Positions 1 through 64,000 of a DNA stretch of 64,000 bases are shown here, one piece after another. Position numbers and translations under genes: made by a program. Source of the DNA: Antitrichia curtipendula (taxonomy: Eukaryota > Streptophyta > Bryopsida > Hypnales > Leucodontaceae); assembly GCA_951230915.1 (NCBI GenBank), contig OX579642.1:372001-436000 (forward strand), in the 5' to 3' direction. The number at the start of each line of letters is the position of its first letter. Position 1 is the first letter of the stretch. A model generated the notes under the pieces. That model did not search any database. It worked only from the letters and a program-made list of their open reading frames with translations, and had not been told where the DNA came from.

Positions 1-81
1 CTAGAAATGCATTTTCGCTCGAGGGTGATCAACTTTAATTTGCCGTCCCGAGCATGATATAACATTGCACACCATGGTTGC

Positions 82-347
82 TAGCATGTGAGCCTAGGAT
101 CTTGAGCCTAAGAGCCTAAGCTGCTCCTATATTAAAATTACTTATATTATAGGCGTTTTCCATGGTTACAGGAAATTTATGTTATAGGTACTTATATTGT
201 AAGTGTCTATGCTATGAGTACCTATGCTATAAGCACCTTTCATGGTTATAGGGATATTTATGTTGTAGACACCTTCAATAGTTATAGAGTACCTATTTAT
301 ACCTAGGCTCAAGGCTCATAGGCTCGAATTTCTAAGCTCACATGCTA
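82..347. repeat. Small inverted-repeat element left of the giant transposon
   Basis: The ends are imperfect inverted repeats of about 38 bp that both begin TAGCATGTGAGC (82-119 and the complement of 310-347). The interior is built from short AT-rich variants of a 'ctatgctataag' and 'ttatgttatagg' type. A 13-bp direct repeat, CATTGCACACCAT, lies just outside at 63-75 and 357-369, but it does not abut the inverted repeats, so it may not be a true target duplication. There is no coding capacity. It is probably a MITE-like or foldback element of unknown superfamily. Confidence 0.55.
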
Positions 348-369
348 TCGTCATTGCATTGCACACCAT

Positions 370-600
370 TGGAACAAATCAATGTAGTTCTGAAGAGCAA
401 CAAAGGATAGTTGAAGAATTTATTTTTGAGGCATATATTTATACGTATATTTGTTAAAAAGTTGAAAGACTAAAAATCAATAGCAATTATAACACTTTCT
501 ACACAAAATAGTGAAATTAGGTTGCGGCACGCTAATTTCTTGACATTTGATGCTATATAAACATTTATTGTTTTTTGTACAAAAGTGCACTACTTTTGAT
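370..600. other. AT-rich flank, nothing recognised
   Basis: This is unremarkable AT-rich sequence between the small inverted-repeat element and the left TTAG target site of the giant transposon. I see no gene, RNA or repeat in it. Confidence 0.5.
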
Positions 601-604
601 TTAG

Positions 605-720
605 GGGTGCAAGTACGTTAGACCCATGTTAGTTTTGGCAAAATTGGTGTGTACAAATGCATAAAATATATACTATTTTGTACTATTTTGTACTACTCAA
701 CGTCGAGGATTCTCTGGAAT
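605..720 (+). repeat. Left terminal inverted repeat and subterminal region
   Basis: The outer 24 bp match the complement of the right end at most positions. Further in are a shared TATATA..TTTGTACT stretch and the shared GAGGATTCTCT at 705-715. Four GTAC tetramers lie within the first 100 bp. Ends of this kind are where a transposase would bind. Confidence 0.7.
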
Positions 721-3380
721 TCTTTGGGTTCCCATCGTGTGGTCTACAATGTTGGATGTATTTTGGCCAATGATTCGGAAGTCAACTGTCAGAGAATCTG
801 ACACGTGGCTTGTGCTTATCTGGCTCGTACTGCAAGATTTAGTTCGCAGCAACTGTAAAGCCGTGATTCGGGGCTCCTTTCCTGTGTTTAGAAAGTTTTT
901 TTTTAATTAAAGGATCGAATCCTATGAGCTTGACCCCGCCTTTTTTGTGTTGATATTGTAAGTGATGTCATCCAGTGTTTAACGACAGAAATTACGGTTT
1001 ATGGCAAAATGTAAGGGATTCTTAGGGTTATCAACATTCGTCTAGATGTAAATTGGATGCAGAATCGCTTGTATTATATTTTTAATATGATTTCAAGACA
1101 AAATTAGAATTAAAAAATAATGTATTGTTTCCCTATTTGCAAGATTTTATTACAAAGAAATTTAAATTGCATATGCGATAGAGGACACTTTAGAAGAGTT
1201 TATTGTTTCTTCATTTTGAATTTGAAGTACAAAATGAAATTTGAAGATAACAAGAGGAATAAACATCAAAATATTGGACGTGAAGGTTTACATTTAAAGT
1301 TTTATTTTTATTTTTTTGACCTTCAAGTAAATTGAAATGAAGAATATTGACTATTGACTAACCCATAAAAATTGTATTTGCAATTTCAATTCATATATGA
1401 ACAGTCATGTGAGAGTAGGTGACAAGAATGATTAGAAATTGAGTATCTACAATATATTAGAAATCATTGTGATTATGGTAGAAAGCTTTTTCCCTCCTTC
1501 TAATTTTGACCTTATTGCCTTGCTCTTATATAATAGGTTTTAGGGATGTTTTTGGTGCCACACTTCATATATACTAGTATCCTATATTGATTTGTGTCTA
1601 GAATCTTCAATCAATATACAGTAAATGTTCAAATATTCATTTTTTTAAATAATTGCATTAAAATTAAATTATGATGTGTGTATTTTAATATATAAGGTAA
1701 TTATTAGACTTCAAATATGTACCACTTTGGCTTTTGAATTACTCTACCACATCTAATATATATGGTCAAAATTTATGATATTATAGAATGCATTCTAAAC
1801 CACATAACAATTGATAAGAAATTTAAGATTGCATTGCTATAGATACATATTTATTGAAATGTTGTTCATATCATATTTTTAACATGATAAAATTATCATT
1901 GCTGTACTTTAGTATAGGATTTACACTCATCAAATAATCGTGTGACAATCCTAATAGTTTGAATAAAACTCTTTTGATACATTAATTAAATATAGAATTC
2001 TTTAATAAATAGTTCCTTAATTACTGCATGTTGCTTGAACATGCGCCAATAATTTTTAATAATAATCAATATATTCTCAAGGTATTATTGAAAATCATAT
2101 GATTAGCAGATGGACCCTTATGCAAATGTCACATTTTTGATACACTGTATAACAAGAGTGCTAATTGAATGGTGTTTCAGTGTTTTGAATTTTTGCAATA
2201 AAATTTACATTCACCAAGTTCTTTTTTGAAAATTACTATTTCTTTCATTGTTTTAATTGATGAATTCATTGTGACCATATATGTATTTCATTTTTTGAAA
2301 TTGTTGGTAATGAAGCAGTACAATATAATGATTGTGACAACACATTTATAAAGACTTGGAATTAAACTACATACATGCATAATAAATGATATTTATACTT
2401 CTTGAAATCATTTGAAATAATTGTCTTAGGCACGTTTTAGGTGTTAATCACAAGATCTATTTCATACGTAATAATAATGTGTAAATTCATCTTAGTGCAT
2501 AACAAATGATGAAATTAAAGCAACAACTTCATTTGCAAGTTCAGGGTTTTCCTAATGGCTTATAAATTGGGAATTGCTAAAGCCACACCCAAAATTGCTA
2601 ATGCCACCCTCCCCCAAGGTGTGCTTTGAGCATGAAATGTGGGATTTTAATGTTGATTTTTTTGACTTGGATCACCAGATTTGTTTCATCTTCATCATTC
2701 TAAGGCTATATTCAAAATACTAGAGGTGCTTTAAAATTGAAACTAAAAATATAAGATTTTTCAACTACTTAAAGCAAAAATACATTAAGAAAATAGCAAT
2801 GGTGCAATAAAAGTTTAGTTTTTTTTTTGTATTTGTTCTTCTTTCTTTCAAGGAGATGATAATGCAATGATTGAATGAATGATAGATCACTTGAATTTAA
2901 AAAATTGCATTGAATTCTCAAATTACATGCTCACAAGGGTGTGGCATTAGCAATTTTGGGTGTGGCTTTAGCAATTCCCTATAAATTTAACTATGTTTGA
3001 GTATTTTAGGGGTGCAAATTGTCTTGGGCTAAAATGAAAACTATATGAAAACGATGGTTTAGCTTGGAATTTTAGATTCTTCCATTGTTTACAAAGACAT
3101 TTGGAGTATGTATAAAAATATATTATAGTTAGAGGACAATAATTCATTATAAGTAATAAATAAACATGCCTTTAGATGGAAGGTAATATTTTGATCTTAA
3201 CAAATTAAAATGAAAGATTACTATACCTCAAATACTATTATAGTATGGAGCATTACTTTGAAGCAAGGACTACCACATCACGTTAACATGATTTGTGAAA
3301 TATCATTGTGCAACAAATAATTAGCACTCTTAAATGAACCAAATCATTGAGCTATATGTTCTCATGTACAACTATTAACT
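720..3380. other. Left internal non-coding arm of the giant transposon
   Basis: This AT-rich stretch carries no supported gene. It contains the nested element at 2569-2979. The longest open frame (1120-1335, 71 codons) has no recognisable features and looks like chance in AT-rich DNA. Confidence 0.5.
2569..2979. mobile_element. Nested 411-bp MITE with perfect 39-bp inverted repeats
   Basis: The first 39 bases (2569-2607, starting GGGAATTGCTAAAGCCAC) are the exact reverse complement of the last 39 (2941-2979). The element is flanked by an 8-bp direct repeat, TATAAATT, at 2561-2568 and 2980-2987. An 8-bp target duplication fits hAT-like or related cut-and-paste elements. The interior is AT-rich and non-coding. 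The perfect ends suggest a recent insertion into the giant transposon. Confidence 0.85.
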
Positions 3381-3391
3381 TGCTCGTACTT

Positions 3392-3541
3392 CACCGGTCA
3401 CTAGGGGTCACAAACAATTACGTACAATACTCTATCCTTGCAACTAGTGATCGGGGGTTACCACTGATGATGTCGATTATTACAACCGGTGACCGCAGGT
3501 ATTTCAGACTACATGGTGCAAGAGTAACTGGTGATCGCCAG
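3392..3541 (+). promoter_or_regulatory. Array of GGTGAYCG-like motifs at 42-bp spacing upstream of the + strand module
   Basis: Three copies of a motif of the form AAC(T/C)(A/G)GTGA(T/C)CG start at 3442, 3484 and 3526, exactly 42 bp apart. A related sequence, CACCGGTCACTAGGGG, lies at 3392. The sequence between the copies is not conserved, so this is a periodic site array and not a plain tandem repeat. It lies about 0.9 kb before the likely start codon at 4414, in a GC-richer stretch that looks like a promoter. The 9-mer CGGTCACTA (3395-3403) recurs at 16572-16580 near the presumed promoter of the - strand module. Binding of a common regulator is inference. Confidence 0.4.
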
Positions 3542-4413
3542 TCACTTTGTTCCCACGTGGCCGAGACCCAGTTCTTTGTCTCGCACCTTTCTGGCGCCAA
3601 CAAGTCCTTTTTGTTTTTTCAGAGTTTTCCGTAGTGCTGCAGAAGCTCCGTTGTTGCGAGCTTTGCATTTTGTTTCATCTCTATTCCTCTTTGAAGTTGC
3701 TTTGCCGTTAGAAATGAAATCATGTAGTGTGTGGGTCGTTCAGCAAGTAGGAATGTGGTCGTAGATTTGGTTGTAGCAAGCGCAGTTTTTTGAATCGTTA
3801 GAGAAGTTCATAGAGTTAGCTGGTGAAAATTGGAGAGGATGAGCTGTGAGTACGGTAGTTTAGGTTATGTAATTTCTGTCTTTCTATTGTAGTGGAACTT
3901 GTTTTCCGGAAGGAAGTTCCTCCAAAATTTTGCAAAGATCTAGAATTTTCATGCAGCCAATTCTTATAATTCTAGTTTTTGCGGATACATTTTTGGTGAG
4001 TTCACAAATCCTTTCAAGTTATTAGTTTGCTTGTTGGTTGATTTCAAATGGATATGATTTGTTTTGGCTCAGCAACTGCGCATCTGCGTTCGAAATGTTG
4101 GATTCATAGACTATGCTTTTCATGGATTTGGTGAGAATGAAATGAATTAGATCTTTTTAGTGCGTGGTAGAGACGTTGATTTCACAGAACATTCAGTTTT
4201 GGTAATGATGTTGTCTATGGTTGTTGAAGTTCTCAACATTTTTTTTTTCCTTGCTTAGTTAGTTTGTTTGCTGTTTGCTTTAGAATTTCAAAGAAGATGC
4301 AATATTATTTCAAGTTTTGAAAGGGAAATCCATTCATTCCAAGCATGCGTGGATTAAGAGTTTTGGGTTATTTACATTCTTCCTTGTTGTTTTGGGCTTC
4401 AGAGTTTGCTACA
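3542..4413 (+). promoter_or_regulatory. Presumed promoter and leader of the + strand module
   Basis: GC-richer and pyrimidine-rich sequence precedes the first convincing start codon. A possible splice acceptor (GGGCTTCAG at about 4395-4403) sits just before the ATG at 4414, so the leader may contain an intron. I see no clear TATA box that I would defend. Confidence 0.35.
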
Positions 4414-7400
4414 ATGGAGCGTTCTACTGGAACACAGTCGGGGAAGGGCAGCTTCGGTAAAGGGAGGTTCAGTGCGGTGAAAAGCAGAGACAATGGTCGA
4501 AAAGGGAGGGAGGAGACAACAAAACAAACAGACGTTGCAAGGAATGACAAGGTGACTACCTCGCATCAAACAGAGGGGCCCTCTCGACGCAACATTGAGG
4601 ACGGACAGAAACGGAAGAAGGGGAAGACAGCTCGAGGAAATGACGATGGCAACCAAATGCCCGGCCCTCCTCAAAATGATGACACCTTGCCGCAAAAGGA
4701 GGGGGGGGGGCCTGATGACGAAGACTATAGTATTGGCAAAGGTGACAGTGTCGTGGAGGAATACAAGAGCAACTGCAAGAAAGCGCCGACCAAGGGGAGA
4801 AAGACGAAAATTTTCAAAACGCCCGAAGACGTCGACATCGAAATCAGTAATCTGAAGCAACCTCCACGAAAGCTGACCAGAGAAGACTTTGCGAGGGAGT
4901 ACGCGCTTCTAAATTCCTCAAATACAAATCCTCATCGGTACCGAAAGGTTTCTATGGCAGCGAAGGTGGTGAGGAAATATTTTGGAGAGCCCTCTGGTGA
5001 AGGTGGGTGCAACGGTTTTTTCTGGCAACAATGCAAATTTCCTGAATTGAGAGAGAGGATCAGACAGCTCCATCCAATTATGTACCAACACGGCCCCAAC
5101 GAGGTACCTGCATTGCTCAAGATGCATTTTGCGGAAGGAGTTGTGATGGAGTTTGAGAAGGGAAGCCAAGAGGTTAATTGGTGCTTGTTTGGAGAGGAAA
5201 CAAACAAGCAGCAGCGCAATCGGTATGATCAAGAGCTTAAAAAACTACAAAGTCTAAAAAGTTTTTTGTTAAGTACCTTAAAACCGGTAAACCTTCAAGG
5301 CATGGACTGGAGGTCCATCAAGTTGGAGCGAGGGTTAAAGCAAGAGGAAGGTGGGGGTAGCGCAGCTGGATTCACGATGGAAAGATTGCCTACTCTTACC
5401 CGGTCAAAGCATGGAGAAACTGGTGGGGAGTCGGGGGTGTCTGCAGATTGTGTTGATTTGAAGGTAGGACCAGGAATGTTCTCCAAGGTATCTTCAGCTG
5501 AGCGGCAGGTTGAGGTGGAGGCGCTCATGAGCGTTGTACACATGGAAGGGGAGGTGCTGAAAATTCAGCAAAGGGAAGCCGAATCAAGTGCAGAGAAGTG
5601 CCAATGGAAGAAGAGAGATATTGAGTCTGTAATAGGCATTTTTAACAAGCAAATGGAGGTGAAAAAAAAATTGATCGAGGAGATGAGGGATTCTAGTATG
5701 GACGTGGGACGTGAGCTCATTAAGGTTGAGATGCTCCAAGAGCAACTGGAAACATAGGAGCAACACTTGACAGAAGTTAACATCGACTTGGAAGGGGCGG
5801 ACACCCTCATGGCGAAGTTGGCCCAGCAGGTTCAATGCCATCGGCTGGAGTTTGATGCGTTGGTAGCTGAATCGTGGTCTTTCAAGACAGGAAGGCCTGG
5901 GGGGGTATTTTTTCCTAGACCGATGGTGTATGCCCCTACTGAGGAGGATGCTCTACAATTGTCATGCTTCAGCAAGGAGACTGATTTTCTTAAACTCACG
6001 GTTTGCTCTCTTTGTTCATTTCCCTTCCCCCATAGTGACATTATATTTTCATCTTGCCGCCATTTCTATCATCATTTTTGTGCATCAGTTGTGTTCAGTA
6101 AGAGCAATCGATGCACTAGCTTGGGGTGTCATTCTCTGCCACATCCAGAATGGCACCGGAGTTACGGTTGGGGCGAGCCGAGTGCAGAGCTTGTGGAGAC
6201 ATCTTCAATGCTAGGTTTATGTGATGAGAGGAAGAAGATCCTCCAAGACCGATTAGATTTGGCAAAATCAAAATGCCCACCTGCTGGTAAGACGCTTCTC
6301 TATTTTTTAACTTTCAAATCTTATTATAACGCACACCTCTATAGTTGTTGTTGTTAAGGGTTCTTGAAGGTTTGTAAATCTTAGTATAACCCACACGTCT
6401 ATATTTTTTGTTAAGGGTTCTTGAAGGTTTGTATAGTACAATTACAAGTCCATTATTTTATCTGTAGGATATATGGTTGACCATGACACTTTTGTTGCTG
6501 TATTATTCAAACGCTCTCTATAGTATTGAACTAGCAAAGTTGTTATTTAAAAATGCACTAACAGATACAATAGTTATTACAAAAGAGTAATTGACAACAA
6601 AGTGCTGTTTTTTTAATATCAGTTTGTACCTTAAAGGATGTATGAAAATGTTCAAAAGGGAACGCCAATTAGAATTTACATAGTGTGTTTATACAAAAAT
6701 ACAGTAAACAAATATAAGTACAATGATTTGTACTTATTATCTCTAACAGTGGGAAAATTGTATTGCTAATTCACAAGCTTATTGTTTTGAAGTAGAGTGC
6801 TGTTATTTGTACCCCATTTATAGAGTACTAATTCACATCAACTATACTTATTGTACCCATTTTAAACTATTCATATGTACATTTATATAGTATACAAAAG
6901 CAAAATATTAAATAGTACTCATATTTTGTTCTAAAGTACTTGTTCTTTGAATTTGTATCAAGTCTATATTGGCCAGAACTACATTTTTTCTTTTCAGTAC
7001 TTGCGTTTTTTGTTATACTCATTTCTTTGTAAAGTTGATACTTAATTTTCACTTTGTATTCAAGATTACATAGTGTATTTGTAAATTAGTACTGATAAAG
7101 TACAATATTAATTATTGTTTCGAAATCTATGTTTCTGTTTGGCTTCCTTTACAAATAAAATTCAGTCTGCATAATTTAGTTGTCATACTTTTTGATGTAT
7201 GTAATTATGGATAAGTGTTCCCTTTTGGAGAGACATGGTGGTTGTTGATTTCAGCATATTGATTGCATTGCGTTGCTTGTTGTGCAGTTTCTTGCCAGAA
7301 GTTTGCTCATCCTGCAAACTCTCCAGCTAATTTCACAGAAGGAGCAACTAGCCATGCTATTAATTCACCCAAGACTATTCATTGGGGAGGTTCTGGATTG

Positions 7401-8959
7401 TCTAAAGTTCTTGAGGAGGACATTGCACCAAAAGAGGCCAATGATGTAGAAAATTCAAACAAGAGAGTTTGGGGTGAAGTTGATAGTCCGGCTTTGAAAT
7501 TGAATGCGAGAAAGAGGAAGAAGAAGGCTAAAAAACCAGTGACTACAAGCAACAAGGAGACAGAGACAGAATTCAGCTCAGAGTCAGAATCAAGCGAGAA
7601 TCATGGGCTTGCAGTGAAGGTGATGAATTTGCCATCTAGCTCCGGTACCACTGTCTCAAATTCAAAATCTCAGAATAAGAGCAGTGATAGCGATGTTAAT
7701 GGATTGCCATTAGGTGATGAGGAAGTGGATTGCCAGGTATGTAAATTTTTTCCCCAAAAATAGTGTCATTCCATCCATATCAGCATGTGTAATCTTTAAT
7801 TTCAAGGCTAATATGTGTTTTGTCTTCTTAGCAGATTTCCAGAGAAGGTGCTCACTTGGCAAATCCGCTTGGAGAAATTTGGGGGTTCAGCGAGAAGGAA
7901 GAAGAGTCTTTACGGAATGATGCAAGCAATTGGTTGGCAGGGGTTGATGGAGACACTATTCCTGTAATGTCTAAAGGCAGTGGGGGTGTTGGTCAGACAT
8001 TGCGTGTAGGAGAGGAGGATGACATCCAGGAAGTGGGAGACAAGATTGACATTCACAACGTGGGAGAGAAGATTAACATCCACGAATTGGGAGATGGGGC
8101 TGCCATTCACAAGGTTCAAGTAGGGTCTGACACCCGTGTACAGCAAATGGGAGAAGGGGCTCACACCATCAAAGCGGGAGCACATGCTAACACCTGCATC
8201 GGCAACATGGAGAAGGCAACTGATCCATGCCTCCACGTAGTGGAAGAGGTGGCTGACACCTTCAACTGCACAGAGGGAGAGGAGGCTCACCTTGTCGAAG
8301 TAGAAGAAGTGGTTGGCATCTGCAAAGGGTCTTTTGAAGAACCCATGCAACCACTGCCCCTACCACCCCTACACTACAGTGCTCAGCTCGATGAGCAAGT
8401 CTCTTTACATGCGCAAGGAGGCAAGGCAAGTTGTGAGATAATTCTTGGGAAGGGGAAGGAAATTACTGACAAAGATTCCAAGATGATGAGGGGTTTAGAT
8501 GAAGTGGTTTGTGAGGAAGGGGAGGTGTTGGTTAAGGAATCTTCTGCACATGTTAAAGGTGGAGGTAACAAACATGTTGGGGGTGGCGGAATTAGTGATT
8601 TGAGCACGGGGTTCAAGGTTGTTTTTCGGGAGGGGCACCTTGCAGCGTCAGAAGAATAGAAGGAGGAACAGGAGGAAGACACGGTGAAAGACGGTACTCT
8701 CAAAAGAAATTAAAAAAAGGAGAAGGAGGGGAAAAAGAGGCACAAAATTTTAGTTGAGGGTGAGAGAACCCAAACTGTTGTGGAGAACCTTGTAGGTTCA
8801 GAACCTAGTCCCTTCACAGATTTGAGGATCATAGCATCTGGGGTGGAAGATGAGGGTGTGGAGGCAGCATGCCATCCGGATGATTCCACCAAAGTTTTTT
8901 CACCTCCGGGCAGGAGAAATACAAGATCGCAGCAAGGACAGTTAACATTGTCTACGCAG
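4414..8959 (+). pseudogene. Coiled-coil and RING-like protein, 5' part of a RING/SET gene, with in-frame stops
   Basis: Three exons fit in phase: 4414-6286 (donor G|GTAAGA), 7288-7736 (donor CAG|GTATGT) and 7832 or 7835-8959 (donor CAG|GTAGAC). The ATG at 4414 has a good plant context (acaATGG); an earlier in-frame ATG at 4345 is possible. The N-terminus is basic and Ser/Lys-rich. A long coiled coil follows at about residues 370-485. A RING-H2-like zinc motif, C-x2-C-x13-C-x-H-x2-H-x2-C-x10-C-x4-C, starts near residue 531 (6004-6129). Exon 2 encodes a Ser-rich linker with a basic cluster, and exon 3 encodes degenerate acidic repeats. Reading is broken by TAG at 5755, inside the coiled coil, and by TAG at 8657 and TAA at 8711 in a Lys/Glu-rich stretch. 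The same frame continues past each stop, so they look like point mutations. Exon 3 would join in phase to the SET exon at 9476. The family is not recognised. Confidence 0.6.
6287..7287 (+). repeat. GTAC-rich intron of the + strand module
   Basis: This 1-kb intron joins exons in phase (GCT G | TT TCT TGC). I count 13 GTAC tetramers, often inside TTGTAC or AGTACAA. Roughly three would be expected at this base composition. The intron of the transposase module and both ends of the transposon show the same enrichment, so these may be repeated binding sites of the element. Confidence 0.5.
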
Positions 8960-9170
8960 GTAGACAAAACCTTGTTGAAGAAGCGTAGACGGTCGTAGAT
9001 ACTTGGGCAATTGTTTTGTTGTTCTGAGTATAGGTTCTAGTATTTATTTGCATTCATAGTTTTGGTTATAGTAAGTTATTTCCGTTTGCAATCTTGGTCT
9101 CAATTAGCCAAGTATCATGTAGCCTAGGAAAAAATGTATCTTACCTTTGTAGTGGAGGCTACTGAAATAG

Positions 9171-9387
9171 GATCGGGGTGGATTGACCCCCTCGCTTGGC
9201 CTTACCAGGGGTGCATGTAAAAAAAAAGCCCCCTATTTTGGGCCGATCCAGGGATTATTATTGATGTTTTAAAACTAATTAGGGGTCTCTGATCCCAAAT
9301 ATGAATTCAAAATTTGCAAAGAAAAACTTGTGCGGAAAACAGGGTCGGCCCGCAGGGCCGAGCGAGGGGGTCAGTTCACCCCGGCCC
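9171..9387. mobile_element. 217-bp hAT-like MITE inside the intron before the SET exon
   Basis: Inverted repeats of about 30 bp share GACCCCCTCGCT and GGGTG blocks at both ends. The element is flanked by an 8-bp direct repeat, TGAAATAG, at 9163-9170 and 9388-9395, the target-site length of hAT elements. It is much more GC-rich than its surroundings and has no coding capacity. It lies wholly in the presumed intron 8960-9475. Confidence 0.8.
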
Positions 9388-9475
9388 TGAAATAGACACT
9401 TTGTTTTACAAGAGCTAACTTATGTAGTTTGTAGTTTCTACATTCTAATGTGGTTTGATGGTTTTTTCTCTATAG

Positions 9476-10434
9476 GCTCCATACAATGCTGAAGACTTGT
9501 CTAGAGGCTTGGAGGCAATTCCAATCCGTGTAGTACCTAATGAATCAGAATTGACACCTTTCAAGTATATAGCTGCTAGTGTAGTTCATAATAATGCTTA
9601 TATACATACCTCTATTGTTGGGTTAGGGAAAAGTGAGTGTTGTTCTTGTGTCTCAGGAGATTGTCTAACAGCAGCAGTTCCTTGTCAGTGTGCAAAGGCC
9701 ACCGGTGGCGAGTTCGCATACAATCTAGGTGGGTTGTTGAAAAATAAGTTTTTGTCAAAGATTGGTAATGCTAGTAGGGGTTTCATTAGGGAGTGTAATT
9801 TAAAATGCCCCTGCCACAGTAAATGTGGTAATCGTGTGGTTCAACAGGGGATGAAATATTTGGTAGAAGTGTACCATACAATGCATACTGGATGGGGGAT
9901 TCGAGCTATTCAGTCAATCCCCAAAGGTGCATTTGTTTTTGAGTTGACTGGAGAGGTTTTGACAAATTCAGAGATGGCAATTAGGAACCTTGTAGTCTGT
10001 GATGGTCCCTCATACAGTTTGCAACTTGATGCTGACTGGGCCACTGAGCGGAAAGCAAATGACGAGACAGCCTTCTGCTTGGATGCCACTCACTATGGCA
10101 ACGTTGCAAGATTTGTGAACCACAAGTTTGTCATTTACCATGTTCTATCTAGTGGTAAGCAAGTGTATGAATGCATTTCAGTTTTCTAATCAGTAATTTC
10201 TGTATCTTTTGCAGGTGTGGGGATGCTAACTTGATTGATGTGCCTGTGAAGATAGAGAACGCCGATAAAAGCTTTTACCATGTTGCATTTTTCACAAATC
10301 GAATGATTGAGGCGAAGGAGGCGTTAACTTGGGATTATGGAATTGACTTTGAAGATCGTGACTCAACAATGCCGTGTTTCTCTTGTAAGTGTGGGAGCAT
10401 GTTTTGTAGAGATCAGTTGTCAAATTCCATTTGA
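9476..10434 (+). CDS. SUVR-type SET-domain histone methyltransferase (pre-SET, SET, post-SET)
   Basis: The exon starts after a TATAG acceptor at 9475, ends at 10125 (AA|GTTTGT), and joins the last exon 10215-10434 to read NHKCGDANLID. The 289 residues open with a DLSRGLEAIPI stretch typical of SUVR1/2/4 proteins. A Cys-rich pre-SET follows (CSC...GDC...PCQC, then TGGEFAY and ECNLKCPCHSKCGN). The SET core follows with GWGIRAI, GEVLT, the YSLQLDADW strand, RFVNHKC and LTWDYGIDF. The post-SET is CFSCKCGSMFC. All zinc and catalytic motifs look intact. Family members methylate histone H3 lysine 9 in the nucleus and act on repeated DNA. There is no WIYLD domain upstream; a RING-like protein lies there instead. 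The first exon has no ATG near its start, so expression needs splicing from upstream or internal initiation. An inactive host-derived copy is the main alternative. Confidence 0.8.
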
Positions 10435-11614
10435 TAACAACATGAAGGTCACAATATGTGTAGCATAATTTTCAATTGACTAAATTGTGTTTGATAAGTT
10501 GTATTTTAAAAGACATGTATTGTAATGCATGTGTTTTGAATTTTCCTTTACTTCAGTGATTATTAGTCTTCTACTCTGTACCATCTAAGGTAACTTGAAA
10601 ATGAGTGCAAGTAAGGGTCCAATAACAGTTAATCAAAGTCTTTGAGAGAGTAACTAATATGAGAAGTCATAACATTGTCAATACAAAGTCTAGGCAAAGT
10701 CAATGATATTGAACTATGTAAATTAAACAATTACCAGAATTTGATTTTCAAGTTGCGTGCACCAGTTCTCACGTTTTTTGTACAAGAATTAAGGCCTCTA
10801 AGGTCCAAGAACTAGCTACCGAAGCAATTAGGATGAACTGAAAAGCAACAGTAATATGACTATAAAATTTTGGGCCATTACTTTCAATGTACATAGTGTA
10901 CACTTTGTATAATAAAACGTATGAAATACGGCTTTCATGCAACCATTTTTTATGTTGCTAGTACTTGAATCAATGTATAAGAGAACTAGCAACAAGTATT
11001 GAAAGCAATTGTAAGAATAAGATAAAAAATCAACGGTAGTGTCAATATTCACATTTGGCCAGGAGTTTTCAACTTTGTGAAACAAAAATCAAACGGAACC
11101 ATTCCTTATGTCTTTTTATAATTCCATATCTCACATATCCTAGAACCCTAAACCAATGCAATGTAGATTAATTAGAAAACAACAGCATCACAATTTTAAA
11201 CTATTGAGCTAGTTGATTCAATACATACATTAGAATCCCAACCAAAGCTACTATAACAAACTAAGAGTTGCTGCAACTAAGTGTATCAAAGATAAGAGCA
11301 CTACTAATGAAAATTACCCACAGCTAAATGGCAACAAAAGGTATTAGAGGCAATAGCACTAAAAATAAAATTAAAGTAGAATATTAAGAGCTGAATTGTC
11401 TGCTCAAGTGAATGCTATAATGCATATATAATTTGATAATACTAGCCCACAAACGTCACATGATTATCCCACTTAAAACTGTCTGAAGCTGTATTTGAAG
11501 TATCCAAAAATACTCTGGTCAAAGTACAAACAACATAATTAGTATCCAATGATACTTGGTAGCATACAAATATTTTACAAACCTATGAATCAGACATCCT
11601 AGACTAGTAAAACT
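10435..11614. other. Spacer between the convergent modules
   Basis: This AT-rich stretch holds the 3' ends of both modules. I see no gene and no clear poly(A) signal for either transcript. Confidence 0.5.
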
Positions 11615-14600
11615 CTAAACATTGTTAAAGGCCCACCATTCCCATAATGCGTCTTCACACATTCTCTGCGATTCAGCTGATAACTTATAAACCTGGGTAC
11701 CTTTCACCCTGTGTGATGCAAGAGTCATAGGAAATTTACAAGCACGAACTAAATGAGCATCAACATGTGCATCCACTGCCCTATTTACAAAATACATACG
11801 TGTTCTCTAAGCGTCCAAATTTTTTATAGTATTTACCCCGGATAACAGCATCCCCTGCCATGAAAATCCCTCTCCATAGACAAGACAGAGGCTCTTCCAG
11901 TAAAAATTTGGTCTTTTTGCATTGAAGAATGTAGAACTCAACACCGTCTTCGTTATCGTCCTCTGCAGGGACCATAAAGTTGTCTCCAACTTCTACCATG
12001 TCGCCAATCGTCACCGACACTCCATCATGCAACCGATTCTCGACATTGTCCATCTCCTCGACTTGTTCCGCAACTGAGTAGGCGTTGACGGGTACTAGCT
12101 TCTGCACTCGCCAATCCTGCACATGTGATACTTTTTCACAGTTATCCGAGTCACCATCAACACAAGCAATACAAAAGCAAGATAATGCACGAGTTTTGAG
12201 AAGACAAGGATCTGTGGTAGAGAATCCCATGATAGAGTGTAGACTTTTGGAACCAGGAATAGTGTTACATCTTAAACTAGTGTCATCATGATTAACTTCT
12301 CCTTCGGCAATGTCCCAAAATACTCTAGACATAGTAGAGGTAGTTGATTGATGATAGGAACTAGGAACCCGGTTTGTATATTTTTCCTCCAAAAATTGAA
12401 CCACTTGTGTAGCATTTTGTAAGGGTCGAAGCGGATTTTCAATTTGCTCCGCTGCTAACACTCTCTTCACTACAGCTCCTGCACCATCCCACTCCCCTTT
12501 TCCATGTGCAGATTCAAAGTAATTCCATCTCATAAGGCAACCTCCAGTTAGCATTGGGTATTTAGCAACAAAGAACATAGCAGTGGCACACTTAAATTGT
12601 GCACTGCAACCATCGCTAAATACCCAGTGCTCTGAAGGTGTAAAACCAGAATCTAACAACCAATCCTAATGTAATAATAAACAATGCTGCACAAAAGATG
12701 AATCATGGATTTTATCATCTGAAATGTAAAAGTGTGTTTGCTTGAAAATGTCATTTCCCTCCTTCCACATGGTAATGTGAACCAGTATTGTGACAGAAGT
12801 GCTAAAGTAGTACAAACTTTGCACTTCATTCTGAATAGCAAACGAATAATTTTCAGCAAAATCAATGTGAGAAACAATTACTCCCTCAGGTATGTTGGTC
12901 ATCATTAGTTGGCATTGCTCATCTTGCCATCTAGCTCTGAAGTTGTGTGTAATGAATGTTGTCACCGTCTTCTCCATATATGGTAAGAACACATATACTG
13001 GAGTGTCTTTGAAAGCCTCCTTCAATCGTTTCTTAACCTTCCCTGTATTTGCATCCACTCCTATTTGGTAGTACTCAAAGCACTTCCATTTCAAAGTAAA
13101 TGAAGAAGAATGACATAACTCCTGGTCACAAAAGGTTAGTAGATGAAATCCACAATTAGTACAGTCTCCCATCAAGCAATCTAGTCTATGCCATAAGTCA
13201 TACTCATCCTTAGGACAAACACAAGCTTCCCACATTAAAGTCATGCGCTTGTAAACATTATCGTGAGCATGGCAACCACCCTCTGTACCTCCCTCCCCAT
13301 TGCCTGAGCAAACTAAACAGCCACAACTACAATTTGTAGATGCATGCAAACCCCTCACTCTATCCCTTAGGTTATTTAAAGCAGTTTTCATAAAATCCAT
13401 TTCCACATGGTAAATACAGCAACAAGTGTTCCTCACTTTCAATTTCCTGACCCACCAAGGCTTTAACCTTTCGAATGCCCTCTGCCGCACATTACACTCA
13501 GAATGAGCTTCTTTGACACGCAAAAAAAAACAGGTCTGCAAAACAGAGAAAACCACCACAAATAGAAGGTGCAGATAACTGAATGAAGTCATAGCACCCT
13601 TAGGAATGCAATATGTGTTTATGACGTTCTGAAAAATTTGTTCTACAGAAAGAATATAGAGTGAACTTACAATTAAAGTAACTTCATAATTATCATTGTA
13701 CAAAAAGTATTAATTTCTAATATTTGTATCACAAAATAGTTAGTGTGACATGATAATTGTACTGTAGTCACACCTAGAATAGCTAAAAACACTATTTGTA
13801 TCTAAATATACTAGACCCAGGACTGAACAATGTACATACTAAGAAGTTCCATGTACAAAAAATATCTAAAAAATTGTTAGAATACAAGGTTATGTAAAAT
13901 TGTACTTTATGTATAACAGAGATATACTTAGATCCGAGGTTTGTACTTTGGATTATGTTGAAACAATCAAAATATTATATTTGTACAAAAATGTACAATG
14001 AGAATAGATCATCGCCTCTTTTAAAATACAAAGAGTAGTGGTAACAATGAATATCAATATTTAAAGGGACCTAGTAGTATTACTTCTACTAAACATAATT
14101 ATTGAAATCCGGTAATTGTATTTTACTTCTACTACAAAATATTGTTAGTGACTTGATTATTCAGATAAGGACATATGTAAATTCTCTTGGGTACAATAGT
14201 ACAACTATTGGAAAGCATTAAGTACTAAATGAACAAATTAGTATTATAATTGTTTCCAGCTTCACAGTATGTGCTACACCGGAGTTTGTCATCAACAAGT
14301 CCATGAAAGACTATTGTAAGTGCTTTATGTAATCATAACAATGAATGAAAGGCACTGGATAAGCATCAAGTCACCCAGAATTATTTTATTAGGACATGCA
14401 TATATTTTACATTTCAAAGGCATTCCTATCTTATGAACTTCATGATATTTGTACTCAAAGCTATGGATTCAAGAATTAAATAATCTCAAAACTAGAACAG
14501 AACTTCAAAAAAGAACCATACCTGAGTTTCACAAAGGTAGTGTGTAGGATGAGGCTCCACCCATTGTGCACGGCCCACCCTGTGCCTGACAACATCCTTT

Positions 14601-15319
14601 TTGTTTGGTGACACCTTAGTTTGACCATTCCACCAGACATTGATACAATTCTTGACGTAATCAGACAATCTTGCTCTTTGAAGTCTATGCAATCGTAATC
14701 TTGGCACAATATCTTGAACATCGTTTGCAACAACCCTTCTTGTCAAAGCCAAGTTAATACTCTCGGTTGTTGTATCTAGAACTCGTGACAAAGCTCTGAC
14801 CCCATCAGTCCCCAAACTTACGACAGCATCTAAAAGAGCACTTTTCCTTGCTAAAAATTCATTGGAATTTGCAACTTTTACCAATTGCAATTCATGCTTG
14901 AAGTTACGAAAGAATGAATGAATCACTTTTGTTTCCTGTGGCCTAGGATAGTACATAGGAAGCAAAGGGCCTATAGTATCATGGCGCAAGAATTTCTCCA
15001 TGACATCTCTCCTACTACTAGGACCTGGACAGCTTCGCAATTCATCAAGTACAAATTGTGATAAACGTAGTGATCTCCGATGCACTTCTCTCACTGGTAA
15101 GTGATCATTCACGTCACGATCAGGAGGCGCTACCACTAAAAGTAGGGTCCCTTGTAAACTCTCCTTGTCATGTATTCTTTGACACGCCTTCCTCTCTCTT
15201 GCATTTTCTGTAGCTGCGGTTAGAACCTCTTCATGCGTACGAGCCTGGGCAACTCTATCTGCTGGACCAGGTCTAATGCAACCATTCCTTGCACGTTTTC
15301 TTTGGGCAGCATTACCCAT
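11615..15319 (-). pseudogene. DDE-type transposase-like gene, broken
   Basis: The likely start is the ATG at 15319 (GCAATGG). Exon 1 runs to 14522 (CAG|GTATGG) and exon 2 starts at 13535 after TTTTGCAG. Both are in phase and join as HYLCETQ|TCFFLRVKEAH. The motifs in order are: a Cys-rich pair (NCSCGCLVC and CLMGDCTNCG), HIDFAENYSF (12869-12840) with a first acidic residue, FSDGCSAQFK (second acidic residue at 12614) and ESAHGKGEWDGAG (around 12500) with a third. A C-terminal Cys-rich stretch follows. I recognise this motif set from uncharacterised transposase-like proteins but cannot name the superfamily. TAG at 12668-12666 interrupts an otherwise continuous frame between LLH and DWLLDSG. 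Near 11790 the frame shifts by one base and the likely C-terminus (HLVRACKFPM...) continues to 11615. About 905 residues would be expected. Its placement between the inverted repeats suggests it mobilised this element. Confidence 0.7.
13536..14521 (-). repeat. GTAC-rich intron of the transposase module
   Basis: This 986-bp intron contains about 12 GTAC tetramers, mostly as TTGTAC or GTACAA, against roughly three expected. It mirrors the intron of the + strand module. The intron ends are standard (GT 14521-14520, AG 13537-13536). Confidence 0.5.
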
Positions 15320-15920
15320 TGCAAAACTCTTTTGAAAGTACCTAGAACTTGTAAGGACAACTCTTGGTCCTTTCAAAACATGATCGATCTACAACTGCGG
15401 CAGGGTAAGTCCTCAAGTTAGACAATAAATGAGAGCTTGAACTGACCGCACTGTCGCAAGAAGAAGACACTGTACTGGTGATAACTACATGGGGAGGAGA
15501 CTCATCTATGCTATTGCACTGGCCCCAATAGAATTCACTCTTCCCTTGCTTGGACAATGGAGTTTCTGACACATATCCAGAATCACTAGTCCATTGCGAA
15601 CGAGCGGGCCCTGCCTCAGTTGATAAGCAAATGGAGCCCAGCTGAGTGGTTGGGACCAAATGAATCCCACAATATATTTCGTTTGCAAGAAAATATGTAG
15701 TAATTAGTTGTTGGACTGGAACAGACAGTATCTCAAACTCCGTCTCAATTGCAGGAAAGAAGGATGTAATTAATTTCTGAACAAAAGGAGACCTTGATGT
15801 AGACATTCTTTGGAATCTATATGACCACTGTACAGGCAACAACAGACAACTTGAAACAATATCACAGGAAGGTATGGGCTCATGAATCTCCAATGGACGG
15901 GCTCTGCAACACAAACTCAA
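15320..15920 (-). other. Open frame just upstream of the transposase start, possible N-terminal exon
   Basis: A frame open for 192 codons (15920-15342) overlaps the start region in another frame. It contains two related segments, one with LITSFFPAIETEFEI and the next with LITTYFLANEIYCGI, which suggests an internal duplication. A TGTTGCAG acceptor near 15904 could begin it. I find no clean splice to the transposase frame. It could be a further N-terminal exon with a frameshift, or leader sequence. I do not know its function. Confidence 0.3.
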
Positions 15921-16650
15921 GCAACGTAAGAAGATTGTGAATACAAAGTGTAGATGAAACTAATTAAGTGACAAATAGAACATGAATACACAACCAACAA
16001 GAAAACCAAGTCATGCAACTGAAAGGAGCGTTGTACTTCAATATAAACAACGTTGTTCATTCAATAAAAACATGGAGAAATACACGACGGGAACAGAGAA
16101 GCAATTTACCTTGACACAGACTCCGAATATGGCAAAATTTTGACAGAGAACACATTGGCAAAAAGAAAACAATTCACGTCAACGCAAACTTCACGGTTTA
16201 GCAATAGAAATGACAGCAACAGGAAAGCGATTTTTCTCTTGAAGGCAAGATCCGCGTTAAAATATGAAACACCGTGAACTAAAACGACATAGAACAGGCA
16301 AAAAATGAACGTTGGTACTCAACAGACATGAAACATGGCAAAGACAGTAGGGTAACGGACACGGAATCAACAAAACAGATAATGCTATGATTCAACGGAC
16401 ATGTAGCAGGAGAGTGAGAGCAAGAAAATCGATAGGTGGAAGGTGGACCGATCAAAATTCAGCAACCATGCAAAGAATCTTTTTGCGCGAGGAAGATTGA
16501 GCTAACTGAGAGAGACGACTCGACGTGGCTGATTGAGAAGAATCAACGTGGCGTAATGGATCAGGGCTTGGCGGTCACTACAAATAGAAAAAACGAAATA
16601 TATGGTGGCTTCATTAACGAGGGAATCTATATACAAAGTACTTTATGTAC
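15921..16650 (-). promoter_or_regulatory. Presumed promoter and leader of the transposase module
   Basis: Read on the - strand this is pyrimidine-rich and GC-richer than its surroundings, like the leader of the + strand module. It contains CGGTCACTA at 16572-16580, a 9-mer also found in the + strand promoter region at 3395-3403. No gene is evident in it. Confidence 0.35.
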
Positions 16651-17100
16651 ACTAAACACTCTGCTCCGATACAAATGAGCACGGATTTGCAACAATTTTT
16701 TAATCATTACAAAAGTGAGATAGAAAATTCTAAAAGGAAGCCATTCTAGAAAAGGAGGTGAACGTTCAGGATATCTAAAAATTCTAAACAGAGCATAATT
16801 TTCTACAAAGTTATCCCATGTCAAAATATCTAGCCATAATTCAGAATTCCTGGCCACACCAGATATTCAATTTAAAATTGGAAGGCAGATTTGGATAGAA
16901 TACCCTGAGCGGTCTTTTCAAGATGATGCGCAGCAGAATACGGAACCTCTAAGATGAAAAATAATGTACTATTTGGTTATTTGAAGTACTATGACATCTT
17001 AGTAGTTGTTTGAAAAAGTACAAATTGAATATTCAATCAATGGTTTTATTACGATTTCAGTCCAAACCCTATAAACTTAAGACACATACCCTGCCATGAG
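16651..17100. other. Right subterminal region of the giant transposon
   Basis: This is AT-rich and non-coding. It carries several GTAC motifs, for example near 16967, 16986 and 17018, in keeping with the enrichment at the left end. Confidence 0.45.
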
Positions 17101-17219
17101 ACCATAGAGAATCCTCAAAAACATGTTTAAAGTTTGGATAAAGTTAAGTACAAAGTAATATATATTGTCATTTTTGGTTTGTGACCTAAAAAGTACAAAG
17201 GTCTAATGTACTCACACCC
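17101..17219 (-). repeat. Right terminal inverted repeat and subterminal region
   Basis: The complement of this stretch begins GGGTGTGAGTACATTAGACC and contains TACTTTGTACT and GAGGATTCTCT (17106-17116) in the same order and at nearly the same distances as the left end. TTAG follows at 17220-17223. Confidence 0.7.
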
Positions 17220-17223
17220 TTAG

Positions 17224-19590
17224 GGTGATTGTTGTAATTGGGACTCTTGGACCTCCATGTGTACAAATAGAAATATCTATAGAATAATTTGTTGACTTTG
17301 ATGGCTTGTAAAATAACTTTATTTGGGGGTAAGGCAACCTAAATTATTTGGGCAACTTGATTTCACTATTTAGTATAGGGCTTCCCCTTGTTGGAAGGTA
17401 AGATAGTACATCCTATTTTGATCCAAACTTCCATTCTAGACATTTAGAAAAAGATCCATTCCAGGTTGTTTGAAAAAGTAGAAAATAGAAATGAAGGGAA
17501 AAAAATTGCTTGCTTTAGGGATTTGATTGTAAGAAATGAAGATAACGTGTGTTTGGAATGGGAAGAATCTATGTTTTAATTATATATTGTCATCAAATCA
17601 CTTTGAGTTAGCTTCAAATCAATGCAAATCTGTTCATTTTAACAAAGAAGTATGCAATTGGTATTGAGGTAATTATGGATTGGATTAAACATGTATTAAT
17701 TTTGGTATGGGTTGTTGGAAGCCCAACAATAGATATTTTTTGACGTTGATAGGCATATAAACGGGCTTTCATAGAAAGCCTAAGGTAGCAACCTTCTATA
17801 AAAAAAAATTTAATCACACGAAGTCAAAAAATTATTTTTTCAATTTTAAAATTATTTTGTCATTTCTTGTCTACTACTGAAATTCATTCACATCTTTTTT
17901 TGGATAGCAATACATAGTCAATCCAAAAGTGATTAGTGTAGTACTACATATAGATTACACCTGTCATTCTGCTTGTAATAGCATAGTTTACCTCATCTAT
18001 CTCTAGTTGGATACCATAATATTTTAACCGGCCTAAACTCCTCATTCTCCCTTGGATATAGGAACAAGCCTTCCCTAAATACATGGGGGGCATTTGGTGT
18101 AACTCTTACAATCCTTACTAGCTTTGACTTACTAAATTCTTTATTACTATAGATTGTGAATTGATTTTTTTTATATTGAAAAATTGAATTGAGAATTTGT
18201 GATTTTCCTTTTTTAAATCTATTTGATTTTCATTCCTTAAAAAATTGATAAGTTGAAGTAGATACAAGTTAGAAGGAAAAACTAAATTGTTGATAGTTCT
18301 GAGATGGAATTGAATCACACTAATTCCAATAGTGTGATTGTTCATAAATGGATTCAATACCTTATTTCTTCAAAAATTTGCTAAAAATGTCTGCAAAACA
18401 AAAAGCATCATAACTTTCATATCACTTATTCAAATGGAATGAATCAAATATTTCCACCTAGAAAAAAATATAATTTGTGAGAAATATAAAAAAAATATAA
18501 TTTGATTTGATTTAATTTTTTTGTATAGTTGTCTACCCACGCCAAGTTTGGGCTTATTGTGGCATAACTTTTGCTCCCGGGCACCATTGAAATTTAAAAA
18601 AATGTTGTTTTTAGAAAGATAATAAATTTTCTTACCTTGAAAAAAAAGTTTCAAATTATTTTTTGCTAGAAATTGAGATCATGGATACCTACGTCAACCT
18701 TTATAAGTCTCTCAAAGGAGACTCTTGGGATTTTAAGGGTTAATCTTGTAAACAACCATTGGTTAATTGAAAATCGCAAGGCTAAAGTCATTCGTTGAAT
18801 GGAAAGTTGCAAAACTAGTGTCATAGACTAGCTAGGAAGTCAGAGAAAGTCATAGACTAGCTAGGAAGTTGGTATGCTGGGGGGCCCACACTTTATTTGG
18901 GGGAACAAAAAGAAGCCTTCCAACATTGGTTAATAACGTTATGTACCTTTTGCTGCGACTTCGATTTATCAATTCCCAATGCTTGAGTGGTCGAATCCTT
19001 TCCTTCCGTTCTATAGTGCACCCCTCATGGCTTGCGTGGGGTAGCTTAGTCATCCATGGGGCAAAAGGGGATCCCACCAGCGCTACCGCTTATCAATGCG
19101 GTTATGGACCAGTTTTGATGCCCTTTCAGGCTCCATGGTGGCATGGTCACCGTTCAAATTCCAAATAAAGTAACTTCCTCCGGGAGCAGGCAGCTCAATT
19201 CAGAGTCATGCAGAGCTTGACACCTGGCGGACACGCTGGAAGATTCGGCCCTAGAGTGAGTCCTGAACCCATGACCAGATGGGCCTTATTTCACTTATAA
19301 TAACTTGTTGCAGTGAACACGCCAGCCTCTGAACTCTTGCATGAACTCTTGCATGATCAAACTTTTAGAAACTTTTAGGGGTCGTGTTCTTTGAAAGCTT
19401 GACGGATGAGATGTCGCTGACAAGAACAGAATTATGTGGAGAATTTCAAATAAATAATAATAATAATAATAATTTCTCTAAAGAATGAATGAAAAAAGTT
19501 ATTCATTTGTTGGTCACGGTCAACAGCATAAATGGGTTATTACTGAAAGCAGCCCAATGAGTGTTTTTGTTTTCGATTGGGGGGAAGCAG
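17224..19590. other. AT-rich spacer, no gene
   Basis: I see no supported gene. A 21-bp direct duplication (GTCATAGACTAGCTAGGAAG plus T) lies at 18820-18840 and 18849-18869. The stretch 18870-19300 is GC-richer, with an open frame of 99 codons (18869-19168) that matches nothing I recognise. It may be the remains of a retroelement. Confidence 0.45.
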
Positions 19591-19856
19591 TAAGGTGGGT
19601 ATCCCTAAAATCGCCACTTTTTGCTTCTGTGCCTAGTTACTAAATTTTCATTGATTTTCTTGTTGGCACTTGAAAGGAGGTTCCAACACACCAAATAGCA
19701 TGATATTTGGATATTGTATGTAAAAGTTAAGAAGGAACAAAGTTTGGTTCTAAACAATTTCTTCCAATCCACATATGTACGTCATCGATTTTGGAAATGT
19801 ACACAAAGTGAAGATGAGTGGTTAGAATGAGTGGCGCATTTGGGGGGCCCACTTTA
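19591..19856 (-). mobile_element. Family C MITE-like element, copy 1
   Basis: The ends are inverted and resemble TAAGGTRGGTAYMCC followed by a short CCAAATG-GCGCCAC type block. The interior includes GGAGGTTCCAACACACCAAATAG-like and GGAACAAAGTTTGGTTC-like stretches that recur, inverted, at 36409-36682 and more weakly at 61733-62043. It is non-coding. The superfamily is not assigned. Confidence 0.5.
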
Positions 19857-22483
19857 TGAGTAGGGATCAAATGGAGTACGTAGTGGCCATTTCCATGGAA
19901 TATTGGGATTAGAATAATTGTCTTCTTTTTTACTTTCATTAAAAGATCATATAATCCCTAAGGACTAAAAAGTCTATATTTGGATTTTTTTAATTTGGAG
20001 GCATGACATTCCACCGTTGTAAAGTAGAAAAAAAATAGTTTAAGAATTGATTTGGAAGAACTGTGTTCTGTTACTAGTTTTCTAGTAGACTAATTAGTGC
20101 CCAACTATAGACTTATGAGGTAAAATGTGTTTTTGGTCTCAATATGAGTAGAAAACAATTAAAGATATTTTGATTAATTTTTTAATTTCAACCATAACAT
20201 CGTATAGCTAACTCATTGAAGTATATTATGTTGAAATTTCAAGTGCAAAAACTCATTGATAGTAAGACCTTACCTTGAAACTTTGAGAAAAAGTTTTTTA
20301 CATCACTTGGCACATGCATAGTTCATCTTTCAAATTTATTCTAGAAGAAAGCATATGCCTCACAACTTTTGCAAGTGAATGGATTGATTTAAAAATTTAG
20401 TTCAAAAACCATGAAAAAAATTGAAGGAAAAAAAAACTCAAATAATTTTTCTTTTTTAATGTCCCACTTACCCATGTTGAAAATAACTAAAGACTAAATT
20501 GACGATAACTTTGTAACTACTAATCCAAATTTTATGAAATTTGTCTTACATAAAAGAGAACCTTGTGTGCATATATATGCAAAATTCCAACCATAGGATC
20601 TCACAATTGCTTGACAAAATATGATAAAAGCCCCCAAAATGTCCTTCAATCATTTAGGGATGAAATTTGTATATATTATTTATAGTCTTAGGAGTCAACT
20701 TCAAATAAACAAAAATGTCGTTAACTCCTAAAGGGCCCAACTATGTTCTAAGTTTAGGTATTGTTGGAATCCATCAAAATCTATTATTTTCTAGTACAAA
20801 AAGAAAGATGAAAAAATAATAATTTTTGAAATTCAATCGTACAAAATTATCCTATAATACTCTAAGAATGTGTAGAGTTGTAGATTGCAAGATTATAATG
20901 TTTGAAGTTACAAGGATTTTTTCCTCCCCTTGTCAAATAGGATCAACAATCTTAGATTAAACCTTTTGTGCAAAAAATAGATTTATTCTTGACAAATGCA
21001 TTCTATGTCAAGTTGTTGAGATACTTACCAAATTTTAGAAGTAAAAGACATGTTTACGGCATAAGTTGTTCAAATTGATCACTTGGTTTGGTAATATAAT
21101 TTTTGGTCCAGCACATGATTCGCCAAAAAATGAATTCTCATGAAAATTGAATGCAATAAATAAGTTGAGTGTCTTTTGCATCTAAAGATTATAGTCATAT
21201 ATGCAATTAGTAATTTTTTAAAAGTGAATTTGTCAAACAAAATTGATCTTTTTGTACCATATGCTATTCATTTAATTACCCAAATGATGGAAGGAAAATG
21301 TTATTTATGGATTACAAGAAACCCTTGGCAAGTTGCTTGATTTTCTAGTGGGATCACGATCAACTCTATATTCATTTTATAATAATTGCTATAGGTATGC
21401 CCAAAATTGTAATACCTAAAATTCAAGGCAACCGTGACAAAACATATCCAAATTGGTGAAAATAGGTAGAATATGAATTTACAAGAGAGAAATATTAGAA
21501 ATTAATTGATTCCAACTTTGAAATAAGATTGTTGACAATGGAACAACAAAATACGCATATAAACACAATATATTAGGAGTGTAAAAACTATTTATTTGCA
21601 ATGCTTCAAGAACCTATTAGAATATGGTAGACAAACTATTGACAATTGTTGGGAAATCATGTTTTCAATAATTGTCATGTCCAATAAACAACCTCTAAGC
21701 ATTCCAAGGAAAATTCGAATGGAAATTAGTCTCTATCACCATTCAAACACTCAACCTTGTAGAGTCTCTCCAAGGCCACTTTAGAAGAATAAGCCCATGA
21801 CCACTAATTTTAAGTCTCAGTGTCCATCACTTTGCTTGTCCTCAGTGAACAAAAAAATTTATATTTATTTTTCAAAGATGAAGTCATATGTATATTACAA
21901 GTCATAAAATTTCAAAATTTTTGGAGAAAATTTGAAATGTTGTGAATTTTATTTAAATTAAAAAAATTCATATCAAATACAAAATATATCAAAAAAATAT
22001 GATATTCTCACCATCAATGTATATTATAGTGTATAACATCACAATATAATACTAAAGCTACCATATCACTCTAAAATTAGAAAATCAACAAGACAACAAA
22101 CCATGGATATAGGCCTAAATTTTACATTGCTATAAAATATTGAAATTTACAAAGTTTTTAAAATTTCCAATTGGAGTAGGAACTGCACTTGATAAGCTTC
22201 ATTTCATTAGTTGGATTCAAATTCAAAAAACACATTTCTTTAGGGCTAAAATTCACATCAAGAATAAATAGCAAGAAATGGCCAAAACATAACATTAGCA
22301 AGGATAATTTGTGGATTGAGCATCTTTGTCTTTAGAAAAAGTCAATTATACCATAATACGATAATGAGGGAATTTGAAATATTATTCACTAAAAACTTAC
22401 TTTAGAAACTACCCAGAATATATTGGAAGAAAAAATGTTTCTTTCTAATCTTACGATGTGAGGTGAAGTCATCCATTATATAC
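19857..22483. other. AT-rich spacer, no gene
   Basis: I see no gene, RNA or clear element in this stretch, only AT-rich sequence with short homopolymer runs. Confidence 0.45.
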
Positions 22484-22487
22484 TTAA

Positions 22488-23433
22488 CCCCTAAAGGTTT
22501 TTGACTATGTTTTCACAAAAAAACGCTCCCAAACTGCCATTTCTAGTACAAGTACCAAATTTTGGGAAAAAAAACATTTTTGGACACATGTAACCATAGG
22601 ATCTTGTAGTAAACTAGTTTGAGAAGATGTGGAAAAAATTTCAGAAAATTCCACCATGTAGATTGCAAGATATTAGCATTTGAAGTGATAAAACCCTTTT
22701 TTTGTCCCTGCGAAAAACCGGGCAGCTGCACTTCACATGGTCACATTTGTATGAAAAAATGTCCAAAATGGTGGTAACTCTTTGGATTCATTCTTCAAAG
22801 CAAGTTAGCTACATGCTTGAAAAATTTCAGATCATTTGGAATTGTACATCATATAGGAAAAAAATAGTAAGTGGAAAGAAGTAGAAAATGATTCAAAACA
22901 CTAAATTGTTAAGGATTTAATTATGAAATTGAAAAATGCCAATCCAAACAATTATAATGTTGTAATAAACAATCTACACCTTGTGTTTATATTTTTTTCC
23001 AAAAATATTGAAAATTGAGTTAAATAAAGGACTTCAAAGTTTATTTTAGAGTAGAGATTCCATAACTACCCACAAACTACCCACAACTAAAATTCCTCAT
23101 AACCTTCATCTCATAAATCAAAGTGGAATGATTCAAAGCTTTCCTTGTGCACATAAATCTAGAGAACCAATTTCAAATTTTTATTTCTCTAGAAAATGAT
23201 TTTTAAAGAAGTTTTTTTTGCTACCCGGACTGCCCGCCGAACAATGAAAACTACATATCATACCATAACTTTTTAACCATGTGATCAAAAGTTATGAAAA
23301 TTGTTGGGCCCTAAATCTACTCCTCGGGCACATCTTGTGTGAAAATTTCAAAGAAAAAAAATGAAAATTCCATTCGTGGTGAGCTGCCCCAAAACGCTGT
23401 GTTGTCAAAAAACGGTGTTTGGTCCTTTAGGGG
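22488..23433. mobile_element. Family A element, full-length copy (TTAA target site, CCCCTAAAGG ends)
   Basis: The element begins CCCCTAAAGG and ends CCTTTAGGGG. It is flanked on both sides by TTAA (22484-22487 and 23434-23437). It is 946 bp and has no coding capacity. A TTAA target with CCC-type ends is typical of piggyBac-like elements, though Kolobok and Sola3 also use TTAA. Related copies lie at about 26930-27635, 29218-29895, 35700-36186, 42329-43168, 56394-56765 and 58795-59503. This copy is the reference for the family in the window. Confidence 0.8.
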
Positions 23434-23437
23434 TTAA

Positions 23438-24260
23438 TGTCCACAGTGGCATTACAAGGTTAAAACTTGTTGTGTAGGTGGATAATTTTATACTTCCTCC
23501 TTCCCCAAATGATCTTCATGTTGGACAAAATGTTATGGATTAAGTCTGAAAATAATATTTTTTAAATACATTTCATGGTGTAAGTAGAGTTTGGTGCATT
23601 TCTAGTGTCTTAGAAACTTTGTGTTTTAGAGACTTTTTTTTAAGTGCAATTTTGGAATATTGATAAGTGGAATTTGGGGGGCATTTTTAAAGAGCATTAG
23701 TGGACACTTACTTGTTAAATGTGAGGTTGCCTTTTTGTAAGCAAATAGTATGGGTCCAATGGCATGTGTGTACCTTTGCTTCACCTTCCGGAGCTTTGTT
23801 TCCTTCAATTAGGCAACACTTAAAGAGATGCAACATTGAACAATGTTGATTGATCTCTTTAGTCATTTCATTTGTCTTTCGATTACTTATTGCATGGATA
23901 GAGGAGGAACTACTACTTGGAGTTGTTTTGTTGGTCCCCGATAGCATTTGAAAGTCGAATCTAACAAATTTGCAATGTCACAAACTGCAACAAGATCATT
24001 TTGGGACGGAGGGAGTATTTCATAACCTCTTCTCCTACCTAAATGGGGTCATTGATGATTTCAAACACATTCTCAACTCATTTCCATCCATTGTAAATAA
24101 AAAGTTTAAAATTTTTTTCCATTGGCCGATCATCTATTTTGGCTCTCCCTACCCACAAAATGCCAAAGAGAAAATAAGATCGGTTAGGTTTGAACATATA
24201 ATAAAATAACTACACCTAAAATCACACAAGAAAAATAATTTAGTGTAGGTTTCATTATTA
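23438..24260. other. AT-rich spacer, no gene
   Basis: I see nothing supportable here. Open frames at 23708-23947 and 23970-24209 are short and without features. Confidence 0.45.
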
Positions 24261-24261
24261 T

Positions 24262-24426
24262 AAGGTATGTGCACTTAAAAGTAATACTCTCCTAATTGTG
24301 CCATCTATCTATAGTAGTTCAAGATTTCAAGCTTGAAATCACTCATCTATCAACTATCAACTATCTATCAGCTATAGATAGATGGCACAAATAGAAGAAA
24401 GTCACTTTTAGGTGTACACACCTTAC
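24262..24426. mobile_element. Short MITE with 55-bp inverted repeats
   Basis: AAGGTATGTGCACTTAAAAG at the left end matches the complement of the right end (AAGGTGTGTACACCTAAAAG), and TGTGCCATCTATCTATAG is shared deeper in the arms. The whole unit is 165 bp, almost entirely two arms with a small loop of ATCTATCAACT-type repeats. It is non-coding. Confidence 0.75.
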
Positions 24427-24429
24427 TGA

Positions 24430-25925
24430 ATTTTTTTTGTGGGATCTTTATCGTAGTCAAAAAAGGATTCTAGGTTTCTCTTAAAAGTTAGAATGCAGTT
24501 TTTAGACATCATATAAATAAAAATAAAAATTTATAAATAAGTGGTTCTAAAATAGACTATAGACTCTCATGAATAGTGGATGTACATTTTAGGCAAGAAT
24601 CTGTAGTGGTCGGTTTGAGAAAGTGGCCGAAATTAGGTGCAGTTACCTTCCGAATTGGCCATCCTCCTTGCAGCCAGTTTATGCCAAATGTCCTATAATG
24701 TAAATATCAGGATGCTTTAAGTTTTTGACACGTAAGAAATGAAAGAATTTTGGGAGAAAGGGTCCACTCAGTTACCTTAGAATGGGATCCATCAATCCAA
24801 TCCACAAATCGGTGGGTCCGGAAAGCACTGTTCAGTCTGAGCTGGAGGTTTGACTTTTTATTTCACGTTCACTTTCAGTTGGAATTTCTATTCTCCAATG
24901 ATGAGTTGTATTTTTCTCATTGGGCTAGACAGGATTTATAAAAGACAAGACTATTCAGAAACCACATTCAAAGTGCAATTCAATTCAGGAGTTCATAATT
25001 ACAACTTTGTGTACGGAGTAATATTTTTCCATTCCATTCCAACTTTCCCAAGTGATCGAATCGAATGATTCTGATGACTTTTTCATCCAGAGTGATGGTT
25101 GGGAATTCAATCATATTGGTATCTGAGTAAATTAATTTACAATTTTGAATTTAACAAAGAACTAGGGTGCCGTATGCCATTGCCACAACAAAATAGAAGT
25201 AAGAGTAATTTTCTATTTTTTTATTCATAAAAACTCTGAAATTCAATAACTTTCACACCCTAGGTCCAAATGTCACAAAGCAAAGCTCGTGCACCCCTCC
25301 TCGCAACAAGCTTTCCGAGCTTACCAAGAACGCAACCGAGGATGTACAATCTAAGAGATCTCAATGTAACAAACAAAACAAACAAACAACTTGACTTAAG
25401 GTATGGATTTAGAATTAAGCAAATGCTTTAGAAAATGTTGTATTACTAGATTATGAATTGTATGTTAGTGACTTTCTCAAGGATTTTCATTCTTCAAAGT
25501 TAGAAATGAACAATTCTAACACCACTCTACCTTATCAATTGTATCAAGTAGGGATTTATCCTTGTCAAATGTCTCCAATTTTACACATGGTAGCTAGTAT
25601 ATGATTGCAATGTAATAGAGCCTTTAGTAACTGCTTTTAAGTCTTTTTGAAGGAGTTTCAAAGATGCATTCACTGGATATTTTAATGTTTTGTTAAGTCT
25701 TGGCTTTGAAAAGCTCATCAAAATTTTCTTTTTTCCTACAAGTGAAAAATAATTGCTATTGTAGTTTTTTTCTCTCTATGCATATTAGCTTAAATGGGTG
25801 ATTTTAATCATTTTACCTTACTTCCATATAATTGACCTTCCCTTTTGCAAGCCTTTTTGTTCCATCAAATTCATAACTTGGTCCATGGATGCCCTTGGCT
25901 CACTTTCTTTCCATTCCCCCTTTGA
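24430..25925. other. AT-rich spacer, no gene
   Basis: No gene or clear element is visible. Confidence 0.4.
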
Positions 25926-25930
25926 CATTA

Positions 25931-26757
25931 AGGTAGAACCACCCATTCTGACCAGGGAACCATACCCACTAGAGTAGGACCACATATACCTAATCACTTA
26001 AGCTCCTGTGGCGCAGATGGTGAGCAATTGAATGCGATGGAGGTTTTTCCCATGTAGGAAGATAGAAAATACTAAGATTGCAAAATTTTCAGAACTTTTT
26101 TTGCAAAACTAAAATTTTGTGAATTTTGGGAGCCAAAAAGTATTCCGAACCAATTTTCAATCATTAGAGTCTTCCAATTCCGATCAGTCAAGAACTAGCT
26201 TCCTACTATCTATTTTCTTGTTATTTTTTGCATAATTTAGGACATGTGTCATGATCTTACTAGTCCCAAAGTTAAAAAAGAGTAAAAAACACATTACAAG
26301 CCTTGATTGGAAATAGGGGCACTACCGGTTGGGAATTGGTCCCTGGTTGGAAATGGGTGGTCCTACCCTATGTAGGATGCAACTATTTTCAACCAAAACT
26401 AGAGTAGATTTACAACCGAAATTCAAAATGGATTTTTTTCCTCGTTTTCAAGGTTGGGACTAATAACTGAAGGTCATAAATACATGTCCCAAGGTGTCAT
26501 AAAGTGTATAGGAAGTATTGATTGGGAAAGTAGTCTCTTGATCAATCGGAATTGAAAGACTCTAGACATTGGCTATGGATTTTGAATACTTTTGGGCTCC
26601 CAAAATTTATAGTAGTTTCAATTTGGGGAATTAAATTATAGAAAATTCATAGTCCCAATATTTCTTATCTATCTACATGAGAAAAAATTCCATTGCTTCA
26701 CTTTGCTCCTCATATGTTATAAAATTGCTTAAGTGATTGGATATAGGTGGTTCTATC
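25931..26757. repeat. Family B large imperfect inverted repeat
   Basis: The arm from about 25970 (TAGGACCACATATACCTAATC) is mirrored by the complement of the sequence ending near 26757 (TAGAACCACCTATATCCAATC). The arms match for more than 200 bp, sharing CACTTAAG, CATGTAG and TTTTGGGAGCC blocks. A nested inverted pair (25931 GGTAGAACCACCCATT and the complement near 26365 GGTAGGACCACCCATT) lies within. A further copy of the arm starts at 63844. It is a foldback or MITE family of unknown class. Confidence 0.65.
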
Positions 26758-26929
26758 TTATAAGCCCACACATAAGGTGGATTTAGGTCATTTGATGTTG
26801 GATGTGTCAAGACCTCAAATTTTCCCTCGCCAACCCCAAAAGACCAGCAAAACATGTGCAATATTGAATGGTTCACTTTGCCTAGACTTTCTTTTAGACT
26901 GCTTGTCCATGACCTCGGACTAGTGAAAT

Positions 26930-27635
26930 CACTTTTCTCATAAACAAAAATTTGAAATTGTATTTTCAGAGTTATATATATATATATATGGAAAGCTTAT
27001 AGTCATTTCATTTTGACCAATGAGACAAAAGTTATGAAAGTTATGAGGTGTTTTAGTTTGCGGGTAGTTATAGATTCTCTACTCTAAAATAAACTTTGAA
27101 GTCCTTTATCTTATTCAATTTTCAATACTTTTGAAAAATAATAAAAATATAGGATGAAGATTATTTATTACAACATTTCAACCATTGGGATTGGCATTTT
27201 CAATTCCATAACCAAATTCTTAACAATTTTGTATTTTGAACCATTCTCTACTTCTTTCTACTTACTATTTTTTTCCTATATGTTGTGCAATTCCAAATGA
27301 TGTGAATTTTTTTAAGCATGTAACCAACTTGTCTAGGAAAAAGAATCAAAGGAAGCACCACCATTTTGGACATATTTTCATAGAAAAGTGAGCTTGTGAA
27401 GTGCAGCTGCCCTGTTTTTCACAAGGCCCAAAAAATGATTTCAGTGAATTTGAATGCTTATATCTTGCAATCCACATGGTGGAAATTTCAGAAATTTTTA
27501 CCACATGTTCTTAAGACAACATACTACAAGGTCTTCATGTGTCAAATTTTAAAAAATAAATAAATTTGGTACTTGTACTAAAAATGGCAGTTCTTGAGCG
27601 TTTTCGGTAAAAACATAGTCATGGAACTTTAGGGG
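26930..27635. mobile_element. Family A element, truncated copy in inverted orientation
   Basis: The complement matches the first two thirds of the 22488 element, including the CATTTTGGAC, GAAGTGCAGCTGCC and AATGGCAGTT blocks. It ends TTTAGGGG followed by TTAA at 27636-27639. The other end is missing; the similarity fades near 26940, next to a short (TA)n run. Confidence 0.7.
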
Positions 27636-27639
27636 TTAA

Positions 27640-28410
27640 GCTCTCCAAGTATGGATGTTCTTGGGGTGGGTGGATTGTTAGCCTTTATATTTCACAAAAT
27701 GAAATAGATTAAAAAAATTCCATTCACACATTATTATTAGGATTTTCTAAAAGTCATTGGGTGTACATTGCCTATCTCAATCTATCAACTTCCTCCTTTC
27801 CCCTTTTTCGTTCTCTAATCATGAGACACCTGACCTTTTCAATATCTATTATTGAATCTCTACACAAATTAAGATTAATCACATATGGCTCAACCTCATT
27901 TCTACAATTTGTGCACTAGTTGTGCAACCAACAACAAGCTACAATAACTATTGCAATTTTATATATTCATGAATTAATTAGAGTGACTCATAATCATCCA
28001 CCTAATTTTTAAAGAACCAAAGGCATTTTCAATTGATACTCCACCAAAATTTATTGTAACATTAAAAAAAAATCCCACATTATTTGGAACCTTCCAATTT
28101 TTCATCAATAAAGTGGAATAGACAATTGTTGTCAAGTATGGAGTGCACAACCACTTTGGAATCTTACAAGGATGACTTGATTTTGCAAATTCTTATACTA
28201 TTTTATAATGGAAATAGTATGTGTTGCTTAAGTATTAGATGTAGACCTTTGAACCTTATTTATAACTATTAATAGTCAAAATCTTTAAGTAGATTGCTTA
28301 AGTGTCCTTTGGTAGCCAATTTATTTTGAAGACATTATCTTTCATAGCTATTGTTAGTTAATAGCTATTAATTACATCTATACAAAAATCAAAATCTGGA
28401 TGTAGATCCA
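27640..28410. other. AT-rich spacer, no gene
   Basis: No gene is visible. A short open frame at 28084-28272 has no features. Confidence 0.4.
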
Positions 28411-28414
28411 GATT

Positions 28415-28695
28415 CAAATCAAAATCTGGATCAAACCTTATAAAACAAGCATCATCTTTGTTTCTATCTTATATTGACTTGTAAGCAAAAAGATTCAGAT
28501 TCAAACCTTCTAGAACACAAATCATCTCTTTATATATCTTATAGATTTATAAGCAAAAAATTATAGATTTAAACCTTCTAGAAATACACATCATCTCTTT
28601 ATATATCTTATATTGACTACAAGCAAAGATATCCAAATTCAAACCTTGTAGAATATGCCACATCTAATTTTGTACTTTATATTGACTTATAAGCA
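28415..28695. repeat. Degenerate tandem repeat, four units of about 70 bp
   Basis: Each unit contains AAACCTTCTAGAA-like, CATCTCTTTATATATCTTATA-like and ATTGACTTATAAGCAAA-like blocks in the same order. Unit boundaries fall near 28490, 28558 and 28630. The units have diverged, so the array is not recent. Confidence 0.7.
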
Positions 28696-29217
28696 AAAGT
28701 CTCCTCATGTAAAGAGACACACTGAGACTTAGAGTGGTCACTGGTGTAAAAAATAGAAACTTGAGAGATAAATCAAGGTCTCATTAATTCCATTTACTTG
28801 AAGTTTAGAAGTTATATAGACATAAATAAGGATAAGGATTATGTCATTTCAATAGATTTAACTAAAACATGGATCATAAAAATAGAAAAAAGTAGGAATT
28901 ATTTATTCTAAAGTAGCACGGATTTTAATGGACAATACATATTTTTATTTCTAGGATGTGCACAAAGCACACAAGGGACCATGCTTTTGTGGGCCAAGTC
29001 AAAGGTGCACTATTTTACATCTAGATGAGTAGATGACTTTGTTATAGTTTTAGATGACTAGTTTTAGATTTTACATTTGGAAATAGATGACTCCATGAAC
29101 AAGGGTTTCACGCTCCTCTGTAGTGACGTAATGTATACCATGTCTTCAAATTTTAATTTTTTTCTTTCCACATATGGATGAACACCTTTCTATAATCCTT
29201 AAATAAAAATCTAAGTT

Positions 29218-29895
29218 GTAGTGTGCTGCCCAAAATCGCTATGTTGTCAAAAAACGGTGTTTGGTCCTTTAGGGGTTAAGGCAAGTTGGCTACATGCTTG
29301 AAATTTTTTAAATCATTTAGAATTGTACAACACATAGGAAAAAAAGATAAGTAGAAAGGTGTAGAGAATGATTCCAAATATTAAATTGTTAAGAATTTAT
29401 TTATGGAAATGAAAAATGTCAATCTCAATGGTTGTAATCTTGTAATAAACAATCTACAACTCATGTTTTTAATTTCTTTCCCAAAATATTGAAAATTGAG
29501 TAGAATAAAGGACTTCAAAGTTTATTTTAGAATAGAGAATCCATAACTACCCACAAACTAAAACTTTCTCATATCTTTTGATTCATTGATCAAAGAAAAA
29601 TGATTTAAAGCTTTCTATGTATATAGAAAGCTAAAGAACCAATTTCAAATTTTTATTTTTGAAATTTTTATTTTTTTCAGATTTGCCTAGATTGCCCAAG
29701 TTAAAAAACAAACTGCATTTCAGGCCATAACTTTTGACTCATGCTTCCAAATGTCCTGAAATTTAGTGCGCATGAAAGATATTCTTTGTCCACACCTTTA
29801 ATTAAAATTTGGGCCAAAAATATGGAAATCTCTAATCACACGTACCTGTCCAAAATTTATATATAGCCAAAAAATGTAGCTTGGTCCTTTAGGGG
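29218..29895. mobile_element. Family A, chimeric copy: a 3' end joined to a second truncated copy
   Basis: Bases 29218-29275 match the last 60 bp of the family A reference and end CCTTTAGGGG with TTAA at 29276-29279. Directly after this, at GCAAGTTGGCTACATGC, the middle of a second copy starts and runs in the same orientation to CCTTTAGGGGG at about 29895. The second copy lacks its first 300 bp. Its terminal TTAA has become GTAA. Confidence 0.65.
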
Positions 29896-30514
29896 GTAAG
29901 ATTGAAGAATTTATTGAAAAAGAGTGCATCTCTGGACTATGCTCCATCAAAAGAGGTGGAGCTTTATTGAGATTACACTTCTAAATGTTTTGTTGTCTTT
30001 TAGCTTCTTCAACAACCATGGTAAGCAAACATATAAAAACTTATCTTAGATGAAAGGATGCTAAGAATGTCCAATGGGGCACCACATTCTCACCAAAGCA
30101 CTTCGTAATACCTGGCTCCACACTTTCATTGGAATGCTTAGGTACTGTATCAAAGACAAAGGTGATGAACATTTTTAGTATATCCACAAGAATTTGACAC
30201 CTGAACAAATCGAAGGAGTTGAGGAGTACGTTAAACATGGTACTCCATTCATGAAGAACTAAATTGTTTTGACTCACACTAACCTCATTGAGACGGCTGC
30301 CACATATTGCCAAATTAAGTTGAAGAAGCAATTGGAAAATAGTCTTTTAGATACTCTTTTGCCCATGTTGCGCTTTAGACAATACATTCCCTCAGCTTCA
30401 TGGATTCTGCATGTCCGTCAAAGTGTTATGGAATACACTAGAGCCTCAGCACTATGGAAGTACATGATGAATCTAGATACCGTTGAAATGGAAGACGTGA
30501 CTAATTAGGATGAC

Positions 30515-30714
30515 NNNNNNNNNNNNNNNNNNNNNNNNNNNNNNNNNNNNNNNNNNNNNNNNNNNNNNNNNNNNNNNNNNNNNNNNNNNNNNNNNNNNNN
30601 NNNNNNNNNNNNNNNNNNNNNNNNNNNNNNNNNNNNNNNNNNNNNNNNNNNNNNNNNNNNNNNNNNNNNNNNNNNNNNNNNNNNNNNNNNNNNNNNNNNN
30701 NNNNNNNNNNNNNN
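30515..30714. other. Assembly gap
   Basis: There are 200 N characters. A round 200 usually means a gap of unknown size. Confidence 0.98.
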
Positions 30715-32110
30715 GTAAATTTCACTAGTTCTAAGGAAAACTATTGGTTAATTAGTTAAAATGTTATAGTGGGGTGAAAAAGAGAAAGAGAAAATAAAAT
30801 CTAATCTAACTAAAATTGTATCTAAGTAGCCTTTTAGAATATAGAATTCACTTTCCAGGATGGTAAGAGAAAACTAGATTCCAAAATTCCTAGCAAAAGT
30901 TACCACGGGGTGAGTTTGGACCCTTAGTCGTGCTAACCTTCATCCACTAATCTAAATAGCAATTTAATCCAAAATAATTTTAATCTAAAAACTAACTTCT
31001 ACAACAATGATTTTAACTTTATTTTGAAAACAAAACAAAGCAAAAGAAAGGTAGAATTAACATACATCCGTGTCCATCATGGTCACAGTTCTGTCATCGC
31101 AGATCACTAACATAATGGACTCAAAATAACCGTCATCCTCCATCATGTATAATCCGTCTAATTGATGAGAGTCTGGTATTAGAATGTGAGGAAAATCTCT
31201 TTCCTACATCCTTCTTGGCTAATGTCCTATAAATAAAAGGGTTAGTCTAAGTATTTAACATAATTCCCTTGAGTTTAGGAATTTACATTAAATTTCTAAT
31301 GATCTTTAGTTGATTTTAAGAACACTCTTTGGATTAAAATAAACTTCAAGGCCCTATTTCCAAACTACCTTGAATGTTTATTTTATTTAAGAATTAAATT
31401 AAAAGATTAATATCTTCCAATTTTAATAATATTCCAATGAATAATTAGTGTTGTTTGTTATTCATTAGTTTATTATTTTTGTTGACTTCTTGTTTTTTCC
31501 TATTTGGCTTATTAGGCCTAATAAAAAAAACTTAAACCAACATTCAACCAACTAATTTGCACCGGAATCCTAATTAATCACTAAAACCAAATTCTTCAAT
31601 AGTAAAAAGAACAATTCAAAGCATTATTCCAAATGAATAGTAAATGAATAGTAGAAAAAGAATAAAAAACAAAAATAAACTGTCCCGCAATGAATAGTAA
31701 CGGAATAAAGACCAACACAAATCCTAAATGAATAGGAAATGAATAGGAAACTCACAACAAAACAAAAACAAAACTCACATGAATAGTTAGATTCGTTGGA
31801 AAAAATTAGTATTTTAATCCTAATTCCTTCTCAAACCGCCATTTCGTCTTCTTATTAGGTGTCTTTGTCAAGTTCTTCTCATTCTTGTTGTTACGATTGA
31901 GATTGTGAGTTGTAACTTGATGCAAGGAAAATTTGTGCTTCTAGTTAGTTGCCATCACGGGTTCCTTTGAAAGTTCAAATCTTTGTGGCGTGGCTATCAA
32001 CTCCCTAGGCTTGATTATACCTTGAATTCAATTAAAAATTTTGGGATTTAGCTATCACCAAAAATTTAATGGTTCTTTTGTTCTTTAAACTGAACACCAG
32101 TTTTTGAACT
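30715..32110. other. Spacer with scattered short repeats, no gene
   Basis: No gene is supported. The stretch 31630-31790 repeats the short word AATGAATAG about six times. The slightly higher complexity from here to about 34300 could reflect an old retroelement, but I cannot show its structure. Confidence 0.35.
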
Positions 32111-32113
32111 GGA

Positions 32114-32206
32114 CAACCACGAACTGGAGCTCTAAGCACCCATGAACTAGAGCCCTGTGCACCCACGAACTGGAGCCCCGAGCAACCACAAACTAGAGCC
32201 CCCGAG
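32114..32206. repeat. Tandem repeat, four 23-bp units
   Basis: The units start at 32114, 32137, 32160 and 32183 and follow CAMCCACGAACTGGAGCCC. The array is much richer in GC than its surroundings. Confidence 0.85.
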
Positions 32207-32285
32207 TCAGCGCTCACCTGCTACGTGGCGAGGCGCGATTCGTCCTCCTCCTCGTTCCCGTTCTCATTCCAGTGTTGCTCTAGTC

Positions 32286-32348
32286 TCGGGTTGGTCTGGT
32301 TCCGGGTTGGTCTGGTTCCGGGTTGGTCTGGTTCCGGGCTGGTCTGGT
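32286..32348. repeat. Tandem repeat, about four 16-bp units
   Basis: The unit TCCGGGTTGGTCTGGT starts at 32301, 32317 and 32333, with a partial copy at 32286. The copies are almost identical, so the array is young or kept homogeneous. Confidence 0.9.
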
Positions 32349-35300
32349 CTTTTGATCTTAATTGGACTATTAGTTCTAACAAAACAAAACAAAAACTAAA
32401 GCTAAATGGTTAGAAAAAAGGAAAGAAACTGAAATAACTTCACTAAATAACTTAAAGTTCAAACTAGTCTAAGGATTTTTCTATGGGTTTGTTGATTTTT
32501 GAGATAAACTAACCTAATTGGTTCTTTGGGGTTTTGGAGATAACTTAAGACAAAGTAATCTAATCTTAACCAAGGCGAGGATAAACTAAACTAAGGCAAA
32601 AACTAAACTATCAATCAAGTCCACAATTTGGTAACAGAAACAAGCAAAACTAAGTGAGCAAATTCCGGCGGAAGAAAAGGAGCCACTTGCTGTGGTATTT
32701 TGGCTTAAGTAGCCAACGACCAAGGATATTTTTCCAACTTCCTCCCTTCAAAGTGAATTGCCTTAAGGTCAAAGCTTCGCCGTGCGGGAGCAACCCCAGG
32801 CCAAACTCGTTAAATATGGTTCCAAGTGGCTATAGGAATGTTTTAATCTTTAAAGGAGGTACACATAAAAGTGTTTAAACTGAACATTAAAGACTAAAAG
32901 AAATTCCAAGATCTCAGATGGTTTTAATTTTTAAAGGAGGTACACATGAAAGTGTTTAAACTTTAAACCAAACATTAAGAATTAAGTCAAACCAAACTTT
33001 GTTATACAAGGAAGTTTGGCCGGTATTTTGAGTGTTAGAATCTTTTGGTAAAGACTAGCTTCATCGCCTTAAGAATTCTGACTCAATGGCTGTTACAAGA
33101 CACAAAATTAGTATAGAAACAAAGTATGCAAGTTTGGGGGGATGAACCTCCCAAAAGCGTGGTTTTAGTGTGGTTTTGTTGGTTTAAAAGGGAACCCTGA
33201 GTCCTCTAACCAAAACCTCCACTAAAAGGAAGCAAAGAAAGCACGATGAGCACATATGACCAGAATTTGGCCTAACTAATTGCTTCCAACAAAGCCGGTA
33301 AGCAAATTAAACAAAAAAAGAGTCTCTACACTTCAACAGAGTGTCGATAGGCAAATAATGAAACAAATGGGGGTATGATAAACCTCGGAGGGGGCCTTAT
33401 ATACTTGCTAGAAGGCCCCGCCACCTTAGTTTATCATAAGATATTAGTTCTTTTACTTAAAAACTATCCTACGTTAAATTCTAAACTACTCTAAGATATT
33501 TGCTAAATAATCTTTGTTTAATCATTAGAATCTTCTAGAACAAGCCTTAATTAGAAAGGAAATCTTATCTAAATAAAATCTAAGATTTTTTCCAAAGATA
33601 TTTAGGAAATTAACTATTTTGACTTTGAGATATTTTGCAAACAACCCTAGGATATTTCCAAATATTCTTAGCTTAATCTAAATTGTCTTTTAAAGGAAAG
33701 ATTTGAAATCTTAACTAAATCCAATCTTCGACTTTCACCAAGATATTTTGTAAATTAACCTTGAATTATCGCTAATTACTCTAAAAAAGTCAAACCTACT
33801 GCTGATTTCTTCCTATCTTCTTGAGAGCAACTCCAATTTGGAAACCAATTGCGCCATCACGTTTAGAAGACCCCAATTAGTCTAGATAATCCCCTACCCC
33901 CTTCTTCCAGTCTGTAAATATTCATAAAAACCAATCACAGTAACTCCAAAGAAAAATCAAAACCCCAATTAATGGAATTTGCGTTTCCCGAAGAAACTGA
34001 CTGGCCAGAGTTGCCTAGAAGGTTTGTGAGAGTAAGAAAACATTCCTTGTTTGCAACATTCGGACACCGCTAGCTCTTGGTTCGCCGGTCAACCCGCCGC
34101 CATGTTGTAAATTCTTGTTAAATTCGATGTCGTTGCCGATTTTGGTATTTTGGACTATCAAAAAGTCTTCAAACTTGTCAAGTCGCTTCTTTAACATGTA
34201 ATAATCTAATATATTTTTTAATGAGATTTTACCGCACTTTGGGTAATTTCTATGAATTTACCATCAGTTTCAAAGGCGGTTGACTTCCCATGGAGTCATC
34301 GTGGAGTTTTGTAAAATCCCGAAACTTTTGGGCAAACTTCTAGGAAGTGTCCAAAGGCCAAGGGCAAAACCAAACCTCCAATAAGGATGCTAATTTTAGC
34401 AATTCTTTAATAATTACCGCCCGGAGGGGAAATTATTCTGGTACTGGGGTTGTTGTAGATGATTAGCTCCGTTGTTGATCTCTTGGCATGCTTTTATCCT
34501 AAAAGCACCTTTCTATAAGCTCCAATCACCTCGCCCTTTCTTCTACTTTGCATTCTGATTCATATTCTTCAACCTTTGTAGGTCTTCATGTAACTAGTCC
34601 ATATTCTATATGAATTGGATCTAGATACTTCTAAACTTGGGTATAGACTTTTGTAGTTTAGCTAGGCTATCACATGCACTCTACATGTCGAGTTTTTACA
34701 TGGGTCAAGCACTAGATTTGGCTAACTCCCACATCCTCACATCTCTTGAAAACGTTAATCTGGACTATAAGATTCTAAACTAAGACCTAAACCTGGAAAA
34801 GAAAAGCATTTTGTACTTTTCATGATTTTAGGAAGACTCCTCACTAATTTGGCAGGGACTTCTACCAAACTCCTCTCAACTGACTTATTCATGCTATATG
34901 GCATGAATGGACGCTAAAAACTAACAATAAATTGCGAAAAATAAACCCAGAGCTCCAAGTGCTAACTTGAGGGCTCACATCAATCTATAGACCCAAATAG
35001 ACGATACAAACAACATAAATCATCCCCCTCCATCTCGTATGAAATCTGATGTGAAGAAATATAAACCATTTGAAGATTTCTTTAAAATGGATGTTCTATA
35101 TAAATCTACAAATAAAAATGAATGTGATACAATTGAATTAGAAACGATAACTACACTTCAAACATTAGGAAGAAATGGCCATAACATAACAAAAGGAAAT
35201 CCTTGTAAAGATTCTAAATTTAAATATTTACATTCAAAGGGTATTATTTAACATGTTCAAAGAAATGATATTTTTGATGGGAATTGTCCATGAGTTTCAA

Positions 35301-35695
35301 AAAAATTAAAATAAAATAAAGAAATGATGTTTTAGTAAACACATGGCAGGATGACACAAGAGCAAACATCAAGAAGAGGGGACAAATAGACCTCCTCCAA
35401 AAACTTCACGAAAAAGAGTGCGACGAATGCAAGAATAACACAAAGGCGGAGATGAAAGAATCGAAATTGATGCTCTTCTTTGCGATTGGGGGTCAGAGTT
35501 CGACACCGGAATGCAAGTCGGAGAAGACGAAGTTCAAAACATTCTTGAGCTTGTATAGTACAGCTCATGTGAAGTCACTAGTCACCATACAACAAGGAGG
35601 GGTTCAAACTTCATGGGTTGATTAACTGAATAAAAAAACTTATTATTTAAAAAAAAAATTGTACGTGATTCTCGAGGGCCCACACGACTTGTTGA
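32349..35695. other. Spacer with possible retroelement remains, no gene
   Basis: A direct repeat (TTTAAAGGAGGTACACATAA-like, ending GTGTTTAAAC) occurs near 32842-32880 and 32922-32962. A - strand frame at 34197-34015 and another at 35568-35332 are short and match nothing I recognise. I see no long terminal repeats and no reverse transcriptase or protease motifs. Confidence 0.35.
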
Positions 35696-35699
35696 AAAA

Positions 35700-36186
35700 A
35701 ATTAAAAAACATTGGGTGTAGATTGTTTATTACAACATTACAACCGTTGGGATTGGCATTTTTCAATTCCATATTTAAATTCTTAACAGTTTAGTGTTTT
35801 GAACATTCTCTACCTTTTTCTACTTACTATTTTTTTCCTATATGTTTTACAATTCCAAATGATCTGAAAATTTTCAAGCATGTAGCCAACTTGCCTTGAA
35901 GAATGAATCCAAAGAGTAACCACCATTTTGGACATTTTTTCATACAAATGTGACCTTGTGAAGTGCAGCTGCCCGGATTTTAGCAAGGACAAGAAAAGGA
36001 TTTTTGTCAATTCAAACGCTATTATCTTGCAATCCATACGGTGGAAATTTCTGAATTTGTTTCCACAACTTCTCAAACTAGTTTAACACAAGATCCTACG
36101 GTTACATTTTTCAAAAAAAAAAAATTTCAAAAATTTGATACATGTATTAAAAATGGCAGTTTTAAATCGGTTTTGACCTTTAGGGG
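35700..36186. mobile_element. Family A element, truncated copy in inverted orientation
   Basis: The complement matches the first half of the family A reference, including the AAATGGCAGTTT, GAAGTGCAGCTGCCC and CAATCCCAACGG-type blocks. It ends CTTTAGGGG with TTAA at 36187-36190. The other end is lost near 35700. Confidence 0.7.
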
Positions 36187-36408
36187 TTAAATATTGATAG
36201 CCCTTAGTAATATTTTCCATTTAAAATGATGAAAGTGAAAATTAAAAAAATGACCGGTTGGAAATGAGTAACATCAAAAATCCAAGCTAATTTCTCAAAT
36301 GCTTCCTGATAGTGCTCTAAAGGTATGTTTGCACTTGGTGTTAAAGTTGTTGTTAGTGAGGGTCTTAGGAATGAATTTATACCTACTTTTGGTTCAGATT
36401 CACATTCC

Positions 36409-36682
36409 AAGGTAGGTACACCCAAATGTGCCACTAACCTTAAAGCGCCATCTTTAGTCTGTGTACATCTCCAAAATCAATTCTATACCTATGTGGAAGA
36501 AACCATTTTAGAACCAAATTTTGTTCCTTAATAACTTTTGCATATAGTATCCAAATGCCACGTTCTTTGGTGAGTTGGAACCTCCTTTCACTTGCCAACA
36601 AGAACATATGAAAATTTGGCCAGACTAATAATAATAACTAAGCTCAGTAGCAAGAAGTGGCGGTTTTGGATGTATCCACCTT
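36409..36682 (+). mobile_element. Family C MITE-like element, copy 2
   Basis: It starts AAGGTAGGTACACCCAAATG, and the complement of its end reads AAGGTGGATACATCCAAAAC. The interior matches the complement of copy 1 (GAACCAAATTTTGTTCC and GGAACCTCC blocks). It is non-coding. Confidence 0.6.
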
Positions 36683-36701
36683 AGAACCAATAACTTAAGG
36701 T

Positions 36702-37075
36702 AGAAACACCCAATAGCGTCCATGTACCTAATCTTTGTTCCTAGATGGACATTAAACCGCCCCTAGACTTCCATTGAATGGTCTTTGACATGTGTCCTAA
36801 AGTTTTCTCCTCTCTTCACTGTGATTGGATAAGTGCTGAGTTTGTCAAAATTCAGATTTAGGTCCACCTACAAGATGGTTCCAGTGGTCTAGGGGACTGC
36901 AACTTTGAAAATTCATAGAAAATACATGCCAAGTCCGAAAAATCTATTTTTAAAAATTTTAAGTTCATGATTTTCTCTCGCTAACACCACAAAAATATTA
37001 ATTTTTTGAAATGGTGCCTCCAAGTATGCTGAATCCCTTGTTTTGACGGTTTTGGGTGCTTCCACAGTACTACAG
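36702..37075. repeat. Possible distant relative of family C
   Basis: It starts AAGGTAGAAACACCCAATAG, and the complement of the end near 37065 reads CTGTGGAAGCACCCAAAACC. The ends resemble family C but the interior does not. Confidence 0.4.
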
Positions 37076-37109
37076 TAGATGCTTCACACACAAAAGTACT
37101 CTGAAAGAA

Positions 37110-37440
37110 TTGCAATTCCGGACTTGGTACTGTACATGACTGCAAGTCAACAGCCATTGATTGTCATGCAAAGGACATCCGTAACCGTCCTGCAGAGCCC
37201 GAACTGCAATCAGAGACATGAATTCATTAGAGTACCATCAGGGTTTGGGAAATTTTGGGAGCTCCGCCAGTTCATTTCCTAACTTCCTCCTTCCACAAAA
37301 ATGGACCGTTTTTTTTTCAATGGTCAGCAATTGCTTGCACCCTCTCAAGGTCTGCAAAATCCACCAGTAAATTTCCTGCAATATCAATTCCTCACCGGCC
37401 AATTTCCTTCAAACTCAAACTGAAAGTACTAAGGTAAAAT
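37110..37440 (+). repeat. Family D dispersed repeat, copy 1
   Basis: Blocks such as GTTTGGGAAATTTTGGGAG, TTCATTTCCT, a T run followed by CAATGGTCA, and CAATTTCCTTCAAA recur in the same order at 44850-45130. No ends are clear. Confidence 0.5.
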
Positions 37441-40400
37441 AGCCCATCATGGTCATAATTGCTAGTTTGTCTTCATGCCATGGCTGGATATTTTTAAATA
37501 AAATTCCCACAGACAAGTGTGAGAAAGAGCAAGAGCAATTGAAATTATATTTTTTCAACAAACTATGAATTTGCTATGTTTTTTTGAAGTATTATGCCCA
37601 AAAGAATTCAAAGACTATCCCAAAACCAACATGCAACTATATCCATAATGCGCATCTTACTCTTCTAAAGCAATCACAATTAGCACTGAAATAGCTAGGT
37701 GTTCCTAATGAGGTTACTAATTATTTCATTAGTATTAGATAAGACATTGATTAAGGCCCCAAATCCCATAAACTGAGAAAAGACATCTTGGGGTCATTCC
37801 TTAGGTTTCCACCATGGATCATTTGACCATGATGGGTTGTTGTACCTTAATGAATAATACATCCTTGGTTTAGGCGTAGATCCTTCTTGCATTGATGTAC
37901 TAATTTTTTGTAAGCCAATTGAATTTCAAAAGGTTCGATTTGAATTCACCAAATTGCATTTGATGGTTACAACTTTGGGGGCTTGTATCTCTTTCATCTA
38001 GTGTTCGTTTTCAATAAAATTGATTGGGTTACGTTTCCCTTAAAGTCTAGTTATTGTGGTAAAGCTATCATATCAATTCAAATTGTTTTGAATGTTTGGG
38101 AGCAATTCAAAGTTCAAAATCCCAACATTTTTGGATTACAACTAATTTTGGCAGCTTGTTCTTCTTCATACAATATCTGTTTCTAATAAATGTTTTTGGA
38201 AAAGTTTGCATACTAAGAAGCATTTTAGTAGAAAGAGGTTCAACCTCATATGGTGTTTTTTTAACTTTTCTTGCTATTTTTTGACATTTCAAAGTCATTT
38301 TGCAGATACAATGAGTCAATTGAATGATATTTTCTTTCATCAATGCTAGTTTTGAATCACTTTATAATTTGATTTTTTTCATTTGAGTACATTTAGAAAT
38401 CAAATTTCACATCCAAAAATGTTCCTAGGAAAATTTCAGCATCCTTTTTCAACATTAAAACATTAAATCTTGCAATCTATGTGGCCAAATGACTCCAAAT
38501 TTGCTTCACATCATCTACAACATGTACACTACGAGATTGTATGGTTGAGATTTTTTTACCTCAGTGACATTTTGGACCATAACACTTCAAAAGCAATGAT
38601 GTTTTTAAACCCCAAAAGGCCCTAGGCTTTGAACTCAAGGATTAATGGATGATTGTCAAGGATCTATATATTGAAACTCCAAGTGATATCTCCTCTTTGT
38701 TCTTTAGAGTTTTTGATGGTTCAAATTTTGCTTCTTTTTTTGAATTTTTTTCCTTCCACTTAAGTGTTTTTCTTGGAATTTGTTGAATTGATCTATTTCT
38801 AAATGTTTTGATCCAATTCATACAAAGATTGGAGCCTTCATTTCATTTTGTATGATGATCTTTGAATTTTGCCACTTCCTTTGCAACCATTAGATGTTCA
38901 AGTTTAGGTAAAGGCAAAGGCCATTATTGCATAGGCCATGAGATTTCTCCGTGTATTCATGGTTTGAATACACATGCCTAGTTTAGTCAATGGATGTAAA
39001 AGGCTTATGTTTAAAGCTCTAAAATGGCCTTCTAGCTCTTTGTAGTTTTTGATTGTCAAAACTTTGTTTTGTTTTTGCTTTTTAAATTTCGTCTTTCATT
39101 ATTGTTAAGCAAGGCTTTTTCTTAATGTTTTGCTCTTCATGGCTGCCAATTTTGTATGAGCCAAGCAATTTAGGGCAATGCATTGAGTTGGTGACTATTG
39201 CAAGACATTATTCCTTGTCAACAATTTGCTTCAACGGCTAGGTCCTCCACCCTTATAAAAATACCTACCCTCCAAAATTGGTATCTTGTCCACCACATTT
39301 GGGTATCTTGTCCCATCCAAGTATTAGCACTAATTATAATCTCATGGCACCTAAAATCCACCAAATATTGAAAGGACGCGGTTAAAATGTCCATCAATTT
39401 TTGGGGGGTAGTGGTTGATTTCCAAATTCTTTCTAATTTTATATCCTTTCTTTTCAAAATGCAAACATTTTTTTCCTAATTCCACCAACTAATTTTGAAC
39501 TATCCATAGTCACTACAACAATTTTTTCAGAAAATGTCTAGATTTGGATGATGTGTTGGTTGGTATTGGGACCAAAATTAAAATGATAGAATTAGGTTGT
39601 GAACAAAAATGTATTAATCTACCTTAATTCATAGGGTTGCATGAAAAGCCAATGAGGACAATGAAATCCTTAGTTGCTCATTTCATTACTATATTGTATC
39701 TAATCATACAAAATACTAGATGTCCTATATGATATTCCACTAAAAGCTCTCCAATACAAAGATGGGAAGATGGATGGTATCAAGATTTTGAAATGGAGGG
39801 GAAGCAGACCTCATTTTCTTTCACTGACTTTAAAAAAAATTGATCCAATGCAAAGCCAACAATCCAAACCTCAAATGGAATTTTTGGATTATTAAAAAAA
39901 ACTTAAGAAAAAGATTCTACATTAAAAAGACCTTTCATTACAAAAAGATATTTCATGTAAAAAAGGAGAGTTTCAATTTATGGCACACATAACAAAGCTT
40001 TAAAAGGTATGAAAATTATGACTTCTCCTATTGTGAACCAACATGTGGGCTTTTCATATTTTTTCAAATTGTTAGGCCAAGGATGGAAAATGGCGGGGCT
40101 AGGAATAAAGAGAGATTGATGCATTAGATGTTTTGTCAGCCTCTAACAGACTATTCTGGATTTGTTTCTCTTGCTGTGAACCACAGCAGCGCAGTCAAAT
40201 TATTAAAATTTTAAAATGATAATAAAAAATATATTTTTAAATAAATTATTAAGTTTTATATTATTTAAAAAATATTTTTAAATTAATAAATATTATTATC
40301 TAATGTGATAGTTTCCTAACTACGTCAACCTGCCAAAGTGGTACCATTTCCATATTCTCTATAATCCGGGAACTCAAGGTCTTCCAAAGGCCCTCCAAAA

Positions 40401-41470
40401 CATCTAGTGGCCAATTGCATTGGGAGTGGGTTTTTAGTGGCTCCATCATTTTGCTGTTGGCATGCTAATTCCTTGATTGGACTAGAGCTACTCTACAATA
40501 GAAGGTCCATAAAACACCATTTAACCTTGTACAACTAGCAAGAACAAAAAAAAAATCCTTAACTATGATGAATAGAAAGCTTTGCAAGGATAGAGAACAA
40601 CTATTTTTCATTTGATAATTTTTTTTGGACTCATCAAAAGTAATAGTATGCAAGTGTAGGCACCAAAAACTCCATGAATGTTGATTCCCAAAATATGAAT
40701 TGTTGTGTAACATATTTTAGCAATTTCTGCTCCTTTCTCATTATCTGAATTTAAACCATATATATGATCTTTTTAGAATTAAAATAAACTATTTAAATAA
40801 AGCTTATAAGTCTTGTTTTCATTCCAGTTTGAAAATTTGAAAAATTCCTAAATTTGAATATTTATTTTAATTTGGATGTGGGACCTATTACTATCGGATA
40901 CCAGTTTTAAAATGATACAATAAATAAAAATTGTACCATGGTGCTTTATACTATAATATACTCCTGTGGAAAAAAATTATATTTTTAAAATATATTTTGT
41001 ATTTGATATGTTTTTTTTTTAAATTCAAAAATTTAGAGTAATTCCAAACTTTCACAAAAAACTGAAATTTTTACAACTTATAGAAAACATGTAATCACAT
41101 CTTTGGAAAATAAATACAATAGACTTCATTCATAGATAGGTGCAAAATAAGAGTAATTAAAAAGAGGAACTTTGAAGTTTGAAAAAGTGATCATAGGTCC
41201 ATTGTTTCAAGGTTCAAAGCTAATTGCATATTGGAGAAGCTAAATTCCTTGAAATATTTTTTAGTAAATTTTTCTAGAAAAATATTTAAAGTTGTCATCT
41301 AATTCAAGTTGTTTCATTTTTTAAGAGCTTTACGAAATTAGTTATGAAATTTTGAAGTTGTAATGCAATGGTCACTAAAAGCCTCCACTTCCTTAAAATG
41401 CACCCTATTTGTACATTAATAGTGCATTGAAGTGAAAGAAAAATGTACCTTTGCATTAAAAAAAGGCTTT
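37441..41470. other. AT-rich spacer with a decayed family A remnant, no gene
   Basis: The stretch 38390-38640 keeps family A words (TCTTGCAATCTATGTGG, and an end like AAACCCCAAAAGG) but no clean termini. The rest shows no gene or element I can support. A run near 40200-40310 is almost pure A/T. Confidence 0.4.
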
Positions 41471-41474
41471 TAGA

Positions 41475-41666
41475 GCATATGCCATATTTAACTACTTCTA
41501 GACTTTTGAAAGTCTAGAATCAATAATGGTCATTGGGAGATCCCACGATGGTCATCAGGAGATCTATACAAACATTGGGAGATTTCACAATGTTATTACC
41601 CCGCGATCTTCGGATGTTTAGTCCAAAATTCATTGCTTAGTCCAGAAGTAGTTATATGTGGCATGC
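41475..41666. mobile_element. Short MITE-like element
   Basis: The left end, GCATATGCCATATTTAACTA followed by CTTCTAGACT, matches the complement of the right end (GCATGCCACATATAACTACT followed by TCTGGACT). The element is about 190 bp and non-coding. No target duplication is clear. Confidence 0.55.
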
Positions 41667-42324
41667 ACGGGCTATTTTTGTTCTTCCTACTTTGAGACCA
41701 GTGATATTCCTACAATAAATTTAGAAAATAAAATTGTATTTCAATACTTCATTAAGGTGAATAGCACTCCAAAAATGCCGCCAACTTTTTTTGCCCCTAC
41801 TAGATGAGTGGTCCAAAAGATAAATCTTTTTGGTAGAATTTTTATATATCATCCTTGAGAGGTAAGTAACCCAAGTTGTTTCATAGTTTTCTCATACTCA
41901 CTCATTATTTTAAAATAGCCATGTCAATTCAGTGACAAAATTTAAAATGTAGAAACTTGAACTCCTTTCTCCTGTGAATAGACATGACATTTGTACAATA
42001 ATGCAAAAATAATGGCAACAAAAATATAACGAAAAGTCTCACTTTTGCATAAAGTCAAAATATTGAGAATGCTAGAACTAGTAAGCTGAGCAGTTAGGAG
42101 AGAAAAAAAATATTTCACCTTGAACAAAGACCTAAAAGTCATTGACTTACAACAATTGGAATGAGGATAATGAGATGAAGTATGAACATTAAATTCTCCA
42201 CCCCACCCACCCACCCCAAAAAATAGTAGATTCATCAATGGATGAAATTATTCATGATAAGATGTACATTTGGAGATGTAAACTAATTATAATTGATTAT
42301 AATGAGTATATAAGCAAAGATTGC
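41667..42324. other. AT-rich spacer, no gene
   Basis: Nothing supportable is seen in this stretch. Confidence 0.4.
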
Positions 42325-42328
42325 TTAA

Positions 42329-43168
42329 CCCCTAAGTTTCCATTGGTCCTAATAGGAACAAAATAGATTTCAAGTAGGCTACTACCATCTCATTTTTATA
42401 TATTTTAAATTAAGGATTTTTTAAGATATAAAAATGCATTGCCTTTCTAAAAATATAATTTTAAATTTTAGTTGGTTCATTAGTTAGTTTAGTTAGTTAT
42501 TCATTATAGATTAATATTTTTTTTTATTTGGAAAGTTTTGATTCATTCCATTTGGATTAGTCATGTGAAAGTTGTGGACCATCTTATTTTGCGTCCAACC
42601 AAAACATCTTCTTGAGAAAATAATGTATTGGATTTGTTTTGGAATTCAATTTCTAAAGTTTTCAAAAATAATTTTCTTACAAGGTGTATTATGCTTGCTT
42701 TAACAATCTCACCTTTGGAATTAGTGTAATTCAATTTCATCTTAAGCTATCAATGATTTATTTTTTCCTTCAATCTTGTATTTGTGTCTACTTAATAAGT
42801 TTTAAAGAATGAAAATCAAGTTGTTATTGGAAAAAAAAATTCTAGACTTTTCAACTCAATTCTCCAACATAAATTTTTTTATTTCAATATTAATATTGAA
42901 AAACTTTTTAGCTAAAAAGATTCGAGTCAAATAATCTAGTCACACAAGGAGCAAAAACAAACAATTTTTTTATATTTCAAACACAAATATCTTGCAATGT
43001 ATGTAGTCAAATTTTTTGAAATTTGTTCCACACATTTTTACACTAGTCTAGTGCAAGATTTTATGTTTGAATATTGAAAGAATTTATTTTTGAAGGTTTT
43101 AGCTCTTTGCAATGGATATGACAATTTTGAGTGGGCTTTGGTGAAAAAAGGCCTTCGGACATTAGGGA
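42329..43168. mobile_element. Family A element, old full-length copy
   Basis: It starts CCCCTAAG after TTAA (42325-42328) and ends near CATTAGGGA before TTAA (43169-43172). Internal words of the family (ATCTTGCAATGTATG and a leading TTCCA block) are still visible. The 840-bp copy has diverged strongly. Confidence 0.5.
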
Positions 43169-43172
43169 TTAA

Positions 43173-44845
43173 AAATAGATATTTCCAAATGAAGGGTTCT
43201 ATACTAGAGTTAGAAGTCCGCATTTAAATGACACATGCACTAGAGTTACATGGCTTGATGACAATAAGTGTACTATACAATGCATTGGAGTTAGAGTGAT
43301 CCGAGATAATGACAAGTCTAGAATTAAACAACATCTAGATGATGACAAGATGTTGGAATTTGGAGTTAAACAATTCCAAATGCATTGGAAGTAAGATGTG
43401 AAGTGAAATGCATCGGAAGTTAGAATACTTGTAAGTATGAGTAGGACTTTGACTTTTATTAGTAGAAAATTCTAAACAAAACCAAAATACAAATGTAGAA
43501 ATCCTATTGTAAATTAAGAATTGATAGTCTTCTATTATGTTAGATGAAGCTATGGGGTGAAAAGATAATCTCTTAGATTCTATTGTTCTTCTATGGTGGA
43601 TGGTTTGACCTCATGTGAAAGTCTTCTTTGCTTGAATTGATAATTTTTGTGTTATTGTTGAAAGCAAGTTGTGGTTTGAAGATTGAATTCTAGTTGTGAC
43701 CTTATAGGATGTGAAATTTTTATAATAATAGTAACGTAAAATCTTAAAGATTCATAAATATTTATTCTAAAAATGAAAAAAAACTAATGACATCTTTAAA
43801 AAATCCATTTAAAAGAGGTTAGAAACAAAAAATGACTGCAATTTGTGAACCTACACAAGAAATTTGGCAAATAATTGTCATATAGATCTATTAAAGTAAC
43901 CAACTATTGAAAGGGGCCAAAGACTTGCAATGTTACTATACCAAAAATTGACTATATTAGCTCTAATCCACTACATGCATATAAGGAAAAACAATGAAGA
44001 TTTTTTGTGCATTCATAAATTTTTATGAAATGAAATGTAAGTGGTTGAGTAAATTTTGGAGGTATTATGAATTACTTCCAAAGTTTCAAAGTTGAAGGTT
44101 ATTAAGGCCATAATGTTACTAAAGTATATTCCAAATCCATTCAGTGCGTTCTATAAAAGACATTATAGTATCATAGCTTTGTACAAGAAAGAAGTTCAAA
44201 TAAAGATCTACCAAAAACTGTCCTTCTATGAAACCACCACTTCTACAATATCATAAATGGACCCATTCAGTTTAAGTATTAAGGTGTATTTATCTAAAGT
44301 ATCCAATCAATTCTTCATAACTAACAAAACAATTGACTAATTACTATAAAAAATGGCTTTATGCAACTAAAAATATATAATTTATGTTTGTCTTTTTTCC
44401 TATGATATTTCAAGCACATAATCTTCTAACTTAATTTGTTGAATGAAAATTTTTCAAATCTTATTTAACATTCCTAGAATTCTATAGTTATAGAATTTCT
44501 ATAACAATACATTACAATTCTACTTGGAATAAGTTAATTCTTAAGAAAGTGGGTCTCAACATGTATTGGTTATAAAACATTTCTCATTTTTTGTTTGGCC
44601 TTATAATTTATTGACTTTCAAGTCACTATATCCATAACCCTATGCTTACAATTATATTTGGCATGAATAATTCTCCCTTGTCAGTAGAGAGGATAAAAGA
44701 CTAATTTTTTGCCACTATAGATGTAAGTTTGTTGAATAGCTAGAACTCTTGGTCTTTGAAGGTACACAGCTACAAGTCAACAATACATTTGATGAAAACT
44801 CTCCACCAAAGTGCTAGTCTTTGCATTCTCATGAGAGGTTTACAA
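43173..44845. other. AT-rich spacer, no gene
   Basis: I see no gene. The stretch 43240-43430 repeats GCATTGGAGTTAGA-like words a few times. Confidence 0.4.
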
Positions 44846-44849
44846 GTCA

Positions 44850-45190
44850 TTCCAACCAAAATATAACACTCCAACTAATTGGGGAATCACAGACAAAGAC
44901 ATTCTAATCTAATCTCTCAAATCCTAAATAGTGTTTGGAAAATTTTGGAGGTCTTTCATCTCATTTCCTCATACAATAATGGACCCCCTTTTTTTTTTTT
45001 TTTTCCAATAGTCAATGATTGCATCTTCTCAATCCCAAAAATATTGGTTTATTTTTTGTAATATCAATTTATCACAAGCTAATTTCCTCCAAATTGAAAT
45101 TAGCACTAGCTAAATTATTAGATTCCTTTATGGTAATAAAAGTAAAAATTCCAAATTCCAAATTGAAAGTACTAATTAATATTGTATCCT
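44850..45190 (+). repeat. Family D dispersed repeat, copy 2
   Basis: It shares the block order of 37110-37440 (GTTTGGAAAATTTTGGAGG, TCATTTCCTCA, a long T run, CAATATCAATT, AATTTCCTCCAAA). The 17-base T run at about 44990 is the longest homopolymer I noticed. Confidence 0.45.
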
Positions 45191-46920
45191 CGGCATAAAT
45201 TGAACCTGGTATAACCCTTCATCATTTGAAAGCCAAGGATCCTTTCAACTCATCTAAAATGGAGTTCAGAATAGTAATGAAAAGTTTGCATGAAATCAAA
45301 AGAGTTTAGGAATCAAAGTTTTCACCTTCTTCAAATGATTATTTTGTTGCCCCAATAAGATATTGCTTAGGATTGGTATATAAAAAAAATGCTTATAGGA
45401 TAAATGCTTAAGGACATTAGGACACAATATACAACTGGCTATATCTTTCCCCCTAAAGGAAAAAGGATTAATTATTTGAAAACCGACCAATTTAACTAGT
45501 TATAATTTGAAAATTATAATTCAGTTGAGGCCATATTCATATCGCTAGAATCAATGTAAAATATTGTATCTATAGATCCAACCAAAGAATTTGAAAAAAT
45601 AAAGTCACCATATTACCAACTTAAATTTTGCCAATAGAAATGTGACCCAATTTAGGCCTCTTGGCTTGATTTTAACCCGTAAATGCCTAAGCAACTAAAT
45701 ATGGTCACTCCAAAATTTTAGGCTCATTTTGGTGTAGGCAGCTAAATTCTTTTGACTAGTTTAAAATTTTCTACGAACAATTTTGAGGGTTAACTATTGA
45801 CTATTGAAAGTTTTTATTTTCACTGAAAAAGGTAAATATTTGCTTTTTGAGAGGTTCTCAAAGAGTCAAAGGCATATATGTACCATTAGTGGCTTGTAAA
45901 TTTTACTTGTTTTCCCGACTTTTAGCAAAGCTTAACAATTTCACTTGATTTAAGATCTAAGAAATTATACTTACCTATTTGCTTTGAAAATGGTCCCAAT
46001 GGAAAGAATAAAGTTTTCTCATGATTTTCACCGTTGAAAATTTAAATATGCAACTGTTGATTTGGAGTTATTTGTGAATTCTACTTATAGAAAAAATGCA
46101 TTTCAACAATTGCAAGGTGGATTGTGTAATGAGTTTGATAGCTTTTTATGTAAAATTCATTTTTTTGAAAGTTCATTTTAATGTGCTAATACTATTTGGT
46201 AGTTCATGTCACTTCCAATCCCAAAAAACTTTTATGTGCAAATTTCTGAAACATTATGGGGAAGAGCAACATACTAAGAATTAAAAATGTACGTTTCTCT
46301 TGTTATAATCTTACAACTCTTATGCAATTTCACTCTCAAAATTGGTTTGCACACTAATAAGCAAGTTTTTAAAACATCTATATGGTTAGATTTTGAAAAA
46401 AAAACAATTTGCTTCATTGGAGATAACTATAAACCCATGCTCTATTTTCATAGTCAAACACACTTGAAAAGGCTTAAGCATTTAGGGGCTAAAGAGGCTA
46501 AAGGTTCAAGTTCAAACTCTATCTGGATTTTTGCAAGAGCTCAAATAAATTGTCACAACATGAATTAAATGCATTACAAAAGTCACAAATCAAAACCATA
46601 TAATTGCACAAGCATTTTCAATATGCATTTCACCGTATTACCCAAATCCTTTAAAACCGCCCAAATTGAATCCCTAGTTCAATACTCTATCCCATAAAGT
46701 TGATACTCATGACCTTGCCTTGACCATGACCATGTATTAACCAATGAATATTATCCTACGACAGTTGAAATCCACTTATGTGTTGAAAGGAGGCAAGTAA
46801 AGTGTCCTCCAATTTAAAGGGGGCACCAGTTAATTTCCATCCCTATCAATTTCCTTCCAGTTTTGCGAACAAAATGCAACTGGTTTTTGCCGATCATCGA
46901 CCCCTAGTGAATCCTGTGCA
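45191..46920. other. AT-rich spacer, no gene
   Basis: I see no gene. Open frames at 46096-46284 and 46287-46568 are AT-driven and featureless. Confidence 0.4.
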
Positions 46921-46948
46921 TACAAAAAAACAATTGCTGCAATGAACT

Positions 46949-46954
46949 TTTATT
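46949..46954 (-). terminator. Likely poly(A) signal of PRP8
   Basis: AATAAA on the - strand lies about 700 bp after the PRP8 stop codon. A T-rich stretch follows it in the sense direction. It is the nearest canonical signal I noticed, and it fits a long 3' untranslated region. Confidence 0.5.
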
Positions 46955-47658
46955 GCATAAAGATCAAAGAACAAGACAAGCTGAATTCATGTATGTTTAT
47001 TCTGATCGTCAAAGCATGACATACATCAAAATCCATCACCAAATGCCCATTCGACAAAATCCTTGCAGTCTATACAAAAATCGCTGAAAGGCTACCTTGT
47101 ACCGAAGTTCCCAACGAAACAGGAGCTCTTTCTACTCGCATTCAACAGTCACCACCTAGACATATGTGTTTGTAGGCTACTCTAGTGATCGAGGTATGCT
47201 ACCGTAAGCAACACATGTTACTAGAGTTGCGCTTCTGCACGGTCTCTACAACGCCCCTTCCTCTAAAAGATACACCAACCTGCGGAGGTGCCGACTAACA
47301 AGAAGGTTTAACCTTCCAAACTTCAGAATCCTGCCAATGTTACAAATCCTTCGAGTACCTTGGGATCCAAATATGTGCTCCAGGAAAATCTTGGAAAGTC
47401 TCGCCAGCCTGGTGTATATCCTAAGAAGCAAGCAGTAGAGAAAAGCAGGCATAAACACAGCAGAATTTGAACACATCACGGGGAATACAAAAATGCTGTA
47501 TATTATACAAATTCCACTGCTTTCATCAAGCTCGAAAGGGATGGTCAGGTGCGAAGCTGCACCTACTAGAAAATCCCACAGTTGTTGCTCCTTACACCGC
47601 GGGCTTATAAATATGCCATATGCGATGGGCAGCACGATGGGTTAGCTACTGCAACTCA
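46955..47658 (-). other. Presumed 3' untranslated region of PRP8
   Basis: The base composition here is like the gene and unlike the AT-rich spacer beyond, so it is probably transcribed. A frame open for 129 codons (47635-47246) starts at a GTG, shows no domain, and is more likely untranslated sequence than a gene. Confidence 0.45.
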
Positions 47659-50600
47659 TTAGGTGAACACATCCTCCCGATCACCCTCTGCAGCGTCCTT
47701 CTCTTCCAGATTGCTGAACTCCAAAAAGTGTGTCGGCCTATGATCTTCGTGATAAAACTCCCTGGGAATTGAAAGCTTGATTCCATACTTCATTCCGACA
47801 GAGTGCTTCACGCCCATGAAGTTGTAATTCCATGGACCGTTATCTGGAACCTGATGAATCAACAATCACAGAAGTCAGTAGTCGCTCCAATGCTGGACAT
47901 TCAAATAAAAACGTTCCCTTACAGTTTGAAACAAACGAATCACATGCCAGAAAGACGAAATAAGAAATACACCATTTTCTAGAAGAAACAGAGAATTTAC
48001 CATGTAAAACCCAAGGAATCGATCACTCAGGAGCATCTGTACTTTCTCATAGTGCGTAGGCAAATAACCATGAGGGTTGCTGCCGCTGTCCTTGTTAGCA
48101 CGACCCCATTCATACCCTGTTGGTGTCAGCTTGTAAGCTGTCAACGAGCAAGATCCAGGAGTAAAGCTGCAGGTTAAGATGATGCACTTTTCACCATCCC
48201 ACTGCTTGTTGTTCTCCAGCACACGAGCATGACTAGTTAAATCTTGAGGCGAGAGCTGCGGGAGCTCATTCGGCTGAGTATGAAGCCAACCAAGAGGTTC
48301 AAGCTCATTCAAGAACTCGTGTTCAGGTAGACCAGCGGGAAGGTGGACCTGCTGATGTGTGCCCCACTGAGGAGGCATTACTATGCACCGAATCTCCTTC
48401 ACCTGTGGATTATCAGGAGGACTAACCCCGTACAAATACCCAGCAATCTGGGTCCTCAGATCGGCAATACAAATGAACTTCTTCAGAACGTTCTTTGGCA
48501 TGATGTAAGTGTATCCCGATTCCTGCATAACAAACAAACAGCCGCAACCACTCAGTCTAACAGAACATTGCGGCTCCGAAGAGGCAGTAGAGAAACATTA
48601 AAGAAATAAATAGGGAATGGAAATTAATCAATAATTATGTGTAAAATGCTGACCTTGATGTCATCCGAGTTGACATATATGTGGTTGACACGCAGATGGA
48701 GATTGGTGGCAGAGATAGCTCTCACTCGCCAATCTGTCTTAGAACCAAATGCCGCTTGCTCATAAGGACTCGACGTCGTTACAATCAATTCATCTCCGTG
48801 AACATTCGTTGTCTTCGTTGTGACTGCGGTCAACTGACTGGCCTCCTTTGCCTGTGCAAACAACAAATGTCAAGGAGTAAGCTATGACGTTAACGTTTCG
48901 ATCTACTCCCTAGAACTGAAACCTGAAATTGAAGATAACGCCATGACTATTAAAGAAGAATAAATAACAGAACGAAACACAAACCTGCTTCTCAATCTCA
49001 GCAATCTGCTGCCGTTGTTGCGACGGAGGAGTAATTTCAGCACCGAGGATGATGTCCCGAATCTCTGACTGTGTCAACGCAGACGTATTCACATTGTTTT
49101 TCTTCGCGTAGTCCGACAGTATCAAATCCCTCAAGGCAACTTCGACCTTCATCCACTGATCATCACTGAGGTTGGGCCAGATATGGTGCGGCTCTGTGAC
49201 AACTGTTTTGTCGGGCTTCAACAACATCTTCGCCTTCTCGTTGTTAACATGAAGAGCCCTAAGAATCAGGATGAGCCTCGAGAACGCAGTGTAGGACGAG
49301 ATCGTCTTCAACCAATCGTCGTAGATATTGAACAGGACCATCTGAGGCTCCGTTGCTTTCAGTATCAAATCGCCAAATTTCTCTATCTTCAGACAAGCTT
49401 GGAATGGCAACTGCAATTCACTACCTTTGATGACGATGTTGGGGAAATCCAGAAGATGGACCTCCAGAGGATCAAGCATTCCCTTTCGTGTCACAATGAT
49501 CTGCTTAGGTTGCTCTTCAACCGGAAGGGAACGTACCAAGGCAGCTACTTCTTCTGCTGTTTTCCACTTGGCCAATTGCCCCAGACGTTTCTGTCCTGCC
49601 CACACGCTGGTATGAATGACCTTCAAGAAAAGCTGTCCAGTCCTTGGATTGAAAATAAAAATGGCACCATTGATAGGCTTGGTGGTCAAATTTCCTTCGA
49701 ATGTCTTGTGTATGGTCACACGATACACATTAGTGTCATCGACGAACCAGATGATCTGGTTGCTAAAAAGCTCTCCATAATTTTGGGATGACAGATAAGG
49801 CTCAGTAGGTTCAGATGAATACAGCTGCAGCCCTTTTCTTACACGCTCCCTCAACACATACAGTGCCGGATTAGCCTTCATGATCTTGTTGATAGCCTGT
49901 GCAAAGAGCGGCTTGGAACCAGGGAACCAGTTGCCGAACGCAGCATGCAAATTGTAGGCTAAATCTAACCCAATCATCACCCCAGTGGGAGCTGGGTAGA
50001 TCGACATATTGTCAGTGGTATAATCCAAGAATTTGGCTCGAGTATACCGTTCGATATCATGAGAATCATAATCACCCCAACGCAACTGTACATCAATCCA
50101 GTACTTGTTGCTTGCCTTCTGATCAAAAACATCCTTCGATTCAGCAACAAGACTTGGCTTGCTCATAGGCCATTTGTAAGCAGCGAACAAAAGAATGTCT
50201 GCACAAGAGCTGTTCATTTTGTAACTCTTGCGTGGATGTATGGTTTCCTTCTGCACTGTTTCAATCTCCAGAGCATCGAGCTCCTGGTCTAGGACCTGGC
50301 AGAGATCCATCACCACACTTTCATGCACCTTCTGCCACAAATGAGCTCTGAAGATCTGAATGAGAGAAATCTTCAAGGTGGGAATCTTTCCGTGCATGAA
50401 GATGCCTGTCAGATCAAGTTGCACTTGAAAACCAACATACACGTTAGCTCGGTTAATGGTCGGGGACCACCAAAGTGTAAAACGCCGGTTGGGAATTTGA
50501 TTCAACCCGGAACGTTGAGCGTTTGTAAGCTTCTTGTACTTCATGGATTCTTCGAACCCTGACGCTTTCTCCCAGAAGAGACCCTCCCACGTAGGGAAGT

Positions 50601-53600
50601 ATGTTCCCTTAAATAGGGTATGCTCCAATATGCCCTCCACTCCACCAAGCGCCTGGATAACATCTGTACGGTAATTGTTCAAGTTCCACAGCTTACCATC
50701 GTGCCGTTGATGTGTCCACCAGAAAGGATTCTGCTTCAAAACTTGGTACTGCTTGAAATCAGTACGCACACGCCAACCTTTATCGTACGCTAGTGTGTGA
50801 CGATCCTTCTGAAACAAAGTGTTAATACGGGGTATACCCCTGTCCCAAGAATCCTCAAGATCCTCCAAAGTCAACCTCCTATTCTGAGCCTGGGCTTCCT
50901 GTCTCTTCAATGCATACTCGGCCCATACACGCTGCGAGTCGATAAACTCACTCTCCCACGGCTGAATATAGCGGTAGAGATTAGGAATAAGCTGTTCATC
51001 TTCATGGCTCATACCACTTCGGAAGTGAGTAACTCCAACATCTGTCTGCTGGCTGTACCTCAAATCACTCTGAGGGATCAAAATATGACCCATGGAGAGC
51101 ATTCCAAGACCTCCAATTTCCTTGGGCGTATAGAAGATCACTGGAGGAAATCTGCTAGGCATTTTGGAGTTCAACCCAATCTTGATACGAGTCTGAATCT
51201 TATTCTCACATTTTACCAGAAGATCCAGAAGCTCTTGCGTATGAACTGTTGCTTCCCTGAAATAGGTCATCAGGCCAATGAGGGCAGTGTTCCACTTGTT
51301 GACGATCTTGGTAAACGTCGTGGAACCAGAGGACATGAGAATCTGTCTGACACGGTTCTCGAAAACTTTCAGATGTTCGTCATCCACCCGAAGATAAGCC
51401 ATAGCAGTTCGCTCCTTGGTTTGCTCATTCTGCAAGTTCCACACGCCATCCTTACTGCCAAATGCCTCTTGAGTCATGCGGATCTTGGGTAAAATACGAA
51501 CTTCAAATCCACACATGCTAAAAAGCAAGTTGGGATTATCCTTGCTGTAAACTGACACAAAAGAGTTCTCCCATTCCAAAGTGGTTATGCTCCGAGGAAG
51601 ACGGTTCTTGATGTCCCAGAACACACTTCTACCGAGATTCACATCGTGCTTCATGAGACGCATGCGTGCATCTCTGGGCCAACACTTCTTGTTGTTGTAA
51701 CCTACGATGTTCTCATTGTTCGGATCTGGATGCTCTGTCAGATACCGCTGGATAAGATCTCTGGCCTCTTCATGAGTAAAATGAAAGAGAATGTGAACTT
51801 TGTCGATGTACCGCGAGTACAGGCGGATAGGATGACGAGTCTCTACCTTAACATCCCAGAAAGTGATGAATTCATTTGGCATCTGCGGAGGTCCCGCGAT
51901 CTCACTGGCACGTGTAAGCCCCAATACCAGAAGATCCAGCACCAGCCCATAATACTGAACTACAAATGATGCGAACTGGAGCCCTTGAAGCAACCCATAT
52001 GAATTCGTGTGGCTCATATCCTTGTAGGACAAGACCACATTGTTCTTTGCCGTCACATAGTCAGCAATATTGTGATCAAGAACCAACCGGAGAAGTCTGT
52101 TCAACATGGTTAAGTCAATCTTATCGAAGAACTTCTCAAACTTGGTTTGTAACATGACAACGCATTGCCCGTCGCTGGTATCCCAAATGTCCTGCAGATT
52201 GTTGATACCTTGGCACCACTTGTAAACTAGCAAAGGAGGAGGTTCCGAGTCTGCAGGTTTGATCCAATTAGGGAACAAATGCCTCTTGTCGCCCTCGTAC
52301 CACAAATACTGATCAAGATAAGCATCAGTGATCTTCTCCAAAGGTTCAATCTCATAAACAGGAATGAGATGGCTGTACAAGTCCATGAACTCAATTCCGA
52401 CTTCCTTGAAGGCTCTTTGTGTAAGCAAGTGCCGCTTGATACGAGATAAAGCCTCGTGCGGGTTATCATAAGCCTGCTCAATCAGTCCGAGTTCCTCCCT
52501 CTGCTGTTGATTCAAACGAACCGCCACACTGTAAGACTCCTTAAGTCGCTCCAAGGCAAGAATGAGAAGCTTGGTGTCATGCTTGTATGAAAGGGGAGGA
52601 AAAGGGATGGGTGAAAACTTGCGGGATTCCAACCAATGTACAGTCGTGGTGTAAATGGCAACAGCCTCCTCGGGAGTGACATAAGGCCCATCCTTGAGAT
52701 AATTGTGCTGACGCTCCTGCTCGGCTTTAAGCCAAAGGCGCGTAAGACGTCCAAGATTCTTTCGGCAAACAGTTTTATCCACTGTTGCCCCACGTCGAAT
52801 GCGCTCTCTGTTGTAATGGGCCACATTGGTCCACCAATCGGCTTTGGACTTAACGTAGCGCAAAATCATGTTCTCAATCGGTACAGGCAGCCCAGGAACC
52901 TTCCAGGGTATATTCGCTTTCCAGCATCGCCAAGCCTCACTCAGATGTTGAAGAATGGTACGAGCCTTGTTCTGCTTGATACCCTCTGGCATAGCATCCA
53001 GGACATCATGCATAACCGCTGCTCTGAGCTCCAGGTCGAAGTGACTCTCCACCCGCTGTTTGGTCACAGTCTTAGCAACTCCCTTAGAATGACGACCTTC
53101 AAACTGTCGTGCGAGAAGATTGCCCAACCATCTCTCCAACAGAGGCACCACACCTCGAAGAAAAAACAACCATACACGCCACATAGGTGCCCAAAATCCA
53201 CAGCCAGGCCCCTTACCAACAGGTCCAGTGTTAAAGCGATAATAAATCAAATGCTTCAGATCTTTGCACATTCGAATCTGCCTCATTAGCCTGTATTTGT
53301 AGCGATACATTCCAGTTAGTTGACCAACATGAGAGAATGTGTACTGTAGACCATCCGCAAGTTGATAAGCATCAACATTTCCAAGTCGGAACTGAATATT
53401 GGCATCCACGACCAGCTTGGTCAGTCGCAAAATCTCCCGACATAGATGGAAAGCATTCCCGAAACGAGACTTCTTCCTCTCCTTAGTGGTGAGAGTCTTC
53501 ACAGGCTTGAGATTGAAGTTGTAATCCAAATGAAGGTAGTTCAGATTCTTCCTGTGGATCAGAAGGTTCAACATATTGTACCCTTGCTTGCACACTTGCA

Positions 53601-55760
53601 AACCTGCTTCAGCCCAGTCCAGTTCTGTTGTCTGGAAAAACTTGGTCGCACGCAACGAACGAAACAAATACTTTTTCTTCTGACCCTTCGGTGGCCGATG
53701 ATGGAGGTCATTAAGAACGTAACACTTCAACAGCTTTTGATAGCTCACACGCACCTTCACTGGGTAAGTCGGAGGGCAGTGTTCCTTATACCAATCAGAC
53801 ACCAGAGGGATATCCTCAGCCCGCCTCATCCGACCTGACCGCATATTGAAAGGACGGGGAGCAAACAACAAGGCGATGCCAGCTGCCGTCGTGTCAGTGT
53901 ACTGTGGTACATTCTGAAGCAAGGGTTCAACACCTTCAGGTAAAACGAAGTCATCTTTATCTTCCTCCTCCTGAAAACCCTTCCTCTCACCTCGCTTATC
54001 AGTTTTGTAAAAAGCGATTGGGTGGATCAATGGATCAAAATAAAAAGCTGGCAAATCTGGATCCTCTGACTTGATATACATAACCATCGGAGTGTGATAG
54101 ACGCCCAGCTTCACTTTTCGAGGACGATTGTTGTACAAGTGGGGGAATGCAATCCTGTATTCAGTACGAAGTGGAGAGCGAATAATGAGCTTGTTTATGT
54201 CATTAAACTCATTCCAATCTTCATCTCCTTTCTCCATATCGCGGTACAGAGGCTCAAACTTAGGACCTCCTGGAATGCATAGATTAAGAGCCTTTGCTGT
54301 GAAAAATGACTCCATATCAAAAAGATAGAAGTAGTTTCGATCTATCAAGTCACTCAGCAGCTGCCCAGCAAGACGGTGCAGGGCGGCCATGATGGGCAAA
54401 GACAAATGCCAACGCCTGTAACTAGGCCCATTGATCAACTTCGTCTTCACAAGAGGCTTATAGTCGTAGAACCATTCATATACGGCAGAATCTTCTTCTT
54501 CATCAAGCTCTAACTGAATAGGTTCCAGCGGGTCAACATCCAACAGATTATCAGCATAATCCAAAGGAGGCTCTTCATCATCAAACGGAGGAAATCGCAT
54601 GCGCTTAAAATGACGGCGGTCTCTCTTCTCTCGCCTCATCATAATCCACATGGTGCCCCACTGCAAACAGGTAGAAATGTCGGTTAGCAGAAAAACATCT
54701 CACATCCACAATTACTGGAACTGTCAACACAAAAGATCCGCTACCATCAACGCATTTCGCTGCCATATTATAGTAGGAAAGGCGAAAAAAAATTACTACA
54801 CAAACTCCGAAGACATAATGGCATCAAAGAAAGACGCACTGAGAAGGTAAAAAGTACGAGAAAAATGCACTGGAGAGGCCCTCACCTGAGCTAGGAAAAT
54901 AGGTTCGACCACCCATGGGATTTCGTCGACGAACGTGATTGCACCAGTAATATGATAGAGCACCCTCACGTCTCGGACTTGTTCCCATGGCATCGGCATA
55001 TTCTCCAATAATTTGTAAACGGCATGAGGCACAAACTTCAAGGCTCCCAAGTACACCCGTTTGTCATGGCGATATTTCTTTGAAGACATGTCACCATGGT
55101 CCCTGCACAATCAAAAACCAATCACTTTATTGAAAAAAATTCGTAATGCTCTGAAAACATGTCTTAAACCTGCTATCTTCCCGGTAAAAATTCCCTAAGC
55201 TACTCTCATCCCCAGAAATGCACTAGGTTAAATGGCTCGTCATTTCCAGTACATCACTCAAAGAAAACTCAAAGACAAACACACCCCACAGTATTATACC
55301 CCAATCAAAACCCTTCAAAGTGGCAAACTCCGTCAGAATCAAACAGTAGCCAATTGAAGGACCATTGCGCAAACACCTCAACCTAATCGGCGATAGATTG
55401 GACTGTAAAAACACTGTTCACTCTGGATTCACCTAAGCTCCCCACACCATCTCCTGTAATGCAATCGATCAGGACCAAAACAAAGCAACGCACCAGAATC
55501 CTAATTCATACATACACAAACACACACACCAAGAAAACAAACACGTACCTGATGATCTTGCGCACATGCTCCGGCGGCATATCCTCCTTCTGCGTCTCCA
55601 CAAAGCCAAACTTTCGCTTCTCTCCATATCGCTTGGTATTCAACTGCATCCACTTCCGCGCCTTCTCATCCAAGCGCGCCTCAGCCTCAGCTGCAGCTGC
55701 CGCAGCCGTCTGCAGCGGCACCTGCAAGGGCGCCAGCGGTGGCGCCTGCGGGTCCATCAT
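47659..55760 (-). CDS. PRP8: Pre-mRNA-processing-splicing factor 8 (PRP8)
   Basis: Six exons join in phase: 55760-55549, 55102-54886, 54660-48985, 48851-48654, 48522-48001 and 47850-47659, ending TAA. They give 2338 residues, the usual length for the family. The start is the first of two adjacent ATGs. PRP8 is the large U5 snRNP scaffold at the catalytic centre of the spliceosome in the nucleus; it holds the U5 and U6 RNAs and both splice sites and binds Brr2 and Snu114. The sequence is near-identical to plant PRP8 over long runs, for example [48 protein letters not shown]-type and [20 protein letters not shown] stretches. The order is: a short Ala-rich N-terminus, the PROCN and reverse-transcriptase-like core, the U5- and U6-binding regions, the RNase H-like domain and a C-terminal MPN/Jab1 domain (exons 5-6). 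The 5676-bp third exon encodes 1892 residues without interruption. No break is seen. Constitutive expression is likely. Confidence 0.97.
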
Positions 55761-56200
55761 GATAGCTCGCCTCAACTGCACACCAACATGCAAAAGCCTC
55801 TTGCCTTCCAGACACACGAATACAAAAGAGAGTCACCTCAAGGTTCCAAAACGGCCTTCAAGAAACCGAAACCCTAGCTGGTCGTCCAGTGCTTATGTAT
55901 TGCAGCACGACTCCCCTACGACTCCCAGGAAAATGCCGAAATACAGTTCTCTTCTTCCCGCTGGCCCAAGCGGCAGACGACAGAATGGGGCCCTAGGTGA
56001 GAGACTTGCACTTCAAGGCAGCAGCGGCATTTCGGCCAACGCCATAACCAGGGTTCAGGGGAGAGCGGTGGTACCGAGCACAGGCGTGAGGAAACCGGGA
56101 AACAGGCGTTCGGAACCCTAACCCGTTGAAGTAAGTTACTGTAAAGCGCAGCTCCTTTGCGAGACTTGTTAAGTTACCATTGGGCTCAAGCTAAGGTAGC
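55761..56200 (-). promoter_or_regulatory. PRP8 leader and promoter with telo-box motifs
   Basis: The - strand reads TAGGGTTT at 55876-55869 and GGGTTAGGGTT near 56124-56114. These are telo-box-like motifs common near the start sites of plant housekeeping genes. The region is GC-rich and ends sharply at AT-rich spacer near 56200. Open frames on the + strand here are shadows. Confidence 0.5.
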
Positions 56201-56393
56201 AGTACCTACAACCGTCAAGATATGAGTTTCGCTTGTCTTTATTGAAAGAAGGAGCAAATGAAAGAAGAAAATAAAAGTAAGTAGGGGTAAAAAATCCAAA
56301 CTATCTTTCATTTTGGCTACAAACAATTTCTAACTGTATGTAAATTCTAATTCTAATTATAAATAGTATCATTTCATATTATGAGCAACTTAA

Positions 56394-56765
56394 CCCCTAA
56401 AGGACCATATTGCATTTTTCGGTAATATAGCGATTTTAGGCAACTCATTACAAATGGAAATTTCAATTTTTTTCTTTGAAATTTTCACACTATATGTGCC
56501 CAAGGAGTAGCTTTAAGGACTACATGGTAGAAAAGTTATTGTATGGTATGTAATTTTTATAGTTAAGTAGCAACTTGGGCAACTCAAAAAAATTTATTTA
56601 AAATTTATTATTTTTTAAGATAAAAAATTGAAATTGATTTTTAAGATTTATATATATGTAGAAAGATTTGAATCATTCCATCTCATTTGATTAATGAGAT
56701 GAAAGTTATAAGGAGTTTTATTTTGTAGGCAATCATGGATTTTCTACTCTAAAATAAATTGTATT
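56394..56765. mobile_element. Family A element, truncated copy near the PRP8 promoter
   Basis: It starts CCCCTAAAGGACC after TTAA (56390-56393) and matches the complement of the last 370 bp of the family A reference (TAGCGATTTTAGGCA-like, then CTCTAAAATAAA). The other end is missing. It lies about 630 bp upstream of the PRP8 start codon. Confidence 0.65.
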
Positions 56766-58790
56766 AAATATTTACATTAAGGGGAGTTTAATGTTGAGGT
56801 ATTATATACATGAATATCATATAATAAATTTCTATGCATTGTAACTAGCTATTGGCAAACTAATCATAATAGGAATTCAATTCTCTATAGTAGTAGGTTT
56901 AATTATAATCTTTTTTAATTTAGAGTATCTTTGTTGATGTAAATGTAAACTAGGATGAAGGAATTAAGATTAAGAGGAGGTATAATAGAATTATTTTGAC
57001 ACTTCCATTATAAATGAGGTTATTTTAATTCTTTGACATCACTAGGATTATTGATCTTTTTAAGGTTAAGATATTCAATCTTCTTTGGTTTGAAATGTAT
57101 GTTAGCTTACAGGAGAAGAAACATAAAAAACCAACGATGTCCTTTAGGTCAAAACTAATTTGGTCAATTTTTCCCAAGAAATTGACATTTGAGGTTCAAT
57201 ATATTTTTGTATTGATCAATATAGGGTTCACTTTGCAACCTTGGGGGACATTTGAGGTTGCAACAAATAAAATAAAATTTTGTTGAAGCCACAATATATT
57301 GAAGCCTAGAGAGGATTGAATGATTTTTCAATCCATCAATTATGACCTTTAGCCAATATTTATAGTGATAAAGAACAAACGAGTTTTTAAGTGATAAAAA
57401 GCAATAAGTTTTCAAGAGCAACCAATGAAGCAACGCAATTGCAAAAAAAATTTAGGAAACTTATACAAATGAGTGTTGAAATTTTATAAGATTTCTAATT
57501 AATTTGTCTTAATTCCATCTAATGCACTTACAAAATGAAAGTCAGTAAGTTGCAAAATGTTTGGCGGGAATGGATTGTATAAAGGCACAAACCTTACATC
57601 AACAATGGAAAGCTCGTGCTTTTATACAATCCATTCTTGCCAAATATTTTGGATTTTCAATACTTGTAAAAAATGATTGTTGCCAAAGTCTCTAGAGTCA
57701 AAAATAAAGGCCAAATTTTTCAGTAAAGTATCATAGTGAGTGTTGATAGCAGAGGAGCGAAAGAGCCCTATTGTTGTACTCTTTGTCTTTAATAATTTGT
57801 AGCTCTAATCATAGGTTCTTTTAATTAGCTTAATGACAAATATCCTCCAAAAATTTCAAGGTAAAGAAACTCACCTACTATTAAATCATGATACATGAAT
57901 TCAAAAACAAGGTTTTATCAATCCATTCTAGAAGTGAAGTTTCATCTTTCACGTTTTTTATTGAATACAAATATAATAATCTTTAACAATGACAATGAAT
58001 AATTATAAAGAAACTAATCCACATTATTTTTTTTTATTAATGATTGAAAATAATTATTTTGAAATTTAGTAATCCATAAAAACTTTGCATCAAATTATAT
58101 AATGCTATAAATTTTTTATAGCAAGATCATATTTGAATTATTATTTGGCAAAATGTTGCATTTGAAAAACGTTGAAGCCGAAGAACTAAAGTATTTCCAC
58201 CCTTTTGCAATACTAATTGTTTGCCACCACTTAGAATACTATTCTTCACAGGAATTGTTCATAGACCCAAATATAACAAATAGGTTGTTCAAATTCAACT
58301 TTAGTTTTCAAAATGAACCAATGGAAGTTGAAAAGTAATTTGAAGCAACCAATAAGAAATGAAGCATTTGTACTTCAAAGATTAAAGGTACTTTAATGTC
58401 AATAATAGGTATTCCTATAGCCTCAATTTTGAAAATTTATAGTATATTTATACAAACTCTAAAAATTCTCAATCTAATTGCTTTAAACTTTGCTTTCATT
58501 TGCTAACATCATAGTATGATATTTTGTCAAATTATGTTCATAATTGTTGATTTGAAAAAAAATGTGCTTTAGGTGCAAATCCTTTATTTCATATATACAA
58601 AACAATGCTAAAATCATCATATATGATTGATTTCAAAACTTGAGCTAAATGAGGTTAATCAACATGAATGATGCAACTTTTATGGATTAGTCTAGACAAG
58701 AATATGTTTGATATAACAAGCTAGAACTTTAGTGTACATGTAAAGGAGACAATCTTAATATTGAATTTTGAAGACAAGTGACATTCCAAA
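56766..58790. other. AT-rich spacer, no gene
   Basis: No gene is supported. Near 57545-57660 an inverted pair of about 30 bp (CGGGAATGGATTGTATAAA and its complement TTTATACAATCCATTCTTG) could be a small foldback of about 90 bp. Confidence 0.4.
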
Positions 58791-58794
58791 TTAA

Positions 58795-59503
58795 CCCCTA
58801 ACTGCCCGAGGCACCAGATTCTGGTGTTTCAAAAACATTGAAGTTAAGTAAAATCCAACCAAATTGCTATTTCCAGTATTTTATATTTTTGGAGAACTCT
58901 TTTGGAGTTTAGTTTTAGGATCAAAAAGATTATCTTAAACATGAAAAATTATGATTTTTCTATTCAAAATTTTGTGCATAGATACCCATTGCAATTTTGA
59001 CTTCCTGTAGTGTTTAGGGCTCTTAGAAATGAGCCTCAAATACACTAGATCTTGGAAAAAAAATCCTATTAGAAATTCATTTAAAAAAATTGTAGATTCA
59101 ATTTTCTTAAACCGTAAATTGATTGGGATTGTGCATACTAGGCCCTATAACCTCATATTTTTTTAGTGACCAACTTTTTAGAGTTGACATGCAAAAAGAG
59201 AATTGAAATTTTTTCATAGTTTTAACACCTTCATAATCAAACTTTAATCTTTCAATCTGTAAGTGATATTGTTATGTTTTATTTTCCTATGTGATCTCTA
59301 ACATGTCTAGTTTGAATTTGTACGGTTACAATTCTAAAGAAATTGGTACAACTTATGAAAATGTTCATTTCTTGTTCAATTTAGAGCAAATTTCAAGAAA
59401 CTCCAAACAGGCCTTGGGCATTACAACTTATGAAAATGTTCATTTCTTGTTCAATTTAGAGCAAATTTCAAGAAACTCCAAACAGGCCTTGGGCATTTAG
59501 GGG
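58795..59503. mobile_element. Family A-like element with TTAA target sites, divergent interior
   Basis: It starts CCCCTAACTGCCCGAGGC, and the complement of its end reads CCCCTAAATGCCCAAGGC. TTAA flanks both ends (58791-58794 and 59504-59507). It is 709 bp. The interior shares little with the 22488 reference, so it is a sister subfamily. It contains a tandem duplication at its right side. Confidence 0.75.
59348..59497. repeat. Exact 75-bp tandem duplication inside the TTAA element
   Basis: Two adjacent 75-bp units (59348-59422 and 59423-59497) appear identical, each from ACAACTTATGAAAATG to CTTGGGCATT. Because 75 is a multiple of three, a chance open frame spans both units and encodes the same 25 residues twice. 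The identity implies a recent duplication. Confidence 0.95.
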
Positions 59504-59507
59504 TTAA

Positions 59508-60198
59508 CTTAGTGACCCTGGAAAAACACTTTTAGGGGTCTAAAAAAATGACATTTAAAAAAATACTCTATTGCATGGGAGACTTTGATTCCACATGGCC
59601 ATACAAAAAGGCAAAATAGAATCTAAAAATGCTTCTATAGAATAGCTTGACTCATGAGTATGTGGAAATGAAAAATAGTAAAAGTATTATCGGTCAAATG
59701 ATTTGACTCATGCATTTTGTCTATTGATATCTACTGCAATTGTATTAAACTGGTCAACTTCTGCACATAAAGCCTATCACTTTTTTGACTGATAACTAAA
59801 AATTAACCGGTATTTGACAAGAAGAAAGTGAAAGCTCTGTGATGCCATGCTGAATTCGTTCAAATTATGATATGTTCCACCAGCCATGGCAGTCTGGGAA
59901 CAGCTCAAGTAGAACCGCTTTTTCAAAATACAAAATGACCATGTTGCACTTAAATACAAAAATTGAAATTACTACATATCAGGCAGAATACCTGAAAGTA
60001 GAAAAAACAAAAAAACAAACACAAAACCTTGGGACAGATTGCAAGAGTATACAGCTATCAGGTATGATACATGAGTGAATCACCTAACGGATTCTCATAA
60101 TTTGCTGAAAGCATACTATTTGCTACTTCGGCAATTCGCCTCGCTGCTTCAAAATATACAGGCAGCTCCAACAAGTGAAACTGTATTTAACAATCACT
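59508..60198. other. AT-rich spacer and probable 3' flank of the next gene
   Basis: No gene is supported. The sequence becomes GC-richer from about 59800, and this part may be the 3' untranslated region of the gene ending near 60199. Confidence 0.4.
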
Positions 60199-63060
60199 TC
60201 ATCCTGGGCTTGGAGTTTGATACCAAGTCTCGAGAGCCTCCAGCGGAATAGCAATGGACGAATCCTTGTGATTGAACACCACCCTGTCAACACAATACAA
60301 CATTAGCGAAAAAAAGAATCTGCAAAAATCTGTAACACTAGTCATGACTTGAGAGAACGTAACATTCTTGAACGGAGCTCCAAACTGTTCTTTTACGGGA
60401 AAAGTGAGCCCTGCCTTTTAACGGGAAACACCTTGAGCCCAACTGCAAATTCAAGGAAGAACTGGAATATCCGAAATGCTCCAGTTTTCTGACAACTTTA
60501 AATGACACAAATCCTCACACCCTGATTTCAATAATGCAAGCATTGGCAATGAACCAACTACAGTAGGGAAGTGCACTTACTGCAACCAGAGAAGAGAGTA
60601 GGCGGTCAACACAGTATTAGAACGTCTTCGAATGACAGTCCTGGAATACAGAGATCTCCTACCTTGTTGACAATTGAGTGATTGAATTTAAAGCTTAAAA
60701 GTGTCAAAAGCATACCCGTCATCAAACGTATTTTTTCAACAGGTAACTGTATAGAAGAGAAAGGAGTACCTGGGATTTAGATTTCTCTGATTTCACAAAT
60801 TGCAGACCCAATGGGTTCCCCTGTTCCTCCATATAAGCTTTTCTAGTCTCTATAAGCTCCATGACCCATTCATAAACCTAAAGCGTGGGAAAAAAATACC
60901 GTTAGCCATTGAATGCATTGGAGCATGAAGTGACAGATTTCAGTAATGACAGAGCCACAATTGTCTTACTTGGTTTAACCGGAAGCGGGGACGTTCAAGT
61001 TGTGGGCCTTCCAATTTGACGCCTGTTCCTTGACATTCAGGACAAAAGATGCCCGTCTCACTTGTGAACTCAGTCTCCGTTCCAAAGCCATTAGCACTGA
61101 ATGGTTGAGCCTGGACATTGGGATGCACAGCTTTGCGGCGCTTCAGTTTTCGACTACTAGTGCAGGACGCATTCCACGTTTTGGCTTCGCAGAACACAAT
61201 CCACTCGATCAAGCAGGCACTGTGGAAAACATGAAAAACCTGCATGTATTAATAAGACTTATTAGTACAGTCCACCTTCTCTATATGTTACAAGCGAGGG
61301 TTCTAACCTATGTGAAGTTCTAATACCTACCAAATAGCAAGAGTTTTAGTATCATTTTCTAGTGTTTAGAGAACATCCAATATTGTAATACTTATAATAT
61401 AACATACTACATTGAACTAAGGTATGACAATATGCTGCCAATCTATGTGTATTTCTAGTACTCCAACGAGGCTGAAAACTTGATTCCCAAAGAAAATCTA
61501 AGGAATCTTGCAAGGTTGTCAACACATTGGCAAGTTGATGAGTTGAAGATCCCACTGTATTCTCTAATTTCTAACCCACCAGTCATCTCTCACCTATTTC
61601 TCATGCTGATTTAACACATGCAGTAAATTAGTAAAGAAATTAGTAAAGAAATCTTTCAAAAGTAAAACTTCTGTAATATCTAACTTCTAACATATACCTT
61701 TGGGATTTAGCAAGGGGTTCAGTGTTGTAACGTAAGGTAGGTACACCCAAATCCCAAATCCCATTGTGTCTAAAAGCACCACTTCAACAAACTATCACTC
61801 TATTTAAATCTTCTAAATCAATAGGTATAATATCTACCTATTGTCAAAGAAACAATTTTACATCATCTACCAAAAAGAACTTTGACCCTTCGTAACTTTT
61901 GCATATGCATATGGTATCCAAATGTGGCATTTTTCAGTGTATTGGAGCCTCCTTTCGTTTGCCAGCAAGGCAATGTAAAAATTTGACCAATCTAGTAGAA
62001 CTGCACACAGTACAAAAAATGGCGCTTCTGGGTGTCCCTACTTGACACGAGATTTTAGCTCTCATAGAAGAATGAATCAGAGAAATGACACGTAACAAAG
62101 CATCTCGAAACATACCCCTCGTCTGTTCCGGCTTCCACAAATCATCTGCCCAGTCTTCACATTCACCAGAGCAGCGACGTCCTGGCTGGCGAGCAGTTTC
62201 TGATGACAAATGAAACATACTCTATCCAGGTTCTTGGCTTGCTTCTGTTTCCAAATCTTCCGAAACGTGGTAACCGGTCCGTCCTTCTCGAAACCCTTCA
62301 CGGCTGGCTCGCCATCAATTTCCAGCACTTCGCCGGACGCTAATTCCGTGGGCTTGGTTCGAATGGTGAGCGTCAGTGGCGACAACGGCGCTTTACGACG
62401 ACGTCCACCAGGAGATGCCTCCGTGGACACAACAATCTCTCGGGAGACTTGCGTTCGAAGCCTGTCCCCTTTGCGTCCATTGAGCAAGTTTTTGTTGCGA
62501 GTACCTTTCGTTTCTAACGACGGCCAGTCACCTCCCCGGCCAATTCCGTCACTGTACGGGAACACCACCACGGCGTACTCCATTCTGGTCGCATTGTCGT
62601 TCCAGCTCAAGTCCGCGCACTTGTACATCCCCTGCCAGGAAAACCACGACGCCTCCACGAACGGCGTGCCCGTGGCTTTCGTCCTTACAAATAGCTCCCC
62701 GCTGCCTATCCACTTCAACGACGTCGTGGATGCGCCCACGACAATCGTCTCCGTACTCGGCTCCACTTTCACAGAACACTCCGAGGAGGACGATGGCGAA
62801 GCTTTTTCCACCATCGGATCCTCAGTGTCGTCGTCATTGAAGATGCGCTTGCACTCGTTGTCCGAAGCGTGCACGGAGTTGTAATGACGTGCATGACCTT
62901 TCCCGTTCAAGTGATCCCCAAGGGCGGAGTCGTTGTAGCATCGCGTACCGCATAACGAACAGTAGAAAACCGCGGTGACCCCTTCGCGCCGAATCTCGAC
63001 GTGCTCATGGCCCTGCTGTCGCAAATCACGCAACACTGCTCTCGCCAATTTCTCTCTCAT
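60199..63060 (-). CDS. Plant C2H2 zinc-finger and RING-like protein of unknown function
   Basis: Exon 1 (63060-62116) ends CGA GGG|GTATGT, exon 2 is 61239-60970 and exon 3 is 60877-60770, all in phase. The N-terminus has a C2H2 finger (YCSLCGTRCY...DHLNGKGHARHY, residues about 33-59). A poorly conserved Ser- and Lys-rich middle follows. The junction of exons 1 and 2 forms a RING-like zinc motif: CFICHQKLL, then the GSRNRRG-VFHVFHSACLIEW stretch and CPECQGTGVKLEG. I recognise this architecture from uncharacterised plant nuclear proteins; substrate and partners are not known to me. The 3' end is uncertain. Short exons around 60743-60581 and 60283-60199 can be joined in phase and end TGA at 60201-60199, but only with introns of about 50 bp, so I trust the first three exons more. 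Intron 1 holds a small repeat element. Confidence 0.7.
61733..62043 (+). mobile_element. Family C MITE-like element, copy 3, inside intron 1 of the zinc-finger gene
   Basis: It starts TAAGGTAGGTACACCCAAAT, and the complement of the end reads CAAGTAGGGACACCCAGAAG. The interior shares CTTTTGCATATG, GGTATCCAAATG and GGAGCCTCCTTTCGTTTGCC blocks with the copy at 36409. It lies between splice sites at 62115 and 61240 and should be removed with the intron. Confidence 0.6.
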
Positions 63061-63843
63061 ATCGTATATCCCCCTAATTCAGCCTCCCCTATTCCGCACT
63101 AACCACGTATTGGAAAACAACAACAACAACGCCGTGAAGAAAAATTCCTACTCTGATGTATTCGCGCTATCCTTCCCATCTCCTCCCACCGTAAGCTCTG
63201 TCCCTCCCTTGCGCTCGTCCTCACCCTCCCCATTCCCTACTCCCCTCCAACTAACTCCCGGCTCTTCACACTTCAATCGCCTACCGCAGACGCAATTTTC
63301 CACAGGAAAACGAGATTGTCGCACCAGAAGAAACCGTTCTAAATCACACACACACAAAGAGCGCACTCACGCTCGAGAAAATCGCGCCAATCCGTCACAA
63401 CATCGCGTCGATCACGAGACGCTCCCTCCACTTTCAAAACTTGAAAGCTGAAACCCCCTCCAAGTCTAGGCATCATGTGTACGCGAGCATGAGTGTGCGT
63501 GCGAGGGATGGATGCTTTCCGTCATTCCAGGTCATCGGGATTCATCCTCATCCACGAGTCCAATTATAGGATCACACCTCCAGCTCTCCCGCCAACTATA
63601 TCTACCAAGTTCTCTGAGTTAGAACCAAATGTATCCCAGGAACTGATTCGCGCTTTCCAAGACGATCCTGGAATCCATGGAATAGGAACATTTTGGTGTG
63701 TCGTGGAAAACCAGGTGTCAGGAAGGAGTGATTGGTTCCCCGGGCGGAGGATGCTTCTGTCTGCCCACCATTTAAGTTACAAAATTGTCCAATGATTAGT
63801 AAGCCTAAACAGCCGGCCAATATTGAAGTTAACTTGTTATTAC
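63061..63843 (-). promoter_or_regulatory. Upstream region of the zinc-finger gene
   Basis: The region is GC-richer than the spacers, with CT-rich and CA-rich runs such as ACACACACA near 63348, and is probably leader plus promoter of the gene that starts at 63060. A + strand frame (ATG at 63508, ending at 63795) encodes about 95 residues without recognisable features. I do not call it a gene. Confidence 0.4.
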
Positions 63844-64000
63844 TAAGGTAGGACCACCCATACCTAATCACTTAAGGATCTGTAGAGAAAATGGTGAACT
63901 ATTTAGTGCAATGGAATTTTTTCCCATGTAGGAAGATAGAAAATATTGTGATTGTAGAATTTTCAGAATTTTATTTGCAAAACTGAAATTTCTGTGAATT
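63844..64000 (+). repeat. Family B repeat, start of a second copy at the window edge
   Basis: TAAGGTAGGACCACCCATAC and the following CCTAATCACTTAAG, CATGTAGGAAGATAGAAAAT and GCAAAACT blocks match the left arm of the family B repeat at 25970-26110 in order. The copy continues beyond the window. Confidence 0.8.

Follow-up and report, generated by a model that had tools for sequence, protein, structure and literature searches.

A DNA transposon carrying a predicted H3K9-type histone methyltransferase (SET) gene that faces its transposase gene was found in a 64,000-nucleotide window (the whole stretch of DNA that was analysed) of the moss Antitrichia curtipendula (Table 1). We put the probability that the element and its recurring SET/transposase pair are a real unit at roughly 0.93, a figure that excludes the role of the SET gene.

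The element and its genomic copies

The inverted ends, the TTAG on both sides and a second shared block, GAGGATTCTCT, lying 100 and 103 bp inward of the two ends, are all present as described in the earlier note. By themselves the terminal repeats are weak proof, near chance within the window. When pairs with equal 4-bp flanks, an inverted match of at least 17/20 and a distance of 3–25 kb were counted, 12 Markov shuffles produced 0–2 pairs each and the real window 35, the other 34 of which lie to the right of the element, mostly within a dispersed repeat. At 11 bp, the second block is longer than in the shuffles (maximum 8), but not longer than in the repeat pairs. Because the ends are near chance, they were rejected as sufficient proof, and the element is established by its genome-wide copies.

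Searches of the host assembly (400 Mb) gave 16 matches to the left end (14 whole or one base short, plus two parts of one split end) and 18 to the right end (14 at 92–100% and four partial at 77–83%). There are 14 elements with both ends, 16.4–24.8 kb long with nested insertions included, and the 13 other copies have a mean identity of 96.8–98.3% over aligned pieces. As the earlier note required for confirmation, both modules recur between shared ends in several copies, and no copy repeats the 4-bp duplication of another: every full element has a perfect duplication, all 14 duplications are different, and the three modules tested (SET, the transposase and the N-terminal part of the SET gene) occur in 14/14. 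The flanks of the 14 copies, compared as a test for segmental duplication, gave no match between different copies, and the bases next to the 4-bp duplications of the full copies held no common longer duplication.

The C8 copy has an empty counterpart with one copy of the target: its joined flanks, 116 bases, are matched along their full length at 27 further places. This empty site lies in the same genome; the earlier note had named a single-TTAG site in a relative as decisive. Two MITEs are nested in the element. At least one exact end of MITE 1 is present in all 14 full copies, while the MITE 2 stretch is present in seven of them, at seven places in the genome and at the same internal position, and absent from seven. 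Eighteen diagnostic columns separate MITE 2-bearing from MITE 2-free copies, which together with the 7/7 split indicates that the unit moved together with MITE 2. The two genes move jointly.

Table 1. Features of the transposon copy in the window.
Feature	Positions	Strand	Remarks
Target site duplication TTAG, left	601..604		equals 17220-17223
Whole DNA transposon copy	605..17219		16,615 bp; both ends recur jointly at 13 other genome places
Left terminal inverted repeat GGGTGCAAGTACGTTAGACC	605..624	+	17/20 alike with right end
Nested MITE 1	2569..2979		perfect 8-bp duplication TATAAATT
Predicted exon 1, SET gene	4414..6286	+	open but for TAG at 5755; seen in 14/14 full copies
RING-like finger in exon 1	about 5998-6129	+	weak RING Pfam matches, best E 0.0024, under cut-off
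GTAC cluster, SET gene intron 1	6400..7110		12 GTAC per 500 bp
Predicted exon 2, SET gene	7288..7736	+	GT/AG borders, phase kept
Predicted exon 3, SET gene	7835..8959	+	GT/AG borders, in phase; two stop codons here
Nested MITE 2	9171..9387		8-bp duplication TGAAATAG; predicted intron before SET exon
Predicted exon 4, SET gene: pre-SET and most of SET	9476..10125	+	Pfam Pre-SET 1.3e-15, SET 3.1e-10
Predicted exon 5, SET gene: SET end and post-SET	10215..10434	+	EHMT1 (GLP) match
Predicted exon 2, transposase: DDE/D catalytic core	11618..13535	-	in this copy TAG and frameshift near end
GTAC cluster, transposase intron	13600..14250		9 GTAC per 500 bp
Predicted exon 1, transposase	14522..15388	-	splice donor and frame; first ATG near 15319; in 14/14 full copies
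GTAC cluster, right end	16960..17219		7 GTAC per 500 bp
Right terminal inverted repeat GGGTGTGAGTACATTAGACC	17200..17219	-	17/20 alike with left end
Target site duplication TTAG, right	17220..17223		equals 601-604

The two genes and the GTAC arrays

Convergent transposase-like and SUVR-type SET modules are both found at the places first reported. For the SET gene, place and orientation held, but the extent initially given was too short; with the predicted splice sites the gene runs from 4414 to 10434 as five exons in a single frame. The codon at 5755, TAG in this copy, is GAG in the other 13. The spliced protein matches EHMT1 (GLP) at residues 6–283 (E 1.9e-42), covering pre-SET to post-SET with the post-SET cysteines. 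It has pre-SET, SET and post-SET regions with the conserved cysteines and the NHxC and DYG motifs, as expected of a SUVR4-type H3K9 methyltransferase, and the pre-SET cysteines are invariant or nearly so in diverged relatives. We infer a SUVR4/G9a H3K9-type methyltransferase gene, with H3K9 activity as a prediction. The WIYLD domain (PF10440) was absent from five pieces of predicted exons 1–3 at E values up to 10, and it is listed for none of the 23 clade relatives, most of which are single-exon pieces. A structure of exon 1 predicted without an alignment was useless (pLDDT 38), and no SET relatives were found in the viral collection. In phylogenetic trees, the element SET clade comprised 24 rows, the 23 others being contig proteins (support 100/98), and a second tree set 32 element-type against 16 host-like SET rows (support 100/100); in both trees the element SET proteins group separately from host SUVR4 and do not fall among SUVR4 orthologues.

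In the transposase, D247, D330 and D372 are invariant in 32 sequences, and at least 90% conserved in 49 when fragments are included. Pfam gave no transposase match above cut-off and a sequence search of the PDB nothing convincing; Foldseek alone returned weak matches, several of them RNase H-like, and VIA-align an integrase match. Viral structure models gave no match to the transposase at E 0.001, and sequence searches recovered no relative of it from the viral collection. The prokaryote genome collection yielded no relative. A pattern of 17 fixed bases from the ends had one exact match in the viral collection, on one contig, which was taken for chance.

Both the first intron of the SET gene and the transposase intron hold GTAC clusters, as does the right end, and 500-bp windows wholly outside the element contain at most 6 GTAC. 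Occurrences of GTACAA/TTGTAC number 33 in the noncoding DNA of the element versus 6.5 ± 2.6 in shuffles, and 3 versus 3.3 in its exons; outside the element GTACAA is somewhat raised too (22 versus 13.8 ± 3.8).

Pairing across the genome

This transposase lineage is repeatedly accompanied by the SET gene, also outside the 14-copy family. One search of the host genome gave 94 transposase rows, reduced to 72 loci by dropping second pieces of one locus, and 44 of these 72 have a facing SET gene. When groups were cut by identity to the query P0001, a facing SET gene was present at 28/28 close loci (group A), 13 of which are not members of the 14-copy family, and at 14/16 loci with 44–49% identical transposases (group B), the other two having none within 15 kb. 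Among the most distant transposases (39–43%) the count is 2/28, and these two facing loci, at 41–42%, were matched in pieces, as in the 44–49% group. The two group B loci and the distant group indicate that transposition does not require SET in every part of the lineage. Regardless of orientation, a SET gene lies within 15 kb at 46/72 loci, versus a mean of 1.2 and a maximum of 8 in 2000 random shifts, a control in which the lengths of chromosomes C2 and C9 were guessed. Among the matches listed, of 188, there are 104 SET loci once second-exon rows are dropped, and 59 of them have no listed transposase within 15 kb; 33 unpaired SET loci have frames of 260–282 residues.

In the protein database, the distant transposase P0024 and the SET protein P0125 come from the same source and are each recorded on a contig with a length of 213,937. 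P0005 and P0117, each on a contig of 5267 bases, were considered as a second pair and left unused, as their SET and transposase affinities disagree; the coincidence may be chance, near-misses running at ∼0.1 per offset for 2376 pairs. A third protein search gave no further transposase/SET contig match.

Decay of the copies

In no copy are the examined exons entirely free of stops and frame-changing indels; the SET exons are unbroken in 8/14 and the transposase, as far as examined, in 3/14. C to T decay among the copies of this element amounts to 5.5% of cells at CG, 4.4% at CHG and 1.1% at CHH, with A/T transitions at 0.18%. The CG/CHG decay makes it very likely that the element has been methylated, so that its own SET gene did not prevent silencing. 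Observed/expected N/S ratios among copies are near neutral (0.75–1.15), and such within-family changes say little about selection.

Relation to known elements

KDZ transposons had been cited as a precedent. The 4-bp duplications and conserved D-D-D residues of this element fit Sola instead; Zisupton (KDZ) membership was rejected, the duplication being 4 bp in 14/14 copies and not 8 bp. Sola elements have 4-bp duplications, a DDD transposase and terminal repeats of at least 11 bp, measure mostly 2–9 kb with some >15 kb, and are known from the moss Physcomitrella (PMC10741241). The features found here (4-bp duplications in 14/14, a DDD-type transposase, 20-bp terminal repeats and 16.4–24.8 kb) fit the published description of Sola; we call the element Sola-like. 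Sola2 elements may also encode Fanzor1 as a second gene (PMC3627910); a SET gene goes unmentioned for Sola in the available portions of PMC10741241 and PMC3627910.

SET-carrying DNA transposons as such have precedents. HarbingerS and MuDR of Phytophthora are likewise DNA transposons that bear a gene for a SET histone methyltransferase, but have transposases of other superfamilies and an oomycete host (Kojima and Jurka 2014, via PMC12730594). Fungal transposons that carry TET/JBP, KDZ among them, similarly place a transposase beside an epigenetic enzyme; the KDZ-type cargo is a DNA dioxygenase rather than SET, and Zisupton duplications are 8-bp (PMC12730594). VANDAL elements and their VANC proteins resemble ours in short motif arrays in introns and noncoding DNA and in element-encoded chromatin control, binding in our case being presumed, but VANDAL belongs to the MULE family (PMC13317346) and VANC acts by hypomethylation (PMC5735166). 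SETMAR also joins SET and transposase domains, but is one domesticated fusion gene in primates and not a mobile element. Literature searches (titles and abstract openings among the matches listed, with few subscription journals and no Repbase Reports) yielded no plant element with a SET gene and no paper joining Sola, SET domain, transposase and transposon; the accessible text of PMC6431247 contains no SET domain, histone, Sola or KDZ. As far as found, what is new relative to these precedents is the transposase type, the plant host, the RING-like N-terminal part and the dense noncoding GTAC arrays.

Possible role of the SET gene

The element is best explained as a Sola-like plant DNA transposon that is mobilized as one unit of 16.6 kb, the mechanism most likely being cut-and-paste. 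The transposase, with a putative RNase H-like core and three conserved aspartates, would act on the 20-bp ends and generate the 4-bp target duplications, perhaps helped by the adjacent GTAC-containing repeats. The second, convergent gene would encode a SUVR4-type H3K9 methyltransferase with a RING-like N-terminal part, which may be guided to the noncoding DNA of the element, perhaps via the GTAC arrays, and there set its chromatin state, which would either restrain expression of the element or compete with silencing by the host. Such self-directed chromatin control is our best guess for the SET gene, tentatively held and somewhat short of even odds.

Transposons are usual targets of H3K9 methylation, and the SET protein could add this mark to its own element, as copy-number control, or to competing transposons. 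We regard self-repression of this kind as quite possible: the pre-SET, SET and post-SET regions are of EHMT/SUVR type, and the CHG decay is the footprint of a methylation associated with H3K9me2 in plants. CG/CHG methylation is, however, general for plant transposons, and the decay figures concern this element only. Rather doubtful is a SET protein acting in the manner of VANC (to our knowledge not a SET protein), upsetting host H3K9 methylation at the element. The VANC21 motifs do occur within introns and in noncoding sequence upstream in VANDAL21 (PMC5735166), a distribution resembling that of the GTAC arrays, but a complete H3K9-type enzyme is expected to add the silencing mark, not remove it, and the CG/CHG decay also speaks against the idea. 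It is less likely still that a host SUVR4 gene was caught by chance and is carried without use. Near-neutral change within the family and the scarcity of facing SET genes in a related transposase group are consistent with such a passenger; against it stand the facing SET gene kept in group A and in most of group B, whose transposases are only 44–49% identical to the query, the conserved pre-SET cysteines of diverged relatives and the candidate co-location of P0024 and P0125 on contigs of equal size elsewhere. Two unrelated host genes between chance inverted repeats, as the near-chance ends in the window alone might suggest, are refuted by the 14 copies, 14 duplications and empty site, and scarcely deserve consideration.

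With a gene for an enzyme of this type, the plant parasite carries a component of the apparatus by which parasites are silenced. A more specific version of self-directed chromatin control, which we consider less likely than not, is that of an old plant transposon lineage whose RING-SET protein writes chromatin state at its own intron and end GTAC arrays, the H3K9 methyltransferase being a standing part of the life cycle, handed across families sharing less than half of their transposase residues. With an H3K9-type enzyme gene facing the transposase at 44 loci, and a SET-poor sister group as natural control, two old questions can be put to the test: do transposons restrain themselves or their rivals through silencing, and by what route are chromatin enzymes exchanged between hosts and parasites? 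If the GTAC-targeted RING-SET reading were true, a parasite would run its own heterochromatin switch.

Copies of the element in the host genome

The inverted ends, TTAG flanks, second shared block and convergent modules reported in the earlier note were all present in the window sequence, with the second block lying 100 and 103 bp inward of the two ends. Taken without the rest of the genome, the ends in the window give little evidence of an element. End pairs of equal quality numbered 0–2 per shuffled window (n = 12 shuffles) versus 35 in the real window, and the other 34 of these all lay to the right of the element, mostly inside a dispersed repeat; the inner block, at 11 bp, was longer than any from the shuffles (at most 8). 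A single exact match to the end pattern, in a contig of viral origin (L001:524-543), is probably due to chance.

The reality of the element is settled by a search of the host assembly (400,189,583 bases in 303 contigs; the window is C10:372001-436000). The left 156 bases gave 16 matches (14 whole or one base short, and two parts of one split end) and the right 156 bases gave 18 (14 at 92–100% and four partial at 77–83%), which paired into 14 elements of 16,450–24,849 bp, the longer ones having additional stretches resembling nested insertions. All 14 were bounded by a perfect 4-bp target duplication, no two the same (TTAG, ATAA, AGAT, CTTA, TCTA, TAGG, AACC, CACA, AAGT, CTAT, AACA, TGGG, AGTA and TTTA). 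Flanks compared between different copies did not match one another; within single copies, the two flanks were alike over 139 bp at 86% in the C6 copy and over 27 bp in the window copy. A fifteenth copy (C1:44747850) had a left end, with SET and transposase genes 43–47 kb farther on; of the two genes, only the beginning of SET fell in its first 20 kb. Its right end was not found in the search with the right 156 bases, and the copy looks to have been split by insertions.

Movement as one unit

A tblastn search located three modules in all 14 full copies: the transposase, the SET domain and the N-terminal region of the SET gene. The earlier note had proposed that several copies with both modules and different 4-bp duplications would confirm the element, and 14 such copies with 14 duplications bear this out. 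Its second proposal was an empty site with a single TTAG in a relative; for the one copy tested, an empty site with a single target was found within the same genome. This C8 copy is inserted in repeated sequence, and its flanks, joined at a single CACA, gave a full 116-base match (96–99%) at 27 further sites, all of the same length. Partial matches numbered two, both of them the flanks of the copy itself.

Two nested insertions record the history of the family. MITE 1 is an early insertion of the element family: all 14 copies retain one or both of its ends exactly. MITE 2 is carried at an identical internal place by seven copies and missing from the other seven, and the two subgroups are told apart by 18 columns; the element thus moved after the predicted SET gene had received this MITE.

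Nested insertions and other features of the window
Feature	Position	Description
MITE 1	2569-2979	42-bp inverted ends; 8-bp duplication TATAAATT
MITE 2	9171-9387	217 bp; 8-bp duplication TGAAATAG; predicted intron ahead of SET exon
Dispersed repeat family	22577-23186, 27050-27604, 29201-29658, 35689-36173	right of element; both orientations; copies roughly 78–91% alike
Host PRP8 gene	47875-54699	minus strand; 1,929-codon open frame holds most of the protein; JAB/PROCT end in additional frame
C2H2 finger frame	62077-63078	zf-met type

Pairing of SET and transposase genes

The SET protein had 188 matches in the genome and transposase P0001 had 94; from the matches listed, 104 loci for SET and 72 for the transposase were used to count pairs. 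Every one of the 28 transposases with ≥65% identity to P0001 was faced by a SET gene, as were 14 of 16 at 44–49% and 2 of 28 at 39–43%, where two more had a SET gene within 15 kb in another orientation. This last group is a natural control. The 28 loci at ≥65% include 15 of the element family, namely the 14 full copies and the split copy. Overall, 46 of 72 transposase loci had a SET gene within 15 kb, versus a mean of 1.2 and a maximum of 8 in 2000 random shifts.

No listed transposase lay within 15 kb of 59 of the 104 listed SET loci. These unpaired loci include 33 of a repeated family (40–49% identity, open frames of 260–282 residues) and two single-exon genes with frames of >600 residues (C8:6082377 and C1:23272978), which are probably host SUVH-like genes.

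Relatives and known systems

The protein database yielded 69 relatives of the transposase, some of them in Cryptomeria and Ceratodon, and 78 matches to the SET protein at E 1e-30 or better; a SET profile search gave 405 matches, of which 120 were listed. These relatives of both proteins, together with the decay at CHG sites, point to a plant as host. A tree of 79 SET proteins placed the window protein in a clade of 24 (support 100/98) whose other 23 members were contig proteins, with 51 named plant proteins lying apart and four further contig-protein rows grouping with the latter. A second tree of 48 rows, which omits five short rows of the element clade, split 32 element-like from 16 host-like rows at 100/100. 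One SET protein (P0125) and one distant transposase (P0024) were each on a 213,937-base contig of the same source.

Sola elements are described, in the available part of the source, as having DDD transposases, 4-bp duplications and sizes to >15 kb, and as occurring in moss (PMC10741241). Three Sola features were found when tested in the element, transposase sequence being a further defining one; on these three the element is called Sola-like. The available text of a 2026 review on gene capture by plant transposons contains neither the word 'histone' nor 'SET' (PMC13317346).

GTAC arrays in noncoding DNA

GTAC was the top enriched 4-mer in the noncoding DNA of the element (53 occurrences, where the flanks predict 15.2 and base order 21.6). 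The longer form GTACAA/TTGTAC occurred 33 times there versus 6.5 ± 2.6 in 300 dinucleotide shuffles, 3 times in exons (3.3 expected) and 22 times outside the element (13.8 ± 3.8). The SET and transposase genes each have one intron with a GTAC cluster (12 and 9 per 500 bp, respectively), and a third cluster (7 per 500 bp) lies at the right end; no window entirely beyond the element had more than 6. Motif counts were similar in the 14 copies (32–44), as a single family would be expected to show. In VANDAL21, intron and upstream motif arrays are bound by the element's own VANC21 protein, according to the part of the report available (PMC5735166); noncoding arrays are common to both systems, with binding known for VANC21 and motif enrichment for the present element. 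By this analogy the arrays suggest a self-recognition signal, but they could equally be sites for the transposase.

Decay of the copies and the predicted SET protein

Changes in the element were mainly C to T, at rates of 5.5% (CG cells), 4.4% (CHG cells) and 1.1% (CHH cells) versus 0.18% for A/T transitions, as measured in this element only. The pattern at CG and CHG looks like a footprint left by methylation of the plant type. Each of the 14 copies had one or more stop codons or frame-changing indels in the exons examined; the SET exons were unbroken in eight, and the transposase, as far as examined, in three. Identical stop codons recurred across copies with and without MITE 2, which is what recurrent C to T change at methylated positions would be expected to give.

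Arabidopsis SUVR4, which acts on the chromatin of transposons, binds ubiquitin via a WIYLD domain. If this role holds, a RING-like part in place of WIYLD in the predicted SET protein would raise ubiquitin-coupled methylation as a question.
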